A stretch of DNA of 64,000 nt, taken from contig NZ_SZQA01000007.1 of NCBI RefSeq assembly GCF_005233835.1, forward strand, positions 1 to 64,000. The letters run 5' to 3'. The position numbers were made by a program, and so were the translations under genes. How positions within the stretch are numbered: the first letter of the stretch is position 1; every line of letters starts with the position of its first letter. The notes under the pieces are model-generated. The model was not told where the DNA came from. It saw nothing but the letters and a program-made list of their open reading frames with translations, and made no database searches. Positions 1 through 64,000 of the stretch are shown in pieces. The DNA is from Herbidospora galbida (GTDB taxonomy: Bacteria > Actinomycetota > Actinomycetes > Streptosporangiales > Streptosporangiaceae).

Positions 1-3000
1 CTCGCCTCCTGGCTGGAGGACCACCCCGCCGCCGACCTGGCCGACGTCGCCCACACGCTGCGGGTCGGCCGCGCCGAGCACGACCACCGCCGCGTTTTGG
101 TCTGCGACGACGTGGCCGGGGCCGTCCGCGGCCTCCGGGCCGCCGCCTCGTCCGGGCCCGCCGCGCGCGTCAAGGGGCGGCCGCGCGTCGCCTTCCTCCT
201 CCCCGGCGTCGGCGACCAGTACGCCGGCCTCGGCCGGGAGCTCTACCAGTCCGAACCCGTCTACGCCGAGGCGGTCGATCGCTGCATCGAGCTCGTCGGG
301 GACGTGGACCTGCGCCCGCTGTTCCACGAGCGGCCCGCCGCGGACCCCGGCGACCTGGCCGTCCTGCTCGGCCGGGCGCCGCAGGGCCCCTCGGAGGCCG
401 ATGACCGGCTGGCGCACGCCGAGGTCGCCCACCCGTTCCTGTTCACCGTCGAGTACGCGCTGGCCCAGCTGCTCGCGCACCGGGGCGTCCGCCCGGACGC
501 GCTGCTCGGCTACAGCCTCGGCGAATACGTCGCCGCCACCCTGGCAGGGGTCTTCACCCTGGAGGACGCGCTGCGCGTCGTCACCGAACGCGCCCGCCTG
601 ATCAGCGCAATCCCGGCCGGCAAGATGGTCGCGGTCGCGGCCGGGGGAGACCAGATCCGGGCCCACGGCGCCGGGATCGGGATCGCCGCGCTGAACGGCC
701 CGTCGATGACCGTCCTCAGCGGCCCGGTCGACGAGATCGACGCCGTCACCCACCGGCTGCTCGCAGCGGGCGTCGCCTGCCGCCCGCTGCGCTCCGCGCA
801 CGCCTTCCACTCGTCGCTGCTCGAACCCGCGCGGGAGAAGCTGGCCGCGCTGATCGAGTCGGTGCCCCGGCAGGCCCCGTCCACCACGATCCTGTGCAAC
901 CTCACCGGCCGGCCGATGACCCCCGAACAGGCCACCAGCAGCGCGTACTGGGCCGACCAGCTCGTCAGCACGGTCCGGTTCGCCGACGCGGTACGGCACT
1001 GCGTCGAGCAGGACATCGACGTGTTCGTCGAACTCGGCGCGGGGCAGACGCTCGGCGGGCTGGTCCGGCAGAACCTCGCGGGCGGGTCCGGGGCGGCGGT
1101 CCTCGGCACCCTGCCGGCCTCCTGGACCGGTGGAGAACCGCGTGATGCCCGGGTCGAACTCCTGGAGACCTGTGCCCGGCTGTGGGAACTCGGCGCGGGC
1201 GTGACCTGGGAGCGCGTCCAGCCGGGACCGGGCCGCGTCGTCAGCCTGCCGGCGTATCCGTTCCAGCGGACCCGCTACTGGCCCGAGATCGTCGAGGGCA
1301 GCAGCTCGCCGGTGCCGTCCGCCCGGCCGGCCGAACCGGCGGACCTCTGCTTCGCTCCCGCCTGGCAGCGGGACCCGGCGCGCCCGTCCGTCCCCGCCGA
1401 CCTGCGGCTGGACGGATCGCTGATCGTGTTCGCCGACTCCGGCGGCGTCGGCGCGGCACTCGCCGACCGCGCCGCCGCCGCGGGCACGCGGGTCCTGGAG
1501 GTGGTCGCCGGGACCGAGCTGCGCCGCGAGGGCCGCCGCCTGGTCATCGACCCCCGCGACCCCGCGCACTACGCCGAGGTGTTCGCCGCCGCCGGTGACG
1601 GTGACGGGCCGGTACGGGTGGCCCACCTGTGGAGCCTCCTCGCCGACGACCCGCGCGCCGCCGTCGGGTACGGCTTCGACAGCCTGCTGCTCGCCGTCCA
1701 GGCGTTCGGCGACCGGGCAGTACGGTTGCTGACCGTCACCCGGGGGGCCACCGAGATCCTCGGCGCGGACGCGACGGCCCCGTACCGGGCCGTGACGCAC
1801 GGTCTGGGACGCGCGATCCGGCACGAGTACGCGGGCCTGGACTGGACCGGCGTCGACCTCGACCCCGGCGCGACCGACGTCGACGCCGAGGCCGGTCAGA
1901 TCGGCTGCGAACTGCTCTTGGACGTCGCCCGCGACGACGCCGAGGCCGGGTCCGACCGGGTCTCCGGCTGGCGGCGCGACCGGCGCTGGCTGCGCGGCTG
2001 GGGCGAGGTGCCCGCCGTCCCCGATCCGCCGTCGCCGTGGCGGGAGGACGGCGTCTACCTGATCACCGGCGGCACCCGCGGCCTGGGGATGGCGCTGGCC
2101 AGGCACCTGGTCCGGGCCGGGGTGCGCAGGCTCGCGCTGGTCGGCAGGACCGCGCTCTCGCGCGACGGCGCCGAAGACCCCGGCGGCAAGACCGGGCGCA
2201 CCCTGCGGGACGTCGCGGAACTGGAGGCCGGCGGGGCCGAGGTGCTGCTGCTCTCCGCCGACGTCGGCGTACCCGCCGAACTGCGGGCCGCGCTGGAGCG
2301 CTGCCGCGACCACTTCGGCACGCTCACCGGCGTCGTCCACGCCGCCGGGCTCCCCGCCGGCGGGATGGCGCGGCGCAGGTCGCTCGCGGACGCCGGAGCG
2401 GTGCTGGCTCCCAAGATCCTCGCGATGGGCCCGCTGGCCGAACTGGTCGGCCCGGAGACCCCCGCCGACCGGCGGCCCGAACTGCTCGTCCTGTACTCCT
2501 CCGCCGTCACCGCGTTCGGCGGCATCGGCGAGAGCGACTACTGCGCCGCCAACACCGTCCTGGACGCCTACGGCGAGGCGCTCGCCGCCTCGGCCCCCTC
2601 CACCCGGGTGGTGTCGATCGCCTGGGGCCCCTGGCAGCACGACGACTGGCAGGCCGAGAGCCTCAAGTCCGCCACCGGCCTGGCCGAACGCGTGCGCGCC
2701 TACCGCGAGCGGTACGGCTTCGCCGACGAGGCCGGCTGCGCCCTGCTGGACCGGATCGTGGCCGGTGGGCACGGCAGCGTCCTGGCGGTCCGGCAGCCGC
2801 TCCGCGAGGTGCTCCGCGACTGGTCCGCGATGGTCGACATCGACGCGCTGGTCGGCGCGACCACGGCCGTCTCGCTCAGCGAGCGCTTCCCGCGCCCGGA
2901 GCTCCGCACCGACTACGCCGCCCCCCGGACCGAGCCGGAGATCGCCATCGCCGAAGTGTGGGGCGCCTACCTCGGCATCGACCGGGTCGGCGTCCACGAC

Positions 3001-3231
3001 CCGTTCTTCGACCTCGGCGGCAACTCCCTGGTCGGGATGGCCATGGTGCTCGCCATCGAGAAGGAGCTCGGCGTGCCGATCGCGCCCGCCGTGCTGTTCG
3101 AACACCCGACCGTGGCGGAGTTCGCCGCGGCGGTGGCCGGAGACGCCGCGGAAGGCGCCCGCCAGGCCCTGGACACCAGCTCGGCGCGGGGGTCGCGGCG
3201 TCGCCGCGCCCGCTCGGGGACGCGGAAGTGA
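1..3231 (+). CDS. Type I polyketide synthase, C-terminal part (AT-KR-ACP); 5' end outside the window
   Basis: The frame is open from base 1, so the gene starts left of the window and the upstream KS is not visible. The first residues are a KS-AT linker (DLADVAHTLRVGR). The AT follows, with LLPGVGDQYAG, the nucleophile in GYSLGEY (Ser codon 514-516) and a HAFHS motif, which usually indicates a malonyl-type rather than methylmalonyl-type substrate. The KR has the nucleotide loop GGTRGLG and catalytic Ser/Tyr in YSSAV and SDYCAAN (Tyr codon 2539-2541). The ACP is near 2935-3140, with its phosphopantetheine Ser in DLGGNSL (3025-3027). The protein ends in a basic tail (SRRRRARSGTRK) that may dock to the next PKS. 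There is no DH, ER or TE. The next PKS gene begins 11 bp downstream, so the two are very likely one operon. Module type is clear; substrate is inferred. Confidence 0.95.
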   Translation, partial: LASWLEDHPAADLADVAHTLRVGRAEHDHRRVLVCDDVAGAVRGLRAAASSGPAARVKGRPRVAFLLPGVGDQYAGLGRELYQSEPVYAEAVDRCIELVGDVDLRPLFHERPAADPGDLAVLLGRAPQGPSEADDRLAHAEVAHPFLFTVEYALAQLLAHRGVRPDALLGYSLGEYVAATLAGVFTLEDALRVVTERARLISAIPAGKMVAVAAGGDQIRAHGAGIGIAALNGPSMTVLSGPVDEIDAVTHRLLAAGVACRPLRSAHAFHSSLLEPAREKLAALIESVPRQAPSTTILCNLTGRPMTPEQATSSAYWADQLVSTVRFADAVRHCVEQDIDVFVELGAGQTLGGLVRQNLAGGSGAAVLGTLPASWTGGEPRDARVELLETCARLWELGAGVTWERVQPGPGRVVSLPAYPFQRTRYWPEIVEGSSSPVPSARPAEPADLCFAPAWQRDPARPSVPADLRLDGSLIVFADSGGVGAALADRAAAAGTRVLEVVAGTELRREGRRLVIDPRDPAHYAEVFAAAGDGDGPVRVAHLWSLLADDPRAAVGYGFDSLLLAVQAFGDRAVRLLTVTRGATEILGADATAPYRAVTHGLGRAIRHEYAGLDWTGVDLDPGATDVDAEAGQIGCELLLDVARDDAEAGSDRVSGWRRDRRWLRGWGEVPAVPDPPSPWREDGVYLITGGTRGLGMALARHLVRAGVRRLALVGRTALSRDGAEDPGGKTGRTLRDVAELEAGGAEVLLLSADVGVPAELRAALERCRDHFGTLTGVVHAAGLPAGGMARRRSLADAGAVLAPKILAMGPLAELVGPETPADRRPELLVLYSSAVTAFGGIGESDYCAANTVLDAYGEALAASAPSTRVVSIAWGPWQHDDWQAESLKSATGLAERVRAYRERYGFADEAGCALLDRIVAGGHGSVLAVRQPLREVLRDWSAMVDIDALVGATTAVSLSERFPRPELRTDYAAPRTEPEIAIAEVWGAYLGIDRVGVHDPFFDLGGNSLVGMAMVLAIEKELGVPIAPAVLFEHPTVAEFAAAVAGDAAEGARQALDTSSARGSRRRRARSGTRK

Positions 3232-3242
3232 GGACGCCCGAC

Positions 3243-6200
3243 ATGAGAGCTGACGACGTGACTGACGACGTGATTGATGACGAGGGCACCGACATCGCGA
3301 TCGTCGGGATGTCCGGCCGGTTCCCCGGCGCTTCCGGTGTGGCCGAACTGTGGACCGCCATCCGGGCCGGCCGGTCCGGGGTGACCCGCTTCACCGACGA
3401 GGAGCTCCGGGCCGCCGGCGTACCGGAGGAACTGCTCGCCGACCCCGGTTACGTGAAGGCCGGGGCCGTGATCGACGGGGTGGAGCTGTTCGACGCGGGC
3501 TTCTTCGGGTTCAGCCCGAAGGAGGCGCAGATCCTGGACCCGCAGCACCGGCTCTTCCTGGAGCACAGCTGGGAGGCGCTGGAGGACGCGGGCTGCGACC
3601 CCACCCGCTTCGACGGCGCGATCGGCGTCTTCGGCGGCTCGGCCTGGAGCTCCTACCTGCAGAACAACCTGGTGCCCAGCGAGGTCGGCGCCGTCATGGG
3701 CGAGCTCGCCGTGGGCCTGGCCAACGACAAGGACTCCCTCACCACCCGCGTCTCGCACACCCTCGGCCTGTCCGGTCCCAGCTACTCCGTGCAGAGCTAC
3801 TGCTCCACCTCGCTGGTCGCCATCTGCGCCGCCGCCAGCAGCCTGGCCGCCTTCGAGAGCGACCTCGCGCTGGCCGGCGGCGTGGCGGTCGGCGTCCCGC
3901 ACCGCGTCGGCTACCTCTACCAGCAGGGCGGCATCGCCCCGCCGGACGGCGAATGCCGCGCCTTCGACGCGGGCGGCCTCGGCGCGCCGCTCGGCAGCGG
4001 GGTCGGCGTGGTCGCGCTGCGCCGGCTGGAGGACGCGCTCGCCGACGGCGACCAGATCTACGCGGTCATCCGGGGCTGGGCGGTCAACAACGACGCCGGT
4101 CGCAAGGTCGGCTTCACCGCGCCGGGCGTGCAGGGACAGGCGGCCGTGATGGCCGAGGCGCTCGCCGCCGCCGGTCTGGCGCCGGCCGACATCGACTACG
4201 TGGAGGCGCACGGCACCGGCACCGCGCTCGGCGACGCCGCCGAACTGGCCGCGCTGCAGCAGGTGTTCCAGGGCCAGAACCTGCTGATCGGCTCGGTCAA
4301 GCCCAACGTCGGCCACCTCGACCGGGCCGCCGGCGTGACCAACCTGATCAAGGCGGCGCTCGCGCTCCGGCACGGCGAGATCCCGCCGACCCGCAACCTG
4401 TCCACGCCGAACGCGCAGCTCAGCGCGGGAGAGGCCCGGCTCGACGTGGTCACCGCCCTGCGCGCGTGGCCGCGCGGGGCCGGCCGGGTCCGCAGGGCCG
4501 GGGTCAGCGCCTTCGGCATCGGCGGCACCAACGCGCACGTCGTGCTGGAGGAGGCCCCGCCGCTCTCCCGGCCGGCGGAGACGTCCCGGCCGCAGCTGCT
4601 CGTCTGGTCGGCCCGCTCGGCGAAGGCCGCCGACGAGCTGACCGCCGGTCTCGCGGACCACCTCGCCGACACCCCCGATCTGCGGCTCGGCGACGTCGCC
4701 CACACCCTGCGGGTCGGCCGCCGCGTCTTCGAGCACCGCCGGTTCCTGGTCGCCGCCACGGCCGGGGAGGCCGTCGCCGGGATGCGGGACGCCGGTGTGC
4801 AGGGGCGGGCGGAGAGCCGCGCCGACCGCCCGGTCGGCTTCCTGATCCCGGGCACCGGCGAGCAGTACCCGGGCCTGGCCGAGGACCTCTACGCCACCGA
4901 ACCCGCGTTCCGGGCCGCTCTCGACGAGTGCCGCGCGATCCTGCGCGACCGGATGGACGGCGCCGACCCGCTGGAGGAGATGCTCCGCCCCCGCGACACC
5001 CGGTCGGGAGGCGGCCTGGGCGCCCTGCTCGGCCGTGACGCCGCGACCACCGACGCGATGCCGACCGCGCTGCTGCACCCCGCGCTCTTCTCCGTCGAGT
5101 ACGCCCTGGCCACGACCCTCATCGGCTGGGGCGTCACCCCGTCCGTGCTGGCCGGGTACAGCCTCGGCGAGTACGTCGCCGCCTGCCTCGCAGGTGTGCT
5201 CTCGCTGCCGGACGCGCTCGCGCTGGTCGCGCACCGGGCCACGCTGATCGACGCGCTGCCCGAGGGCGCGATGAGCGCGGTCCCGCTCGGCGCGGCCGAC
5301 CTGGCCGCCAGGATCGCGCGCGCCGGCGTCGCGGAGATCGACGTGGCCGCCGAGAACGGCCCCGACCTGACCGTGGTCGCGGGCGAGCCCGCCGCCATGG
5401 AGGCGGTCCGGGCGCTGCTGGCGGCCGACGGGATCCCGTGCCGCCCGCTGGCCACCGGGCACGCCTTCCACTCCCGGATGATGGAGCCGGTCCGTGCCGA
5501 GCTGACGGCCTGGATCGGCGCCAACATCGGGCTCTCCGGGCCGCGGATCCCGTACGTGTCGAACGTCACCGGCGAGCTGATCACCGAGGCGCAGGCCACC
5601 GACCCCGGCTACTGGGCCGAGCACATGTGCGCACCGGTCAGGTTCGACGCCGTGCTGGGCACGCTGCTGGCGCAGGGCGACCACGCCCTGCTGGAACTGG
5701 GCCCCGGTCAGTCGCTGGGCGCGATGGTCCGGGCGCACCGCGACTGCCCGCGCGAGCGCTGGCCGCTGGTCGTCGGAGCCCTCCCGGCCGCCGCCGACCC
5801 GCGCCCGGCCGGGTCGGTGCTCGCCGAGGCCGTCGGGCGGCTCTGGCTGGCCGGCGTCCCGATCGACTGGCCCGGCTACGAGCAGGACCGGCCGGCCGCC
5901 AAGGTCGGGCTGCCCACCTACCCCTTCCAGCGGGAGCGCTACTGGATCGACGCCCCGGCCGGGCGTCCCGCCGAGGCGCCGCGCCTGGCGGCCGACCCCG
6001 ACCACGTTCAGCTCCTGGAGTCCCGCTGGGCCGCCGAGGCGCTGCCGGCCGAGACGGACACCGTCGGCCGTCACGTCCTGTTCGCCGACGGCACCGGCGT
6101 CGCCGAGGCGCTGGCCCAGGCGCTCCGCGCCGACGGCGGCGAGGTCGTGACAGTGCGGGCGGGAGCCTCGTTCGCCGAGATCCCCGGCGGCTTCACCGTC

Positions 6201-9200
6201 GACCCGGCTTCGGCCGCCGACCACGTCGCGCTCGCCCGGCGGCTGGCGGAGAGCGGCCCCGCCGTGGTGGCCGACCTCCGACTCCTCGACCCGGACGGCG
6301 GACCGGACGGCCGGGCCGTCGTGCCGCTGGCCCGGTTACTGGACGCCTTCGGCGACGAAGGCGACGACCGCACCCGGGTCGTCGTCGCCACGCTGGGCGG
6401 CCAGGCCGTCGCGCCGGGGGAGCACGCCGACCCGGCCCAGGCGGCCGCGGCGACGTTGCCGATCGTCGGCAACCAGGAGTATCTGGCCCTCGACTGCCGC
6501 GGCGTGGACCTGGATCCGCGCGCGAGCGCCGCCGGTCACGCCGGCGTCCTGGCCGCCGAGCTGCGGCGGACGTCGGCCGACGTCCTCGTCGCCTACCGGA
6601 ACGGCCGCCGCCACGTGCGGGAGTTCGTCCCGGCCGCAGAGGCGAAGGTCGCCCCAAAGGTGCGCCCCGGCGGCACCTACCTGATCACCGGCGGTCTCGG
6701 CGACGTCGGTCTGCTCGTCGGGGAGCACCTGATCCGGGCCGGCGCCGGCCGGTTGATCCTGACCAGCCGGAGCGGCCCGCGCGGCGACGGCGCCGAGCGG
6801 CTGCGCGCGCTCGGCGCGGAGGTGCTCACCCCCCGCGTGGACGTCACCGACGCCGCCGCGATGCGCGCGATGCTCGCCGGGGTGGGCCGGGTCGACGGGG
6901 TGGTGCACGCCGCCGCCGAGACCGGGCCCGACACGTTCCTCCCGCTCCGGGACGTCACCGAGGCCGCCGTCGAGCGCCACTTCGGCGCGAAGGTCGCCGG
7001 CGCCCGCGTCCTCGCGGAGGTGCTGCCAGAGGTGGACTTCTGCGTGCTGTTCTCGTCCACCTCCTCCATCCTGGGCGGCATCGCCTTCGGCAGCTACTCG
7101 GCCGCCAACGCCGCGCTCACCGCCCTGGCCCGGCGGCCGGGATGGGTGGCCGCGAGCTGGGACACCTGGTCGGTCACGCTGGAGCGCCTCCAAGGCGGGA
7201 TGGGCGCCACCATGGCCGCCCACTCGATGACCGCCGCCGAGTCCCTGGCCGCGCTCGACCAGGTGATCGCGCTCGGGAGGCCCGCCGTCGTGGTGGCCGC
7301 GGGCGGCCTGGCCGACCGGCTGCCGAAGGTCACCGCCGAGGCCGGACCGGCGCACTCCGCCGAGCGTTTCCCCCGGCCCGAGCTGCCGCAGCCCTACAGC
7401 CCGCCGCTGACCGGCACCGAGCGCGCGCTGGCCGAGCTGTGGTCGGAGGTGCTGGGCGTCGAGCCCGTCGGCACCCGCGACAACTTCTTCGACCTCGGCG
7501 GGAACTCGCTGGTCGCGCTCCAGATGCTGGCGCTGGTCAAGAAGCGGTTCGGGGTCGCCGTCCCGACGGTGCTGCTCTTCGAGGCCCCGACCGTCAACCG
7601 GCTGGCGGTCATCCTCGACGAACGCGGCGCGACGGCCACCCCGGCCAGGGCCGTCGTCCCCCGGCCCGCCGCCCCCGTCGCGGCGACGAAGAGCGACGAC
7701 GACCGGCGGATCGCCATCGTCGGCATGGCCGGCCGCTTCCCCGGCGCCGGCGACGTGGACGCCTTCTGGCGCAACCTCCGCGACGGCGTCGAGTCGATCA
7801 GCTTCTTCACCCCGGAGGAGCTCAGGGCCGCCGGCGTCGACGAGGCCCTCGTCCACGATCCCGCGTACGTCCCCGCCCGCCCGATCCTGGACGACGTCGC
7901 CGGCTTCGACGCCCAGTTCTTCGGCATCAGCCCCCGCATGGCCGCCCTCACCGATCCGCAGCAGCGCCTGTTCCTCGAAGTCTGCTGGGAGGCCCTGGAG
8001 CACGCCGGCTACGGCGCCCCCGAGCACCGCGGCCGGGTCGGCGTCTACGGCGGCGCCAACATCAGCACCTACCTCCTCCACATGGGCGAACGCCTGCTGC
8101 GCGAGGACGAGGACGTCAGCCACTACGAGATCATCATGGGCAACGACAAGGACGCCCTCACCACCACCGTCTCCTACCTCTTCGACCTGCACGGCCCGAG
8201 CGTGGCCGTCCAGACGTTCTGCTCCACCTCCCTGGTCGCCACCCACCTCGCGGTGCAGAGCCTGCGCGCGGGGGAGTGCGAGATGGCCCTGGCCGGGGGC
8301 GTCTCGATCCGCGTCCCGGACAAGGTCGGCCACGTCTTCGGCCCCGGCGGCATGGAGTCGCCCGACGGCCACGTCCGCACCTTCGACGCGCAGGCCAGGG
8401 GGAGCATGTTCGGCGACGGCGCCGCCGTGGTCCTGCTCAAGCGCCTGTCGGACGCGATCAGGGACGGCGACCACGTCTGGGCCGTGATCCGCGGCTCCGC
8501 GATGAACAACGACGGCGCGCTCAAGGTCGGCTACACCGCGCCCAGCGTGGTCGGCCAGGCCAGGGTGATCGCCGACGCGATGGCCGACGCCGAGGTCACC
8601 GGCGAGGACATCAGCTACGTCGAGGCGCACGGCACCGCCACCGAACTCGGCGACCCGATCGAGGTGGCCGCGCTGACCCGCGCGTTCGGCCCGACCGAGG
8701 AGACGGGGTACTGCCCGATCGGATCGGTCAAGACCAACGTCGGCCACCTGGACCGCGCGGCCGGCGCGAGCGGCCTGATCAAGACCTCGTACGCCCTGAC
8801 GAACCAGGTCATCCCGGCCAGCCTGCACTACACGGCCCCCAACCCCGAGATCGACTTCGACAACAGCCCCTTCTACGTGAACGCCGAGCTCTCCCCGTGG
8901 CGGACCCGCCACGGCCGGCCGAGGATCGCCGGGCTCAACTCGCTCGGGATGGGCGGCACCAACGTGCACATGGTCATCGAGGAGGCCCCGGCGCGGCCCC
9001 CCGCCATCGAGGACGAGAAGGGCCGCCGCCACCAGATCCTGCCGGTCTCGGCCCGCAACGCGGTCGCCGCCGAGGAGGCCGCCCGGCGGCTCGGCGCACA
9101 CCTTTCGGCCGCTCCCGGCACGCGTCTGGCGGACGCCGCGTACACGCTCCAGGCGGGCCGCAAGACGTTCGAGCACCGCAAGGTCGTCGTCGCCACCGCC

Positions 9201-12200
9201 ACGGCCGAGGCCGCGCGGATCCTCACCGGCGAAGCGGCCCAGGACGGTCTGCTCTCCCGGGTCGACACCGTGCAGGGCCGCCAGACGGCGTTCCTGTTCG
9301 CGGGCGTCGGCGAGCAGTACCCGGGCATGGTCACCGAGATCTACGAGCGCGAACCCGCGTTCCGCGCGGCCCTGGACGAATGCCTTGAGCTGCTGCGCGG
9401 CCCGCTCGACGGCGTCGACCTGCCCGGCCTGGTCGCCGGCGGGCGCGGCGCGGGCGCCGACCTGGCCGTCCTGCTCGGCCGGGCCGGGAACGCCGAGGAC
9501 GACCGGGCCGGCACGCTGAAGCGCACCGAGATCGCCCAGCCGGCCCTCTTCGCGATCGAGTACGCCCTGGCCCGCACCCTCATGGCCTGGGGAGTGCGGC
9601 CCCGGCTGATGCTCGGCTACAGCCTCGGCGAGTACGTCGCGGCCTGCCTCGCGGGCGTGCTCTCGCTGCCCGACGCGATCGCCCTGGTCGCGCACCGGGC
9701 CAAGCTGATCGGCGCGATGCCCGCCGGGTCGATGGTGGCCGTCTCGATGCCCGCCGAGGACGTGCGCCGCAAGTTCCGGCTGGAGCGGCGCGGCCTGGAC
9801 CTCGCCGCCGTCAACGGCCCGCAGGTCTCGGTCGTGGCCGGGCCGTCGGACGAGATGGAGCGGCTCGTCGCCGAGCTGCGCCGGGCCGACATCCCGTGCC
9901 GGGCGCTGGACACCACGCACGCGTTCCACTCCCGGATGCTCCAGCCGGTCACCGGCGAGCTGACCGACTGGGTGAAGGCCAACATCCGGCTGAACCCGCC
10001 GGAGCTTCCCTACATCTCCAACCTGACGGGCGAAATCGCCGACGCCGACCTGGTCTGCGACCCGGGTTACTGGGCCGAGCACATGTGCGGCACGGTGCGC
10101 TTCGGGAAGGGCGTCGAGACGCTGCTGGCCGACCCCGAACTGGCCGTGGTCGAGATCGGGCCGGGTCAGTCGCTCGGCGCGCTGGTCCGCGGGGCGGGCT
10201 GCCCGCCCAAGCGGTGGCCGCTGATCCTGCACGCGCTGCCCGGCGCGAGCGACCCGCGCCCGGACGACGAGGCGCTGGCCGGGTGCCTGGCCCGGCTCTG
10301 GCTGGTCGGCGCGGAGCTGGACTGGAACGCCTACCACGGGCGGCTGCCCGAGGCCGCGACCGCCGGCCTGCCGGGCCGGATCCCGCTGCCGACCTACCCC
10401 TTCCAGCGGCGCCGCTACTGGATCGAGGGGTCGGCGGACGCGCCCCAGCCGAAGGCGAAGCCGCTGGCTTTGGAGGGCGGCAACCTCTTCGACGCGATCA
10501 CCAGCCTGCCCAAGCTGCCCGAGGAACAGTGGCTCCACCTGCCGGTCTGGCGGCAGACCGCGGCCCCCGCGCCCGCCGCGGACCGGCCCGGCACCTGGCT
10601 CGTCTTCACCCGCGAGGGCGCGGCCGACGAGGTCACCGCCGAACTCGCCGCGACCGGCGCGACCGTCATCCAGGTCCGCCCCGGCGGGGGCTACGCCGCC
10701 GTCGGGGACGGCCACACGGTCCGCCCGGGAAACGTCGCCGATGCACTCGCCCTCCTGCGCGGCCTGCGCGCCGCCGGTCACGGACTCGACCGGGTCGTGC
10801 ACCTGTGGACCCTGGAGCCCGGCGAGGACACCGTCGAGTACGGCCTGCACACCCTGGTCGCCCTGGCGAGGGCGGCGGGCGAGTCGGGCGTCGACGGCTG
10901 GTCGCTGGACGTCGCCGTCTCCGGCACCCAGGAGGTCCTCCCCGGCGAGGTCGGCAACCCCGACGGCTCGACGCTGATCGGCCCGTCGCTGGTGATCCCA
11001 CTGGAGTACCCGAGGGTCACCACCCGCTTCATCGACCTCGACACCCCCTCAGGCCTGGTCGCCGAGCTGGCCCGCCCGCAGACCGACCGGATCGTGGCGC
11101 TGCGCCGGGGCCGCCGCTACCTGCCCGGCTACGAGACCATGGCCACCCCGGACGCCACTCCGCTGCGTGACGGCGGCGTCTACCTGATCACCGGCGGCCT
11201 CGGCGGCATCGCGCTCGGCCTGGCCGAGCGGATGGCCCGCGACGTCAAGGCCAAACTCGTCCTGCTCGCCCGTTCCGGCCTGCCGGGCCGGGACGAGGCC
11301 GCCCGGCGGGTCCAGGCCGTCCGTGACCTCGGCGGCGAGGTCGAGATCGTGGTCGGCGACGTGGCCGACCCGGCCGCCGTGAAGCGGGCGGTCGACACGG
11401 CGATCGAGCGGTTCGGCGCGCTCCACGGCGTCCTGCACGCGGCCGGCCTCCCGGCCATGGGCCTGATGCAGTTCAAGCGGCCGAGCGAGCTGGACGCCGT
11501 CCTCGCCCCCAAGATCGCCGGGACGCGGGCGCTGGCCGAGGCCCTCCGCATCGGCGAGCCCGGCGAGATCGAGCTGGACTTCCTGGCGCTGTTCTCCTCG
11601 ATCACCTCCGCCACCGGCGGCGGTCCCGGCCAGGTGGACTACTGCGCCGCCAACGCCTACCTCGACGGCTACGCGCTGCGCCTGGCCGCGACCGGCCGCA
11701 AGGTCGTCTCGATCGACTGGGGCGAGTGGACCTGGAACGCCTGGGAGGCCGGCCTGGCCGGTTACGACGAGGGCCTCCAGACCTTCTTCAAGGAGAACCG
11801 GGCCAGGGTCGGCATCGGCTTCGAGGAGGGGTACCGCTCGCTGCTGCGCGCCCTGGCCAGCGGCGAACCCCGGGTGATCGTCTCCACCCAGGACTTCGAG
11901 ACCGTCGTCACCGGCAGCGCGCGGTTCAACCTGGAGGCGGTGACCTCGCCCGCCGTGGCGGGCGCCGGCGGGGACCGGCATCCCCGGCCCGAGCTGGTCA
12001 CGCCCTACCAGGAGCCGTCCGGGCCGAAGGAGGAGGCCATCGCGGTCATCTGGGGCGACGCGCTCCGCCTCGACCGGATCGGCGTGCTCGACAACTTCTT
12101 CGAGCTGGGCGGCAACTCGCTGCTGGGCGTCAGCATCGTGGCCGCCCTGCGCCGCGAGTTCGCCCTCGCCGAGCTCCCGCCGCACATCTTGTACGAGGCG

Positions 12201-12353
12201 CCGACCGTGGCCGCGCTCGCCGCGACCATCGAGGCCCTCACCTCGGGACCCGCACCGGCGTCGAGAACGGCAGGCGAGAACGGGGGCAGCCACGTCCGCG
12301 CCCAGCTCCGCCGTTCGGGCCTGGAGTCGTCGGCCTCCCGCCGGCGCCGATGA
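3243..12353 (+). CDS. Type I polyketide synthase, two modules (KS-AT-KR-ACP, KS-AT-KR-ACP)
   Basis: A 3036-residue protein. I chose ATG 3243 because GAGGA lies 8 bp upstream and the first KS begins about 15 residues in. Module 1: KS with catalytic Cys187 (SYCSTSLVA) and His motifs VEAHGTGT and NVGHLDRAAG; AT from about residue 530 with Ser640 (AGYSLGEY) and HAFHS; KR from about 1144 ([16 protein letters not shown]); ACP Ser1422. Module 2: KS Cys1660 ([10 protein letters not shown]), AT Ser2127, KR with Tyr2800 (VDYCAAN), ACP Ser2959. The N-terminus is acidic (MRADDVTDDVIDDEGTD) and the C-terminus is Arg-rich (SSASRRRR), suggesting charge-based docking on both sides. Both KRs look active and no dehydratase is present, so each module should leave a beta-hydroxyl. 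KS and AT motifs resemble the hybrid/cyanobacterial-type lineage rather than the DTACSSS type. Confidence 0.97.
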   Translation: MRADDVTDDVIDDEGTDIAIVGMSGRFPGASGVAELWTAIRAGRSGVTRFTDEELRAAGVPEELLADPGYVKAGAVIDGVELFDAGFFGFSPKEAQILDPQHRLFLEHSWEALEDAGCDPTRFDGAIGVFGGSAWSSYLQNNLVPSEVGAVMGELAVGLANDKDSLTTRVSHTLGLSGPSYSVQSYCSTSLVAICAAASSLAAFESDLALAGGVAVGVPHRVGYLYQQGGIAPPDGECRAFDAGGLGAPLGSGVGVVALRRLEDALADGDQIYAVIRGWAVNNDAGRKVGFTAPGVQGQAAVMAEALAAAGLAPADIDYVEAHGTGTALGDAAELAALQQVFQGQNLLIGSVKPNVGHLDRAAGVTNLIKAALALRHGEIPPTRNLSTPNAQLSAGEARLDVVTALRAWPRGAGRVRRAGVSAFGIGGTNAHVVLEEAPPLSRPAETSRPQLLVWSARSAKAADELTAGLADHLADTPDLRLGDVAHTLRVGRRVFEHRRFLVAATAGEAVAGMRDAGVQGRAESRADRPVGFLIPGTGEQYPGLAEDLYATEPAFRAALDECRAILRDRMDGADPLEEMLRPRDTRSGGGLGALLGRDAATTDAMPTALLHPALFSVEYALATTLIGWGVTPSVLAGYSLGEYVAACLAGVLSLPDALALVAHRATLIDALPEGAMSAVPLGAADLAARIARAGVAEIDVAAENGPDLTVVAGEPAAMEAVRALLAADGIPCRPLATGHAFHSRMMEPVRAELTAWIGANIGLSGPRIPYVSNVTGELITEAQATDPGYWAEHMCAPVRFDAVLGTLLAQGDHALLELGPGQSLGAMVRAHRDCPRERWPLVVGALPAAADPRPAGSVLAEAVGRLWLAGVPIDWPGYEQDRPAAKVGLPTYPFQRERYWIDAPAGRPAEAPRLAADPDHVQLLESRWAAEALPAETDTVGRHVLFADGTGVAEALAQALRADGGEVVTVRAGASFAEIPGGFTVDPASAADHVALARRLAESGPAVVADLRLLDPDGGPDGRAVVPLARLLDAFGDEGDDRTRVVVATLGGQAVAPGEHADPAQAAAATLPIVGNQEYLALDCRGVDLDPRASAAGHAGVLAAELRRTSADVLVAYRNGRRHVREFVPAAEAKVAPKVRPGGTYLITGGLGDVGLLVGEHLIRAGAGRLILTSRSGPRGDGAERLRALGAEVLTPRVDVTDAAAMRAMLAGVGRVDGVVHAAAETGPDTFLPLRDVTEAAVERHFGAKVAGARVLAEVLPEVDFCVLFSSTSSILGGIAFGSYSAANAALTALARRPGWVAASWDTWSVTLERLQGGMGATMAAHSMTAAESLAALDQVIALGRPAVVVAAGGLADRLPKVTAEAGPAHSAERFPRPELPQPYSPPLTGTERALAELWSEVLGVEPVGTRDNFFDLGGNSLVALQMLALVKKRFGVAVPTVLLFEAPTVNRLAVILDERGATATPARAVVPRPAAPVAATKSDDDRRIAIVGMAGRFPGAGDVDAFWRNLRDGVESISFFTPEELRAAGVDEALVHDPAYVPARPILDDVAGFDAQFFGISPRMAALTDPQQRLFLEVCWEALEHAGYGAPEHRGRVGVYGGANISTYLLHMGERLLREDEDVSHYEIIMGNDKDALTTTVSYLFDLHGPSVAVQTFCSTSLVATHLAVQSLRAGECEMALAGGVSIRVPDKVGHVFGPGGMESPDGHVRTFDAQARGSMFGDGAAVVLLKRLSDAIRDGDHVWAVIRGSAMNNDGALKVGYTAPSVVGQARVIADAMADAEVTGEDISYVEAHGTATELGDPIEVAALTRAFGPTEETGYCPIGSVKTNVGHLDRAAGASGLIKTSYALTNQVIPASLHYTAPNPEIDFDNSPFYVNAELSPWRTRHGRPRIAGLNSLGMGGTNVHMVIEEAPARPPAIEDEKGRRHQILPVSARNAVAAEEAARRLGAHLSAAPGTRLADAAYTLQAGRKTFEHRKVVVATATAEAARILTGEAAQDGLLSRVDTVQGRQTAFLFAGVGEQYPGMVTEIYEREPAFRAALDECLELLRGPLDGVDLPGLVAGGRGAGADLAVLLGRAGNAEDDRAGTLKRTEIAQPALFAIEYALARTLMAWGVRPRLMLGYSLGEYVAACLAGVLSLPDAIALVAHRAKLIGAMPAGSMVAVSMPAEDVRRKFRLERRGLDLAAVNGPQVSVVAGPSDEMERLVAELRRADIPCRALDTTHAFHSRMLQPVTGELTDWVKANIRLNPPELPYISNLTGEIADADLVCDPGYWAEHMCGTVRFGKGVETLLADPELAVVEIGPGQSLGALVRGAGCPPKRWPLILHALPGASDPRPDDEALAGCLARLWLVGAELDWNAYHGRLPEAATAGLPGRIPLPTYPFQRRRYWIEGSADAPQPKAKPLALEGGNLFDAITSLPKLPEEQWLHLPVWRQTAAPAPAADRPGTWLVFTREGAADEVTAELAATGATVIQVRPGGGYAAVGDGHTVRPGNVADALALLRGLRAAGHGLDRVVHLWTLEPGEDTVEYGLHTLVALARAAGESGVDGWSLDVAVSGTQEVLPGEVGNPDGSTLIGPSLVIPLEYPRVTTRFIDLDTPSGLVAELARPQTDRIVALRRGRRYLPGYETMATPDATPLRDGGVYLITGGLGGIALGLAERMARDVKAKLVLLARSGLPGRDEAARRVQAVRDLGGEVEIVVGDVADPAAVKRAVDTAIERFGALHGVLHAAGLPAMGLMQFKRPSELDAVLAPKIAGTRALAEALRIGEPGEIELDFLALFSSITSATGGGPGQVDYCAANAYLDGYALRLAATGRKVVSIDWGEWTWNAWEAGLAGYDEGLQTFFKENRARVGIGFEEGYRSLLRALASGEPRVIVSTQDFETVVTGSARFNLEAVTSPAVAGAGGDRHPRPELVTPYQEPSGPKEEAIAVIWGDALRLDRIGVLDNFFELGGNSLLGVSIVAALRREFALAELPPHILYEAPTVAALAATIEALTSGPAPASRTAGENGGSHVRAQLRRSGLESSASRRRR

Positions 12354-12394
12354 GCGCCATCCGTCAGCAGGACAACCAGAGAAACGGAGAGGTC

Positions 12395-13243
12395 ATGACA
12401 GTTATCGGTGTGGTGGGCGCCGGCGTGATGGGCGTCGGCGTGGCCCAGAACCTGGCGCAGACCGGCCACGACGTGGTCCTGGTGGACAAGGACGAGGAGA
12501 TCCTCGCCGCGGCCCGCGCCACCATCTGGCGCAACGCCAGGATGAGCCGCCTGATGGGCGGCCCGGCCCTGGACCCCGACGACGTGCTGTCCCGGATCAC
12601 CACCGCGGTGGGCGCCGAGGCGGTCGCCAAGGCCGACGTCGTCATCGAGAACGTGACGGAGAACTGGGACGTCAAGCGGTCGGTCTACGAGACGATGGAC
12701 GCGGTCTGCGGGCCGGACACGATCTTCGTCGTCAACACCTCCGCGATCCCGATCACCAAGGTCGCCGCCGTCACCGGCCGCCCCGACAAGGTGGTCGGGG
12801 TGCACTTCATGAACCCGGTCCCGGCCAAGCCGGCGTGCGAGCTGATCCCCGGCTTCCACACGACCGCCGAGACCGTCGAGCGGGTCCGCGACCTGCTGTC
12901 GGCGATGGGCAAGAAGGCCATCGACGTCAAGGACGCCTGCGGGTTCGTCTCCAACCGGGTCCTGATGCTCACCGTGAACGAGGCCGCGTTCCTCGTCCAC
13001 GAGGGCGTCGCCACCGCCGAGTCGGTCGACGAGGTGTTCCGGAGCTGTTTCGGCCACCCGATGGGCCCGCTGGAGACGGCCGACCTGATCGGGGTCGACA
13101 CCATCCTCTACAGCGTGGAGGTGCTCTACGAGCACTACGCCGACAGCAAGTACCGCCCTTGCCCCCTGCTCAAGCAGATGACCGACGCCGGCCTGCACGG
13201 CCGCAAGTCGGGCCGCGGTTTCTACACCTACGACGCCAACTAA
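12395..13243 (+). CDS. 3-hydroxyacyl-CoA dehydrogenase family protein, FkbK-like (extender-unit biosynthesis)
   Basis: A 282-residue NAD-dependent dehydrogenase with the Rossmann loop GVVGAGVMGVGVAQN at the N-terminus, the HFMNPVP segment of hydroxybutyryl-CoA dehydrogenases and a C-terminal SGRGFYTY end. Length matches FkbK/AsmM-type enzymes of methoxymalonyl-ACP pathways, where this family oxidises the C3-hydroxyl of glyceryl-ACP. A GGAGAGG ribosome site precedes ATG 12395, 41 bp after the two-module PKS, and ACP, acyl-ACP dehydrogenase and FkbH genes follow directly. That context argues against an ordinary fatty-acid or butyrate role. The pathway assignment is family knowledge plus context; the exact substrate is inferred. 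Confidence 0.88.
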   Translation: MTVIGVVGAGVMGVGVAQNLAQTGHDVVLVDKDEEILAAARATIWRNARMSRLMGGPALDPDDVLSRITTAVGAEAVAKADVVIENVTENWDVKRSVYETMDAVCGPDTIFVVNTSAIPITKVAAVTGRPDKVVGVHFMNPVPAKPACELIPGFHTTAETVERVRDLLSAMGKKAIDVKDACGFVSNRVLMLTVNEAAFLVHEGVATAESVDEVFRSCFGHPMGPLETADLIGVDTILYSVEVLYEHYADSKYRPCPLLKQMTDAGLHGRKSGRGFYTYDAN

Positions 13244-13253
13244 GGAGCCAGAC

Positions 13254-13502
13254 ATGTCCGGCAACGCCAAGGAACAGATCCTCGACTTCGTGCGCGCCCG
13301 CTACCCGCAGGCGGAGATCGACGAGACCCAGGACATCTTCGCCCTGGGCTTCGTGAACTCGTTGTTCGCCATGGAGCTGGTGATGTACATCGAGAAGACC
13401 TTCGAGGTCACCATCCCCAACGACGAGTTGAAGATCGACAACTTCCGGTCCGCCAACACCATGGCGGAGCTGGTGGACCGGCTTTCCCCCGCGCGGGTCT
13501 GA
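13254..13502 (+). CDS. Discrete acyl carrier protein, FkbJ-like
   Basis: An 82-residue free-standing carrier protein. The likely phosphopantetheine Ser lies in LGFVNSLFAMEL, and the rest shows a typical ACP helix pattern with an acidic surface. A strong AAGGAG site precedes ATG 13254, starting inside the stop codon of the upstream dehydrogenase. In FkbH-FkbK pathways such an ACP receives a glyceryl unit from 1,3-bisphosphoglycerate and carries it through oxidation to hydroxymalonyl- or methoxymalonyl-ACP. It sits between the FkbK- and FkbI-like genes, the usual cassette composition. The Sfp-type transferase at 16491-17135 could activate it. Confidence 0.92.
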   Translation: MSGNAKEQILDFVRARYPQAEIDETQDIFALGFVNSLFAMELVMYIEKTFEVTIPNDELKIDNFRSANTMAELVDRLSPARV

Positions 13503-13503
13503 C

Positions 13504-14652
13504 ATGGCGACCCTGGCTGAGACCGCGCCGGGCACCCTTCAGGTCACCGACAGGAAGTCCGCCCGCGCGTTCGTCGACACCCACATCGTCCCGTACGCCG
13601 ACGCGTACGACCGGCAGGGCCGGGTCCCCGAGGAGCTGCTGGAGCGGATGACCGCCGCCGGGCTCTGGGCGCCCTTCCTGCCCCGGGAAACCGGGGGAGG
13701 GGGGATGGACCTGGTCACCCTCGGCGAGGTCCACGAGGAGGTCGGCCGGGGCTGCTCCTCGGTGCGCAGCCTGCTCACCGTGCACACGATGGTGTCGTGG
13801 GCGGTGCAGCGGTGGGGCAGCCCGGCCCAGCGCGAGCGGTGGGTGCCGGCGCTCGGCCGGGGAGACGTGCTCGCCGCGTTCTGCCTGTCCGAGCCCGGCG
13901 CCGGCAGCGACGCCTCCGGGATCGCCAGCCACGTCGTGGAGAAGAACGGCGGCTGGGTGCTCAACGGCGTCAAGAAGTGGATCACCAACGGCCAGCGGGC
14001 CGATCTCTTCCTGGTCTTCGCCCGCACGGCCACCAGCATCGGCGCGTTCCTGGTCCCCAGGGACAGCCCCGGCGTCGAGGTGACGCCGATCGAGGACGTG
14101 CTCGGCACCCGGGCGTCGATGATCGCGGAGATCTCCTTCCGCGACGTCGCGCTCGGCCCGGACGCGCTGCTCGGCCCGAGCGGCTTCACCGCCGGCATGG
14201 TGCTGACCGGCACCCTGGACCTCGGCCGCTACAGCGTGGCGACCGGCTCGGTCGGCATCATCCAGGCCGCGCTGGAGGCCTGCGCCGCGTACGCCTCCCG
14301 CCGCACCGTCGGCGGGACGCTCCTCAAGGACCTGCCGCTGATCCAGGCGAAACTCTCCGACATGGTCACCGACGCGCGGGCGGCCCGCCTGCTCGTCGCG
14401 GAGGCCGGCCGGCTCAAGGACGCCGGCGAGGCGTCCACGATCATGGCGACCTGGGTGGCGAAGTACTTCGCCTCCACCGCCGCCGCCCGGCACGCGTCCG
14501 AGGCGGTCCAGATCCACGGCGCGAACGGCTGCGGCCACGACTACCCGGTGGCGCGGCTGTACCGGGACGCCAAGGTCATGGAGATCATCGAAGGCAGCAA
14601 CGAGATCCAGCGCATCACCATCGCCAGCCAGGCAGAACGGGAGATCATCTGA
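13504..14652 (+). CDS. Acyl-CoA/acyl-ACP dehydrogenase, FkbI-like
   Basis: A 382-residue flavoprotein of the acyl-CoA dehydrogenase fold. Visible family segments are CLSEPGAGSDASG, KKWITNGQ and the C-terminal EGSNEIQR that holds the usual position of the catalytic Glu. In methoxymalonyl-ACP pathways FkbI homologues act on ACP-bound glycerate-derived intermediates. It begins one base after the ACP stop and its stop overlaps the FkbH-like start by one base, so translation is probably coupled. A plain beta-oxidation role is unlikely in this position. Confidence 0.9.
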   Translation: MATLAETAPGTLQVTDRKSARAFVDTHIVPYADAYDRQGRVPEELLERMTAAGLWAPFLPRETGGGGMDLVTLGEVHEEVGRGCSSVRSLLTVHTMVSWAVQRWGSPAQRERWVPALGRGDVLAAFCLSEPGAGSDASGIASHVVEKNGGWVLNGVKKWITNGQRADLFLVFARTATSIGAFLVPRDSPGVEVTPIEDVLGTRASMIAEISFRDVALGPDALLGPSGFTAGMVLTGTLDLGRYSVATGSVGIIQAALEACAAYASRRTVGGTLLKDLPLIQAKLSDMVTDARAARLLVAEAGRLKDAGEASTIMATWVAKYFASTAAARHASEAVQIHGANGCGHDYPVARLYRDAKVMEIIEGSNEIQRITIASQAEREII

Positions 14653-15731
14653 TGACCGTGGTCGACGAAACCCCCCCTGTCGCCCCGGAGAAGCCGGTCC
14701 AGGGCCGGATCAAGTGCGTGGTCTGGGACCTGGACAACACGCTGTGGGACGGCGTGCTGCTGGAGGACGGCGAGGTCACCCTGCGGCCCGAGGTGGTGGC
14801 GCACATCCACCGGCTCGACCAGATGGGAGTGCTGCACTCGATCGCCAGCAAGAACGACAGCGCCGCCGCCCTGGAGAAGCTGCGCGAGTTCGGCGTCGAG
14901 GAGATGTTCCTGCACCCGCAGATCAACTGGAACGCCAAATCCGACTCCATCGCGCGCATCGCGAAGGCGCTCAACCTCGGGCTGGACGCGTTCGCCTTCG
15001 TCGACGACCAGGAGTTCGAGCGCGGCGAGGTCGGTCACGGCCTGCCCGCCGTCACCCTGGTCGACATCGTGGACCTGGACGAGGCGCTGGCCCGGCCGGA
15101 GTTCATCCCCCGGTTCGTCACCGACGAGTCCGCCCAGCGCCGCCCCATGTACCAGGCGCAGGCCGCACGCGACGACCTGGAGTCCGGCTTCGTCGGCACC
15201 AACGAGGAGTTCCTGGCCGGGCTGGACATGCGGTTCACCATCGCTCCCGCCGTGCGGGACGACCTGCAGCGGGCCGAGGAGCTGACCGTCCGCACCAACC
15301 AGCTCAACTCGACCGGCCGCACCTACTCCTACGAGGAGCTGGACGAGCTGCGCGAGTCGCCCGACCACCTGCTGCTGGTCGCCTCCCTGACCGACCGGTT
15401 CGGCAGCTACGGCAAGATCGGCCTCGCCCTGGTGGAGAAGGGCGAGAAGGTGTGGCGGCTCAACATGATGCTGATGTCCTGCCGGGTCATGTCCCGCGGG
15501 GTCGGCATGGTGCTGCTCAACCACATCATGCGGCTGGCCCAGGCGGCCGGGGTGAGCGTGCGCGCCGACTTCGTGGAGACCGGCCGGAACCGGATGATGC
15601 AGGTCACCTACGCCTTCGCCGGATTCCGCGAGGTCGGCAGAGACGGCGTCCACGTGGTGCTGGAGGCCGACCTGAGCACCGTCCAGCCGCCTCCGCCCTA
15701 CGTCCACTTGGAGATCGTCGATGAGCTTTGA
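14652..15731 (+). CDS. FkbH-like HAD-superfamily protein (glyceryl-S-ACP synthase)
   Basis: A 359-residue protein of normal FkbH length. The HAD motif VVWDLDNTLWDGVL lies near residue 22 and is followed by ASKNDS. The C-terminal half has a GNAT-like segment (TDRFGSYGKIG, RGVGMVLLNHI). FkbH proteins take 1,3-bisphosphoglycerate, remove phosphate and load a glyceryl group onto the discrete ACP, the first committed step to hydroxymalonyl-/methoxymalonyl-ACP extenders. The start overlaps the FkbI-like stop (TGATG). No O-methyltransferase (FkbG) lies in this operon or elsewhere in the cluster part seen here, so a hydroxymalonyl rather than methoxymalonyl unit is possible. Confidence 0.94.
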   Translation: MTVVDETPPVAPEKPVQGRIKCVVWDLDNTLWDGVLLEDGEVTLRPEVVAHIHRLDQMGVLHSIASKNDSAAALEKLREFGVEEMFLHPQINWNAKSDSIARIAKALNLGLDAFAFVDDQEFERGEVGHGLPAVTLVDIVDLDEALARPEFIPRFVTDESAQRRPMYQAQAARDDLESGFVGTNEEFLAGLDMRFTIAPAVRDDLQRAEELTVRTNQLNSTGRTYSYEELDELRESPDHLLLVASLTDRFGSYGKIGLALVEKGEKVWRLNMMLMSCRVMSRGVGMVLLNHIMRLAQAAGVSVRADFVETGRNRMMQVTYAFAGFREVGRDGVHVVLEADLSTVQPPPPYVHLEIVDEL

Positions 15732-16500
15732 CGACGCGGCCGGCCGGTGGATGCCGTTCGCCGGCCAGACCGGCGCGGGCCCCGGCGCGCTCGCGCTGTA
15801 CTGCCTGCCGCACGCCGGCGGCGCCGCCTCCACCTTCCGGAGCTGGCAGCGCGTCCTGCCGGGGGTGGCCGTCCAGCCCATCCAGCTCCCGGGCCGGGAC
15901 AGCAGGCTCAGGGAGCCCGCCTACGACCGGATGGGCCCGCTGGTGGCCGACCTCGCCGAGATCGTCCAGTCGGACGTCTCGCTCGGCTCGATCGACCGCA
16001 GATACGCCCTGTACGGCCACAGCCTCGGCGCGCTCGTCGCGTTCGAGCTGGCCCGCGAGATCCGCCGGCGCGGCGGCCCGCCGCCGGTGCACCTGTTCGT
16101 CTCCGGTTCCGTCGCTCCGCAGCTCGCCTACGAGGACGGCAAGCCGGTCGGGCAGATGTCCCGGCCGGAGGTCGTCGCGATGCTCCGCGAGCTGGGCGGC
16201 ACGCCGGAGTGGCTGCTGACCGATCCCGGTGTGCTGGACATGATCCTCCCGGCCGTCGTCGCCGACTTCACGATCAAGGAGACCTACGAGTACCGCGACG
16301 AGAAGCCGCTGGACCTGCCCATCACGGCCATGCCCAGCACCGACGACTCCCGGATCAGGGCCGAGACCGTGACGCCGTGGGGGGAGCAGACCACCAGGGA
16401 GTACGAGCTCCAGCCGTTCGTCGGCGGCCACTTCGCGGTGTTCGAGCAGGCCGCGCTGGCCCACAAGATCATTTCCAAGGCCCTGCTCAAATGGATGTGA
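15721..16500 (+). CDS. Type II thioesterase (editing thioesterase)
   Basis: A 259-residue alpha/beta hydrolase with the TEII opening LYCLPHAGGAAS, nucleophile motif YGHSLGALVAFEL and terminal His in FVGGHFAVFEQ. Such enzymes clear mis-acylated or stalled carrier proteins in PKS/NRPS assembly lines. It overlaps the FkbH-like gene by 11 bp and the PPTase gene by 10 bp, so all three are translationally coupled. It is the only thioesterase in the visible cluster because no PKS carries a fused TE. A role in final release is therefore possible but unproven. Confidence 0.95.
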   Translation: MSFDDAAGRWMPFAGQTGAGPGALALYCLPHAGGAASTFRSWQRVLPGVAVQPIQLPGRDSRLREPAYDRMGPLVADLAEIVQSDVSLGSIDRRYALYGHSLGALVAFELAREIRRRGGPPPVHLFVSGSVAPQLAYEDGKPVGQMSRPEVVAMLRELGGTPEWLLTDPGVLDMILPAVVADFTIKETYEYRDEKPLDLPITAMPSTDDSRIRAETVTPWGEQTTREYELQPFVGGHFAVFEQAALAHKIISKALLKWM

Positions 16501-17135
16501 CGGACCCCTTCGTGTGGCGGGTCCACCTCGATCAGCCGGATGGCGCGAGGTGGGCCCCGCTGCTTTCCGGGTCCGAGCGGGCCCGCGCGGCGGCGCTGGC
16601 GACACCGGTCGAGCGCCGCCGCTTCACGGTCGCGCACGCCGCCCTGCGGGCCGTCCTCGGCGGGCTCACCGGCCTGCCGCCGGCCGATCTCGTCTTCGGC
16701 GCGGAGCACAACGGCCGGCCGTACCTGGTCGGCCACCCGGTCGACTTCAACCTGTCGCACTCCGAGGAGTGGGCGTTGATCGGGGTGGCCCCGCCGGGCC
16801 TGCGGGTCGGCGTCGACGTCGAACGCGTCCGCGACGACCTCGACCACCTGGCCATGGCCCGGCATCTCTACCATCCCGCCGAGGTCGACCACCTGACCCG
16901 GGCCGCCTCCCCCGAAGAGGAGTACTTCAGGCTCTGGTGCGCCAAAGAGGCGTACGTCAAGGCGACCGGGGCGGGCCTGGCCGGCCTGCGGAACGCGCCG
17001 GTGACGCGCGAAGGGAACGCGACGGTGGGTTCGTCGCGTTCCCTTCGCTGGCTCGACGTGGCGCCCGGCTACGCGGGCGCCGTCGTCACGACCGCTGTCA
17101 CGACCGCTGGGACACCGGCACCACGTACCGGTTGA
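16491..17135 (+). CDS. 4'-phosphopantetheinyl transferase, Sfp type
   Basis: A 214-residue protein with the Sfp-type motifs [21 protein letters not shown] and [13 protein letters not shown] (acidic Mg/CoA-binding residues and the catalytic KEA). It transfers phosphopantetheine from CoA to the conserved Ser of carrier domains and should prime all PKS ACPs and the discrete ACP here. ATG 16491 lies inside the end of the thioesterase gene. It is the last gene of the rightward operon, and its 3' end overlaps the opposite-strand acyl-CoA dehydrogenase gene by 38 bp. Confidence 0.95.
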
Positions 17136-18258
17136 ACACCAGGTCCCGCAGCACGTCGTCACCGCCCTCCACGATCGACACGTACCGCACGTCCCGCAGC
17201 AGCTTGCCGATCACCGAGTCGTGGGTGTAACCGACGCCGCCGAACATCTCCGACGCGGCCGAGGCGATCTGCCAGCCGGTCTGGCCGCAGAACATCTTCG
17301 TGGTCAGCGCCGTCTTCAGCGTGCCCACCCGGAGGAACTCCGCGGCCGCGTCCGGCCGGGCCGCGATCTCGTCGTACCGGCGGGCCGCCGCCAGGCACTG
17401 GTTGGCCATCACGTCGATCTGCATCTCGAACTGGCCCAGCTTGGCCGCGAACACCGCGTTGCCGGCCAGGATGGCGCCCTTGACCTGTTTGGTCCTGCCG
17501 TACTCCAGGCACACGTCCCGGATCCGGCGGGCGATGCCGAGCGCCGTGGTGGCGATCAGGATGCGGCTGGCGTTCAGCCCCACCTCCAGCAGCCGCAGCC
17601 CGTTGCCGCGCAGCACGTTGGCGGCCGGCACCCGGCAGTCGGTCAGCGTCACCTGGTAGGTCGCCGAGGAGCGCAGCCCCAGCACGTCCCAGCGTTTGTC
17701 GATCCGGATGCCCGGCGTGTCCCGGGGAACCAGCACCGCGAGGTAGCCGGCCGGGTCGTGTTCGGCGCGGGCGACCACCACCAGGAACTCGGCGAAGTCG
17801 GCGTTCGTGGAGAACGCCTTCTCCCCGTTCAGCACGACGTCGTTCCCGTCGCGGCGGGCGGTCGTGGTGATCCTGGCCAGCTCGCTGCCCGCCGCGTGCT
17901 CGCTGCCGAGCGTCGCGCAGAACCCGCTCCCGGCCACCAGCTTGCCCAGGTAGTGGTCCCGCAGTTCGGGGGACCCGTACCAGGAGACCATGCTGGTCGT
18001 CAGGACCGGGATGAACAGGGTGAACGCGGCGCCGGCGTCGGCGTAGGCGAGTTCGGCGACGATCCGCACGCCGTCCTCCAGGCCGAGGCCGGGGCCGCCG
18101 TGCTCCTTCGGCACCCACCAGTTCGCCAGGCCGGTGTCCGCGAACCGCTCGTACAGCGGGAGCGGCGCCTCGGCCAGCGAGTCGAGGTAGGCGTCCTTGC
18201 CGATGAGTTCCCTGCGCGCGAACGCCTGGACCGCCCGCACGTGCTCCGGCTGCCTCAT
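17098..18258 (-). CDS. Second acyl-CoA dehydrogenase family protein in the PKS cluster
   Basis: A 386-residue flavoprotein of the acyl-CoA dehydrogenase family. It shows [13 protein letters not shown] near the N-terminus, [15 protein letters not shown] in the middle beta-domain, and a terminal [12 protein letters not shown] where the catalytic Glu normally lies. It begins inside the stop of the AT-less PKS (ATGA overlap) and ends the leftward operon. It is only distantly similar to the FkbI-like protein at 13504-14652, so it is probably not a copy. Possible roles are desaturation of an ACP-bound chain, compensating for absent DH domains, or extender/starter supply. No direct evidence separates these. 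Confidence 0.88.
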
Positions 18259-21200
18259 TCGGTCTCCCGTTCGTCGAGCAGCTCGGCCAGCAGGCGCACC
18301 GTGGGGCACTCCAGCAGTCCCGTCACCGGGACCGACGCGTTCAGCGACGTGCGGATCCTGGTGGTCAGCTCGATCGCGAGGAGCGAGTGGCCGCCCAGCT
18401 CGAAGAAGTTGTCGGTGGCGCCGATCGGCTCGATGCCCAGCACCCGCGACCAGATGCCGGCCAGCGCGGCCTCGGTGCCCTCCCTCGGTTCCACGTAGGG
18501 GTTGTTGAGATCCGGCCTCGGATGGCGCTCCTGGTCGTCCGGGGTGTCCTCGGCGCTGTGGATGTCGCCGGTGACCCACTGCGCCAGCCGGCCTTCCAGC
18601 GGACCGGTCGAGATGACCAGATGGCCGACCCGGTCGGTGGCCGACAGGGCCCGCTCGAAGACGTCGACGCCTTCCGCCGGGGCCATCGCGAAGCCGACCA
18701 CGGCCTCGCTGTGGCCTTCCAGACGGCCGGCGTCGATGCTCCAGGTGTCCCAGTCGACGGTCACCCAGCGGGCTCCGCCCGCCACCCGGGACTGCCGGAT
18801 GTAGGCGTCCAGCGCCGCGTTGGCCGCGGCGTACGGCGCGAGCGTCATGCCGCCCAGCACCGCCGCGATGGACGACAGCGTGATCCGCCGCTCGGCGGCG
18901 TGCCCGCCGAGCACCTTCTCCAGCACGTGGAAGCCCCTGACCTTGGTGGACAGGTGGGCGTCGCACTGGGCGCGGTCCATCAGGTGGGCGAAGTTGAAGT
19001 ACGCCCCGTCCTGCACGCCCGCGCCGTGCACCACCACGTCGATCCCGCCGAACCGCTCGACCGCGGCCTCGACCACGGCCGCCATCCGCTCCTCGTCCGC
19101 CACGTCCGCGGACAGGCAGAGCACGGTCGCGCCCCGGCTCTCCAGGTCCAGGATGTTGCGGATGTGCCGGGCGGTGCGCTCGCCGCCGGGGGGCGGCTCG
19201 GCCAGGAACGCCGCCCACTCCTCGCGGGGCGGCAGCGGCGACCGTGCGGTCAGGACCAGGTTGCAGCCGTACGCGGCGGCCAGGTGCCGGGAGAGCACGA
19301 GCCCGACGTCGCCGAGGCCACCGGTGATCAGCACGGTCTCGCCGTCTCTGATCGGGCGGGTCTCGTCGGTCGGCTCCTCGATCGGGAACTGCTCGTAGGT
19401 CCGCAGCCAGGTCTCGCCGGCGCGGACCGCGACCGGGCCCTCGTGCGGGGCCAGGATCGCGGCGAGGATCTGGACGGACTCGTCGCCGGCCGCCAGGGGG
19501 TCGGCGTCGATCGTGCGGGCCCGGATCCGGGGGTTCTCCTGGGCCAGGCTGGGGGCCAGCGCCGCCAGCGTGGAGTGCTCCGGGTGGCGCAGGTCCGAGC
19601 CGAGCACACCGACCCCCCCCGAGGTGAGCAGGGCGAGCTCGGCGCGCGGCGCGGAGCCGCTGTTGTCGACCAGTTCCCTGGCCAGTGCCAGCACGGAGTA
19701 GAAGCCGCGGCGCTGTTCGGCGTCGAAGTGCCCGGCCGGGTCCTGACCCGGTCCCGGCTCGGTCGCGCCCAGGCTGAACCCGTGGACGATCGCGCGGGGC
19801 GCGACCAGCAGCGAGTACAGCAGCTCGGCCATGTCATCGGGCTGGTCCAGCCGGATGGTGAAATCTCCGGAGTCGTCCTGATCGAAGCTCTCGCCGCTCC
19901 GTACCGCCGTGACCTCGGCGCCCGCCGCGTTCAACCGGTCGATCAGGGCCTCGCCCCGGGCGTCGTCGGCGAAGACCAGCCAGGGACCGGCCGCCCGCAG
20001 CCGCTCGTCCAGGTCGGCGACCGCGAACGGCCGCTGCCTCCAGGTCGGCAGGTACGTCCACTTCGACCGGTCGAACGTCTTGTCGTTGCTCACCGGGGCG
20101 GCCTGCGTGCTCGGGTTGGCCTTCACCCAGTAGCGGCGCTTCTGCCACGGGTAGGTGGGCAGCTCGACCCTGCGGCCCGCGCCCCGGTGCAACGCGGTCC
20201 AGTCGATCGCGCTGCCGGCCTGCCACAGCCGGGCCAGCGTGGCCAGCAGCCACTCGGCCGCGGGCACCCCGTCGACGGGGGCGACGGCGATCTCCTCCGA
20301 CGCCTGACCGGCGTCCTCGCGCGACACCTGGACGCCGAGCCGCCGCAGCCCGTCCGCCAGCGCGCCGACCGCGTCGTGCCGGTCGGTGCCGTCCTCGATG
20401 CCGATCACGGCGTCGACCGCCGCGAGCAGCTCCGGCCACCAGGCCTCCGGCACGCCCTCCGGCGTGACCAGGCGCACCTTCGGGTTCCGGCGCTGGGTCT
20501 TGGCGTTGATCCAGCGGGAGGGGTCGGTCAGCGCCACGACCGCGTCGTCGCGGTCGGCGACCACGACCGCGCGCCGCAGCGCGAACCCGCCGCGCGACAT
20601 CTGCAGCGTGAACGCCACGTCCGCGATGTCCTCGCCGGAGTCACCGGCCAGATGACCGGCCAGGCGCTCGCCGAGCTCGTTGAGCGCGTTCTCGTCGCCC
20701 GCCGAGAACGTCAGCAGGTGCGGGCCCCGCCGGTGCGGGAGGGCCGGGCGCGGCGGCGCCTGCTCCAGCACCACGTGCGCGTTGGTCCCGCCGAGGCCGA
20801 ACGAGCTGACCCCGGCCCGGCGCGGGTGCGGACCCTCCGGCCACGGCCGGTGCTCGGTCAGCACGGTGAACCGGTCCTGCGCGGTGGCCAGGGCCGGGTT
20901 CGGCTGGGCGTAGTCCGGCACACCCTGGAGCAGCTCGTGCTTGAGGCTCAGCGCGGCCCGCATCAGACCGGTCACGCCGGAGGCCCGGTCGAGGTGGCCC
21001 AGGCTCGGCTTCAGCGAACCGAGCACGGCCGGGGTCTCACGCGGCTGGGTGAACACCCGGTTCATCGCGGCCAGCTCGATCGAGTCGCCCAGCATGGTGC
21101 CGGTGGCGTGGCACTCGACGTAGCCGATGGTGTCGGGCTTGACCCCGGCCACGCCGAGCGCCGACTCGATCACGTCGGCCTGGCCGTCCACGCCCGGCGC

Positions 21201-22049
21201 GGTGTAACCGGCCCGCATCCGGCCGTCGTTGTTGGAGGCCGAGCCGAGGATGACGGCGTGGATCACGTCGCCGTCGGCGAGCGCGTCCGACATGCGCTTG
21301 AGCGCCACCGTGCCGACGCCGCTGCCCATCACGGTGCCGCCCGCCTCGGCGTCGAAGCTGCGGACCCTCCCGTCCGGCGACATGATGCCGCCCTGCTCGT
21401 ACAGGTAGCCGGCCGGCTGGGGGAGCGGCGTGAACGCGCCGCCCGCCAGCGCCATGTCGCACTCGTACGTCAGCAGGCTCTGGCACGCCAGGTGCACCGC
21501 CACCAGCGACGTCGAGCAGAACGTCTGCACCGACACCGCCGGTCCGCGCAGCCCCAGCTTGTACGACACCAGCGAGGCCAGCGAGTCACGCTCGTTGCCG
21601 ATCGCCATCAGCATCGCGCCGCCCGGCGCGTTGGCCAGATGGAAGATGTTCTTCACCACGTAGTCGGGGAACCCGCACCCGCCGAACACCGCGACCTGTC
21701 CCGGCACGTCGGTGGGGCAGTAGCCGGCGCTCTCCAGGGCCTCCCACGAGGTCTCCAGGAACAGCCGGTGCTGCGGGTCCATCATCTCGGCCTCGCGGGG
21801 GTTGATCCCGAAGACCCCCGCGTCGAACATCTCCAGGTCGGTCAGCGGGCCGCCGATCCGCACGTAGCGCGGGTCGGCGATCAGGCCGGGCTCGACGCCG
21901 GTCTCGCGCAGCTCCGCGTCGGTGATCTCGCGCAGCCCCTTGATCCCGGACAGTACGTTGCGCCACAGGTCGGCGACGCTGTCGGCGCCCGGGAAACGAC
22001 CGGACATGCCGATCAGGGCCACCGCCGAGGCGTAGTCGGTTTCGGTCAT
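18255..22049 (-). CDS. Type I polyketide synthase module lacking an AT domain (KS-[no AT]-KR-ACP)
   Basis: A 1264-residue single-module PKS. The KS has Cys178 ([10 protein letters not shown]), VECHATGT (variant of VEAHGTGT) and [10 protein letters not shown]. After the KS-AT linker (VAFTLQM, near residue 470) the roughly 300-residue AT is replaced by about 80 residues without any GxSxG or HAFH motif (about 20260-20535). The usual post-AT linker [14 protein letters not shown] follows. The KR is complete ([26 protein letters not shown]) and the ACP Ser1222 lies in [10 protein letters not shown]. The protein stops right after the ACP (LLDERETE) with no basic docking tail and no TE, suggesting it acts last. 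The start overlaps the stop of the upstream PKS by 4 bp. Extender loading must come from an AT in trans or from another module. Confidence 0.95.
20260..20535 (-). other. Site of the missing AT domain in the single-module PKS
   Basis: Within the PKS at 18255-22049, the stretch between the KS-AT linker and the post-AT linker is only about 80 residues (from [15 protein letters not shown] to the [17 protein letters not shown] linker). The other three modules have about 300 residues of AT here. No nucleophile elbow or HAFH motif is present. The reading frame is intact, so this looks like an evolved or precise deletion rather than a fresh frameshift. Confidence 0.85.
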
Positions 22050-25000
22050 GACGTCCTTCCGCTCCGGAGCATGTTCCGCCGCTGTTCGATGCGCGAGGTG
22101 CGCTGCTGTTCGCGCACGTCGGCCGTCTGCTCTTCCTTGGCCTCGCCCGCGGTGGCCGCTTCGGCGAGCGACGAGATCGTGGGCGACTGGTAGAGGATGT
22201 GCGGTGGGAGGTAGGTCAGGCCGAGCGCCTTCCGGACCTCCGTGATGATCTCCATGCCCAGCAGCGAGTTGCCGCCCAGCTCGAAGAAGTTGTCGTGCAC
22301 CCCGACCGACTCCAGGCCGAGCGCCTCGGTCCACACCTCGGCGATCTTCTCCTCGGCCTCGTTCTGCGGCTCCACGAACGCGGTCGACAGGTCCGGCCTG
22401 GGGTGCCGGCCGAAGGCGTCCCTGAGCTTCTTGACCGTCGCCTGGTGGCTCTCGATGGACGACTTGCGGCTCATCGCCACCAGCGGCGCGAAGTCCTGGG
22501 TGGAGGCGACCACGTGCCGTTCACCGCTGTTCAGCACCCGGACGAGGGTCTCGAAGCCGTCCTCGAAGCTGAGCCCGAACAGGCCCCGGTACCAGGTGAA
22601 GTACTGCTTGGAGCCCTCGTCGTAGTTCTCGAGGCCCTCCGTCCAGCCGTTCCAGGTCCACTCACACCAGTCGACCGAGGTGACCAGCGCGCCGGGCAGC
22701 GGGTCGCTGAGCGCGAAGGAGTCCAGGAACGCGTTGGCCGCGCAGTAGTCGACCTGGCCGGCGCCGCCGCCGGTGGCGGAGGTGGTGGAGGAGTAGAGGG
22801 CGAGGAAGTCGACCGGCACGTCCTTCAGCACCTCGGCCAGGGCCAGCGAACCGGCCACCTTCGGCGCGAGCGTGCGCTCGATGTCGGCCACCGTCTTGAA
22901 CTGCATCAGGCCCACCGCCGGCACGCCCGCGCAGTGCAGGACGCCGTTGAGCTCGCCGAACCGCTCGATCGCCGCGTCGACCGCCCGCCGCACGTCCGCG
23001 ACCTTGGACACGTCGCCGGCCACCGTGACGACCTCGGTGCCGTTCGCCTCCAGGCGGCGCAGGCCCTCGACCCGCCGCCGCACCTCGTCGGCCGTGGTGG
23101 GGGCGGCCAGGATCTGGCTCCACTGCTCCTTCGGCGGGACCGCGGTGCGTCCCATCAGGACCAGGTTGGCCTGGTACTTCGCGGCCAGCAGCTCGGCCAT
23201 GCCCAGGCCGATGCCGCCCAGACCGCCGGTCACCAGGTACGTCCCGCCGCGCCGCACGTCCACGACCGGGGTGGTTCGGTCGATGTTGGCGGCGTCCAGC
23301 ACCTCGTAGCCCGGCGTCCAGCGGCGGCCTTCGCGCAGCGCGACGACCTGGTCGGCGGGGTCGGCCCGCAGCTCGGCCAGCAGCCCCCGCAGGGCGGCCG
23401 GTCCGGTGCCGGCGTCGATGTCGATCAGGCGGGTTTTGACCCTCGGGTACTCGACGGGGATGAGCCGGGTCGGGCCGAGCAGCGTGTTGCGCTCGGGGAG
23501 GATGTCGTCGCCGGTCAGTACCTTCTGGCTGCCGACGGTGACGATGTCCAGCGCCCAGGTCGGCAGGCCGAGGTCGACCGCGGCCCTGGCGAACGAGACC
23601 AGCGTGTACAGGCCGCGCTTCAGGCACTCCTGGGTGGCGTCGCCGTCGGCGGGGGCCGGGTCGGCCGTCCACAGGTGCACGACCCGCTCCGGCGCGAAGT
23701 CACGGCCGCCGAGCGTCCGCAGGGCGGCGACGAGGTCGTCCTGCGAGCCGGGGCGGACGACGAAGCCGTCGGGGGTGTCGGCGTAGGCGTCGCCGGGCCG
23801 GACCAGGACGACCTCGTGGCCGAGCGCGTCCAGTGCGGCGCGTAAGGAATCGGTCAGCGTGTCGGCCAGACCGGCGTCGGTGAAGAGCAGCCACTTGGTC
23901 TGCTCCTCCTCGCGCACCAGCTGGGGCGCGGTCTGCCGCCACACCGGGACGTTGATCCACCGCTCGTCCGGCAGGCGGGGCAGCGCGGTCGCGATGCTCG
24001 TGGGGTCGCTCTCGTCGAGCATGGGCACGCCGGTGTTCAGCGCCGACTGGTCGATCTCCAGCCAGTAGTCCTGGCGCTCGAACGGATAGGTCGGCAGCGG
24101 CACCCGGCCGGGCGTCCAGCCGGTGTCGGAGCCGGTGTGCAGGGCGTCCCAGTCGATGGGCACCCCGGCCAGCCAGAGTTTGCCGACGGCCGTCGCGGTG
24201 GCGGCGAGCGTCTCCACCTGGTCGCCCTGGCCGGGCAGGGTGGTGACGATCAGCGGCCACTGGTTGCGGTCGCAGTCGGGGTGGCCGCGGGTCAGCGCGC
24301 CGAGCGACTGCCCGGGGCCGATCTCGGTCAGGGCCATGTCGCCGCCGCGCAGCACGTGCGCGAGCCCGGCGCCGAACTCGACCGTCTCGCACATGTGGCG
24401 GGCCCAGTAGCCGGGGTCGGTGACGAGCTCGGCGGTGGCGATCTCGCCGGTGACGTTGCTGACGTAGGGGATGGCCGGCGGGTTCAGCGTCACGTTCGCG
24501 CTGATCCAGGAGGTCAGCTCGGCCGCGACCGGTTCGAGCATCCGGGAGTGGAAGGCGTGCGTGGTCTGGAGGCGGCGGCAGCCGATCTCGGCCGCTCTGA
24601 GCCGCGCCGCGGCGGCCTCGACGCTCTCCTCCGGCCCGGCCAGCACGAGCTGCGAGCCGGTGCGGACCGCGACGTCGAGGTCGAGGTCACCCAGCACCGC
24701 CTTCAGCCGCCTCTCGTCGGCGGCCACGGCCAGCATGCCGCCCTCCGGCTGGGAGGTGATCAGCTTGGCCCGGTAGGCGACCAGCTTGAGCGCGTCGGCC
24801 AGTGACAGCACCCCGGACAGGCAGGCCGCGACGTACTCGCCGAGGCTGTAGCCGACCATGATCTCCGGCTTGACGCCCCAGCTCATCAGCAGCCGGGCCA
24901 GCGCGTACTCGGCGACGAACACGGCGGGCTGGATGAGATGCGCGTTCGGGGCCGATCTGGGGGAGGCGTCTGTGGTCCGCCCGAGCAGCGTGGCCAGGTC

Positions 25001-26761
25001 GGGGGCGGTCGCGGGTCCGGCCGGGACGAAGACGTCCGACAGCTGGGACGCCTCGGTGAGGCCCAGCAGGCTGACGCACTCGTCCACGTCCGCGCGGAAG
25101 GCGGGCTCGGCCCCGTAGAGGGCGGCGACCATGCCCGGATACTGCTCGCCGACGCCGGCGATCAGGAACCCGGTCTTGCGGCCGACCGCCGTGTCGGTGC
25201 GGCCCAGCGGCCCGGCCGGGTCCGCGAGCAGCGCGGCGGCCCTGGCGTTGCCGTCGGCGATGACGACCTTGCGGTGGTTGAAGACCTTGCGGCCCTTCTG
25301 GAGGGTGTAGGCGACGTCGCCCAGGTCCAGGCCGGGATCGGCGGCGATGCGCTCGCCCAGGCGGGCCGCCATCCGCTCGGCGGAGGCGGCCGACCGGGCC
25401 GACACCGGGAGGATCTGCCAGCGGCGGGGCCGCTCCCGGCGCGCGGCCGGGACGGGGGCCTCGACGATGATCGCGTGCGCGTTCGTGCCGCCCATGCCGA
25501 GCGAGCTGATCCCGGCGACGCGCGGCCGGTCGGCGCTGCGCGGCCAGGGGGTGGGCTGGGCCGTGACGTAGAACGGGCTGGTCTCGAAGTCGATCTCGGG
25601 GTTCGGCGAGGTGTAGTGCAGCGTCCCCGGGATCAGCTCGTGCCGCAGCGACTGGACGACCTTGATCAGGCCGGTCACGCCGGAGGCGCGGTCGAGGTGG
25701 CCGACGTTCGGCTTGATCGAGCCGAGGATGCAGTACTGCTTCTTCTCGGTCTGGCCGAACGCCCTGGTCAGGGCCGCGACCTCCATCGGGTCGCCGACCT
25801 CCGTGGCGGTGCCGTGCGCCTCGACGTACGAGATCTGCGACGGGTGCACGCCCGCCTTCTCGATCGCCTTGGCCACGCAGCGGCGCTGGCCGTCGATGCT
25901 GGGAGCCAGGTAGCTGAACTTCATCGCGCCGTCGTTGTTGATCGTCGAGGCGCGGATCACCGCGAGCACGGTGTCGCGGTCCTCGATCGCCTTGCCCAGG
26001 CGCTTCAGCGCGACCACGGCCGCGCCGTCGCCGAACATGCTGCCCCGGCCCTGCGCGTCGAAGGTCCGCACATGGCCGTCGGGCGACTCCTGGCCGCCCT
26101 CCTCCCAGAGGTAGCCGGTCCGGTCCGGAATCCGGACCGACACGCCGCCCGCGAGCGCCATGTCGCACTCGTCCCGGCGCAGCGCCTCACTGGCCAGGTG
26201 CACCGCGACCAGCGAGGTCGAGCAGAACGTCTGCACGGTCACGCTCGGCCCGGACAGGTCCAGCCGGAACGACACGTTCGTGGCCAGCGAGTCCTTGTCG
26301 TTGCCGATCATCAGCGCGGACGTGTCGATGCCCATGGCGAACGCCTGCAGCCGGGTCAGCAGGTAGCCGCTGATGTTCATGCCGGCGAACACGCCGACCG
26401 AGCCGCGGCTCTCCGGCGAGCCGTACCCGGCCGACTCCAGGACCTCCCACACGCATTCGAGGAAGAGCCGCTGCTGCGGATCGGCCAGCGTGGCCTCGCG
26501 CGGGTTGTAGCCGAAGAACGCCGCGTCGAAGCCGCGGATGTCGTCGAGAATCGGCCGGCTCCGGACATAGTTCGGCTTCGAGAACGTCGCCGCCGGCACG
26601 CCCGCCTCAATCAGTTCCTCATCCGAGAAACGCGTGAAGGATTCGACGCCGGTGCTGATGTTCCGCCAGAACTTCTCGACGTCATCGGCTCCCGGGAATC
26701 GACCGGCCATGCCGATGATCGCAATATCGGAATCGTCCACGGGTGGATGTTGCTGCGTCAT
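22046..26761 (-). CDS. Type I polyketide synthase, one module (KS-AT-KR-ACP)
   Basis: A 1571-residue protein starting at ATG 26761 (MTQQHPPVDDSD), preceded by a GGGG-rich site; a GTG 18 bp further upstream is also open. KS Cys180 ([10 protein letters not shown]), VEAHGTAT and [10 protein letters not shown] are present. The AT has IAGVGEQYPGM, Ser639 in GYSLGEY and HAFHS. The KR has VTGGLGGIG, YSSTTSATGG and VDYCAAN. ACP Ser1499 lies in ELGGNSLLGMEI. A long charged tail with [15 protein letters not shown] follows the ACP and may dock to the AT-less PKS, whose start overlaps this stop by 4 bp. It lies 39 bp downstream of the ABC permease gene, so exporter and PKS are probably co-transcribed. 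Confidence 0.97.
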   Translation of the reverse strand: MTQQHPPVDDSDIAIIGMAGRFPGADDVEKFWRNISTGVESFTRFSDEELIEAGVPAATFSKPNYVRSRPILDDIRGFDAAFFGYNPREATLADPQQRLFLECVWEVLESAGYGSPESRGSVGVFAGMNISGYLLTRLQAFAMGIDTSALMIGNDKDSLATNVSFRLDLSGPSVTVQTFCSTSLVAVHLASEALRRDECDMALAGGVSVRIPDRTGYLWEEGGQESPDGHVRTFDAQGRGSMFGDGAAVVALKRLGKAIEDRDTVLAVIRASTINNDGAMKFSYLAPSIDGQRRCVAKAIEKAGVHPSQISYVEAHGTATEVGDPMEVAALTRAFGQTEKKQYCILGSIKPNVGHLDRASGVTGLIKVVQSLRHELIPGTLHYTSPNPEIDFETSPFYVTAQPTPWPRSADRPRVAGISSLGMGGTNAHAIIVEAPVPAARRERPRRWQILPVSARSAASAERMAARLGERIAADPGLDLGDVAYTLQKGRKVFNHRKVVIADGNARAAALLADPAGPLGRTDTAVGRKTGFLIAGVGEQYPGMVAALYGAEPAFRADVDECVSLLGLTEASQLSDVFVPAGPATAPDLATLLGRTTDASPRSAPNAHLIQPAVFVAEYALARLLMSWGVKPEIMVGYSLGEYVAACLSGVLSLADALKLVAYRAKLITSQPEGGMLAVAADERRLKAVLGDLDLDVAVRTGSQLVLAGPEESVEAAAARLRAAEIGCRRLQTTHAFHSRMLEPVAAELTSWISANVTLNPPAIPYVSNVTGEIATAELVTDPGYWARHMCETVEFGAGLAHVLRGGDMALTEIGPGQSLGALTRGHPDCDRNQWPLIVTTLPGQGDQVETLAATATAVGKLWLAGVPIDWDALHTGSDTGWTPGRVPLPTYPFERQDYWLEIDQSALNTGVPMLDESDPTSIATALPRLPDERWINVPVWRQTAPQLVREEEQTKWLLFTDAGLADTLTDSLRAALDALGHEVVLVRPGDAYADTPDGFVVRPGSQDDLVAALRTLGGRDFAPERVVHLWTADPAPADGDATQECLKRGLYTLVSFARAAVDLGLPTWALDIVTVGSQKVLTGDDILPERNTLLGPTRLIPVEYPRVKTRLIDIDAGTGPAALRGLLAELRADPADQVVALREGRRWTPGYEVLDAANIDRTTPVVDVRRGGTYLVTGGLGGIGLGMAELLAAKYQANLVLMGRTAVPPKEQWSQILAAPTTADEVRRRVEGLRRLEANGTEVVTVAGDVSKVADVRRAVDAAIERFGELNGVLHCAGVPAVGLMQFKTVADIERTLAPKVAGSLALAEVLKDVPVDFLALYSSTTSATGGGAGQVDYCAANAFLDSFALSDPLPGALVTSVDWCEWTWNGWTEGLENYDEGSKQYFTWYRGLFGLSFEDGFETLVRVLNSGERHVVASTQDFAPLVAMSRKSSIESHQATVKKLRDAFGRHPRPDLSTAFVEPQNEAEEKIAEVWTEALGLESVGVHDNFFELGGNSLLGMEIITEVRKALGLTYLPPHILYQSPTISSLAEAATAGEAKEEQTADVREQQRTSRIEQRRNMLRSGRTS

Positions 26762-26800
26762 CAACACGCCCCTATTCACCGAATTTTGAGGTGGAAATTC

Positions 26801-27595
26801 TTAGAGCAGCCCGCCGCGGCCCCAGCCGCGGGTGAGCCGGCGGATCGCGAACGCGCCGCAGACCAGCGCGATGCCCAGCAGGATCGCGGCGGGCAGCATC
26901 GTTCCGGCCGTGTCGCCGACGACGGCGGCCTGGAGCATCTTCAGGGCCCAGTAGCCCGGGGACAGCTGCGCGGCGACCTGCGCCCACTCCGGCATCAGGC
27001 TCAGCGGCACCAGCGCTCCGCCGAGCGAGCTGAGCGTCAGCGCGCCCACGTCCGCGATCACGCTGAGCTCGCCGTGGCTGCGCACGATCGCGGCCAGCAG
27101 CGCGCCGATCGCCAGCAACGTGAACGCCCAGATCAGGATGGACCCCAGCACCAGCGGGACGTTGCCGGGGACGGGCAGGCCGATGACCAGGCAGCCGTAC
27201 ACCAGCAGGATGGTCTGCTGCGCGATCATCACCAGATAGATCGGCAGGGTCTTGCCGATCAGCAGCTCGGCGGCCGGCGCCCGGCTCACCCGGAGCCGGT
27301 CCCAGGTCTTCCAGGTGCGCTCGGCCAGGATCGCGTTGCCCGCGATGGAGATCGCGAAGACCGAGAACATGACCAGCAGCCCGGTCACCACCTTGGTGGT
27401 GCCGCCCTCGACCGCCCGCACGTAGAGCGGCTTCAGGACCAGCATCAGGACCATGGGCATGACCACGTAGCTGATCGTCTGGCCGGGGTCGCGGAGCCGG
27501 ATGAGCGTGTTGTTGTTCGCCAGCGCGCGGATCCGGTAGAGGGATTCGCGCAGGGCGGCGGCCGGCCCGGCGCGGTGGCCGGTGTCAAGAAGCAT
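26801..27595 (-). CDS. ABC-2 type transporter permease
   Basis: A 264-residue membrane protein of the ABC-2 permease type. About six hydrophobic segments are visible, including the stretches around VVMPMVLMLVLKPLY, VVTGLLVMFSVFAIS and ILLGIALVCGAFAI. The central SPGYWALKMLQAAVVG region is typical of drug exporters of this class. Its start overlaps the upstream ATPase gene by 11 bp, and the PKS gene follows after 39 bp. It probably exports the polyketide product or gives self-resistance, inferred from position. Confidence 0.92.
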   Translation of the reverse strand: MLLDTGHRAGPAAALRESLYRIRALANNNTLIRLRDPGQTISYVVMPMVLMLVLKPLYVRAVEGGTTKVVTGLLVMFSVFAISIAGNAILAERTWKTWDRLRVSRAPAAELLIGKTLPIYLVMIAQQTILLVYGCLVIGLPVPGNVPLVLGSILIWAFTLLAIGALLAAIVRSHGELSVIADVGALTLSSLGGALVPLSLMPEWAQVAAQLSPGYWALKMLQAAVVGDTAGTMLPAAILLGIALVCGAFAIRRLTRGWGRGGLL

Positions 27596-28421
27596 CGCTG
27601 ACCGCCAGGGATCGGTAGAGGTCGTCCAAGGAGGGGTTGTGCACCTCGATCGTGCTGATCGGCCGCTCGGCGCGGCCCAGCAGGTCGATCAGGGTGGCCG
27701 CCGGCTGCGTGGTGGAGACGCGGACCTCCTCCTCGTTGTCGTGGATCAGCCGCACCTCCCCGGGCAGTCCGTCCACCAGCTCGTCGTAGGTGCCCCGCGC
27801 GATGATCTTTCCGTTGCGGGCCACCGCGATCGTGGCCTGCAACTCGACCAGCTCGGGCAGGTAGTGCGTGGTGTAGACGATGGCCGCGCCGTCGCCGGCG
27901 CGCTGCTTGACGACGTCGAGCATCGCCTCGCGGGTCTCCAGGTCGGCGCCCGCGGTCGGCTCGTCGAGCAGCAGCAGACCGGGCCGGTTGATCAGCGCGG
28001 TGGCCGCCTGGACCCGCCGCTGCTGCCCGCCGGACAGCCCCGCCGTCCGGCGGTCGATGAACGCGCCGAGCCTCAGCGCGACGGTCAGCTCCTCGACGGC
28101 GCTGTCGAGCGCGGCCCGGCGCAGCCCCGCGAGCTTCCCGAACAGGTTGAGGTGCTCGCGCACGGTGACGGACGGATAGAGCGCGATGTGCTGCGGCGCG
28201 ACGCCCACCCGCCCCCTGCTCGCCGACGGCGGACGTCCGTCGACGGTCACGTGACCGCCGTCCTGACGGATCAGGTACGACACGATCTCCACGAAGGTCG
28301 TCTTGCCCGCGCCGTTGTGCCCGACCAGGCCGACGATCTCACCGGCCGCCACACTCAGGCTGAATCCGTCCAGCGCCAGGACCGGGCCGTATCGCTTGAC
28401 AAGATCGATGGCTTGCAGCAA
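27585..28421 (-). CDS. ABC transporter ATP-binding protein, DrrA type
   Basis: A 278-residue ATPase with Walker A GHNGAGKTT, signature LSGGQQRR, Walker B LLLLDEPTAGAD and the H-loop TTHYLPE. It pairs with the overlapping ABC-2 permease gene downstream, as in DrrAB-type drug exporters. I place the start at TTG 28421 because a perfect AAGGAGGTGA Shine-Dalgarno lies 7 bp before it, and the family N-terminus (QAIDLVKRYG) begins right after it. A GTG nine codons upstream would put the Shine-Dalgarno inside the gene. It is the first gene of the leftward polyketide operon. Confidence 0.93.
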   Translation of the reverse strand: MLQAIDLVKRYGPVLALDGFSLSVAAGEIVGLVGHNGAGKTTFVEIVSYLIRQDGGHVTVDGRPPSASRGRVGVAPQHIALYPSVTVREHLNLFGKLAGLRRAALDSAVEELTVALRLGAFIDRRTAGLSGGQQRRVQAATALINRPGLLLLDEPTAGADLETREAMLDVVKQRAGDGAAIVYTTHYLPELVELQATIAVARNGKIIARGTYDELVDGLPGEVRLIHDNEEEVRVSTTQPAATLIDLLGRAERPISTIEVHNPSLDDLYRSLAVSDAS

Positions 28422-28425
28422 CGTG

Positions 28426-28435
28426 TCACCTCCTT
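28426..28435 (-). promoter_or_regulatory. Strong Shine-Dalgarno fixing a TTG start
   Basis: On the minus strand this reads AAGGAGGTGA, a near-perfect complement to the 3' end of 16S rRNA. The GGAGG core is 7 bases before TTG 28421, which decides the start of the ABC ATPase. Confidence 0.85.
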
Positions 28436-28447
28436 GAGTATTCACCT

Positions 28448-28533
28448 CGAAAAGACGGTGCTTTTCGCGTCCTCGCGAATTGATAATTCGGGTTGAATTG
28501 ACTGGGGAAATCGAGTTACCGCTACAGTAGCGG
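28448..28533. promoter_or_regulatory. Cluster of three perfect inverted repeats upstream of the ABC-PKS operon
   Basis: This AT-richer stretch lies between the ABC operon and the rightward gene at 28.7 kb. It contains CGAAAAG-N6-CTTTTCG (28448-28467), CGAATT-GAT-AATTCG (28476-28490) and CCGCTAC-A-GTAGCGG (28519-28533), all with perfect arms. The first would form a hairpin in the 5' leader of the leftward transcript. The other two look like operator sites. A rightward TTGACT (28498-28503) and TACAGT (28523-28528), 19 bp apart, could be a promoter with the third palindrome over its -10. No regulator can be assigned. Confidence 0.6.
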
Positions 28534-28726
28534 CGGGCGGCCCGGCCGCCATTGGCAGGAAGTGGCCGGAGACAACAGGCCAACGGCGGGCGGCAGGGGT
28601 CACCCCTACTGGTCGGCGCCATGAAAGACAGGGGTTGCGCCCGGCCCGGTCGGCCTGCGAATACGGCCATTCCTGTCTGACATAAATGAGCTGTTCATAT
28701 TGACCGATTGCTGTCAGAATCTCCGG
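28534..28726. other. Intergenic region before the GT39-like gene
   Basis: It holds a further 13-bp palindrome, AGGGGT-C-ACCCCT (28595-28607), and otherwise no supported gene or RNA. A 19-codon open frame at 28621-28680 has no ribosome site and I do not call it. Confidence 0.5.
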
Positions 28727-30235
28727 GTGGCCATCGAACGCTCTGACACGAAGTCGCCGGAGGAAGGCGGCAGTCGCCTCAGGGGTCTGCCATCCCTCGC
28801 GGCGGGTCCGATCGCCGCGGTCGCGGCGTCGCTAGTGGTCCTGCTGACCGCCCTGTCCGGCCGGTACGGATTCCATCGCGACGAGCTCTACTTCATGGTC
28901 GCCGGCGATCATCCCGACTGGGGCTACGTCGACCAGCCACCGCTGACCCCCCTGCTCGCCCGAGCGAGCACCGCCCTGCTCGGCGACAGCCCGGCCGCGC
29001 TCCGCGTCGTCGCGACGATCCTCTGCGTGGCCTCGGTCGTGACCGTCGCCCTGATCGCCCGCGAACTCGGCGGCGACCGCCGGGTGCAGTCGGTCGCCGC
29101 CTGCTGCGCGGCCGCCTCCGCGATCGTCCTGGGCCTGGGCCACCTGCTCGCCACCGCGACCTTCGACATGCTCGCCTGGCTGGTGATCAGCCTGCTGGTG
29201 CTGCGCCTGCTCCGCACCGGCGACGGCCGCTGGTTCGTGGCGATCGGCGTCGCGGTCGGCGTCGGCATGGAGAACAAGCAGCTGCTGGGGCTGCTGGTGG
29301 TGACCCTGTTCGCGGCGCTCCTGCTGGTCGGGCCGAGAGACGTGCTGCGCACCCGCTGGCTGCCGATCGGCGCGCTCATCGCCGCGGTCATCGCCGCGCC
29401 CAACCTGATCTGGAGCGCCGCGCACGGCTGGCCGCAGTTCGCGGTCGCGGCCGGGATCAGCGAAGACGGCGCGGACGACCGCGCGATGCTCTTCCCGCTG
29501 CTGATCGTGCAGCTCTCCCCGCTGTTCTTCCCGATCTGGGTGGCCGGCCTCATCCGCCTGTGGCGGGACCCGTCGGTCCGCTGGGCCCGGCTGATCCCCG
29601 TGGCCACCGTGCTGCTGTTCACCGTCGTGCAGCTCGCGGGCGGCAAGTCGTACTACGTCCTGCCTCTGCTGATGGTCTCGATGGCGGCCGGTGTGGCGCC
29701 CGTCGTCGGCCGGGTCCGGCGGCGCGTCCTCGTCGCGGGCATCGCGGTCGCGGCCGCCGTCAACGTCGTCATCGGGCTCCCGGTCCTGCCGCCCGCCGCC
29801 GCGGGGTTGCCGAACGCGTTGAACGCCGAGGTGGGGGAGCAGATCGGCTGGCCGGAGTTCGTCGCGTCGGTCGCCGACGCGTGGAACCAGATCCCCGAAG
29901 CCGACCGCCCCCGCGCCGTCATCCTCGCCCAGAACTACGGCGAAGCCGCCGCGATCGCGCGGTACGGCCCCGACCACGGCCTCCCCGCCGCCTATTCGGG
30001 ACACATGAGTTACGCCGACTGGGGCCCGCCCCCGGACGGCGCCGACGGCCCCGTCCTCCTGGTCCACGCCGCCGAGAACCGCCGCATCCCCGCGCGGTTC
30101 ACCGACTGCCGCCTCGTCGGCCCGGTCGACATCGGCCACGACATCGACAATCAGGTCAGCGAGAACGTCATCCGGATCTGCGGCCCCGCTCCCGTCGCCT
30201 GGTCCGCCCTCTGGCCGAGCCTGCGGCACACCTGA
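28727..30235 (+). CDS. Membrane glycosyltransferase, GT39/PMT-like family
   Basis: About 502 residues with many hydrophobic segments. The N-terminal loop FHRDELYFMVAGDHPDWGY, with acidic DE residues after the first membrane helix, is typical of ArnT/PMT-like GT-C glycosyltransferases that use polyprenyl-phosphate sugars. A soluble C-terminal part follows the last helix (QNYGEAAAIARYG). The start is uncertain: GTG 28727 fits the first helix, and a TTG at 28700 is also in frame. It is divergent from the polyketide exporter and its stop overlaps a possible start of the next gene. A cell-wall or surface-glycan role is plausible; acceptor and donor are unknown. Confidence 0.85.
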   Translation: MAIERSDTKSPEEGGSRLRGLPSLAAGPIAAVAASLVVLLTALSGRYGFHRDELYFMVAGDHPDWGYVDQPPLTPLLARASTALLGDSPAALRVVATILCVASVVTVALIARELGGDRRVQSVAACCAAASAIVLGLGHLLATATFDMLAWLVISLLVLRLLRTGDGRWFVAIGVAVGVGMENKQLLGLLVVTLFAALLLVGPRDVLRTRWLPIGALIAAVIAAPNLIWSAAHGWPQFAVAAGISEDGADDRAMLFPLLIVQLSPLFFPIWVAGLIRLWRDPSVRWARLIPVATVLLFTVVQLAGGKSYYVLPLLMVSMAAGVAPVVGRVRRRVLVAGIAVAAAVNVVIGLPVLPPAAAGLPNALNAEVGEQIGWPEFVASVADAWNQIPEADRPRAVILAQNYGEAAAIARYGPDHGLPAAYSGHMSYADWGPPPDGADGPVLLVHAAENRRIPARFTDCRLVGPVDIGHDIDNQVSENVIRICGPAPVAWSALWPSLRHT

Positions 30236-30315
30236 TGCCGACACCGAATCAGCGGGGAGAAGATGTCACCGGGAGGGCGGCCTATGGCGGCGCTTCACCA
30301 CTTAACCTGGCTAGC

Positions 30316-31005
30316 ATGCGCGTAGGTTGCCTGATCGGGTCGGGGCGCGACTGCGACATCTACGAGGCCGGAGCGGGCAAGGTCATCCGGCGCGCCAAAG
30401 ACGGCCGGAGCCTCGAACGCGAGGCGTCCGTCATGCGCCACGCCAGCCGTGGCGGCTTCCCCGCACCGCAGGTCTACGACGCCGACGGCCCCGACATCCT
30501 GATGGAGCGCCTCGACGGCCCGAGCCTCTACCAGGACGCCGCCGCCCACCCGCGCCGGGTCTCCGACCACGGCAGACTCCTCGCCGACCTGCTCAAGAAG
30601 CTGTCGGCCGTACGCGCCCCCGGCTGGCTCCCCGCGGTCTGCGTCGGCAGCCACCTCCTCCATCTCGACCTGCACCCGCACAACGTCCTGCTCACCGGCG
30701 ACGGCCCCCGCGTCATCGACTGGGCGACCGCCCGCCGGGGCGCCTCCGCCGCCGACGTCGCCGCCACCTGGCTGGCCCTCGCGTCGGGCCACGTGGACCC
30801 CGCGCTGCGCCGCAGCCGGGACCTCATGCTGGCGGCCTTCCTCGACCGCGTCGACCGCGAGGCGGCCCGGCCCCACCTGACCGTTATGGCGGACCGCCGC
30901 CGTACCGACCGCAACGCCGACAACGCGGAGACGGCCGCCATCGACCGCCTCCTCGCCAGCGAACACATCACCCTCGAGGAGGCAGTCCATGGCAGATCGA
31001 CGTGA
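30316..31005 (+). CDS. Phosphotransferase / protein-kinase-like protein
   Basis: About 229 residues with a compact kinase-like fold: a glycine-rich loop (CLIGSGRDCDIYEAG), a Lys after it (GKVIRRAK), the catalytic-loop motif HLDLHPHNVLL and the metal motif VIDWATA. This is the aminoglycoside-phosphotransferase/choline-kinase-like type. ATG 30316 places the start right before the glycine loop. An earlier ATG at 30235 overlaps the previous stop and would add 27 residues. Its 3' end overlaps the next gene by 17 bp. The substrate cannot be read from the sequence. Confidence 0.8.
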   Translation: MRVGCLIGSGRDCDIYEAGAGKVIRRAKDGRSLEREASVMRHASRGGFPAPQVYDADGPDILMERLDGPSLYQDAAAHPRRVSDHGRLLADLLKKLSAVRAPGWLPAVCVGSHLLHLDLHPHNVLLTGDGPRVIDWATARRGASAADVAATWLALASGHVDPALRRSRDLMLAAFLDRVDREAARPHLTVMADRRRTDRNADNAETAAIDRLLASEHITLEEAVHGRST

Positions 31006-31432
31006 CGTCCGGGTTTCTGACAATGATCGCGAGGCCGCCGTCGCCCGTTTGCTGGCCGCCGTTGACGAGGGCCGCCTCAGCCTCGACGAGTACAACGACC
31101 GCATGAGCCGTGCCTACACGTCGGTCACCTTCGCCGACCTGGACAACCTCCTGCTCGACCTCCCCAGCGCCCAGACCGCGTCCCCCACCGTGACCGCCAC
31201 CCAGACCAAGGCCCCGGCCGTGACGACGGGCGCGTTACCCCGCTGGCTCAAGGTCGTCTGGATCGCCTGGGCCGCCAAGGTCGCCCTCAACCTGGTCATC
31301 TGGGTCCTGCTCAGCATCACCGAGGGCGAACTCCTCTACTTCTGGCCGATGTGGGTCATCATCCCGCCGGCCCTGATCCTGCTCGCCGTCAGCTACGCCG
31401 TCACCGCTTCCCGGAAGGGCGTGCGTTCCTGA
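30989..31432 (+). CDS. DUF1707 domain membrane protein
   Basis: 147 residues. The N-terminus (RVSDNDREAAVARLLAAVDEGRLSLDEYNDRM) is the DUF1707 signature common in actinobacteria, and two hydrophobic helices fill the C-terminal half (KVALNLVIWVLLS, IIPPALILLAVSYAV). A GAGGAGG ribosome site precedes ATG 30989 inside the upstream kinase-like gene. The function of the family is not known. Confidence 0.88.
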   Translation: MADRRDVRVSDNDREAAVARLLAAVDEGRLSLDEYNDRMSRAYTSVTFADLDNLLLDLPSAQTASPTVTATQTKAPAVTTGALPRWLKVVWIAWAAKVALNLVIWVLLSITEGELLYFWPMWVIIPPALILLAVSYAVTASRKGVRS

Positions 31433-31437
31433 AGGGA

Positions 31438-31467
31438 GACCCCAGCTCACGGCAGTGCGCTGGGGTC
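31438..31467 (+). terminator. Hairpin terminator candidate after the DUF1707 gene
   Basis: GACCCCAGC and GCTGGGGTC are perfect 9-bp arms separated by 12 bases, starting 5 bp after the stop. There is no T-run, which is common for actinomycete hairpin terminators. Confidence 0.6.
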
Positions 31468-31746
31468 CATTCCGAGCCCGTCGGCGCACGACCCACCCGC
31501 GGGCGAGGTCCCTGACGCCGTACCGAAGCGCCGATCGTCCAGTAGATCCAGGTCAGCGTGATCGAGCTGCGGGACCGCCCATCCGTTGGCGTGCGCGTGC
31601 GCGATGAACTCCGGGTCGAGCCCCGAGGGCGAGGGCCAGCGGGCCCTCTCTACGTGGGCCAGGACGTGCGCGACGTCGCACACGTCGAAGACCAGCAGCC
31701 GGCCCGGGTGGGTCCGACGGAGCGGACGCCGGTGGACGTCCGCAGA
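31447..31746 (-). other. Uncertain open frame directly after the DprE2-like gene
   Basis: The frame immediately after the DprE2-like stop stays open for 98 codons in the same frame. Its translation (HPGRLLVFDVCDVAHVLAHV, then LDPEFIAHAHANGWAVPQLD) looks protein-like but I recognise no family. A GTG at 31683 could start a 78-residue protein without a clear ribosome site. It could be a small gene, a remnant or chance. The terminator-like hairpin at 31438-31467 overlaps its end. Confidence 0.3.
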
Positions 31747-32499
31747 TCAGAAGGGGAGCCGCCGCAGGACCCGGCGCGGCAGGGCGCGGATCACCGCGGC
31801 CAGGACGCGGGCGGAGCCGGGGGTCCAGGCCACCGCGCGACCTCGCCAGACGGCCTCGGTGATCGCGGCGGCGGCCCGCTCGGGGGTTCCGGCCAGCGGC
31901 GGGGCCGAAAGATGGGCGGTCATCCGGCTTCGGACGAACCCGGCCCGCACCACGACCACCCGCACCCCCGTACCGATGAGGGAGTCGGCCAGGCCGTCGT
32001 AGAACGCACTCATCCCGGCCTTGGCGGAGCCGTACACGAAGTTGGCCGGGCGCGGGCGTTCGCCTGCCACGGACGAGAGCGCGATGATCACGCCGTGACC
32101 CTGCGCGGTCATCGCCTGGGCCAGGACCACGCCCACGCTCACGGCTCCGGTGTAGTTGACCGAGGCCGTCCGGACGGCGGTGGCCTGGTCGGCCATCGCC
32201 GCCCGCTGGTCGGGCAGCAGGCCGAAGGCCACGATCGCCAGGTCGATGTCACCCTGGGCGAAGCACGGCGCGAGCGCCGCCGCGTGCGTCTGCGGCTCGG
32301 CCGCGTCGAACTCGACCGTTTCGACGACCGCGCCGCGGCTGGACAACTGTGCGACCGCTTCCTTCAGCCGGGGGGAGTCGCGTGCCGCCAGCACGACGCG
32401 GAGCGGACGCCCGTCGAGATACCGGGCGACGACCGCGAGGCCGATGTCGGAGGTCCCTCCGAGGAGCAGTACTGACTGGGGGCGGCCCAGCGCGTCCAT
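31747..32499 (-). CDS. dprE2: DprE2-like decaprenylphosphoryl-2-keto-erythro-pentose reductase (SDR)
   Basis: 250-residue short-chain dehydrogenase with LLGGTSDIG at the N-terminus and catalytic Ser/Tyr/Lys in LSSVAGERPRPANFVYGSAKAG. The end (GFVRSRMTAHL, then VLRRLPF) closely follows mycobacterial DprE2. With DprE1 it epimerises decaprenylphosphoryl ribose to decaprenylphosphoryl arabinose (DPA). Its start overlaps the DprE1-like stop by one base (TGATG). Family assignment is from recognised motifs; the epimerase pair and UbiA order support it strongly. Confidence 0.88.
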   Translation of the reverse strand: MDALGRPQSVLLLGGTSDIGLAVVARYLDGRPLRVVLAARDSPRLKEAVAQLSSRGAVVETVEFDAAEPQTHAAALAPCFAQGDIDLAIVAFGLLPDQRAAMADQATAVRTASVNYTGAVSVGVVLAQAMTAQGHGVIIALSSVAGERPRPANFVYGSAKAGMSAFYDGLADSLIGTGVRVVVVRAGFVRSRMTAHLSAPPLAGTPERAAAAITEAVWRGRAVAWTPGSARVLAAVIRALPRRVLRRLPF

Positions 32500-33836
32500 C
32501 ACAGCGACAGTCTCCTGGCCAGGTCGGATCTGAACACACCCTGCGGGTCCAGCGTGCGGCGGATCTCGCGGAACTCGGGGAGCCTCGGATACATCCGGGC
32601 CATGTGCCGGGCACTCAGGGAGGAGTCCTTGGCGAGGTAGACCCGGCCTCCCGCGCGGGCGACGAGGTCGTCCAGACGGCCGAGCAGCGGGGCCAGCGAG
32701 GGGGCTGCGGGCATGTCGGCGGCGAGGGTCCATCCGTCCATGGGGAACGACAACAGCCCCGCGTCACCCGGGCCCAGTCTCTTGAGCACGGCCAGCGGCA
32801 CGCCCCCGGGTCCCGCTGCGAGCACCCTGAGCGCGGCCCCAAGCACGTCCAGAGCGTCGGGCGGCACGACGAACTGGTGCTGGACGAACCCGTGACGCCC
32901 GTAGACGCGGTTCCAGGCGACGATCCGGTCCAGCGGGAAGAGGAAGGCCGCCAGCGGCAGGACCCTGGTCGTGACCGGAGGGGCCGCAACGCGTAGGACG
33001 CCGTTCGCCGCGGCCAGCGTCGTCGGCTTCGACAGCAGCGCTCCGGGCAACGGGGGACAGGGCAGCGGGCGGGACGCGACGTATGCGAGCGGCTGGGCCC
33101 GATGCCGGGGCGGAACGTCGGCGGTCGCGGCGGGCCGGGCGTGGCTGAGCACCCCGCGCACCCGAGGTCCGGACAGGTCGATCCGGGCGACGACGTGCTC
33201 GTCCGGCCCTTGGGCGGTGTCCAGGCCGGTGAGCAGGGCGTCCAGCCCGGTGATCCGGCGCTGGACGACCGTGGCCCACGCGGTGCGCAGGCGGACGAGT
33301 CGCAGCGCCGCGCGCAGGACGATGCCGGTCAGGCCCATGCCACCCAGCGTGGCCCAGAAGATCTCCGGTTCGGCCGCAGGGCGGACCTGCCGCACCTGAC
33401 CGTCGGCCGTGAGCAGATCGAACGCGAGCACGTGGCCGCCGAAGGCGCCGCCGTGCCGATGGTTCTTGCCGTGCACGTCGGCCGCGATCGCGCCGCCGAC
33501 CGTGACGTGCGCGCTGCCGGGAACGACGGGCAGGCACCAGCCGCGGGGCACCACGGCGCGGAGCAGCGCGTCCACGGTCACGCCCGCCTCCGCGTGTACG
33601 ACGCCGCCGACCTCGTCGAGATGCAGAATCCGGTTCCGGTGGGTCATGTCCGCGACGACTCCGCCGCTGTTCTGCGCGGCGTCACCGTAAGCCCGTCCGG
33701 CACCCCGGGCGAGCACGCCGCGGGGCCCGGCCTCGCGGACGGCGGCGGCGAGCGTCGTGTCGTCCGCGCCCGTCAGGACCCGCGCGTTGGTGGGGGCCAC
33801 CCTGCCCCATCCGGTGAGCGGTCTCGCCGTGGTCAT
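32499..33836 (-). CDS. dprE1: DprE1-like FAD-dependent decaprenylphosphoryl-ribose 2'-oxidase
   Basis: 445-residue FAD oxidoreductase. FAD-binding segments GAGRAYGDAAQNSGG and GGAIAADVHGKNHRHGG, and the C-terminal block QHQFVVPPDAL, LSFPMDGWTLAADMP and LAKDSSLSARHM, match DprE1. The enzyme oxidises decaprenylphosphoryl ribose at C2' in DPA formation. At the position of the benzothiazinone-reactive cysteine (Cys387 of the M. tuberculosis enzyme) this protein has Ala372. ATG 33836 overlaps the upstream UbiA stop by 4 bp. Confidence 0.92.
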   Translation of the reverse strand: MTTARPLTGWGRVAPTNARVLTGADDTTLAAAVREAGPRGVLARGAGRAYGDAAQNSGGVVADMTHRNRILHLDEVGGVVHAEAGVTVDALLRAVVPRGWCLPVVPGSAHVTVGGAIAADVHGKNHRHGGAFGGHVLAFDLLTADGQVRQVRPAAEPEIFWATLGGMGLTGIVLRAALRLVRLRTAWATVVQRRITGLDALLTGLDTAQGPDEHVVARIDLSGPRVRGVLSHARPAATADVPPRHRAQPLAYVASRPLPCPPLPGALLSKPTTLAAANGVLRVAAPPVTTRVLPLAAFLFPLDRIVAWNRVYGRHGFVQHQFVVPPDALDVLGAALRVLAAGPGGVPLAVLKRLGPGDAGLLSFPMDGWTLAADMPAAPSLAPLLGRLDDLVARAGGRVYLAKDSSLSARHMARMYPRLPEFREIRRTLDPQGVFRSDLARRLSL

Positions 33837-34717
33837 GCGAGCGTTCTGATCGCGAACAGGCAGAACCAGACGACGCCCAGCAGTTGCAGGACACGATCTC
33901 CACGCAGGACGTGCCCAGGATTGCTCCCCCGAGCCTGCTTCACGGCTATCGCGTACCGCACGAGGACGAGCGTATAGGGAATAAGGGACAGGGCGAGGAA
34001 CACTTTGCCGTCCCGGTCATAGGACGCGGCAGCGCCGAGCGCGTACGACGCGACAGACGCGACGGCCGTAGCCAGCAGGATCCCGCGAAGTTGTGGTGCC
34101 CGGTACCGGGCCAGCGTCGGGCGAATCCGGGCCCGGAGTTCTCCGAAGACGACGGCCTCGCTGTAGCGTTTTCCCGCCACCACGAACAACGCCCCGGTGA
34201 ACACGGCGACCAGCAGCCAGAAGGGGGCCGGTGTGCCCACGGCCTGGGCCCCGGCGATGACCCGCAGCGGGAATCCCGACGCGACGGCCACCAGATCCAC
34301 GCCGAGGACGTCACGCAGCACCATGCAGTACGCGAGAGAAATCGCGATGTAGAGCGCGATCACCGGTCCGGCGCCTGCGGCGAACCCGAGGCCGAGAGCG
34401 CCCGTCAGCAGGCAACCGCCGGCGACGAGGGCCGATGCCGGAGACAAGGTTCCGGCCGCGACCGGGCGGAACCGTTTGTTGTCGTGCTGCCGGTCCTGCT
34501 CGGCGTCCCGCACGTCATTGACGAAGTAGACGCCCGACGCGGCAAGGCAGAACGCGGCGAAGGCGAGGCCGAGCGCCAGCGCCGCCCGCGGCTCGAACAC
34601 GGCTCCGCCGAAGAGGCCGGGGACCATGACGAGGACATTCTTCACCCACTGTCGGGGCCGGGCTGTTCGAATCACATGGGAGATGGTCCCGTAACGCCCG
34701 GCCATAGTGGCCCCCAT
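33833..34717 (-). CDS. Decaprenyl-phosphate phosphoribosyltransferase (UbiA family)
   Basis: 294-residue membrane protein with about eight helices and the prenyltransferase motif NDVRDAEQDRQHDNKRFRP, typical of DPPR synthase (Rv3806c type). A second conserved stretch is GFPLRVIAGAQAVG. It attaches phosphoribose from PRPP to decaprenyl phosphate, the entry to DPA. It is the first gene of a UbiA-DprE1-DprE2 operon with overlapping starts. ATG 34717 is the longest start; ATG 34705, 5 bp after GGGGG, may be the real one. Confidence 0.9.
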   Translation of the reverse strand: MGATMAGRYGTISHVIRTARPRQWVKNVLVMVPGLFGGAVFEPRAALALGLAFAAFCLAASGVYFVNDVRDAEQDRQHDNKRFRPVAAGTLSPASALVAGGCLLTGALGLGFAAGAGPVIALYIAISLAYCMVLRDVLGVDLVAVASGFPLRVIAGAQAVGTPAPFWLLVAVFTGALFVVAGKRYSEAVVFGELRARIRPTLARYRAPQLRGILLATAVASVASYALGAAASYDRDGKVFLALSLIPYTLVLVRYAIAVKQARGSNPGHVLRGDRVLQLLGVVWFCLFAIRTLA

Positions 34718-34977
34718 TTAGGCCATGCCGAAATAGCACCCATCGGCGGACATGTTTGGCGGAAACCCCGTGATGCCCAAGCTTAGGTTTCGTGCTCCAG
34801 CGCGCCAATGTCCAGAAGCGGACATCTTCGCCGTGAGGTCATCGGCCGGCCGACGTGCGGCACTCTCCGGCTTCCAGGCCGGCGTTATTTTGCGACTCGC
34901 CCTGTTTCCTCCGTTTTCGACTTCATCATGCGTGACGAAGAGAAGTTCCGCTGTCTGGAACGTGCATCTACGCTTCG
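34718..34977. other. Divergent intergenic region between the DPA operon and the TIR-STAND gene
   Basis: It contains two copies of GCGGACAT (34746-34753 and 34818-34825). The second forms one arm of ATGTCC-N6-GGACAT (34808-34825), a possible operator. A weak rightward promoter, TTCCGC then 17 bp then TACGCT, would end just before ATG 34978 and suggest a leaderless mRNA. No gene or RNA is seen. Confidence 0.4.
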
Positions 34978-37900
34978 ATGATGAGCAGCGCGCCACCCGA
35001 TCGCCCGCATGTCTTCGTCTCCTACGCCCGTGAGGACAGGGAGCTGTGCCGCCGCCTCGTGCTGATGCTGGGCCTGGTGCTGGGGGAACGCGGCTACCGC
35101 GTCTGGTGGGACCAGACCATGGTCGCCGGACAGTGGAGCGACGAGCTGGACGCCGCGCTGGACAACGCCGTCGCGAGCCTGTTGCTGGTCAGCGAGCACT
35201 CCCTGACCTCGGAGTTCATCATGGAGCGAGAGCTGCCCCGGCTGCTGGCGCGCGGCCGGCTCGTGGCGCCGGTCTACGTCTCACCGTGCCCGTGGGGCAG
35301 CGTGCCCGTCATCGCCGGGTTGCAGTTCCTGGGCTCCGCCGAGCAGGCGCTGACGGAGCGGACCGGCGACCTGGCCGCCGTGCTGACCGATCTCGCCCAG
35401 CAGGCGCCGCGTTTCCTCTGCCTGCCCACGCTCGCGCCCGGGTCGTCGGACGGAGCCGCCGTCGCCGCGGGCACGCCCCGCGCCGAGGCGGCCCTTCCGC
35501 CGGATCTGCCGGGCCCGCTGCACGGCGTTCCCGAGCTGCCGATCAACCATTTCGTCCGGCCGGCCGAGCTGGACACCCTCCGCTCCCTCGTGCTTGGCGC
35601 CGGTCGCGCAGACGCCGGAGGCGGCGCCCTGGGTGTGGTGGGCGTGCAGGGCGCGGGCGGAATGGGCAAGACCGTGCTGGCCACCGCCCTCGCCCGGGAT
35701 CCCACGGTCCGGAGGGCCTTCCCCGACGGCGTCTACTGGATCATGCTCGGTGAGCGTCCCGATCCGGTGGCCACCCAGGTCGGGCTGGCCCGCCTGCTGG
35801 GTCTCCAAGGCGGGTTCCGCAACGAGGTCGACGGACGGGCCACGCTGCGCGAGGCGCTCAGCGGGCAGCGGGTGCTGCTGGTCATCGACGACGTCTGGTC
35901 CGCGGCGGCAGCCGAGGCGTTGCTGGTCACCGGGGCGGAGGGGCGGACCGTGCTGACCACCCGGCATCCGCTGGTCCTGGCTCGGTTGCACACCCCCGCC
36001 TTCGCGCTGGAGCGGCTCGGGCTCGAGGAGGCCCGGAAGTTCCTGGCCCAGATGACCTCTCATGCCGGGCCGTTGCCCGCCGAGGCCGACGAGCTGGTCG
36101 AGGCGCTGGGCGGGGTGATCCTGGCGCTGGCTCTGCTCGCCGCCACCATTTCCCACGGTACCTCCTGGGCCGCCGCGCTGGCCGAGGTGCACAGGGCAGG
36201 CGACGTGTACACCGACGAAGGCTTCGCCAACCAGTTCCGGGCCCTGCAGCTGGCCTGGAGCGCGCTGGACGAGCACGAGCGGCGGCGCTACGGCGAGCTG
36301 GTGGTGTTCGGCGAGGACGTGACGGCACCCGAGGCCACCGTCGCCCGGCTGTGGCGGCACACGGCCGGACTCGACGACGCGGCCAGCAGGCAGTTGTGCA
36401 CGGCGTTCGCCAAGCGGAACCTGCTGGTGTTCGACGGTGGCGTACGTCTGCACGATCAGCAGCGGGCCTTCCTGCTGCTGCAGATCCCCGACTCCGCACT
36501 GGCACACCGTCAGCTGCTGACCGCCCACCAGGACGCGCAGGACACGCCGGGACGGTGGAGCAGCCTTGCTGTCGACGAGCCCTATCTGCGCGACCATCTG
36601 GTCGAGCACCTCGTCGCGGCGGGTGACGTGTTCGACCTGCAGGAGGTGGCCACCGATCCGGTCTGGCTGCTGCGCCGGTTCCACCAGGACGGCCCGCACG
36701 CTCCGGAGGCCGACCTCGAACGCGCGCTGGCCGCGCTGCCCACCTTCCGGGCCGGGCAGCAGACTCTCGACCGATTCCGCCGGATCAGTCACGCCATGAG
36801 CGCGGTCTCGACGATCGGCGACCGTGCCCTGACCCTCGCCAACCTCGGCGGCGACCTCGATCCGCAGCACGCCCTCGACGCGCTCTTCCCGCCGGTGCGG
36901 CTCCGCCGGGCGACGGAGGTGCGGCCCGACGCCCTCGATCGGGTCTTCGTCGGCCACCCCGCGCCCTCCGGCGAGTGGCCCCGCTGGGGAGGCGTGTGGT
37001 CGGTGGCCTGGTCACCCGACGGTCGCCGGCTCGCCACCGGAGGCGCTGACGGCACCGTGCGGACGTGGCCGACCGGCGCCTCCGGACCTCCCTCGACGAC
37101 CCTGACCGGCCACGACGCAGGCGTGCGCACCGTGGCCTGGGCGCCCGGCAGTCAGCGACTGGCCTCGGGAGCTGACGACGGGACGGCGCGCGTGTGGTAC
37201 CCCGACGATCCCGGCCGCCCGCCGGTGCCGCTGGTCGGTCACGCGGGCAGCGTGTGGTCGGTGGCCTGGTCACCCGACGGCCGGCGGCTCGCCACCGCCG
37301 ACGGCGACGGCACGCTGCGCGTGTGGGATCCCGACGCGCCGGGGCGGCCGAAGACGGTGCTCACCGGTCACGCCGGCAGCGCCTGGTCGGTGGCGTGGTC
37401 ACCGGACGGGCGCCGGCTGGCCTCGGGGGGCGCCGACCGCACGGTACGGATCTGGGACGTCCCCGGCCCGTCGCAGGACACGCATGCCGCGCCGGTCGTG
37501 CTGGCCGGGCACGACGGCTGGGTGTGGTCGGTGGCGTGGTCACCCGACGGCCGGTGGATCGCATCGGCCGGGGATGGCACCGTCCGCACATGGCCGGTGG
37601 ACGGTGGCGCCCCGCTGGCGCTGACCGGCCACGCCGGCCTGGTGTGGTCGGTGGCCTGGTCGCCCGACGGGCGGCGGCTGGCCTCCGGCGGGGCCGATCG
37701 GACCGTGCGGATCTGGGAGCTCGCCGGTGCCTCCGGCGCGGACGCGGCCGTGCTGACCGGCCACGAGGACTTCGTCTGGTCGGTGGCCTGGTCGCCGGAC
37801 GGCCGGCGGCTGGCCTCCGGCGGACAGGACGAGACCGCGCGGGTGTGGAAGGCCGACGCCGGAACTCGCTCCGTGAGCGCGGCCGATCACAGTTGGCGGG

Positions 37901-38808
37901 TGTTCTCGGTGGACCTGTCGCCCGACGGGCGGCGGCTGGCCACCGGCACGGAGGACGGCGCGGTGCGACTGTGGGATCCCGACCTGCCCGAGCGGGCGGG
38001 CACCGAGGTGAGCGATCTGACCAGCGGCGTGTGGGTCGTGGCGTGGGCGCCTGACGGCCGGCGGCTGGCCGTCGGCGGTGCCGACCGGATCGTACGGATC
38101 TGGGACACCCTCGCCCCGGGCGCCCCCGCTGTGCTGCTGACCGGTCACGACGGTCTGGTGCGCTCAGCGGCGTGGGCGGCCGACGGCCGGCGCCTGGCCA
38201 CCTCCGGCGACGACGGCACCGTGCGGATCTGGGATCTCGACGAGGCCGGCTCGGTCCCGGCCGTGCTGACCGGCCACCAGGGCTGGGTGCCGTCCGTGGC
38301 CTGGTCGGGCGACGGCGCACGGCTGGCATCGGGCGGCGACGACGGCACGGTACGGGTGTGGAACGCCGACGTGCCCGGGGCGCGGCCGGTGGTGCTGGGC
38401 GGCGATCTCGGCCGAGTGGCCTCGGTGGCCTGGTCCCCCGACGGCCGGCTGCTGGCGGTCGGCGCGGGCGACGGCACCGTCGGGCTCTGGGACGCCGACG
38501 TCTGGGATCCGCCCGCACCGGACCGCGACGGGCCGGGCCGGCCGTCGCCCACGTTCGCGGCCCACTCCGAAGCCGTGGTGTCGGTCGTCTGGTCGCCCGA
38601 CGGGCGTCGGCTGGCCACCGCGGGCGAGGACCGGACGGTGCGGATCTGGGACGCGCGTACGGCCACGCCGGTGTGCGGGGTCGGCATGGGCAACGGCGTG
38701 TTCGCCATCGCCTGGCGAGGCGACCGGATCGCCGTCGGCATGACCACCCACTGGTCCGTCCTCACGGTCGACGAGCCGGCCCGCGTGTCGTCCCGGAGCC
38801 TGTCGTGA
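34978..38808 (+). CDS. TIR - NB-ARC (STAND) - WD40 protein, candidate antiphage or cell-death NTPase
   Basis: 1276 residues. The TIR domain is at about 8-145 (VFVSYAREDRELC, then GYRVWWDQ, VAGQWSDEL and SEFIMEREL with the Glu position used by NADase TIRs). The NB-ARC/STAND ATPase spans about 200-530 with P-loop GVQGAGGMGKT and Walker B VLLVIDDVW. A helical linker leads to 14 WD40 blades (about 661-1245), enough for two seven-bladed propellers. In bacteria TIR-STAND proteins sense a trigger through the C-terminal repeats and activate TIR NAD+ cleavage, killing the infected cell. The role here is inferred from architecture. It shares a GTGA overlap with the next gene. The blades are unusually similar to each other. 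Confidence 0.93.
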   Translation: MMSSAPPDRPHVFVSYAREDRELCRRLVLMLGLVLGERGYRVWWDQTMVAGQWSDELDAALDNAVASLLLVSEHSLTSEFIMERELPRLLARGRLVAPVYVSPCPWGSVPVIAGLQFLGSAEQALTERTGDLAAVLTDLAQQAPRFLCLPTLAPGSSDGAAVAAGTPRAEAALPPDLPGPLHGVPELPINHFVRPAELDTLRSLVLGAGRADAGGGALGVVGVQGAGGMGKTVLATALARDPTVRRAFPDGVYWIMLGERPDPVATQVGLARLLGLQGGFRNEVDGRATLREALSGQRVLLVIDDVWSAAAAEALLVTGAEGRTVLTTRHPLVLARLHTPAFALERLGLEEARKFLAQMTSHAGPLPAEADELVEALGGVILALALLAATISHGTSWAAALAEVHRAGDVYTDEGFANQFRALQLAWSALDEHERRRYGELVVFGEDVTAPEATVARLWRHTAGLDDAASRQLCTAFAKRNLLVFDGGVRLHDQQRAFLLLQIPDSALAHRQLLTAHQDAQDTPGRWSSLAVDEPYLRDHLVEHLVAAGDVFDLQEVATDPVWLLRRFHQDGPHAPEADLERALAALPTFRAGQQTLDRFRRISHAMSAVSTIGDRALTLANLGGDLDPQHALDALFPPVRLRRATEVRPDALDRVFVGHPAPSGEWPRWGGVWSVAWSPDGRRLATGGADGTVRTWPTGASGPPSTTLTGHDAGVRTVAWAPGSQRLASGADDGTARVWYPDDPGRPPVPLVGHAGSVWSVAWSPDGRRLATADGDGTLRVWDPDAPGRPKTVLTGHAGSAWSVAWSPDGRRLASGGADRTVRIWDVPGPSQDTHAAPVVLAGHDGWVWSVAWSPDGRWIASAGDGTVRTWPVDGGAPLALTGHAGLVWSVAWSPDGRRLASGGADRTVRIWELAGASGADAAVLTGHEDFVWSVAWSPDGRRLASGGQDETARVWKADAGTRSVSAADHSWRVFSVDLSPDGRRLATGTEDGAVRLWDPDLPERAGTEVSDLTSGVWVVAWAPDGRRLAVGGADRIVRIWDTLAPGAPAVLLTGHDGLVRSAAWAADGRRLATSGDDGTVRIWDLDEAGSVPAVLTGHQGWVPSVAWSGDGARLASGGDDGTVRVWNADVPGARPVVLGGDLGRVASVAWSPDGRLLAVGAGDGTVGLWDADVWDPPAPDRDGPGRPSPTFAAHSEAVVSVVWSPDGRRLATAGEDRTVRIWDARTATPVCGVGMGNGVFAIAWRGDRIAVGMTTHWSVLTVDEPARVSSRSLS
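36970..38760 (+). repeat. Fourteen WD40-coding repeats
   Basis: About 120-135 bp units encoding VWSVAWSPDGRRLASGG then DGTVRIWD with spacer and TGH. I count 14 blades, the last one degenerate. Blades 3, 4, 6 and 7 are nearly identical at protein level and share long DNA identities around WSVAWSPDGRRLA, which suggests recent internal duplication. Confidence 0.85.
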
Positions 38809-39548
38809 CCGCCGAGCGATACGCCCGCCGGGCGGCGGACCTGGCGCTGGCGCAGGTCGCCGACCGTGCCCACGTCCTGACCGGCGCGGCCGGGGCACGC
38901 CCCGGCCACCGAGACGGCACGCGGCTACAGCCGGCAGGGGTGACGCTGGTGCCGTCGCGCACCGATCCGGCCGACCCCGCCGTGTTCGCGGCCCGCTGCG
39001 GCGAGCACCTCTGCGCTGGCCGTTTCGATCAGACCGCCGGCGGTATCGCCGGCGGTCGGGTCGCCCGCCGCACGGACATCGACCTGCTGGTGTACCTCGC
39101 CGAACTCGCCTCGCTCCCCGAGGACGACTGGCAACCGTACTTCGAGTTCTTCAGCCCGCGATGCATCGAGAACGGGTCCGAAGCCCCTCGGATCGTCTGG
39201 GGAGAGGACTGCCGCGGCCGACGCCACTTCGACGGCGTGGGGCTGGTGAACTGGTGCCTGGAACAGGCCGTCGACGCCCGGTACCCGATCACCTTCGACT
39301 TCGTCACGTGGGCCACCGACGCCGCCGGCGCCGTGGCCGTTCCGGTCACCGACCCGCCTTGCCCCGGCGATCTCGTCTTCGCCGACCGGAACGACGGGAC
39401 CCCCGAGATCGGCATCCTGGCCGGCGCGGGGGAGTCCGGCCAGGTCGTGCTCGCCGGGCAGACGACGGTCGGCGTGGTCTGCCGCCCCTTCTCGCCGGCT
39501 GATTGGACGCGACGCCGGAGGCCGACCGCCGCACTGCTGCATGACTGA
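38805..39548 (+). CDS. NlpC/P60-like protein coupled to the TIR-STAND gene
   Basis: 247 residues, GTG start overlapping the TIR-STAND stop (GTGA). An N-terminal helix (RYARRAADLALAQVADRAHV) precedes a central segment VWGEDCRGRRHFDGVGLVNWCL. This resembles NlpC/P60-type cysteine peptidases, where the corresponding motif is usually HFDC(I/V)GFVN. Here the expected nucleophile is Gly, although Cys residues occur nearby in GEDC and NWC. A late PGDLVF...IGILAG stretch fits the second half of the fold. It may be a degenerate or re-purposed partner of the TIR protein. Family assignment is moderate. Confidence 0.6.
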   Translation: MTAERYARRAADLALAQVADRAHVLTGAAGARPGHRDGTRLQPAGVTLVPSRTDPADPAVFAARCGEHLCAGRFDQTAGGIAGGRVARRTDIDLLVYLAELASLPEDDWQPYFEFFSPRCIENGSEAPRIVWGEDCRGRRHFDGVGLVNWCLEQAVDARYPITFDFVTWATDAAGAVAVPVTDPPCPGDLVFADRNDGTPEIGILAGAGESGQVVLAGQTTVGVVCRPFSPADWTRRRRPTAALLHD

Positions 39549-39559
39549 TGGAGGGTCCA

Positions 39560-41503
39560 GTGAAGCCCGCGATCCACACCCCCGCCGCCCTCGTCCGCAG
39601 GTACTGCGCCGGACGACCGTGCGACCTCGCCGCCGTCCCGGGCGGGCATCGCCGATCGTGGGAGCTGGCCGTCCCGGTCGCCGTGCTGGCCGCCGCCGGA
39701 TGGCGACGCCGCTGGGCCACGGAGGACGCCTTCATCAACTTCCGGGTCGTCGCCGTCACCCGGCACGGCCGCCAGCCGTTCGCCTTCAACCGCGGCGAAC
39801 GGGTCGAGGCGGCGACCAGCCCGCTGTGGTCGGCCATGCTCGTGGGCCTGGACGCGACCCTCGGACGGTACGTCGCACTGGAGTGGCTGGCGGTCGGCGC
39901 CGGGCTCGGCCTGTCCGTGCTCGGCCTGGCCGCGGCCACCGCGGCGTCGGCGCGGCTGGTCCGCCACCTCGGGCCCGTTCGCCCGTGGCCGGCCGGGGCG
40001 CTGGTGCTGGCAGCCCTGCCGCCCTTCTGGGACTTCGCCACCTCGGGGCTGGAGACCGGGCTCACCTTCGGGTGGCTCGGCGGCTGCCAGTGGCTGCTCA
40101 CCCGGCGCTACACCGATGCCCCCGGCGGGCGGCCGCGCCCCGCGTCACCCGCGGTGGACTGGTTGCCGGTGCTGCTCGGTCTCGGGCCGCTCATCCGGCC
40201 CGACCTGACCCTGTTCAGCGCGGCCTTCCTGACCACCCAGCTGTCGCTGAGCCGGCCGGGGGTGGCGGGCTCCGCCCGGACGATCGGCGTGGCCCTCGCC
40301 GTACCCGCCGCCTACCAGCTGTTCCGCATGGCCTATTTCGCCGCCACGGTGCCCAACACCGCGCTGGTCAAGGAGGCCGGCCACAACAACTGGCGCCGAG
40401 GCCTGGCCTACCTGGACAACCACGCCACGCCCTACCTCCTCGCGGTGCCCGGCGCGCTGGTCGCCGGATGGGCCGGACGCTGGCTGGCCGGGTCGGCACC
40501 CGCCGGCGACCGCCGGCTTCTGGTTCTCCTCGGGGCGCCCGCCGCCGGGGCACTCCTGCACGCCGCCTTCGTCGTCAGGGTGGGCGGCGACTTCATGCAC
40601 GGCCGGCTGCTGCTCCCCGCCACTTTCGGGCTGTTCATGGTCGCCGCCGCGCTGCCCACCGGCGCAGTGGGCTGGATGGTCCCGGCGGCGTTGGCCGCCT
40701 GGGCGGCGGCCTGCGGGCTCCGGCTACGCGCCCCCGACCGGCCCCGGGGCCGCTGGTCCGGCATCGTCGACGAGCGCGCCTGGTGGCAGCGGGAGTCCGG
40801 CCACCCCCACCCGGTCACCCTCGACGATCACAGCCGCGTCGCCAGCGCCCGCACCGGCCGGCGTGCCCGCCAGCTCGCCGCCCAGGGCGCCGACGTCCTG
40901 GTGCGCATCGACGATCAGGAGCACGCCCTGGCTCCCGGATCCGGGGTCGTCCTGGAATCCATCACCATCGGCCTGGGCTCGGTCGCGGCCGGGCCCCACG
41001 TGCACGTGATAGACGTGCTCGGCCTGGCCGACGCCGTGGGCAGTCGCATCCCCGCCGACCCGGCCGCCCGCATCGGCCATCAGAAGCGCCTGCCCCCGGC
41101 CCTCGTCCTCGCCCGGCTCGCGCTCGCCGACGAGGGTGACGCCGGCCTGCCTGCCGACGTCGACCCGGCCACGCTGGCGGCCGCCCGCCGGCTGCTGCGC
41201 CAACCGGCCGTCACGCGCCTCCTGGCCGCCACCCAGGATCCGCTGACCCTCACCCGCGCCCTGCGCAACGTCCACCAGGCGGTCGCCCTGACCCGGCTCC
41301 GCGTCGACATAGACGTCGACATAGACGTCGACATGGAGACGGTGGCCGAACCGCTCGCGGCGGACCGGGCGCCAAGGCGCGCGCCGTCGTCGCGGTGGGT
41401 CCGCGCGGCGGTGCTCACCGCGGCCGGCGGTGTGCTCGCGGGGGTGTCGGTGGCGGTCGTCCGGGCACTGCGAAGCCGGCGGCCGGGGCCGGGCGGGGGC
41501 TGA
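39560..41503 (+). CDS. AftB-like arabinofuranosyltransferase (GT-C membrane enzyme)
   Basis: About 647 residues with many hydrophobic helices. The N-terminal loop ATEDAFINFRVV followed by FNRGERVEAATSPLW is the pattern of mycobacterial AftB (Rv3805c type), which transfers arabinofuranose from DPA. A soluble C-terminal part carries the chain end and a last helix (AAVLTAAGGVLAGVSVAVV). GTG 39560 is chosen because GGAGGG lies 4 bp upstream; ATG 39548, overlapping the previous stop, is an alternative. The donor would come from the UbiA-DprE1-DprE2 operon about 5 kb away on the other strand. Length is close to the family norm. Confidence 0.82.
   Translation: MKPAIHTPAALVRRYCAGRPCDLAAVPGGHRRSWELAVPVAVLAAAGWRRRWATEDAFINFRVVAVTRHGRQPFAFNRGERVEAATSPLWSAMLVGLDATLGRYVALEWLAVGAGLGLSVLGLAAATAASARLVRHLGPVRPWPAGALVLAALPPFWDFATSGLETGLTFGWLGGCQWLLTRRYTDAPGGRPRPASPAVDWLPVLLGLGPLIRPDLTLFSAAFLTTQLSLSRPGVAGSARTIGVALAVPAAYQLFRMAYFAATVPNTALVKEAGHNNWRRGLAYLDNHATPYLLAVPGALVAGWAGRWLAGSAPAGDRRLLVLLGAPAAGALLHAAFVVRVGGDFMHGRLLLPATFGLFMVAAALPTGAVGWMVPAALAAWAAACGLRLRAPDRPRGRWSGIVDERAWWQRESGHPHPVTLDDHSRVASARTGRRARQLAAQGADVLVRIDDQEHALAPGSGVVLESITIGLGSVAAGPHVHVIDVLGLADAVGSRIPADPAARIGHQKRLPPALVLARLALADEGDAGLPADVDPATLAAARRLLRQPAVTRLLAATQDPLTLTRALRNVHQAVALTRLRVDIDVDIDVDMETVAEPLAADRAPRRAPSSRWVRAAVLTAAGGVLAGVSVAVVRALRSRRPGPGGG
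41303..41338 (+). repeat. Three tandem 12-bp repeats in the AftB-like gene
   Basis: GTCGACATAGAC occurs twice and a third copy differs at two bases (GTCGACATGGAG). They encode VDIDVDIDVDME in the soluble C-terminal part. The in-frame unit suggests slippage-driven length change. Confidence 0.85.
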
Positions 41504-41514
41504 TCGGCTGGTCG

Positions 41515-41533
41515 GGAGCGGTCCTGCCGCTCC
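41515..41533 (+). terminator. Hairpin terminator candidate after the AftB-like gene
   Basis: GGAGCGG and CCGCTCC are perfect 7-bp arms around a 5-base loop, 11 bp after the stop codon. No T-run follows. Confidence 0.45.
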
Positions 41534-41603
41534 GCCGGGGATGTCGCGGCGAACCCCGCGTAAGCCCGTGTGCCGCCGGCACGAAGGCCCTCATGATAGG
41601 GAC

Positions 41604-42113
41604 ATGAGCAACATAGGAGACCGGCTGTGGAACAGCGGTGTCACCGCCTCGAGCTACTCGGACGCGACGGAGAAATACCAGGCGGCGGTCCTGGAGCAGT
41701 ACAAGTTGTGCGTCGAGATGGCCGATCGGATCAGCGCCCGGCGGAGCCTGACCAACACCTTCTTCCTGTCTCTCAACAGCGCGGTGGTCGCTCTGCTGGG
41801 AGCCGTGGGCGGCAGGTTGGGCAGTCTCCCCGTCCTGACCCTCACCGCCGGGTTGATCATCCTGCTCGGTCAGTGCGCCGCGTGGTATGTCATCGTGCGC
41901 TCCTACCGCCAGCTCAACAGCGCGAAGTTCCAGGTGATCAGCGTGTTCGAAGAGCGGCTGCCCGCCTTCGCCTACTCCCGCGCCGAATGGGTCGCTCTCG
42001 GCGAGGGACGTGACTGGCGCAGGTACCTGCCGTTGACCCACGTCGAACAGTGGGTTCCGCTGCTCTTCGCCGTGGCCTACGTACTGGGTCTGCTGGCCGT
42101 CACGTTGTCGTGA
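41604..42113 (+). CDS. Small integral membrane protein, possibly RipA/SLATT-like
   Basis: 169 residues. An N-terminal amphipathic stretch (YQAAVLEQYKLCVEMADRISARR) is followed by two membrane helices (NTFFLSLNSAVVALLGAVGG; VLTLTAGLIILLGQCAAWYVI), a soluble part, and a C-terminal helix (VPLLFAVAYVLGLLAV). This pattern resembles small membrane proteins annotated as RipA-family octamers and also SLATT effectors of defence systems. The assignment is tentative. ATG 41604 follows a short AGGGA site. It lies downstream of the TIR-STAND/AftB genes with a terminator-like hairpin between. Confidence 0.75.
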   Translation: MSNIGDRLWNSGVTASSYSDATEKYQAAVLEQYKLCVEMADRISARRSLTNTFFLSLNSAVVALLGAVGGRLGSLPVLTLTAGLIILLGQCAAWYVIVRSYRQLNSAKFQVISVFEERLPAFAYSRAEWVALGEGRDWRRYLPLTHVEQWVPLLFAVAYVLGLLAVTLS

Positions 42114-42129
42114 CGGGGAGCCGGTCCGC

Positions 42130-42705
42130 TCACTTCGCGGAGGACGCGACGGCGAGGGAGTGGAGGCTGGTGAAGGCCGCGCGGATGTGCTCGGAGAGGC
42201 CGGCCGTGTCGTCCGCGGCGATCCACGACGTGAAGGCCGACCGGAACAGCGCGATCCCCGTCTCGGCCGCGACCGACGCCGGTCCTTCGGCGGTTCCCCG
42301 CGCCCGCAGGGCCGCGTCGAGGGCCTCGGCCAGCCCGGCCAGCTTGACCAGCTCGCGTTCGAGCAGCTCCCCGTTGGCGTTGATCGCGGCCTGCCGCCGA
42401 CGGGCATAAGAGCGGCGCTCCTCGAACAGCGAGCCCACCCGCTCCAGGGCCGTCGCCACCACCGTCAGGGGCGGCGCGTCGGCGGGCGCCTCGGCGACGG
42501 CGCCCACGAGGACGTCGTGGAGGTGGGCCGAGCCGCTGAAGAGGACCTCGCGTTTGTCGGCGAAGTGGCGGAAGAACGTGCGTTCGGTCAGGCCCGCTCG
42601 CTGGGCGATCTCGGCGATGGTCGTCTTGTCGTAGCCGCGTTCGGTGAAGAGGTCCAGAGCCGCGTCCTCCAGCCTGCCGCGCGCGTTCGGCTCCCATCTC
42701 GCCAT
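42130..42705 (-). CDS. TetR-family transcriptional repressor
   Basis: 191 residues. The N-terminal helix-turn-helix (LFTERGYDKTTIAEIAQRAGLTERTFFRHFADK) is a clear TetR signature; the rest is an alpha-helical ligand domain. It is divergent from an SDR gene, and the 98-bp gap between them holds a multi-site palindromic operator. It therefore probably represses both itself and the SDR gene until a small ligand binds. Confidence 0.96.
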   Translation of the reverse strand: MARWEPNARGRLEDAALDLFTERGYDKTTIAEIAQRAGLTERTFFRHFADKREVLFSGSAHLHDVLVGAVAEAPADAPPLTVVATALERVGSLFEERRSYARRRQAAINANGELLERELVKLAGLAEALDAALRARGTAEGPASVAAETGIALFRSAFTSWIAADDTAGLSEHIRAAFTSLHSLAVASSAK

Positions 42706-42714
42706 GCGCGAAGT

Positions 42715-42788
42715 CTAGGCGATGTCAGTTCCTGTCGTCTTGATGTCAGGGACTGACATCGCCTAGTGTGATGTCAGTTCATGACATC
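42715..42788. promoter_or_regulatory. Triple TetR operator with nested 14-bp inverted repeat
   Basis: Three 19-bp sites share GATGTCAG-N4-TGACATC: 42742-42760 (perfect 8-bp arms), 42770-42788 (7-bp arms) and 42721-42739 (left arm intact, right arm TGTCGTC). In addition, CTAGGCGATGTCAG (42715-42728) and CTGACATCGCCTAG (42753-42766) form a perfect 14-bp inverted repeat across sites 1 and 2. The layout fits autoregulation by the adjacent TetR protein. Confidence 0.85.
42740..42769 (+). promoter_or_regulatory. Promoter of the SDR gene
   Basis: TTGATG (42740-42745), 18-bp spacer, TAGTGT (42764-42769). Operator site 2 lies between the two boxes and site 3 begins right after the -10, so repressor binding would block RNA polymerase. 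AAAGGAG precedes the start at 42804. Confidence 0.55.
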
Positions 42789-42803
42789 AAAGGAGCAAGA
42801 ATC

Positions 42804-43691
42804 ATGCGTGTGTTCGTGACGGGCGCGTCGGGATGGATCGGGTCGGCCCTGGTGCCGGAACTGCTGGCCAAGGGACATGACGTCGTCGGGCTCGCCCGCT
42901 CCGACGCCTCGGCCGAGGCGCTCGGCAGGGCGGGGGCCGAGGTCGTTCGCGGCACTCTCGACGATCTCGGCCTGCTCCGGGAAGCGGCGGCGGCCTCCGA
43001 CGGGGTCGTCCACCTGGCGTTCAAGCACGATGTGGCCTTCTCCGGTGGATTCGCCGAAGCCGCCGGGGCCGACCGCGCGGCCGTCGAGGCCCTGGTCGGC
43101 GCCCTGGGCACCACGGGACGGCCGTTCGTGCTGGCGTCCGGCCTGCTCGGGCTGGCTCCCGGCCGGGTCGGCACCGAGCGGGACCTCCCCGGCACGTCGG
43201 AGTCGCCGCTCCACCGGCGGGCGCAGACCGCGCGCTGGGTGCTGGAGCAGCCCGGGGTCCGCGCGTCGGTGCTCCGGCTGCCGCCCACCGTCCACGGCGC
43301 GGGGGACAACGGGTTCATCGCCTTCTACGTCGCCGCGTCGCGGGCCGCGGGGCACGCGGGGTACGTCGGCGAGGCGCGGTGGCCCGCCGTGCACCGGTCC
43401 GACGCCGCCCGGCTGTTCGTCCTCGCCCTGGAGAGGGCTCCGGCCGGGTCGGTCCTGCACGCCGTCCAGGACGAGGGTGTGCCGTTCCGGGACGTCGCCG
43501 AGGCGGTTGGCAAGGGGCTCGACGTTCCGGTGGCGTCGCTCTCACCCGAGGAGGCCGCCGTCTCGTACAGCTGGCTGGCTCCGATGATCGCCGCGGACAG
43601 CCCCGCCTCCAGTGCCCTCACCCGGGAGGCGCTCTCCTGGGAGCCCACCGGTCCCGGTCTTCTCGAGGATCTCGTCCACTACCTCGGGTGA
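42804..43691 (+). CDS. NAD(P)-dependent SDR / epimerase-like oxidoreductase
   Basis: 295 residues of the extended atypical SDR type: MRVFVTGASGWIGSALV at the N-terminus, ARSDASAEAL after the second strand, and VLRLPPTVHGAGDNGF in the substrate part. The classical YxxxK is not obvious, as in several atypical SDRs. It is controlled by the divergent TetR gene and expressed from its own promoter. A stress or xenobiotic-detoxification role is likely. The substrate is unknown. Confidence 0.9.
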   Translation: MRVFVTGASGWIGSALVPELLAKGHDVVGLARSDASAEALGRAGAEVVRGTLDDLGLLREAAAASDGVVHLAFKHDVAFSGGFAEAAGADRAAVEALVGALGTTGRPFVLASGLLGLAPGRVGTERDLPGTSESPLHRRAQTARWVLEQPGVRASVLRLPPTVHGAGDNGFIAFYVAASRAAGHAGYVGEARWPAVHRSDAARLFVLALERAPAGSVLHAVQDEGVPFRDVAEAVGKGLDVPVASLSPEEAAVSYSWLAPMIAADSPASSALTREALSWEPTGPGLLEDLVHYLG

Positions 43692-43694
43692 GCG

Positions 43695-45842
43695 TCAGTC
43701 CGGGGACGCGGCGCCGACCATCTTCAGGGCCTGTTCGAAGTACTCCGCCGCCGGCCCGAAGCGCCCCTGCGTCAGGTGGTCGTCCCCCAGGTCGCACAGG
43801 TCCGCGATCGCCTTCGCCGCGTGCACCGCGGTCCGGTGGAGCACCCGCGCGTCGTCGTACCGCGCGCTTTCGTGCAGGTGCCGGTGGAGAGTCGCGGACA
43901 GGCCGAGGGCGTGCGCGGGCCGGCCGTGTCTGGCCGCGTGGACGGCCACGGCGAGCAGGTTGGCCAGTTCCGTCTCCACCGCCGCCGAGGCGGTCTCGAC
44001 GTAGTGGTCGAACAGGCGGGTCAGGGCCTCCTGGCGGTCGTGGTCGGTGTCCTCGTCGGCCAGGGTGGCGCTCGCGTGGGCGCGGGGGAGGTCGTGGAAG
44101 CGGTAGCGGCCGGGTGCCGGTTCCTGGAGCAGGTGGGCGTCGACCAGGTCGTCCAGGAGGCGGCCCGCGTGGTCCACGGTGGTGCCGACCAGGGCGGCGG
44201 CGGCCCGGCGTTCGATGTCGGGGCCGGGGTGGAGGCCGAGCAGGCGGTACATGTCCTGCTGGCCGGGGGTGAGGTGGTGGTACGAGAGGTCGAGCGCCGC
44301 GGCGATGCTCAACGGGCCCACCTCCAGTTCGCCCAGGCGGTGCTGGTGGTCGCGCATGCGGTCGGCCAGGTGGGCGGGGGTCCAGCCGGGCCGGATGCGC
44401 AGGCGGGCGGCGGCGATCCTGATCGCGAGCGGGAGACGGCCGCACAGTTCCACGATCTCGGTGAGCAGGCCCGGGGCCTCGCCGCTGACGCGTTGCTCCC
44501 CGGCGGTGCGGGCGAACAGGGTGACGGCGTCGGCGCGGGGGAGCACGTCCAGGGAGAGCGGGCGGACGTCCTCCAGGCCGGCCAGCCTGCGGCGGCTGGT
44601 GATCAGCACCAGGCAGGTCGGTGAGCCCGGCAGCAGCGGGCGGACCTGGGCCTCGGTGGCCACGTTGTCGAGCAGGACCAGGACGCGGCGGCCGGCCAGC
44701 CGGGTCCGGTAGAGGGCGGCGCGGGCGCCGGGGTCGTGCGGGATGCGGTCGCCGGGGACGCCGAGCGAGCGGAGCAACTGGTCGAGGGCGTCGCCGGGGT
44801 CGACCGGGGTGCCGCCCCGGGTGAAGCCGCGCAGGTCGACGAAGAGCTGCCCGTCGGGGTAGCGGTCGGCCAGCCGGTGGGCGACGTGCACGGCGAGGGT
44901 CGTCTTGCCGACGCCGGCCATCCCGTCGACGGCGCCGATCACCGGGCTGCTCCCTCTGGCCGCGGCGGCGTCGGGGACGGTCGCGAGCTCGTCCAGGAAG
45001 GCGATCTCCGCGGTCCGGCCGGTGAAGCTGGCGATGTCGCGCGGCAGTTCCCGGGGGACGACGGGCGGGGTGCCCGCCGGCGCGGCCAGGTCGGCGTGGC
45101 CGCCCAGGATCTGGTGGTGCAGCCGTTGCAGCGGCGGGCTCGGTTCGATGCCCAGGTCCACGTTGAGGCGTCGCCGCAGGTCGCGGTAGGCCCGCAGCGC
45201 CTCGGCCTGGCGGCCCGACCGGTAGAGGGCCAGCATCCAGTGGGCGTGCAGGTGTTCGCGCAGCGGCTGCTCGGCGACGAGCGCGCCCAGGTCGGCGAGC
45301 AGGTCGTCGTGGTGGCCGAGGGCCAGCTGCGACTCGATCCACGTCTCCTGGGCGGCCAGCTTGCGCTCCTCCAAGCGGATCAGCTCGGCTTCGAGCAGGG
45401 GGTCGAGGGTCACGTCCTCGAAAGGGCGGCCCCGCCACAGTCCCAGCGCGCCGCGCAGCCGTTCGGAGGCCAGGCCCGGTTTTCCGGCGGTCAGCGCGCG
45501 CCGGCCCTGGGCGGCCAGGTCGTCGAAGGTCAGCAGGTCGAGGTCGGCCGCCGTCAGGCGGATCTCGTAGCCGCTCGGCACCGTCGACAGCAGCGGTGGC
45601 TCGGCCCGGCCGGCCAGGCCGAGCACCTGGCGCAGCGCCGACACGTAGGTCCGCAGTGCCACGGCTGCGGTTCGGGGCGGGCGCTGCGGCCACAACGCGT
45701 CGACGAGCCGGTCGACGTGGACCGGCCGGTTGACGTGCAGCAACAGGACGGCCAGCAGGACGCGCTGCTTGGCCGCGCCCAGCCGGACCACTCGGTGGCC
45801 GTCGGAGCGGACTTCCAGTGTGCCGAGGACACGAAACCGCAT
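43695..45842 (-). CDS. AfsR/SARP-family regulator with NB-ARC ATPase domain
   Basis: 715 residues. The N-terminal winged-helix DNA-binding domain (MRFRVLGTLEVRSDGHRVV; residues 1-90) and bacterial transcriptional activation domain (to about 245, ending in EPSPPLQRLHHQIL) define a SARP. An NB-ARC ATPase follows (P-loop GMAGVGKTTLAV; RVLVLLDNV), then a short helical repeat region. It is shorter than full AfsR proteins because the TPR part is reduced. ATG 45842 is chosen because the SARP fold begins there. It is divergent from the ten-gene glycan operon at 46.0-56.5 kb, the most likely target, and could alternatively control the polyketide cluster. Confidence 0.94.
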   Translation of the reverse strand: MRFRVLGTLEVRSDGHRVVRLGAAKQRVLLAVLLLHVNRPVHVDRLVDALWPQRPPRTAAVALRTYVSALRQVLGLAGRAEPPLLSTVPSGYEIRLTAADLDLLTFDDLAAQGRRALTAGKPGLASERLRGALGLWRGRPFEDVTLDPLLEAELIRLEERKLAAQETWIESQLALGHHDDLLADLGALVAEQPLREHLHAHWMLALYRSGRQAEALRAYRDLRRRLNVDLGIEPSPPLQRLHHQILGGHADLAAPAGTPPVVPRELPRDIASFTGRTAEIAFLDELATVPDAAAARGSSPVIGAVDGMAGVGKTTLAVHVAHRLADRYPDGQLFVDLRGFTRGGTPVDPGDALDQLLRSLGVPGDRIPHDPGARAALYRTRLAGRRVLVLLDNVATEAQVRPLLPGSPTCLVLITSRRRLAGLEDVRPLSLDVLPRADAVTLFARTAGEQRVSGEAPGLLTEIVELCGRLPLAIRIAAARLRIRPGWTPAHLADRMRDHQHRLGELEVGPLSIAAALDLSYHHLTPGQQDMYRLLGLHPGPDIERRAAAALVGTTVDHAGRLLDDLVDAHLLQEPAPGRYRFHDLPRAHASATLADEDTDHDRQEALTRLFDHYVETASAAVETELANLLAVAVHAARHGRPAHALGLSATLHRHLHESARYDDARVLHRTAVHAAKAIADLCDLGDDHLTQGRFGPAAEYFEQALKMVGAASPD

Positions 45843-46029
45843 AGACCGGCAATACCACATATTGTTCACATACTGGGATGCTTGTTCCATTCTTCAGTTC
45901 AGACACTTGGGGCCCGGCGGCGTCCCCGTATTTCGTGCCCTACACAATCCGGGTTTCCGGACAAAAATGCCGAACTCTGTCAAGCCACGCCTTTACCGGC
46001 TTTTTATGGACGGGCCACAAAGTGGCCGC
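45843..46029. promoter_or_regulatory. Divergent regulatory region between the SARP gene and the glycan operon
   Basis: This is AT-richer than its surroundings. GTTC (GAAC on the other strand) occurs at 45864, 45884 and 45897, with TTGTTC at 45862 and 45882. The irregular spacing makes a SARP direct-repeat site uncertain. GGCCAC-AAA-GTGGCC (46013-46027) is a perfect inverted repeat ending two bases before ATG 46030 and would hide the ribosome-binding region in a hairpin. Confidence 0.5.
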
Positions 46030-47439
46030 ATGTCTGATCTGATCAGCGTCGACGAATGCGAGCAGCTCACTCCCGAACACGTCCACGACCTCTACCGCCG
46101 GCACGTCAACCGCAGCCAGGTGTCCCTGATGACCTCGTTCGGGTTCGGCCGTGAACTGGTCGAACGCGCCGAGGGCGCCTACCTCTGGACCCGGTCGGGC
46201 CGGCGGATCCTCGACTTCACCGGCGGGGTCGGCGTGCTCAACCACGGCCACAACCACCCCCGGATCCTGGCCGCCCGAAAAAGGTTCCAGGAGCTTCGGC
46301 GGATGGAGGTGCACAAGACCTATTTCTCTCCGTACGTCGCGGCGCTCGGCCACAATCTCGCCCAGCTGCTGCCGGGTGACCTGAACATGTCCTTCTTCCC
46401 CAATTCGGGCGCCGAGGCGGTGGAGGGGGCGGTCAAACTGGCGTACAAGTACCACCGGGGGCGCCGGCACCGGATCCTGCGCGCCGACATCGCCTTCCAC
46501 GGCAAGCTGCTCGGCTCCGGCAGCCTCACCGGGGCGCACCAGAACTTCACCTTCCCCGGCATCCCGGGCGTGGAGGTCTTCCCGTACGGCGATCTCGACG
46601 CCGTACGGAGACTGGCCGGGAAGGACGTCTACGCGATCCTGATCGAGCCGTTCAGCGCGTCGACCATGACGGCCTGCTCCGAGGAGTTCCTGCGCGGGCT
46701 GCGCGAGCTCTGCGACGTCCACGACATCGTGCTCATCTTCGACGAGATCTACACGGGCTGGGGCAAGACCGGCAGCCTCTTCCACTTCATGCGCTACCCC
46801 GGGCTCGTCCCGGACGTCGTCACCACGTCGAAGTCGTTCGGCGGCGGCAAGTCGTCCATCTCCGCCTACATCGCCCGGGAGCCGGTGTTCCGCAAGGCCT
46901 ACGACAACCTCGGCGACTCCCTGATGAACAGCACCAGCACCACCTACTACGGGTTCGGCGAGGAGACCGCCACGGCCGTCGAGGCGGTCAACATCGCCGT
47001 CGAGGACGACTATCCGGCCCGCGCCCGCGCGATCGAACGCGTGCTGGCGCCCGGCCTCGAACGGATCAGGAAGACCTACCCGGACACGGTGGCCCAGGTC
47101 AGAGGGGTCGGCGCGCTCTACGGGATCTTCCTGGACGGCGGCCCGAAGCTCCTCGACCGGGTGGCGAGGCTGGCCCCGGTGGGGCTGGCGCGCGACCCCA
47201 ACTTCCGGGTCAAGCTGATCACCTGCGCCGTGATCGACGCCCTCTACCGCGACCACGGCGTCTACGCCTACTACACCCTCAACGGCGCGAACCCGCTGGT
47301 GGCCGCCCCGCCGCTCGTGGTGGAGCCGGCCGACGTGGAGTACTTCCTCGACAGCCTCGACCAGACCCTCGGCCAGGGCCTGCTCCGGCTGGTGACCCGA
47401 TTCGTCAAGGAGAAGGTGGCGCCGCGATGGGGATCGTAG
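46030..47439 (+). CDS. Class III PLP-dependent aminotransferase
   Basis: 469 residues with class III features: the N-terminal YLWTRSGRRILDFTGGVGV, the cofactor segment PNSGAEAVEGAVKLA, LIFDEIYTGWGKTG, and the PLP Lys in TTSKSFGGGKSS. It resembles diaminobutyrate/acyl-amino aminotransferases more than sugar aminotransferases of the DegT class. ATGs at 45967 and 46006 are also in frame; I chose 46030 because the conserved part begins soon after. It overlaps the epimerase gene by 13 bp and leads the ten-gene operon, so an amino-substituted lipid or sugar is plausible. Confidence 0.9.
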   Translation: MSDLISVDECEQLTPEHVHDLYRRHVNRSQVSLMTSFGFGRELVERAEGAYLWTRSGRRILDFTGGVGVLNHGHNHPRILAARKRFQELRRMEVHKTYFSPYVAALGHNLAQLLPGDLNMSFFPNSGAEAVEGAVKLAYKYHRGRRHRILRADIAFHGKLLGSGSLTGAHQNFTFPGIPGVEVFPYGDLDAVRRLAGKDVYAILIEPFSASTMTACSEEFLRGLRELCDVHDIVLIFDEIYTGWGKTGSLFHFMRYPGLVPDVVTTSKSFGGGKSSISAYIAREPVFRKAYDNLGDSLMNSTSTTYYGFGEETATAVEAVNIAVEDDYPARARAIERVLAPGLERIRKTYPDTVAQVRGVGALYGIFLDGGPKLLDRVARLAPVGLARDPNFRVKLITCAVIDALYRDHGVYAYYTLNGANPLVAAPPLVVEPADVEYFLDSLDQTLGQGLLRLVTRFVKEKVAPRWGS

Positions 47440-48431
47440 TCACGGGCAGCGCGGGCATGCTGGGCTCGACCCTGCTGCGCCGCCTGCGCGAAACCGGCCG
47501 CCCGGCCCTCGGCGTCGACCTGAACCCGGTCGACGGCGAAGCCGCCGACATCCGCGACACCGCGCGCATGACGGAGCTGTTCCACGGCGCCGACGCCGTC
47601 GTCCACTGCGCCTCCGCGCTGCCGAGCTACCCCGACGACGAGATCCACAGCGTGATCGTCGAGGGGACCCGCAGCGTGCTGACCGCCGCGCGGGACGCCG
47701 GCGTCCCGCGCGTGGTGCACGTCTCCTCCACCGCCGTGTACGGCCTGCCGAAGCTGGTCCCGACCCCGGAGGACCACCCCCGCGAACCCGTCGACCCCTA
47801 CAGCAGGGCCAAGGCCGCCGCCGAGGAGGTCGCGGAGAAGTTCCGCGCCGACGGGCTGTGTGTGCCGATCATCCGGCCGAAGACCTTCCTCGGCCCCGGG
47901 CGGATGGGGCTGTTCGCGATGCTCTTCGAGTGGGCCGAGGAGGGACACGGCTTCCCCATCCTCGGCAAGGGCGGCGCGCGCATCCAGATGCTGGCCGTCG
48001 ACGACCTCGTCGACGCGATCCTGCTGGTCCTGGACGCGCCCGCCGACGTCGCCGGCGACACCTACAACGTCGCCGCCGCCGAGTTCGCCACCCTGCGCGA
48101 GGACTTCCAGGCCGTGCTCGACGCCGCCGGGCACGGCCGGCGCGTGCGGCCGGTCCCGGCGGGTCCCGCGCTCGCCGTCCTGCGCCTGCTCGGCCGCACC
48201 GGCCTGTCCCCGGTGTACGACCGGCTGCTCTACAAGCTGCTCGACGACTCCTACGTCAGCATCGCCAAGGCGCGCGACCGGCTCGGCTTCGCCCCCCGCC
48301 TCTCCAACCGGGAGGCGATCCTCGCCACCTACGACTGGTGGCGGGAGAACGCCCGGGGGAAGACCGCCGGGCGCACCAGCCGCGACGCCTGGCGGCAGGG
48401 CGCGCTGTCCTTCGTCAAGTTCCTCTTCTGA
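47427..48431 (+). CDS. NAD-dependent epimerase/dehydratase
   Basis: 334-residue extended SDR. TGSAGMLGSTLLRRL gives the Rossmann loop, VHVSSTAVYG holds the catalytic Ser/Thr, and DPYSRAKAAAEEV holds the YxxxK. The C-terminal half fits sugar-nucleotide or lipid-linked-sugar substrates. It is translationally linked to the aminotransferase upstream and to the UbiA gene 17 bp downstream. Confidence 0.92.
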   Translation: MGIVVTGSAGMLGSTLLRRLRETGRPALGVDLNPVDGEAADIRDTARMTELFHGADAVVHCASALPSYPDDEIHSVIVEGTRSVLTAARDAGVPRVVHVSSTAVYGLPKLVPTPEDHPREPVDPYSRAKAAAEEVAEKFRADGLCVPIIRPKTFLGPGRMGLFAMLFEWAEEGHGFPILGKGGARIQMLAVDDLVDAILLVLDAPADVAGDTYNVAAAEFATLREDFQAVLDAAGHGRRVRPVPAGPALAVLRLLGRTGLSPVYDRLLYKLLDDSYVSIAKARDRLGFAPRLSNREAILATYDWWRENARGKTAGRTSRDAWRQGALSFVKFLF

Positions 48432-48448
48432 CGGCCGGGAGACGCCAC

Positions 48449-49390
48449 ATGGGTGTCATCGAGGCGGATCTCGCCGCCCGCCCGCGGCCGGGCCGGATCG
48501 GCGATCTGGTCACGCTGCTCCGGCCGCTGCACAGCGTCAAGAGCCTGCTGCTCGTGCCGCTGCCCCTGCTGGACGCCGGCCAGTGGACCCTCACCGCGCT
48601 CGCCCACGCGGCCTGGGCGGTCGCGGGGTTCGTGCTGGCCGGGGCCTGCGTCTACATCGGCAACGACCTGGCCGACCGGCACCGCGACCGGCTGCATCCC
48701 GTCAAACGGCACCGGCCGATCGCCGCCGGGCGCGTCTCGGTGCGGGCCGCCCACCTCTACCGGACCCTGCTGGTGGTGCTGCTCGCGCTGATCGTCGCGG
48801 CGGGGCCCGGACGGCCGTACTGGCCGCTGCTGGCCTACCTGGCGCTCAACGTGGCCTACAGCCGGTCGCTCAAGCACGTGCCGCTGGTCGACGTCGGCGC
48901 GGTCGCGCTGGGGTTCGCGCTGCGGGTCGTGCAGGGGTACGCCGCGATCGGGGCGCCGATCTCCGGCTGGCTGGTGGTGACGGTGTTCTCGCTGTCGCTG
49001 CTGCTGATCGTCGGGAAGCGCCGCCGGGAACTGCTGGAGAGCGGCCCGGACCACCGGCCCGCGCTGCGCGGCTACTCGGTCGAGCTCACCGACCACCTCC
49101 TCCAGTTCGCCGCCGTTCTGTCGGCCGTCGCCGGGCTCGTCTACGTGCGGACCGAGGCGCCGCTCGGGCCGTACGGGCCGGGGGCGCTGGTGCTGGCCAC
49201 GCCGTTCGTGCTGTTCGCGCTGTTCCGCTACCTGCAGGTGGTGCTCGTCGACGGCGGGGGCGGCGACCCGGTGCGCGGCCTGCTCGGCGACCGGGGGCTG
49301 GCCGTCACCGCGCTGGGGCTGGCCGTCGTGCTCGGGACGGCCTTCGTGCTGGCCCGCAACCCCGCGCTGGCCGCCGCCCTGCTGCGCTGA
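48449..49390 (+). CDS. UbiA-family prenyltransferase, DPPR-synthase-like (second copy)
   Basis: 313 residues, about eight helices. The motif NDLADRHRDRLHPVKRHRP and the stretch GFALRVVQGYAAIG match decaprenyl-phosphate phosphoribosyltransferases and resemble the UbiA at 33833-34717, but the two proteins differ widely. It likely attaches a phosphopentose or related sugar phosphate to polyprenyl phosphate. A GGGAGA site precedes ATG 48449. Its place between an epimerase and GT2 genes suggests a pathway-specific lipid-linked sugar rather than general DPA supply. Confidence 0.88.
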   Translation: MGVIEADLAARPRPGRIGDLVTLLRPLHSVKSLLLVPLPLLDAGQWTLTALAHAAWAVAGFVLAGACVYIGNDLADRHRDRLHPVKRHRPIAAGRVSVRAAHLYRTLLVVLLALIVAAGPGRPYWPLLAYLALNVAYSRSLKHVPLVDVGAVALGFALRVVQGYAAIGAPISGWLVVTVFSLSLLLIVGKRRRELLESGPDHRPALRGYSVELTDHLLQFAAVLSAVAGLVYVRTEAPLGPYGPGALVLATPFVLFALFRYLQVVLVDGGGGDPVRGLLGDRGLAVTALGLAVVLGTAFVLARNPALAAALLR

Positions 49391-49401
49391 AGGAGACCCC
49401 G

Positions 49402-50352
49402 ATGACCCTCGTGTCGATCGTGATCCCGGCCTACAACGCCGCCAAGACCCTCCGGCTCTGCCTGGCCTCGGCCCTGGCCCAGACCCACCGTCCCCTCGAA
49501 GTGATCGTCGTCGACGACGCCAGCACCGACGGCACCCCCGAGACGGCCGCCGAGTACCCCTGCGTGGTGGTGCGGCAGCCGTACAACCAAGGGGTGTCGG
49601 CGGCCCGCAACAGCGGCGCCGCGCGGGCCCGCGGCGAGGTCCTGTTCTTCCTCGACTCCGACGTCGCCCTCGCGCCCGACGCGGTGGCCGCCGCCGTGCG
49701 CCTGCTCGCCGCCGACCCCGGCTGCGGTTGCGTCTACGGGGTGTACGACCGGGAGCCGCTCATCGACGACGGCCCCGTCGAGGTCTACCGGACCCTCCAC
49801 CTGCACCACGCGCTGAGCCGGGGGACGGGCCAGACGGCGACGGCGGTCTTCGCCCTCGCCGCGCTGCCCCGGCGGGTGTTCGAGCAGGTCGGGCCGTTCG
49901 ACGTCACCCTGCGCGCGGCCGAGGACGACGAGTACAGCGAACGGCTGCTGGCCGGGCACGGCATCCGGCTGTCCGGCGCGATCACCGGCCGGCACGACGA
50001 GGCCGACCGGCTGCTGCCGCTGCTCTCCGAGCAGTTCCGGCGGGCGCGGCTGCTGCGCCGGTCGGCCCGCAACCGCCTGCGCAAGGACGCGCTCGTGGTC
50101 AACCGCGCGAGCGGGATCCTGGCCGCCGCGCTCACCCTCGCCACTCTCCCGCTCGGCCCGGTCGCCCCCGCGCTGCCGGTGTTCTTCCTGCTCGCGTTCG
50201 CGGCCGCCGATCCGCCGCTGGCCAGGTTCGTCTGGCGCGAGCGCGGGCCCGCCTTCCTCGTCTACTTCGTCGTGGTGCACTTCCTCGTCCACACGGCCCT
50301 GCTCGCCGGGGCGGCGGCCGGATTGCTCCCCAGAAAGGCCGGTGACTCATGA
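49402..50352 (+). CDS. GT2 glycosyltransferase (first of three)
   Basis: 316 residues. The GT-A fold is clear: VSIVIPAYNAAKTL, VVDDASTDGT, and the metal motif FFLDSDVALAPDA. AEDDEYSERL is the later acidic motif, and two hydrophobic helices at the C-terminus anchor it in the membrane. AAGGAG precedes ATG 49402. The next GT2 starts inside its stop (ATGA). Confidence 0.94.
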   Translation: MTLVSIVIPAYNAAKTLRLCLASALAQTHRPLEVIVVDDASTDGTPETAAEYPCVVVRQPYNQGVSAARNSGAARARGEVLFFLDSDVALAPDAVAAAVRLLAADPGCGCVYGVYDREPLIDDGPVEVYRTLHLHHALSRGTGQTATAVFALAALPRRVFEQVGPFDVTLRAAEDDEYSERLLAGHGIRLSGAITGRHDEADRLLPLLSEQFRRARLLRRSARNRLRKDALVVNRASGILAAALTLATLPLGPVAPALPVFFLLAFAAADPPLARFVWRERGPAFLVYFVVVHFLVHTALLAGAAAGLLPRKAGDS

Positions 50353-51356
50353 GACCGCTGGTCTCCGTGATCATCCCCAACTACAACTACGGGTACGTGC
50401 TCGGGCAGTGCCTGGAGGCGGTCCGCGCGCAGACCTACCCCCATGTGGAGATCGTCCTCGTGGACGACTGCAGCACCGACGACTCCGTGGCCGTCGCCCG
50501 CGCCATGGGGATCGAACCGCTCAGCACCCCGCGCAACGGCGGGGTCTGCGTCGCCCGCAACCTCGGCGTCGCGCACGCGAACGGCGAGATCCTGTTCTTC
50601 CTCGACTCCGACGTCGCCCTCGCCCCCGACGCCGTCGCCGAGGCGGTCGCCCTGCTGTCGGCCGACCCCGGGATCGGCGCGGTCAGCGGCAACTACGAGG
50701 CGATCCCGCTCAACCGCGTCAGCCTGGTACGCGAGTACCGCAACCTCTACCGCCACTACTGGTACCTGGTCGCCGAGGGCCCGATCACCGGCTTCCTGCC
50801 GGTCGCCATCATCGCCTTCCCCGCCCGCGTCTGGGCCGAGGTCGGGCCGTGGACCGACGTGCTCACCCAGTCGGAGGGCGCCGACGTCGGCGAACGCCTC
50901 GCCGACCGCGGCTACACGGTGGTTCTCACCTCGGCCGTGCGCGGCCGGCACGACGACGACGCGCAGCTGCGCACCGCGCTGCGGAAGGTCTTCACCCGCA
51001 CCCGCGTCCACGTGCCGTTCTTCCTGCAACGCCGGTACGCCGCCGGGGTGGTCGGCTCGCCGGAGTCGGGCGCGAGCCTGGCCGCCGCGCTGAGCGCCGC
51101 CACCCTCCCCCTGCCCCTGCTCACCGGCCTGGCCTGGACCGCCGCGCTGCCCGTCCTGCTGCTGCTGTCGTGGCTCTGGATCGACCGCCGGATGTACCGG
51201 TTCGTGCTCAGCAGCCGAGGCCTCGCCTTCACCCTCTACTTCGCCGCCATGCACTTCCTGATCAACCTGACCATCGCCGCCGGCGCGGGCGTCGGCATCC
51301 TCCAGTGGCTCACCTCCCGCTCCTTCCGCCGCCTGTACGCCCGGGTGCCCGCGTGA
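50349..51356 (+). CDS. GT2 glycosyltransferase (second of three)
   Basis: 335 residues with VSVIIPNYNYGYVL, VDDCSTDDSVA and FFLDSDVALAPDA; membrane helices end the protein. Its end (GILQWLTSRSFRRLY) is closely similar to that of the third GT2 at 54500-55516, so these two are paralogues, while the first GT2 is more distant. The start and stop overlap both neighbours. Confidence 0.94.
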   Translation: MRPLVSVIIPNYNYGYVLGQCLEAVRAQTYPHVEIVLVDDCSTDDSVAVARAMGIEPLSTPRNGGVCVARNLGVAHANGEILFFLDSDVALAPDAVAEAVALLSADPGIGAVSGNYEAIPLNRVSLVREYRNLYRHYWYLVAEGPITGFLPVAIIAFPARVWAEVGPWTDVLTQSEGADVGERLADRGYTVVLTSAVRGRHDDDAQLRTALRKVFTRTRVHVPFFLQRRYAAGVVGSPESGASLAAALSAATLPLPLLTGLAWTAALPVLLLLSWLWIDRRMYRFVLSSRGLAFTLYFAAMHFLINLTIAAGAGVGILQWLTSRSFRRLYARVPA

Positions 51357-52294
51357 CCCGGGGACGCGTGTTCGCCGTCCTGCGCTGGGCCGCCGTCGTG
51401 CTCGTGCTCGCCTTCCTCGGCTGGCAGCTCTGGCGGGTGCGGCACGGCGTCGGCGACAGCCTGCGCCAGGTCGGCTGGTCGACCGCGATCCTCGCGGCCG
51501 TGCTGGCGTCGATCGGCGGCCTGCCCGGCTTCTTCGGGTGGCGCATGCTGCTCGCGGGCCTGGGCACCCGGCTGTCCCTGCCGGTCGCCGCCCGCGTCTT
51601 CTTCCTCGCCGGGATCACCCGCTACCTGCCCGGCGGGGTCTGGCCCGCGGTCGCCCACGCGGCCATGGCCCGTCCGCTGGGCGCGCCCGCCGCGCGGCTG
51701 GCCGGGGCCTTCGTCGCCAGCCAGGGCCTGGGCGTGGTGGCGGGGCTCGTGGTCGGGCTCGTCGCCCTGCCGTGGCTGGTGGCCGCCGACCCGCTCTGGT
51801 GGGCGCTGCTGCCGCTGCTGGGCGCGGCGCTCCTGCCGCTGCTGGCTCCCGGGCTGTTCGGACGGCTTCTCGGGACGGCGCAGCGGATCCTGCGCCGGGG
51901 CGAGGGCCGGCCGGTCGTGCTGCCCGACCGGCGGACGCTGCTCGCCGTCACCGGGCTGATGACGCTCGGCTGGCTGATCAGCGGCCTGCACGTCGGCCTG
52001 CTCGCGGTCGCGCTCGGCGCGCCGCCCGGCGGGGCGCTGTCGGTGGGGATCGGCGGGTTCGCGCTCTCCACCGTGGCCGGGATCTTCACCCTCGTGATGC
52101 CCTCCGGGCTCGGCCCGCGCGAGGTCGTGCTCGGGCTCACCCTCGCCACCCTGCTGACCGGGCCGGGCCTGATCACCCTGGTCGCGCTGAGCCGGGTGCT
52201 GATCACCGTCGTCGACGTCGTGTCGACCGCCGTCGTCCTCGGCGTGCTGACCCTCACCCGTACCGCCCCCCTCACCCAAGGAGCGTCGTCATGA
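51353..52294 (+). CDS. UPF0104 / lysylphosphatidylglycerol-synthetase-TM-like membrane protein
   Basis: 313 residues with about eight hydrophobic helices and the family segments FLAGITRYLPGGVWPAV and FTLVMPSGLGPREVVL. GTG start overlaps the upstream stop (GTGA). Members of this family are often found beside glycosyltransferases and are suspected of moving or binding polyprenyl-linked glycans. Here it may serve as the flippase-like partner of the operon; this is inference. Confidence 0.88.
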   Translation: MTRGRVFAVLRWAAVVLVLAFLGWQLWRVRHGVGDSLRQVGWSTAILAAVLASIGGLPGFFGWRMLLAGLGTRLSLPVAARVFFLAGITRYLPGGVWPAVAHAAMARPLGAPAARLAGAFVASQGLGVVAGLVVGLVALPWLVAADPLWWALLPLLGAALLPLLAPGLFGRLLGTAQRILRRGEGRPVVLPDRRTLLAVTGLMTLGWLISGLHVGLLAVALGAPPGGALSVGIGGFALSTVAGIFTLVMPSGLGPREVVLGLTLATLLTGPGLITLVALSRVLITVVDVVSTAVVLGVLTLTRTAPLTQGASS

Positions 52295-53256
52295 CCACTC
52301 AGATCAGGCATCTGGCCAGGCAGGTGCCCGCGGGGCCGGTGTCGGGGGCGCTGCTGCGGATGATCAGCGCCGTGCCGTTCGCCGACCGGCCGCTGGCGTG
52401 GCTGGAACGGCACCCGGGCGTGCACGGGGTGGTGCTGTCGGCGTTCGGGCTGCGCCGCCCGATCTTCATCGACCACCCGATCGACCCCGAGCCGAGGTTC
52501 GGCCACGGTCGGCCGGCGCACGGCGAGCTGACCGCGCTGATCGAGGCCAACCGCGACCGCTACGCCGACCGGTTGAGGAGATTCCGGGACCTGGCCGACG
52601 CGCTGGCCGCGATCCCCGTCCGCGACCGGCCTTCGGGGACCACGCCCTACTGGGACAACGGCTGGCTGCCCCCGCTGGACGCGCTCGGCCTGTACGGCCT
52701 GCTCGCCGAGACCGATCCGCGCCGGTACGTCGAGATCGGCTCGGGCAACTCGACCAAGTTCGCCCGCCGTGCCATCGACGACCACGGCCTGCGCACCCGG
52801 ATCACCTCGATCGACCCGGCCCCCCGCGCCAACGTCGACGCCCTCTGCGACGTCACGGTCCGCAGCCCGCTCGAACGCGCGGACCTGCAGATCTTCGCCG
52901 GTCTCGAACCCGGTGACGTCGTCTTCCTCGACGGCTCCCACCGGGTGCTGATGGGCTCCGACGTGACGGTGTTCTTCTTCGAGGTGCTGCCGCTGCTGCC
53001 GCCCGGCGTGCTGGTGCACCTGCACGACATCATGCTCCCGTTCGACTACCCGCCCGAGTGGCGCTGGCGGCACTACTCGGAGCAGTACCTGCTGGCCGCC
53101 TTCCTGCTCGGCGACCCCGGCCGGTACGACGTCGAACTCCCCAGCGCGTTCGTCCAGCACGACCCGGACCTGCGCGGCCTGCTGCGCCCGCTGTGGGAGC
53201 GGCTCGGCGTCACCCAGCACTACCTGCCCGCCTCGTTCTGGTTCCGGCGGACGTGA
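52291..53256 (+). CDS. Class I SAM-dependent methyltransferase-like protein
   Basis: 321 residues. The SAM-binding region is YVEIGSGNSTKFARRA, followed by ITSIDPAPR and DVVFLDGSHRV, which match the methyltransferase-24-type fold. HLHDIMLPFDYP follows with a possible catalytic His/Asp. The start overlaps the UPF0104 stop (ATGA). It may methylate a sugar or lipid made by the operon. Confidence 0.85.
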   Translation: MTTQIRHLARQVPAGPVSGALLRMISAVPFADRPLAWLERHPGVHGVVLSAFGLRRPIFIDHPIDPEPRFGHGRPAHGELTALIEANRDRYADRLRRFRDLADALAAIPVRDRPSGTTPYWDNGWLPPLDALGLYGLLAETDPRRYVEIGSGNSTKFARRAIDDHGLRTRITSIDPAPRANVDALCDVTVRSPLERADLQIFAGLEPGDVVFLDGSHRVLMGSDVTVFFFEVLPLLPPGVLVHLHDIMLPFDYPPEWRWRHYSEQYLLAAFLLGDPGRYDVELPSAFVQHDPDLRGLLRPLWERLGVTQHYLPASFWFRRT

Positions 53257-54494
53257 TGCTCGATTCGGCGCGGCGCGAGGAGGCCCCGGAGAAGCGGGCT
53301 CCCGGCGCCGTTCGCATCATCCGGTGGGCGGCGGTCGCCGTTCCGGCCGCCTGGCTGGCGGTCACGGTCGTCAACTGGCTGAGCGGGGACTTCTGGTGGT
53401 GGGGCGGCGGGGCGCCGCTGGTGGTCTTCTTCGCCGTCCCGCTGCTGGCGGTCGCCGCCGTGCCGATGGTCCTGCTCCGCCACCGGGTGTCGTCGCGGCG
53501 CGACCGGGCGCTGGTCAGCCTGGCGATCGCGGCGCTCGCGCTCATCGTGGCCCGCCGGATCCTCAGCGGGCGGACCTGGCTCTGGGTCGTCCCCGACCTG
53601 GTGATCCCGCCGCTGCTGTTCCTCCTGGTGCCGGTGGCCCTGCTGCTGGCCGTGCCGCTGGCGACCAGGACCCGGTGGTGGACGGCGAGTCTCGCCTCGG
53701 TCGCGCTGGTGCTGGGCGCGACCCAGTCGGGGGTGCACCTCGGCGGAGGCGGCGGCCCGGTGCCGCGCGACGCGGTGAAGGTCGTCTCCTGGGACGCCTA
53801 CTGCTGGAACACCGACGACGACCCGGACCGCTTCCTGCGCTACCTGAAGAAGTGGCGGGCCGACGTCTACCTGCTCCAGGAGCACTCCGGCTGCGGGCCG
53901 GGCGCGCCCACCCCCATCGACGACGCCGACGTGCTGCGGCGCGAGTTCCCCGGCCACCACATCGTCACCCTCGACGGCCTCCTCACCATCTCCCGCTTCC
54001 CGGTGACCGGCCAGGCGGCGGTGGGGGAGGCGCTCAACCCGTACGCGCCGAGCTGGCGGCACGCCGCGCTGCGCACCGACCTCGACCTCGGCGGGCGGAC
54101 CGTCTCGGTCTACAACGTTCACCTGTTCGACATGCTCTACCTGAGCGCGAGTCCCCTGTCCCCGCGCTTCTACCGGGCCATCGCGACCCTCGACGCCGCC
54201 AGGAAGGTCCAGGTCGACGCGCTCGCCGCCGACGCCGGCGGCAACCCGAACCCGGTCGTGGCCTCCGGCAACTTCAACGCCCTGCCCGGCATGGGCCGGC
54301 TGCGCGGCCTCGACGGCCTGACGGCGGCCCAGGGCCCGCTCTACCCGGCGACCCTGTCCTTCGCCGGCCTCCGCCTGTGGCGCATGGACTGGACCTTCAC
54401 CTCCCCGGAGCTGGCCGTCCACGACTACGACCTGCACTCGCCCGAGGGCCTGTCCACCCATCACCTGCAAGAGCTGCTCATCTCGGAGGTGTGA
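53256..54494 (+). CDS. Membrane-anchored EEP-superfamily protein with altered catalytic residues
   Basis: 412 residues. Three or four N-terminal membrane helices are followed by an endonuclease/exonuclease/phosphatase domain. The EEP motifs are recognisable but changed: SWDAYCW instead of the usual Asn position, SGNFNA instead of GDFN (Asn339), and GLSTHH instead of SDH (Thr401). VYLLQEH and YNVHLFD are kept. The second EEP of the operon keeps all of these. The protein may be an inactive or modified partner of the second copy. The start overlaps the methyltransferase stop (TGATG). Confidence 0.85.
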   Translation: MLDSARREEAPEKRAPGAVRIIRWAAVAVPAAWLAVTVVNWLSGDFWWWGGGAPLVVFFAVPLLAVAAVPMVLLRHRVSSRRDRALVSLAIAALALIVARRILSGRTWLWVVPDLVIPPLLFLLVPVALLLAVPLATRTRWWTASLASVALVLGATQSGVHLGGGGGPVPRDAVKVVSWDAYCWNTDDDPDRFLRYLKKWRADVYLLQEHSGCGPGAPTPIDDADVLRREFPGHHIVTLDGLLTISRFPVTGQAAVGEALNPYAPSWRHAALRTDLDLGGRTVSVYNVHLFDMLYLSASPLSPRFYRAIATLDAARKVQVDALAADAGGNPNPVVASGNFNALPGMGRLRGLDGLTAAQGPLYPATLSFAGLRLWRMDWTFTSPELAVHDYDLHSPEGLSTHHLQELLISEV

Positions 54495-54499
54495 CCCCG

Positions 54500-55516
54500 A
54501 TGGAACCCCCGTTGGTCACCGTCATCGTCCCGACCTACAACCACGCCCGGTTCCTCCCGCTGGTCCTGACGGCGATCCGGGAGCAGACCCACGCCCCGCT
54601 GGAGGTCGTCGTCGTGGACGACTGCAGCACCGACGACTCGGCCGCCGTCGCGGCGTCGATGGGCGTACCGGTGATCCGCACCCCGGGCAACAGCGGCCCC
54701 GCCGTGGCCAGGAATCTCGGCGCCGCGCACGCGAACGGGGAGATCCTCTTCTTCGTCGACTCCGACGTCGCCCTGGCCCCCGACGCGGTCGCCACCGGCG
54801 TGGCCCTGCTGGCGGCCGACCCGTCGCTCGGCGCGGTCTGCGGCATCGAGGACCCCGACCCGCTGATCCGCTCCACCCGCGTCGAGGACTACCGCGCCCA
54901 CCAGCACCACTACTGGTCGATCGCGTCGGAGGGGGAGGTGTCGTTCCTGTGGTCGGCGATGTTCGCCATCCGCGCCTCGGTGTTCCGCGAGACCGGCCCG
55001 TTCAACCCCGATCTGCGCCACACCGAGGAGGTCGACTACGGCCGGCGTCTCAGCGATCATTACCGGGTGCGGATCACGCGCGCCGTCCGCGGCCGGATGG
55101 GCCACGACCGCGAACTCCCGACCCTGCTGCGCAAGCTGTTCCAGCGCGGCCGCCTGCGCGTCCCGCTCTACGCGCGCCAGCGCCGCTTCGCCCAGGGCTA
55201 CGAGACCCCCGCGCGGGCGCTCGCATCGCTGGCGTCGGCGCTGGCCGTCCTCACCCTCCCCGCGCCGTTCCTGCTGGGCCCGTGGTGGGCGGCGCTGCCG
55301 CTGACGGCACTGGCCGCGTGGGCGCTCGGCGACGCCGGGATGTTCCGGTTCGTGTTCGCCCGCAAGTGCCCGCTCTTCGGCGCCTACTTCGTCGCCGTCC
55401 ACTTCGTGGTCGGTCTCGTCATCCTCGCGGGCGTCGCGACCGGCGCCCTGCAGTGGCTGGCCTCCTCTTCCTTCCGGCGCCTGTACGACGCCCGCACCCC
55501 CGAGCCGGCCCGTTGA
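54500..55516 (+). CDS. GT2 glycosyltransferase (third of three)
   Basis: 338 residues with VTVIVPTYNHARFL, VDDCSTDDSAA and FFVDSDVALAPDA. Two or three C-terminal membrane helices end in GALQWLASSSFRRLYDARTP, closely matching the second GT2. GGAGGTG precedes ATG 54500. Its stop overlaps the TTG start of the last gene. Confidence 0.94.
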   Translation: MEPPLVTVIVPTYNHARFLPLVLTAIREQTHAPLEVVVVDDCSTDDSAAVAASMGVPVIRTPGNSGPAVARNLGAAHANGEILFFVDSDVALAPDAVATGVALLAADPSLGAVCGIEDPDPLIRSTRVEDYRAHQHHYWSIASEGEVSFLWSAMFAIRASVFRETGPFNPDLRHTEEVDYGRRLSDHYRVRITRAVRGRMGHDRELPTLLRKLFQRGRLRVPLYARQRRFAQGYETPARALASLASALAVLTLPAPFLLGPWWAALPLTALAAWALGDAGMFRFVFARKCPLFGAYFVAVHFVVGLVILAGVATGALQWLASSSFRRLYDARTPEPAR

Positions 55517-56535
55517 GGAAGGCGGCCGGGGTCGCGGCGGCCGTCTGGCTGGGCTTCGTGATCCTGCACCACCTGCTCACGGGCCGGTTCTGGCTGTGGC
55601 TGATCCCCGACCTGATCCCGCCCGCCCTCTATCTGGCCGTGCCGGTGACCCTCCTGGCCGCCGCCCGGTGCCGCGGCCCGGCGGCCCTGCTGGCGGCCGG
55701 ATCGCTGCTGCTGGCCGCCCCGCACGGCGGCCTGAACCCCGGCGCGCTGACCGCCCCGGACGGCCCGCCGCCGGCCGGGGCGGTGCGGGTGTTCTCGTGG
55801 AACACCGAATACTGGCACCAGGACGACGACCCCCAGAGCTTCTACCGCTTCCTCACCGACCAGCGCGCCGACGTCTACGTCCTGCAGGAGTACCTGAACT
55901 GGGTCGACGACCGCCCCCGCGAGGTCGACGACCTGGCGGCGCTGCGCCGCGCCTTCCCCGGCTACCATCTGGCGGCCGAGGGCGAACTCGTCACGCTGTC
56001 CCGTTTCCCCGTCACGGTCGTCCGCAGGGTCGGCCCGGCGGCCGCGCTCGGGCCCCGGCCGTCGTGGCAGGCGGCCTTCGACCTCGCCAAGGTCCTCCGC
56101 ACCGACCTGCGGATCGGCGCCGCGACCCTGTCCGTCTACAACGTCCACATCCCGGCCCAGTACGTCCTGGACGAGAACCCGTTCACGTCCCGCTTCTACA
56201 CGGAGCTGCGCGGCCGGGCCGACCGCCGCGACGCCCAGTTCCGCGGCCTGCTGGCCGACCTCGCCGCCAACCCCTCCGCCGCCCTGGTCAGCGGCGACTT
56301 CAACAGCACCGGCGCGATGGGGGAGCTGCGTCCCCTGTTCGACCGGCTCACCAGCGCGAACAGGGCGAACCGGTCGCTCTACCCGACGTCGTGGTACGCG
56401 GGCGCGCTCCCGCTGTGGCAGCTCGACTGGACCTTCACCAGAGGGGTGAGCGTCCACACGAGCGACCTGCCCGACCCGCGCGGCCTGTCCGACCACCGCG
56501 CCCAATCGGTGGCGATCAGCCTCGCCCCGCAGTAG
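55513..56535 (+). CDS. Membrane-anchored EEP-superfamily phosphodiesterase (intact active site)
   Basis: 340 residues, probably from TTG 55513 overlapping the GT2 stop. Two or three N-terminal helices precede an EEP domain with a complete motif set: SWNTEYW, VYVLQEY, YNVHIP, VSGDFNSTG and SDHRAQS. It likely cleaves a phosphodiester or phosphate on a lipid-linked intermediate at the membrane. It resembles the upstream EEP in layout, indicating duplication, but with an unaltered active site. It is the last gene of the ten-gene operon. Confidence 0.88.
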   Translation: MRKAAGVAAAVWLGFVILHHLLTGRFWLWLIPDLIPPALYLAVPVTLLAAARCRGPAALLAAGSLLLAAPHGGLNPGALTAPDGPPPAGAVRVFSWNTEYWHQDDDPQSFYRFLTDQRADVYVLQEYLNWVDDRPREVDDLAALRRAFPGYHLAAEGELVTLSRFPVTVVRRVGPAAALGPRPSWQAAFDLAKVLRTDLRIGAATLSVYNVHIPAQYVLDENPFTSRFYTELRGRADRRDAQFRGLLADLAANPSAALVSGDFNSTGAMGELRPLFDRLTSANRANRSLYPTSWYAGALPLWQLDWTFTRGVSVHTSDLPDPRGLSDHRAQSVAISLAPQ

Positions 56536-56752
56536 CCGCCTCACGGCCGGCGGGGATCGCGGCTCCGAGGACGGGCCGGCGCAGGTCGTCCGGGGTGATC
56601 AGGACACCGGTCACCCGGGAGGCCAGGGCGAGGGCCATCGTGTTGGGGTTGTCGATGGAGTCCTCGGCGGCCGGGTCGATCCCCAGCTCGCGCAGGTGGC
56701 GGTTGAGCCGGTCGGGTTCCGGGCCCCGCCGGTCGAGGGGATACGCCGAAAT
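56516..56752 (-). pseudogene. C-terminal remnant resembling DUF6461 proteins
   Basis: The minus strand encodes 78 residues without a start codon. The stop-bounded frame reads RRGPEPDRLNRHLRELGID, then ALALASRVTGVLITPDDL and a short tail. This resembles the end of DUF6461 proteins, common in Streptosporangiales, where TGVxLTPELL is a late motif. An in-frame TAG lies just upstream at 56753-56755 and no N-terminal half can be found. Its 3' end overlaps the last 20 bp of the EEP gene. The family call is moderate. Confidence 0.5.
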
Positions 56753-56817
56753 CTACACGTGTGGAGATTCCGTGCATTTCGTCGATCACGGAAACGGCCG
56801 CCGCTAGCCTCCGTCGC

Positions 56818-57549
56818 ATGATCACTCGCTTACTGGCCACCACGGCGACCGGCCTCTTCCTGATCTCCGGCACGGCCCACGCCGCGCCCGTGAAGGGTCA
56901 GCCCACGCTCACCCACAACGCGATCTACAAGAAGGGCGTGCTCCCGAAGGTCTCGTGCAAGGCGGTCAAGGGCACCACCCGGGCCTCGACCGAGAAGTAC
57001 GTCAGGAAGCTCGTCTCCTGCCTGAACACCGCCTGGAAGGGCACGATCGACGGCTTCCAGCAGGTGGCGGTCACGTTCAAGTCCGACAAGGAGTCCTGCT
57101 CCACCGGGGTGAAGATCGCCGGCTCCTACTCCGAGATCTGCGGTCAGACCATCGAGGTCCGCCTGGCGGACGACTGGATCAAGGCCAAGAACGACGTCCA
57201 CGTGTTCGGGGCGCTCATGCGGGAGTGGAGCGGCGTCGTCCAGGGGCAGACGGGCATCGGCCGGGCCTACTGGAACATGCCCAACGACCGGACCGGCGAG
57301 GACATGGCCGAGCAGCGGCACCGCTTCTACCTCCAGGCCGACTGCCTGGCCGGGGTGTCCGCCAAGACCCTGGGGCGCAAGATCACGGACTTCAAGCCGT
57401 TCATCGCCGGCATGGAGCCCCGCGAGTACGCCCGCTACAAGTGGAACGGCTCACCCGCCAACCGGCTCCACTGGACCAAGAAGGGCTACCAGGCCGGCAA
57501 GCCCGGCGCCTGCAACACCTGGACGGCGAGCGCACCCAAGGTGGCCTAG
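56818..57549 (+). CDS. Secreted neutral-zinc-metallopeptidase homologue without HExxH
   Basis: 243 residues with a signal peptide (LLATTATGLFLISGTAHA, cleavage near AHA/A). The fold follows the neutral zinc metallopeptidase family: QQVAVTF, YSEICGQTIEVRL, and the later LQADCLAGVSAKTLG. At the zinc site the sequence is LMREWSGVVQG where the family has HEYGHHVQ, so both His ligands are gone. It is therefore probably a non-catalytic secreted protein. Cysteines suggest disulfides. It meets the epoxide hydrolase gene tail to tail in a shared CTAG. Confidence 0.85.
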   Translation: MITRLLATTATGLFLISGTAHAAPVKGQPTLTHNAIYKKGVLPKVSCKAVKGTTRASTEKYVRKLVSCLNTAWKGTIDGFQQVAVTFKSDKESCSTGVKIAGSYSEICGQTIEVRLADDWIKAKNDVHVFGALMREWSGVVQGQTGIGRAYWNMPNDRTGEDMAEQRHRFYLQADCLAGVSAKTLGRKITDFKPFIAGMEPREYARYKWNGSPANRLHWTKKGYQAGKPGACNTWTASAPKVA

Positions 57550-58508
57550 GGCAGGACGTCGAGCCAGCCGGTAAGGATCTCGTTGATCTCCCCGGGACGT
57601 TCCTGCTGGATCCAGTGCCCGCAGCCGTCGAGCAGATGCGAGGAGACCAGCCCCGGCAGAGTGACGGGGTAGGCCTCGACGGCGTCGGCCATCCACATCG
57701 TGGAGGCGTCGAGGGCACCGCCGGCGAACAGCGACGGCTGCGTGATGGGGGCGCCGTCGACGTGGGCGAGGTCCTCCCAGTCGCGGTCCATGTTCCGGTA
57801 GCGGTTGAGCGCCCCGCGCAGGCCGGTGCGCTCGAACTCCGCCGCGTAGACGTCCAGGTCGTCCTCGCTCAGCCAGGCGGGAAGCCGGCCGACGGGGAAG
57901 CGGTCGCGCAGCGCGCCGCCCGGGGAGACGAAGTGGGGGTCCGGGGCGTCGCCGCGCGGCATGGTGTCGGCCGACAGGGCGGCGTAGACGCCGGCGAGCC
58001 AGCCCCGGACGTCCGGCTCGATCTCGGCCTCGGCCCGGCCGGGTTCCTGGAAGTAACTGACGTAGAACTCGTCGTCGCCGCCCATGCCCGCGAAGACCTC
58101 GCTGGGCCGAGGCCCGCCGCGCGGCGCGTAGGGGACGCTCAGCAGCCCGACCGCGCGGAAGACGTCGGGCCTGAGGAGGGCCGAGTCGGCGGCGATGACC
58201 GAACCCCAGTCGTGCCCCACGATCACCGCCGTCCGCTCGCCCAGGGCGCGCACCACGGCGACGTTGTCCTCGACCAGCTCCAGCATCCGGTACGCCGCCA
58301 CGTCGTCGGGCTTGGACGACCGGCCGTAGCCGCGCACGTCGACGGCGACGGCCCGGTAACCGGCTTGGGCCAGCGCCGGGAGTTGGCGCCGCCACGAGTA
58401 CCACGACTCGGGGAACCCGTGCACGAGCAGCACCAGCGGCCCCGACCCCTGCTCCACGAGGTGGACGCGGCCGGCGGCGGTCTCGACCAGGCGATGGGTG
58501 ATCGTCAT
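57546..58508 (-). CDS. Alpha/beta hydrolase, epoxide hydrolase type
   Basis: 320 residues. The oxyanion segment HGFPESWYSWR, nucleophile Asp in VGHDWGSV and terminal His in GCGHWIQQE are those of soluble epoxide hydrolases rather than haloalkane dehalogenases. A GGAGGG site precedes ATG 58508. It stands alone as a single gene. Confidence 0.93.
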   Translation of the reverse strand: MTITHRLVETAAGRVHLVEQGSGPLVLLVHGFPESWYSWRRQLPALAQAGYRAVAVDVRGYGRSSKPDDVAAYRMLELVEDNVAVVRALGERTAVIVGHDWGSVIAADSALLRPDVFRAVGLLSVPYAPRGGPRPSEVFAGMGGDDEFYVSYFQEPGRAEAEIEPDVRGWLAGVYAALSADTMPRGDAPDPHFVSPGGALRDRFPVGRLPAWLSEDDLDVYAAEFERTGLRGALNRYRNMDRDWEDLAHVDGAPITQPSLFAGGALDASTMWMADAVEAYPVTLPGLVSSHLLDGCGHWIQQERPGEINEILTGWLDVLP

Positions 58509-58604
58509 CGGCCCTCCACAATCGGTCAGCCATGGGGGTTACCTTCAAAGGGTGCAGCCGGAAACGCTGATGGGAGCGGGGACACGCCGCCCTCGACTTA
58601 CCGC

Positions 58605-59150
58605 GTGAACCCTCTTCCCGACGTCCTCGCCGAGGACCTGGACGTCGTGTTCGTCGGCATCAACCCCGGGCTCACCTCGGCCGCGCGGGGGCACAGCTTC
58701 GCGACCCCGGGAAACCGCATGTGGCCCGCGCTCCACCGCTCCGGGTTCACGCCCCGGCTGCTGCGCCCCGAGGACGAACGCGACCTGCTGCCCCTCGGCC
58801 TCGGGCTCACCACCATCGTCCGCAGGCCGACGGCCAAGGCCGCCGACCTCTCCGTCGAGGAGTACGTGGAAGGCGGCCGGGACCTGGTCGCCCGGATGGC
58901 ACCCCTGCGCCCTCGCTGGCTGGCCCTGCTGGGCGTCACCGGCTACCGCCTGGCCTTCGGGGCGGCGGGTGCGGCGATCGGCCCGCAGCCCGTCCGCCTC
59001 GCCGGGGCGCGGGTGTGGGTCCTGCCCAACCCCAGCGGGCTCAACGCCCACTACCCGCCAGAGGAGCTCGCCGCCGAGTTCACCCGCTTCCGGCTGGCGG
59101 CTCGCATCCGGTACCCACGTACAGGCCTACCGTCGGAACATGACCCCTGA
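58605..59150 (+). CDS. mug: G/U mismatch-specific DNA glycosylase (Mug/TDG family)
   Basis: 181 residues from GTG 58605. Family motifs are present: FVGINPGLTSAARGHSFATP with the catalytic Asn, NRMWPALHRSGF, and the second motif LPNPSGLNAHYP. It removes uracil or related bases from G:U mismatches. A short non-conserved tail (IRYPRTGLPSEHDP) follows. Confidence 0.92.
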   Translation: MNPLPDVLAEDLDVVFVGINPGLTSAARGHSFATPGNRMWPALHRSGFTPRLLRPEDERDLLPLGLGLTTIVRRPTAKAADLSVEEYVEGGRDLVARMAPLRPRWLALLGVTGYRLAFGAAGAAIGPQPVRLAGARVWVLPNPSGLNAHYPPEELAAEFTRFRLAARIRYPRTGLPSEHDP

Positions 59151-59263
59151 CCTCCCCTTCGTCCGGGCCTGCACCCTGTCTGGCCGCCGTCCGGCAGGCG
59201 CTGGTCCGGGTGGTCGCCGTCCGTCGACATAATCGATCCCGTCGACGAGAACGGGGAGCCCAC

Positions 59264-60403
59264 GTGAGCCACGATGACGGCCGTCACCGGCTGCGCGAGG
59301 TGATGGGCGTCTTCCTCAAGCTGGGCGTCATCGCCTTCGGCGGCCCGGCCGCGCACATCGCGATGATGCGCGACGAGCTGGTCCGCCGCCGGGGCTGGGT
59401 GACCGACCAGCGGTTCGTCGACCTGATGGGCGCGACCAACCTCATCCCGGGCCCCAACTCCACCGAGCTGGCCATCCACCTCGGCTACGACCGGGGCCGT
59501 TGGCGGGGGCTGGTCGTCGCCGGGGTCTGTTTCATCGTGCCGGCCGCGCTCATGGTCACCGCCCTGGCCTGGGTGTACGTCACCTACGGCGACACCCCCG
59601 AAATCGAGGGCGTTCTCTACGGGGTCGTCCCGGCCGTGATCGCGATCATCGCGCACGCCCTGGTCGGCCTGATGCGGACCGCCATCAAGAACGGCTGGCT
59701 CGCCGCCCTGGCGGTCGCGGCCCTGGCCGCCTACTTCCTCGGCGTCAACGAGCTGCTGATCCTCGCCTCGGGCGCGGTGCTGGCCGCCGCCGTCCGGTCG
59801 GTCCGCCGGGGGCTGCCGGCCGTGCCCTTCCTCGGTCCGATGGTCGGCGGGCTGCCGGTCTTCCCCGACCCGACCGGCGGGCAGCTCACGCAGCTGTTCC
59901 TGACCATGCTGAAGATCGGTTCGGTCCTGTACGGCAGCGGCTACGTCCTGCTCGCCTTCCTGCGCGGCGACTTCGTCGAGCGGCTCGGCTGGATCACCTC
60001 GCAGCAGCTCGCCGACGCCGTCTCCATCGGCCAGGTGACCCCCGGGCCCGTCTTCACCACCGCGACCTTCATCGGCTACCTCGTCGCCGGGCCCGTCGGC
60101 GCGTTCCTGGCCACCGTGGCCATCTTCCTGCCGTCGTTCCTGTTCGTCGGCCTGCTCACCCGGCTCACCGACCGGCTCCGCTCCGCCGACTGGACCTCCG
60201 CCCTCCTCGACGGGCTCAACGCCGCCGCGCTGGCCCTCATGGCCGGGGTCTCCTGGCAGCTCGGCGTGACCGCGATCGTCGACCCGCTGACGGCCGCCAT
60301 CGCGGTGGTCACCCTGGTGCTGCTCTGGACGACCAGGCTCAACAACGCCTGGTACATCGCCGCCGGGGCGGCGATCGGCCTGGCCCACGCCCTGCTCACG
60401 TGA
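59264..60403 (+). CDS. chrA: Chromate transporter, ChrA/CHR family (two-domain form)
   Basis: 379 residues, GTG start after GGGGAG. The first CHR half has GVIAFGGPAAHIAMM and LIPGPNSTE; the second half repeats the fold (GSVLYGSGYVLLAFLR, SIGQVTPGPV). About ten helices. It exports chromate or a related anion. The downstream ThiF-like gene on the other strand ends immediately after its stop. Confidence 0.93.
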   Translation: MSHDDGRHRLREVMGVFLKLGVIAFGGPAAHIAMMRDELVRRRGWVTDQRFVDLMGATNLIPGPNSTELAIHLGYDRGRWRGLVVAGVCFIVPAALMVTALAWVYVTYGDTPEIEGVLYGVVPAVIAIIAHALVGLMRTAIKNGWLAALAVAALAAYFLGVNELLILASGAVLAAAVRSVRRGLPAVPFLGPMVGGLPVFPDPTGGQLTQLFLTMLKIGSVLYGSGYVLLAFLRGDFVERLGWITSQQLADAVSIGQVTPGPVFTTATFIGYLVAGPVGAFLATVAIFLPSFLFVGLLTRLTDRLRSADWTSALLDGLNAAALALMAGVSWQLGVTAIVDPLTAAIAVVTLVLLWTTRLNNAWYIAAGAAIGLAHALLT

Positions 60404-61363
60404 TCAGCCGTGCAGCCGGGTCGCCTCCGTCACCAGAACGGCCGGATCGAGGTGGTAGCGGCCCGAGGCGACCGGCTCGCCGAGCAGGAGGCGGCGGGCC
60501 GTGTCGGTGACGGCGCCCGCGCCCATCGCGACGTCCGAGGCGAGCTGGGGCCAGCTGTTGAGACTCCGGCCGACCTCCGGCAGGGACGCCTTCATCCGGG
60601 GACTGAGCGACCCCTCGTCGAACATCGCCAGGACGTACCGGATCTTGTCCTTGGGTTCGAGCCCGATCAGGTCGTCGGCCCTGACCTCGCCGAGGAGGCC
60701 GTGGAAGATCGGGCGGCCGGGTTCGAGGTCGAACCGTTCGACGTCGAGCATGCCGCGGTCGCTGGTGCTCATCAGCACCGGGATGCGGCGGGCGCGGGCC
60801 CGTTCCCGGACGGCCACCTTGGCGTAAAGGTCGTCGCACTCCTCGACGACCAGGTCGAGGCCGTCGAGGAACGCGTCGACGTTGGCCGGGGTGATGCCCT
60901 CGGCGAAGGGCTCGACGTCGAGGTGGGGGTCGATCTCGTACATCTGCCGGGCGGTCACGACGGTCTTCTCCAGGCCCAGGTCGGGCAGCCCGGCCCGGAC
61001 GCGGTTGAGGTTGGTCAGGTCGAGCCGGTCGAAGTCGGCGATCCTGTACGACCCTCCGACGCCCTCCATCGTCAGGGTGACGACGGTGCCGTTGCCGACC
61101 GACAGGCCGACCACGCCGATGCGGGCCGCGCCGAGCCGCCGCTGCTCCTCGGGGGTGATCTTGTCGCGGTTGCGGTCGGTGCGCAGCCGCCGGAACTCCT
61201 CGGCCGGGTGGGTCCGCACCAGCACTCCCGACCACGGGTACCAGACCCACGTCCCGTAGCCGGCGGGCTCGTCGAGGGGGTCGTGGACGCGGCGGACCGC
61301 TCCGGAGTCGAGCAGGTCCTTCGCCTCTGGGCCGGTGAGCAGGGAGGGGCGCCAGTCGTCCAC
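60404..61363 (-). CDS. ThiF/MoeB-family E1-like adenylating protein
   Basis: 319 residues, GTG start. The ATP-binding loop is GVVGLSVGNGTVV, followed by ADFDRLDLTNLNR (the usual D-x-D and N-x-x-R), then VVEECDDLYAKV and a substrate part. No CxxC zinc motif is seen. ThiF-family enzymes adenylate C-terminal carboxylates or related groups. The gene lies one base after a GNAT acyltransferase gene, so the two are likely co-translated and may act together. The natural substrate is unknown. Confidence 0.88.
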   Translation of the reverse strand: MDDWRPSLLTGPEAKDLLDSGAVRRVHDPLDEPAGYGTWVWYPWSGVLVRTHPAEEFRRLRTDRNRDKITPEEQRRLGAARIGVVGLSVGNGTVVTLTMEGVGGSYRIADFDRLDLTNLNRVRAGLPDLGLEKTVVTARQMYEIDPHLDVEPFAEGITPANVDAFLDGLDLVVEECDDLYAKVAVRERARARRIPVLMSTSDRGMLDVERFDLEPGRPIFHGLLGEVRADDLIGLEPKDKIRYVLAMFDEGSLSPRMKASLPEVGRSLNSWPQLASDVAMGAGAVTDTARRLLLGEPVASGRYHLDPAVLVTEATRLHG

Positions 61364-61364
61364 G

Positions 61365-62042
61365 TCACACCGCCGTGTAGCCGACGGTGTCGCGCACGAC
61401 GTCCAAAACCTGGGCGCCGGTCGCGTAGCTGAGGAAGACCCGCTCGGCGCGGCCGCGCGGCGGGAAGAAGCCGTCGACGCACAGGACCGTCGTGGCGGCG
61501 CCGTAGGTGGACCTGGACGCGGCGTCCTGGAAGGCGACCCAGGTGTCCCAGTCGGCGTCGAACAGGTCGAGCGCCGTCGCGCGGATCAGCCGCGCCAGCG
61601 TCAGCGACAGGCCCGAGCCGCGCAGCCGGGGATGCACCCACAGCCCGCCCACGTGGGCGATCCGGCCCGACAGCGCGGGCACGGGCGTGGCCGGCTCGAT
61701 CCCGGCCGCCATCTCGGGCGGGACCGGGTCGAACCACAGGGCGAGCGACTCGACCAGCGCGGCGAAGTCACGGGTCACGAACAGGCGGCCCGCGCCGCAC
61801 GCGACGACGTCGCCGCTCTCGTCGAGCGCCGCGAGATGGAAGGCCGAGCCGGGGGCGATCCGGCTGCGGGCGGGGTCGAAGGTCGGGTTGACGCCGTCGG
61901 CCCCCATGGCCGCGCCGACGGCGCCGGCCCAGCCGTGCAGGTCGTCGTTCAGGCGCAGGCGCAGGCCGCGACGCCCGGCCCATTCGGTGGACGCGGCCGC
62001 GAGCTCGCGGACCTCGGGCCGCCGGAAGAAGATCCCCCTCAT
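61365..62042 (-). CDS. GNAT-family N-acyltransferase
   Basis: 225 residues. The GNAT acetyl-CoA loop is VGGLWVHPRLRGSGLSLTL, and the rest is a mixed alpha/beta fold with a long N-terminal part. ATG 62042 is chosen; a GTG two codons upstream is possible. It precedes the ThiF-like gene on the same strand with a one-base gap. Confidence 0.8.
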   Translation of the reverse strand: MRGIFFRRPEVRELAAASTEWAGRRGLRLRLNDDLHGWAGAVGAAMGADGVNPTFDPARSRIAPGSAFHLAALDESGDVVACGAGRLFVTRDFAALVESLALWFDPVPPEMAAGIEPATPVPALSGRIAHVGGLWVHPRLRGSGLSLTLARLIRATALDLFDADWDTWVAFQDAASRSTYGAATTVLCVDGFFPPRGRAERVFLSYATGAQVLDVVRDTVGYTAV

Positions 62043-62096
62043 GACCACCAGGCTCGCCGGTCGGCCCGGCAGGGGGCGATAGCGCTACCGGGACAT

Positions 62097-62843
62097 TCAG
62101 GTGGTTATCGCGCCGCGCCGCGCCACGAACACGAACTCGTGGCCCGGCCGGTCGGGCGCGCCGCGGACGTCCTCGACGACGAAGCCGTGCTCACGCAGGT
62201 CGCGCTCGATCTCGGCGCGTTCGCGGAAGCGGAGCGTCGACTCCGAGATCAGCACCTCCCCGTCGGAGGCGAAGACGTGCGTGCCCCGGAAGCTCACCAG
62301 CGGCAGGCTCACGTCGGTCAGCTCGGCCCAGGTCTCGACGCGGCCGACGCCCGGGATGTTGGTCACGCGGTAGGTGGTCTCGCGCGACCACCTCGCCCAC
62401 TCCTCCCACACGCGCCGCGCCGGATCGCGCGTCTCGAAGACGAGCCGCCCGCCGGGCCGCAGCGCCCCGTACGCGCCGCGCAGCGTCGTGCGCCACGCCT
62501 CCGGATCGGCGATCGCCTGGGCGACGTTCCCCGTCATCGTCACCAGGTCGACCCGCAGGGGCGGCAGGTCCCCGGCGTCGCCGTCGAGCCAGCGCACCCG
62601 TTCGGCGCCCGGCTTGCCGCGCGCGACGTCGACGGAGGCCCGCGCGGGGTCGATCCCGGTGACCGTCAGCCCGCGCGCTGCGAGTAGCAGCGCGAACACG
62701 CCCGTCCCGCACCCGACGTCCAGCACGGACCGCGCGCCGAACTCCTCCGCCATCGCGACGTACGCGTCGAGATCGCCGCGGTCCGGATCGAGCGGGTCGT
62801 AGACGGCGGCCAGGCGCGGATGCCCGAAGTTCGCGTCTTTCAT
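62097..62843 (-). CDS. Class I SAM-dependent methyltransferase
   Basis: 248 residues. SAM motif I is VLDVGCGTGVFALLLA, with VTGIDPARAS as the second strand and DLVTMTGNVAQAI as motif IV. The substrate half is not diagnostic. The start overlaps the DeoR stop by 4 bp (ATGA), so it is transcribed with the DeoR and glycosidase genes. Confidence 0.92.
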   Translation of the reverse strand: MKDANFGHPRLAAVYDPLDPDRGDLDAYVAMAEEFGARSVLDVGCGTGVFALLLAARGLTVTGIDPARASVDVARGKPGAERVRWLDGDAGDLPPLRVDLVTMTGNVAQAIADPEAWRTTLRGAYGALRPGGRLVFETRDPARRVWEEWARWSRETTYRVTNIPGVGRVETWAELTDVSLPLVSFRGTHVFASDGEVLISESTLRFRERAEIERDLREHGFVVEDVRGAPDRPGHEFVFVARRGAITT

Positions 62844-63637
62844 GGAGCCAGGTCCACCGTGAGTCCTCCGTCGCGCAGCGCGGCGACGACCTGCGGGTCG
62901 GCCTCGCGGCCGGTGATCAGGAGGTCGGCCTCCGGCAGGGCGCAGATCGGGGCCAGCCCCGTGCGGCCCAGTTTCGAGGAGTCGGCCACGACCACGTGCC
63001 GGCGCGAGGCGCCGAGCATCTTGCGCTTCATCTCGGCCTCCAGCAGGTTCACGCCGGTGATCCCGGACGCCGCGTCGACCCCGTGGCAGGCCAGGAACAC
63101 CGTGTCGGCGTTGATGCGTTCGAGCATCAGCGCCCCCATCGGGTCGACCAGGGCGTGGGTGGCCGGTCGTAGCGTTCCACCGGTGAGCAGCACGGTGATG
63201 CGGGGGATCGCGGGCTCCAGTTCGACCGCCACGCGCAGGCTGTTGGTGAAGACGACGACGTCGGTCAGCTCGGGTCGGGCGACCAGCGCCCTGGCCAGGA
63301 ACGTCGTGGTGGTGCCGGCGTCGATGACCAGGCTCTCGCCGCTGACGACCAGGGCGGCGGCGTGGCGGGCGAGGCGGGTCTTCTCGACCGCGGCGCTGCC
63401 CAGCGACACCTCGAACGACGGTTCGGCGGCGCGGGCCGGTTTGGCCGGGATCGCGCCGCCCCGCACGCGGCGCAGCGAGCCCTGCCGGTCGAGGAGTTCC
63501 AGGTCGGCGCGGATGGTCACGCTGGTGACGCCGAAGAGCCCGGCCAGGTCGGTCACCCGGACGAACTCGTGCTCCAGCACCATCGAGACGATGCGCTCCC
63601 GGCGGGTGTCCGCGGCGACGTCCGCCACGTCGGTCAT
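62840..63637 (-). CDS. DeoR-family transcriptional regulator
   Basis: 265 residues. N-terminal helix-turn-helix (VRVTDLAGLFGVTSVTIRADLELLDRQG) plus the sugar-phosphate sensor domain with LVIDAGTTTTFLA and VVVADSSKLGR. DeoR proteins sense phosphosugars and repress sugar-use operons. The start overlaps the GH4 stop by 4 bp, so it likely controls its own operon. Confidence 0.95.
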   Translation of the reverse strand: MTDVADVAADTRRERIVSMVLEHEFVRVTDLAGLFGVTSVTIRADLELLDRQGSLRRVRGGAIPAKPARAAEPSFEVSLGSAAVEKTRLARHAAALVVSGESLVIDAGTTTTFLARALVARPELTDVVVFTNSLRVAVELEPAIPRITVLLTGGTLRPATHALVDPMGALMLERINADTVFLACHGVDAASGITGVNLLEAEMKRKMLGASRRHVVVADSSKLGRTGLAPICALPEADLLITGREADPQVVAALRDGGLTVDLAP

Positions 63638-64000
63638 CGGCGTCCGCCCCGGATGCCGGGCGGCAGCAGCGCGCCGTGGGCGTCGATCAGCTCGTCGCAC
63701 AGCTCTTCGATGGCCGCCAGGGGCAGGGTGGCGGAGGTGGTGGGATCGATCATCGCCGCTTGGTACACCGCCGATCGTCTCTCCTCCAGGGCCGCGGTCA
63801 CGGTCAACTCAACCACATTGAGGTAGGTCCGGTTCAACGCCGCCAGCTGGACCGGCAGCGCGCCGATCGGCACCGGGCGGATGCCCGCGCCGTCCACCCG
63901 CGCCGGGACCTCCACGCAGGCGTCCGCCGGCAGGTTGTCGATGAGCCCGTGGTTCGGCAGGGTCAGGTAGACCTCGCGCGGCATCCCGGTGAGCATCGAG
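63634..64000 (-). CDS. GH4-family glycosidase, C-terminal part (continues beyond the window)
   Basis: The end of a family 4 glycosidase, open to the right window edge. The conserved LPNHGLIDNLPADACVEVP and the VQLAALNRTYLNVVELTV end are typical of alpha-glucosidases/alpha-galactosidases and 6-phospho-beta-glucosidases that use NAD and Mn. It is linked with the DeoR regulator. Exact specificity cannot be read from this part. Confidence 0.88.
   Translation of the reverse strand, partial: SMLTGMPREVYLTLPNHGLIDNLPADACVEVPARVDGAGIRPVPIGALPVQLAALNRTYLNVVELTVTAALEERRSAVYQAAMIDPTTSATLPLAAIEELCDELIDAHGALLPPGIRGGRR

What the first reader, a model, noticed from the sequence alone, without database searches (positions are those of the whole stretch)
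18255..22049. AT-less module inside an otherwise cis-AT polyketide line
Three complete modules in the window have their own AT, but this one goes from the KS-AT linker through about 80 non-AT residues into the post-AT linker. The frame, KR and ACP are intact. No discrete trans-AT gene is in the window. An in-line AT-less module beside genes for an ACP-bound extender suggests loading by an unusual route, such as an AT from a neighbouring module or a trans-AT to the left.
Basis: partly seen in the sequence, partly recalled or inferred. Interest (0 to 1): 0.8.

Follow-up and report, generated by a model that had tools for sequence, protein, structure and literature searches.

The report
AT-less last module of polyol PKS
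An enzyme module that adds a building block to a bacterial natural product has lost the part that fetches the block; the loss is old and shared by dozens of species, and the module is probably supplied by the matching parts of neighbouring modules.

Summary
Window 18255-22049, on the MINUS strand, encodes KS-KR-ACP with no acyltransferase (AT) domain. It is neither an error nor a scar in one strain: the AT is missing in all 31 aligned rows, while KS, KR and ACP catalytic residues are kept. The module belongs to a butyrolactol-type contiguous-polyol PKS. It sits beside hydroxymalonyl-ACP genes. All four ATs in the window carry GYSLG, the motif type of zwittermicin ATs that take ACP-tethered extenders. 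AT-less KSs from Streptosporangiaceae, Pseudonocardiaceae and Streptomycetaceae form one clade. Its sister is a Chloroflexota module that still has a GYSLG AT, so the AT was probably lost once from a hydroxymalonyl module. A discrete AT lies to the left in relatives, but it belongs to a separable type II-like cluster and is absent from other lineages that have the module. Published 13C labelling of butyrolactol shows hydroxymalonyl, not malonate, in its last unit. Best reading: terminal hydroxymalonyl extension, its ACP loaded in trans by GYSLG ATs of sister modules. The KS/KR/ACP architecture is already tabulated in print (PMC4599437); I found no discussion of its loading.

The parts
18255..22049 (-). 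AT-less PKS module KS-KR-ACP (1264 aa), probable terminal extension module
20250..20504 (-). Vestigial AT segment (protein residues 516-600) between KS-AT linker and post-AT linker
22046..26779 (-). PKS C: KS-AT(GYSLG, 24836-24853)-KR-ACP, ATGA overlap with the AT-less gene
3243..12353 (+). PKS B: two KS-AT(GYSLG at 5154-5171 and 9615-9632)-KR-ACP modules; the second (B2) is the favoured AT donor
1..3231 (+). PKS A (5' end cut by contig end): AT(GYSLG, 508-525)-KR-ACP
12395..13243 (+). 3-hydroxyacyl-CoA dehydrogenase-like, hydroxymalonyl-ACP route (family named from recall)
13254..13502 (+). Discrete ACP, probable hydroxymalonyl carrier
13504..14652 (+). Acyl-CoA dehydrogenase, hydroxymalonyl-ACP route
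14652..15731 (+). FkbH-like glyceryl-ACP forming protein (family named from recall; 56% relative in Tengunoibacter)
15721..16500 (+). Discrete thioesterase
16491..17135 (+). Putative phosphopantetheinyl transferase (named from sequence/recall)
17098..18258 (-). Second acyl-CoA dehydrogenase-like gene, ATGA overlap with the AT-less gene; role unknown (named from similarity to the first ACAD)
26801..28670 (-). ABC transporter permease (26801-27595) and ATPase (27585-28670), syntenic in relatives

Best explanation
This is the terminal extension module of a butyrolactol-type contiguous-polyol PKS. Hydroxymalonyl is made on the discrete ACP (13254-13502) by the FkbH/ACAD/HADH genes. The module's KS condenses that unit, its KR reduces it, and the discrete TE probably releases the chain. 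Its own AT was deleted once in an ancestor and a folded vestige remains. Its ACP is loaded in trans by the ACP-extender ATs (GYSLG) of sister modules; the best single candidate is the second AT of PKS B (B2 type), the one seen in each line where that part of the cluster could be examined. Shown here: AT absence, one KS clade, GYSLG ATs, gene linkage, intact catalytic residues. Shown by others for butyrolactol: last unit from hydroxymalonyl. Inferred: terminal position, orthology to the butyrolactol protein itself, trans loading and its donor.
For: No AT in 31 of 31 aligned rows; KS His/Lys/His, KR Ser/Tyr/Asn and ACP Ser in 31 of 31, KS Cys in 29 with 2 rows gapped. KS dN/dS 0.14 among 7 Herbidospora (21 pairs). 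GYSLG in all four window ATs; ZmaA has GYSFG and ZmaF GYSLG (PMC4207774, passages); ZmaA-AT is the top PDB hit of the PKS C AT, 169.4 bits, nearly tied with 8xju at 167.3. The 24 GYSxG ATs of my set form one clade, 100/98. AT-less KSs: one clade, 100/100 with 10 rows (bootstrap not fully settled) and 100/99 with 6 rows; sister L084_10025 has an AT with GYSLGE. FkbH near the AT-less gene in 28 of 31 loci L053-L083 (27, L071); the other 3 are cut by contig ends. In S. cattleya and Streptomyces G884 the four polyol modules have two intact ATs: the first is degenerate (GHGVG), the last absent. Butyrolactol C1-C8 labelled by glucose, not acetate (PMC5355916); its last PKS, 1169 aa, is listed KS/DH/KR/ACP, without AT (PMC5932044). 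AT-less tails after the ACP 5-16 aa in 30 loci, PKS C 34-45 aa, PKS B 33-58 aa where matched well. AT-null DEBS was rescued in trans by a discrete MAT (PMC6164871, passages).
Against: No biochemistry exists for this module, and no call shows an AT of one module charging the ACP of another; the DEBS precedent used a discrete enzyme. The carrier-recognition 'RXR' position is only partly like ZmaA (PCR/ACR/GCR against MCM). A discrete AT co-occurs in 29 of 31 AT-less genomes of the order. By sequence the KS's best PDB hits are 7zma, OzmN KS2 and OzmQ KS1, the last two from the trans-AT oxazolomycin system, and OzmN/OzmQ fall in the same broad KS group, though outside the AT-less clade. B1 was not seen in Sphaerisporangium, so not both PKS B ATs are universal. 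In Tengunoibacter the sister module is fourth of five, not last.
Confidence: 0.62

Rival explanations
1. A dedicated discrete trans-AT (C49:21251-22156, 301 aa, GHSVG...NAFH) encoded left of the PKS loads the module.
For: Orthologues of 75% identity or more occur in 31 of 345 genomes of the order, and 29 of these also carry the AT-less module; in the eight genomes looked at it is on the same contig, roughly 55-61 kb away.
Against: It lies inside a type II-like block that is present without the AT-less module in G301 and G312. No orthologue in Actinokineospora, Labedaea, Sphaerisporangium or the Catenulisporales MAG, best identity 34-39%. Its GHSVG motif is the CoA-linked type of PMC4207774, while butyrolactol's last unit is hydroxymalonyl.
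Confidence: 0.1
2. Housekeeping FabD (MAT) charges the ACP with malonyl.
For: MAT rescues AT-null DEBS module 6 (PMC6164871, passages).
Against: Malonyl would leave a CH2 at the last unit; in butyrolactol C1-C2 is glucose-labelled, not acetate-labelled, and assigned to hydroxymalonyl (PMC5355916).
Confidence: 0.06
3. The module does not extend: a sister module with an AT acts twice (stuttering) and this one only passes the chain on.
For: Stuttering was proposed for irumamycin, whose last module has an inactive Ser-to-Gly AT (PMC11672594, passages).
Against: KS, KR and ACP catalytic residues are kept in the aligned rows and KS dN/dS is low. In the butyrolactol type two extra rounds would be needed.
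Confidence: 0.12
4. The KS uses hydroxymalonyl directly from the discrete ACP, with no AT step.
For: The extender is already ACP-bound; an AT is absent.
Against: The module keeps its own ACP with its serine in 31 of 31 rows; sister modules keep ATs.
Confidence: 0.06
5. Assembly error or recent pseudogene.
For: None for this locus; one relative (L076) has a KS split over two frames.
Against: Same architecture in 31 rows from separate assemblies, and printed for five type strains (PMC4599437).
Confidence: 0.01

Closest known systems
Butyrolactol A PKS (Streptomyces TP-A0882, t1pks-1)
   Same: Hydroxymalonyl-ACP genes; last PKS of 1169 aa, listed without AT, directly before dehydrogenase, ACP, acyl-CoA dehydrogenase, FkbH and TE genes (PMC5355916, PMC5932044). 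S. cattleya and G884 show the same order by sequence.
   Different: Different starter and reduced part; no PKS C beside it; in S. cattleya and G884 the AT scaffold is cut far shorter and the first polyol AT is degenerate, whereas it is intact here.
Herbidospora pks-1 (Komaki 2015, PMC4599437)
   Same: Same cluster family; KS/KR/ACP of 1261-1265 aa listed for five type strains, nine modules in all.
   Different: Its ATs are listed as malonyl or methylmalonyl and the product is likened to polyenes; the missing AT and the hydroxymalonyl genes are not discussed in the section read.
Zwittermicin ZmaA/ZmaF acyltransferases
   Same: GYSFG/GYSLG motif for ACP-tethered extenders (PMC4207774); ZmaA-AT (4QBU) is the top, nearly tied, PDB match of the PKS C AT.
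   Different: ZmaF is a discrete AT; here the presumed donors are embedded in sister modules.
Oxazolomycin OzmQ KS1 (4OQJ) and OzmN KS2 (4WKY)
   Different: Their KSs fall outside the AT-less clade; that system uses discrete ATs (OzmC in PMC6164871, the rest recalled).

Membership tests
butyrolactol-type contiguous-polyol PKS | Hydroxymalonyl-ACP genes beside the PKS | tested here: met
   window; relatives: FkbH in 28 of 31 loci L053-L083, other 3 cut by contig ends
butyrolactol-type contiguous-polyol PKS | ATs of the ACP-tethered-extender type (GYSxG) | tested here: met
   the carrier-recognition position matches only in part
butyrolactol-type contiguous-polyol PKS | Terminal AT-less KS-KR-ACP of common descent | tested here: met
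   S. cattleya in the clade; G884, G830, G966 architecture; TP-A0882 itself not available, terminal position inferred
butyrolactol-type contiguous-polyol PKS | Product with contiguous hydroxyl carbons | not testable with these tools
   no product known for this cluster
trans-AT PKS | Modules in general lack an AT | tested here: not met
   four other modules in the window have ATs
trans-AT PKS | KS groups with KSs of trans-AT systems | tested here: not met
   nearest tree relatives are AT-bearing modules; 13 trans-AT KSs sampled, two of which (OzmN, OzmQ) lie in the same broad group, and trans-AT KSs are the best PDB hits
trans-AT PKS | Dedicated discrete AT conserved with the module | tested here: not met
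   no orthologue of the C49 AT in 4 lineages; its block is separable
trans-AT PKS | LINKS or docking helices after the KS | not tested
   not looked for; KS part of the model is poor
pseudogene or assembly artefact | Broken frame or lost catalytic residues | tested here: not met

The most novel reading that the evidence does not exclude
The polyol block is a natural AT-sharing system inside a cis-AT line. Embedded hydroxymalonyl-ACP ATs of a few modules serve the ACPs of others on separate proteins, so ATs in the block can be lost: once by deletion in the last module, and separately by decay in the first polyol module of the butyrolactol type. It would be a caught intermediate between cis-AT and trans-AT synthesis, specific to ACP-tethered extenders.
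Probability: 0.5. Interest if true: 0.75.

Novelty: new variant of a known kind. Interest (0 to 1): 0.55.

Why it matters
If sister ATs really share their extender, the rule that ties one AT to one module fails in a defined, widespread setting, and hydroxymalonyl units might be placed by ACP choice alone. It also predicts that these conserved clusters make butyrolactol-like polyols with up to ten contiguous oxygenated carbons (inference from five polyol modules), not the malonate-derived polyene-polyol suggested in 2015.

Tried and rejected
Discrete AT as partner: followed with co-occurrence searches and neighbourhood checks, then rejected as the main route. PKS C as sole donor: weakened, because PKS C is not next to the AT-less gene in L074, L075 and L083 nor in S. 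cattleya, G884, G830 and G966. Both PKS B ATs as universal donors: mended on rechecking, as the Sphaerisporangium line shows an A-type and a B2-type module but no B1 type; Labedaea was seen only at its last AT. Fused PKS C plus AT-less protein in L069: dropped, since the long frame starts after the PKS C KS start. Sequencing error and local deletion: rejected.

Limits. A1 model (25 of 31 rows): mostly under pLDDT 50 in the KS; only residues 441-620 were trusted. A2 used 29 of 31 rows. The trees used part of what was held: one search took 10 AT-less polyol rows and 12 of the 46 loci L084-L129, KS domains over 380 aa only; one search left out the nono, L058, L060 and L077 rows; one search left out ATs of 200 aa or less. 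One search used 7 Herbidospora rows; the linker (0.37), KR part (0.36) and ACP (0.28) have dN/dS not far from the vestige (0.45). One search ran on 32 loci; poor or wrong-module matches (L213 and L084; the PKS B and C columns where the module is absent) were not used. The fetched stretches of G629, G403, G530 and G124 show no module of this AT-less kind. Paper searches gave no discussion of this module's loading in listings or passages seen; PMC4611616 is not held and the 2015 butyrolactol genome paper (fnv155) was not looked up.
Full report
What is there. The frame at 18255-22049 reads on the minus strand as a 1264-aa protein with KS, KS-AT linker, KR and ACP and no AT match. It overlaps by ATGA with PKS C upstream and with an acyl-CoA dehydrogenase-like gene downstream. 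The neighbours are PKS A, PKS B (two modules) and PKS C, all with ATs; a discrete ACP, an acyl-CoA dehydrogenase and a TE by Pfam; 3-hydroxyacyl-CoA dehydrogenase, FkbH-like and PPTase genes named from their sequence and recall; and an ABC transporter. The window begins at base 1 of contig C84, so the left part of the cluster lies on other contigs.

The AT loss is old and shared. One genome scan gave 77 loci; 30 of them (L053-L082) plus the window were aligned. All 31 rows lack the AT and hold a variable vestige, shorter still in Actinokineospora (L071) and Labedaea (L075). KS, KR and ACP catalytic residues are kept (KS Cys seen in 29, gapped in 2). Among seven Herbidospora, median dN/dS over 21 pairs is 0.14 in the KS, 0.28 in the ACP, 0.36 in the KR part, 0.37 in the linker and 0.45 in the vestige: the module is under constraint, the vestige least, by a small margin. 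In 345 genomes of the order, 30 have a match across the whole linker region with no room for an AT and one more, G193, has fragments; G140 has a second, diverged AT-less module.

Which extender. All four window ATs carry GYSLG. In PMC4207774 (passages) ZmaA-AT (hydroxymalonyl-ACP) has GYSFG and ZmaF (aminomalonyl-ACP) GYSLG, against GHSxG in the CoA-linked ATs of its table. The PKS C AT has ZmaA as top PDB match, nearly tied with 8xju. The 24 GYSxG ATs of my set form one clade at 100/98 against 28 others. The carrier-recognition position is only partly like ZmaA (PCR/ACR/GCR against MCM).

Family and origin. PMC4599437 (abstract and section 10 read) lists the same cluster as pks-1, with KS/KR/ACP of 1261-1265 aa in five type strains; the missing AT is not discussed there. 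Butyrolactol's PKS list (PMC5932044, passages) ends in a 1169-aa protein given as KS/DH/KR/ACP; C1-C8 of the product are labelled by glucose and not by acetate (PMC5355916, parts 1-2 of 3 read). S. cattleya (L213) and Streptomyces G884 show by sequence a polyol module with a degenerate AT (GHGVG), two with GYSxG ATs, then AT-less, then HADH-ACP-ACAD-FkbH-TE. Three of 295 genomes of G403's genus hit the S. cattleya query at E<=1e-165, and all three have the AT-less architecture. KS trees put AT-less KSs of three families in one clade (10 rows, 100/100, bootstrap not fully settled; 6 rows, 100/99). Its sister is a Tengunoibacter module with a GYSLG AT, fourth in a line of five such modules; that genome has an FkbH/ACAD/ACP/HADH set about 206 kb away. 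The simplest history is one AT loss from a hydroxymalonyl module. As to an origin from trans-AT systems: the sampled Bacillus and Paenibacillus KSs lie apart, but OzmN and OzmQ lie in the same broad KS group, and trans-AT KSs are the best PDB sequence hits.

Who loads it. A discrete AT on C49 co-occurs with the module: 29 genomes have both, 2 only the module (G213, G193), 2 only the AT (G301, G312), of 345. But it sits in a type II-like block found without the AT-less module in G301 and G312, and Actinokineospora has the full line without it. PKS C is not beside the module in seven of the lines seen. The B2-type AT of PKS B is the one seen in each line where that part could be examined; B1 was not seen in Sphaerisporangium. 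In the butyrolactol type only two intact ATs stand among four polyol modules. Sharing of sister ATs is therefore the favoured route; it is inferred, not shown. The AT-less protein ends 5-16 aa after the ACP in 30 loci, against 34-45 aa for PKS C and 33-58 aa for PKS B where well matched, which suggests that it is the last module.

Verdict. The odd loading is likely, through sister ATs rather than the left-hand trans-AT. The architecture is in print as a table entry; the explanation was not found in searches, which cover open-licence papers only.

Noticed in passing
G000:C49:18744-31500 (L138/L139), also G301:C17 and G312:C1: Type II-like cluster with a 746-aa protein bearing two KS stretches, ACP, SDR, a GcvT-like protein, FAD enzymes, SnoaL and a discrete AT; linked to the polyol PKS in the eight genomes looked at, present without the AT-less module in two. 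Product unknown.
   Followed up: partly
L213:6671-10750 and G884:C4:10276-14300: First polyol module of the butyrolactol type has a degenerate AT (GHGVG, catalytic Ser replaced by Gly, only about 80 AT residues matched), in two species.
   Followed up: yes
L076 (Nonomuraea dietziae) around 10.0-10.75 kb: The AT-less orthologue has its KS split over two frames in this assembly; error or decay not decided.
   Followed up: no
L256 (G140:C51:124702-128454): A second, diverged AT-less KS-KR-ACP beside HADH, ACP and ACAD matches and a GYSVG module in one genome.
   Followed up: partly
G703:C2:1829687-1853196 (Tengunoibacter tsumagoiensis): Five consecutive KS-AT(GYSLG)-KR-ACP modules in a Chloroflexota genome, probably another contiguous-polyol line; two of its ATs are near-identical.
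   Followed up: partly
window 34978-38808: 1276-aa protein with 13 WD40 stretches by Pfam, outside the cluster.
   Followed up: no
window 17098-18258: Second acyl-CoA dehydrogenase-like gene overlapping the AT-less gene; matched in most relatives but not in L074, S. cattleya or G884; role unknown.
   Followed up: no
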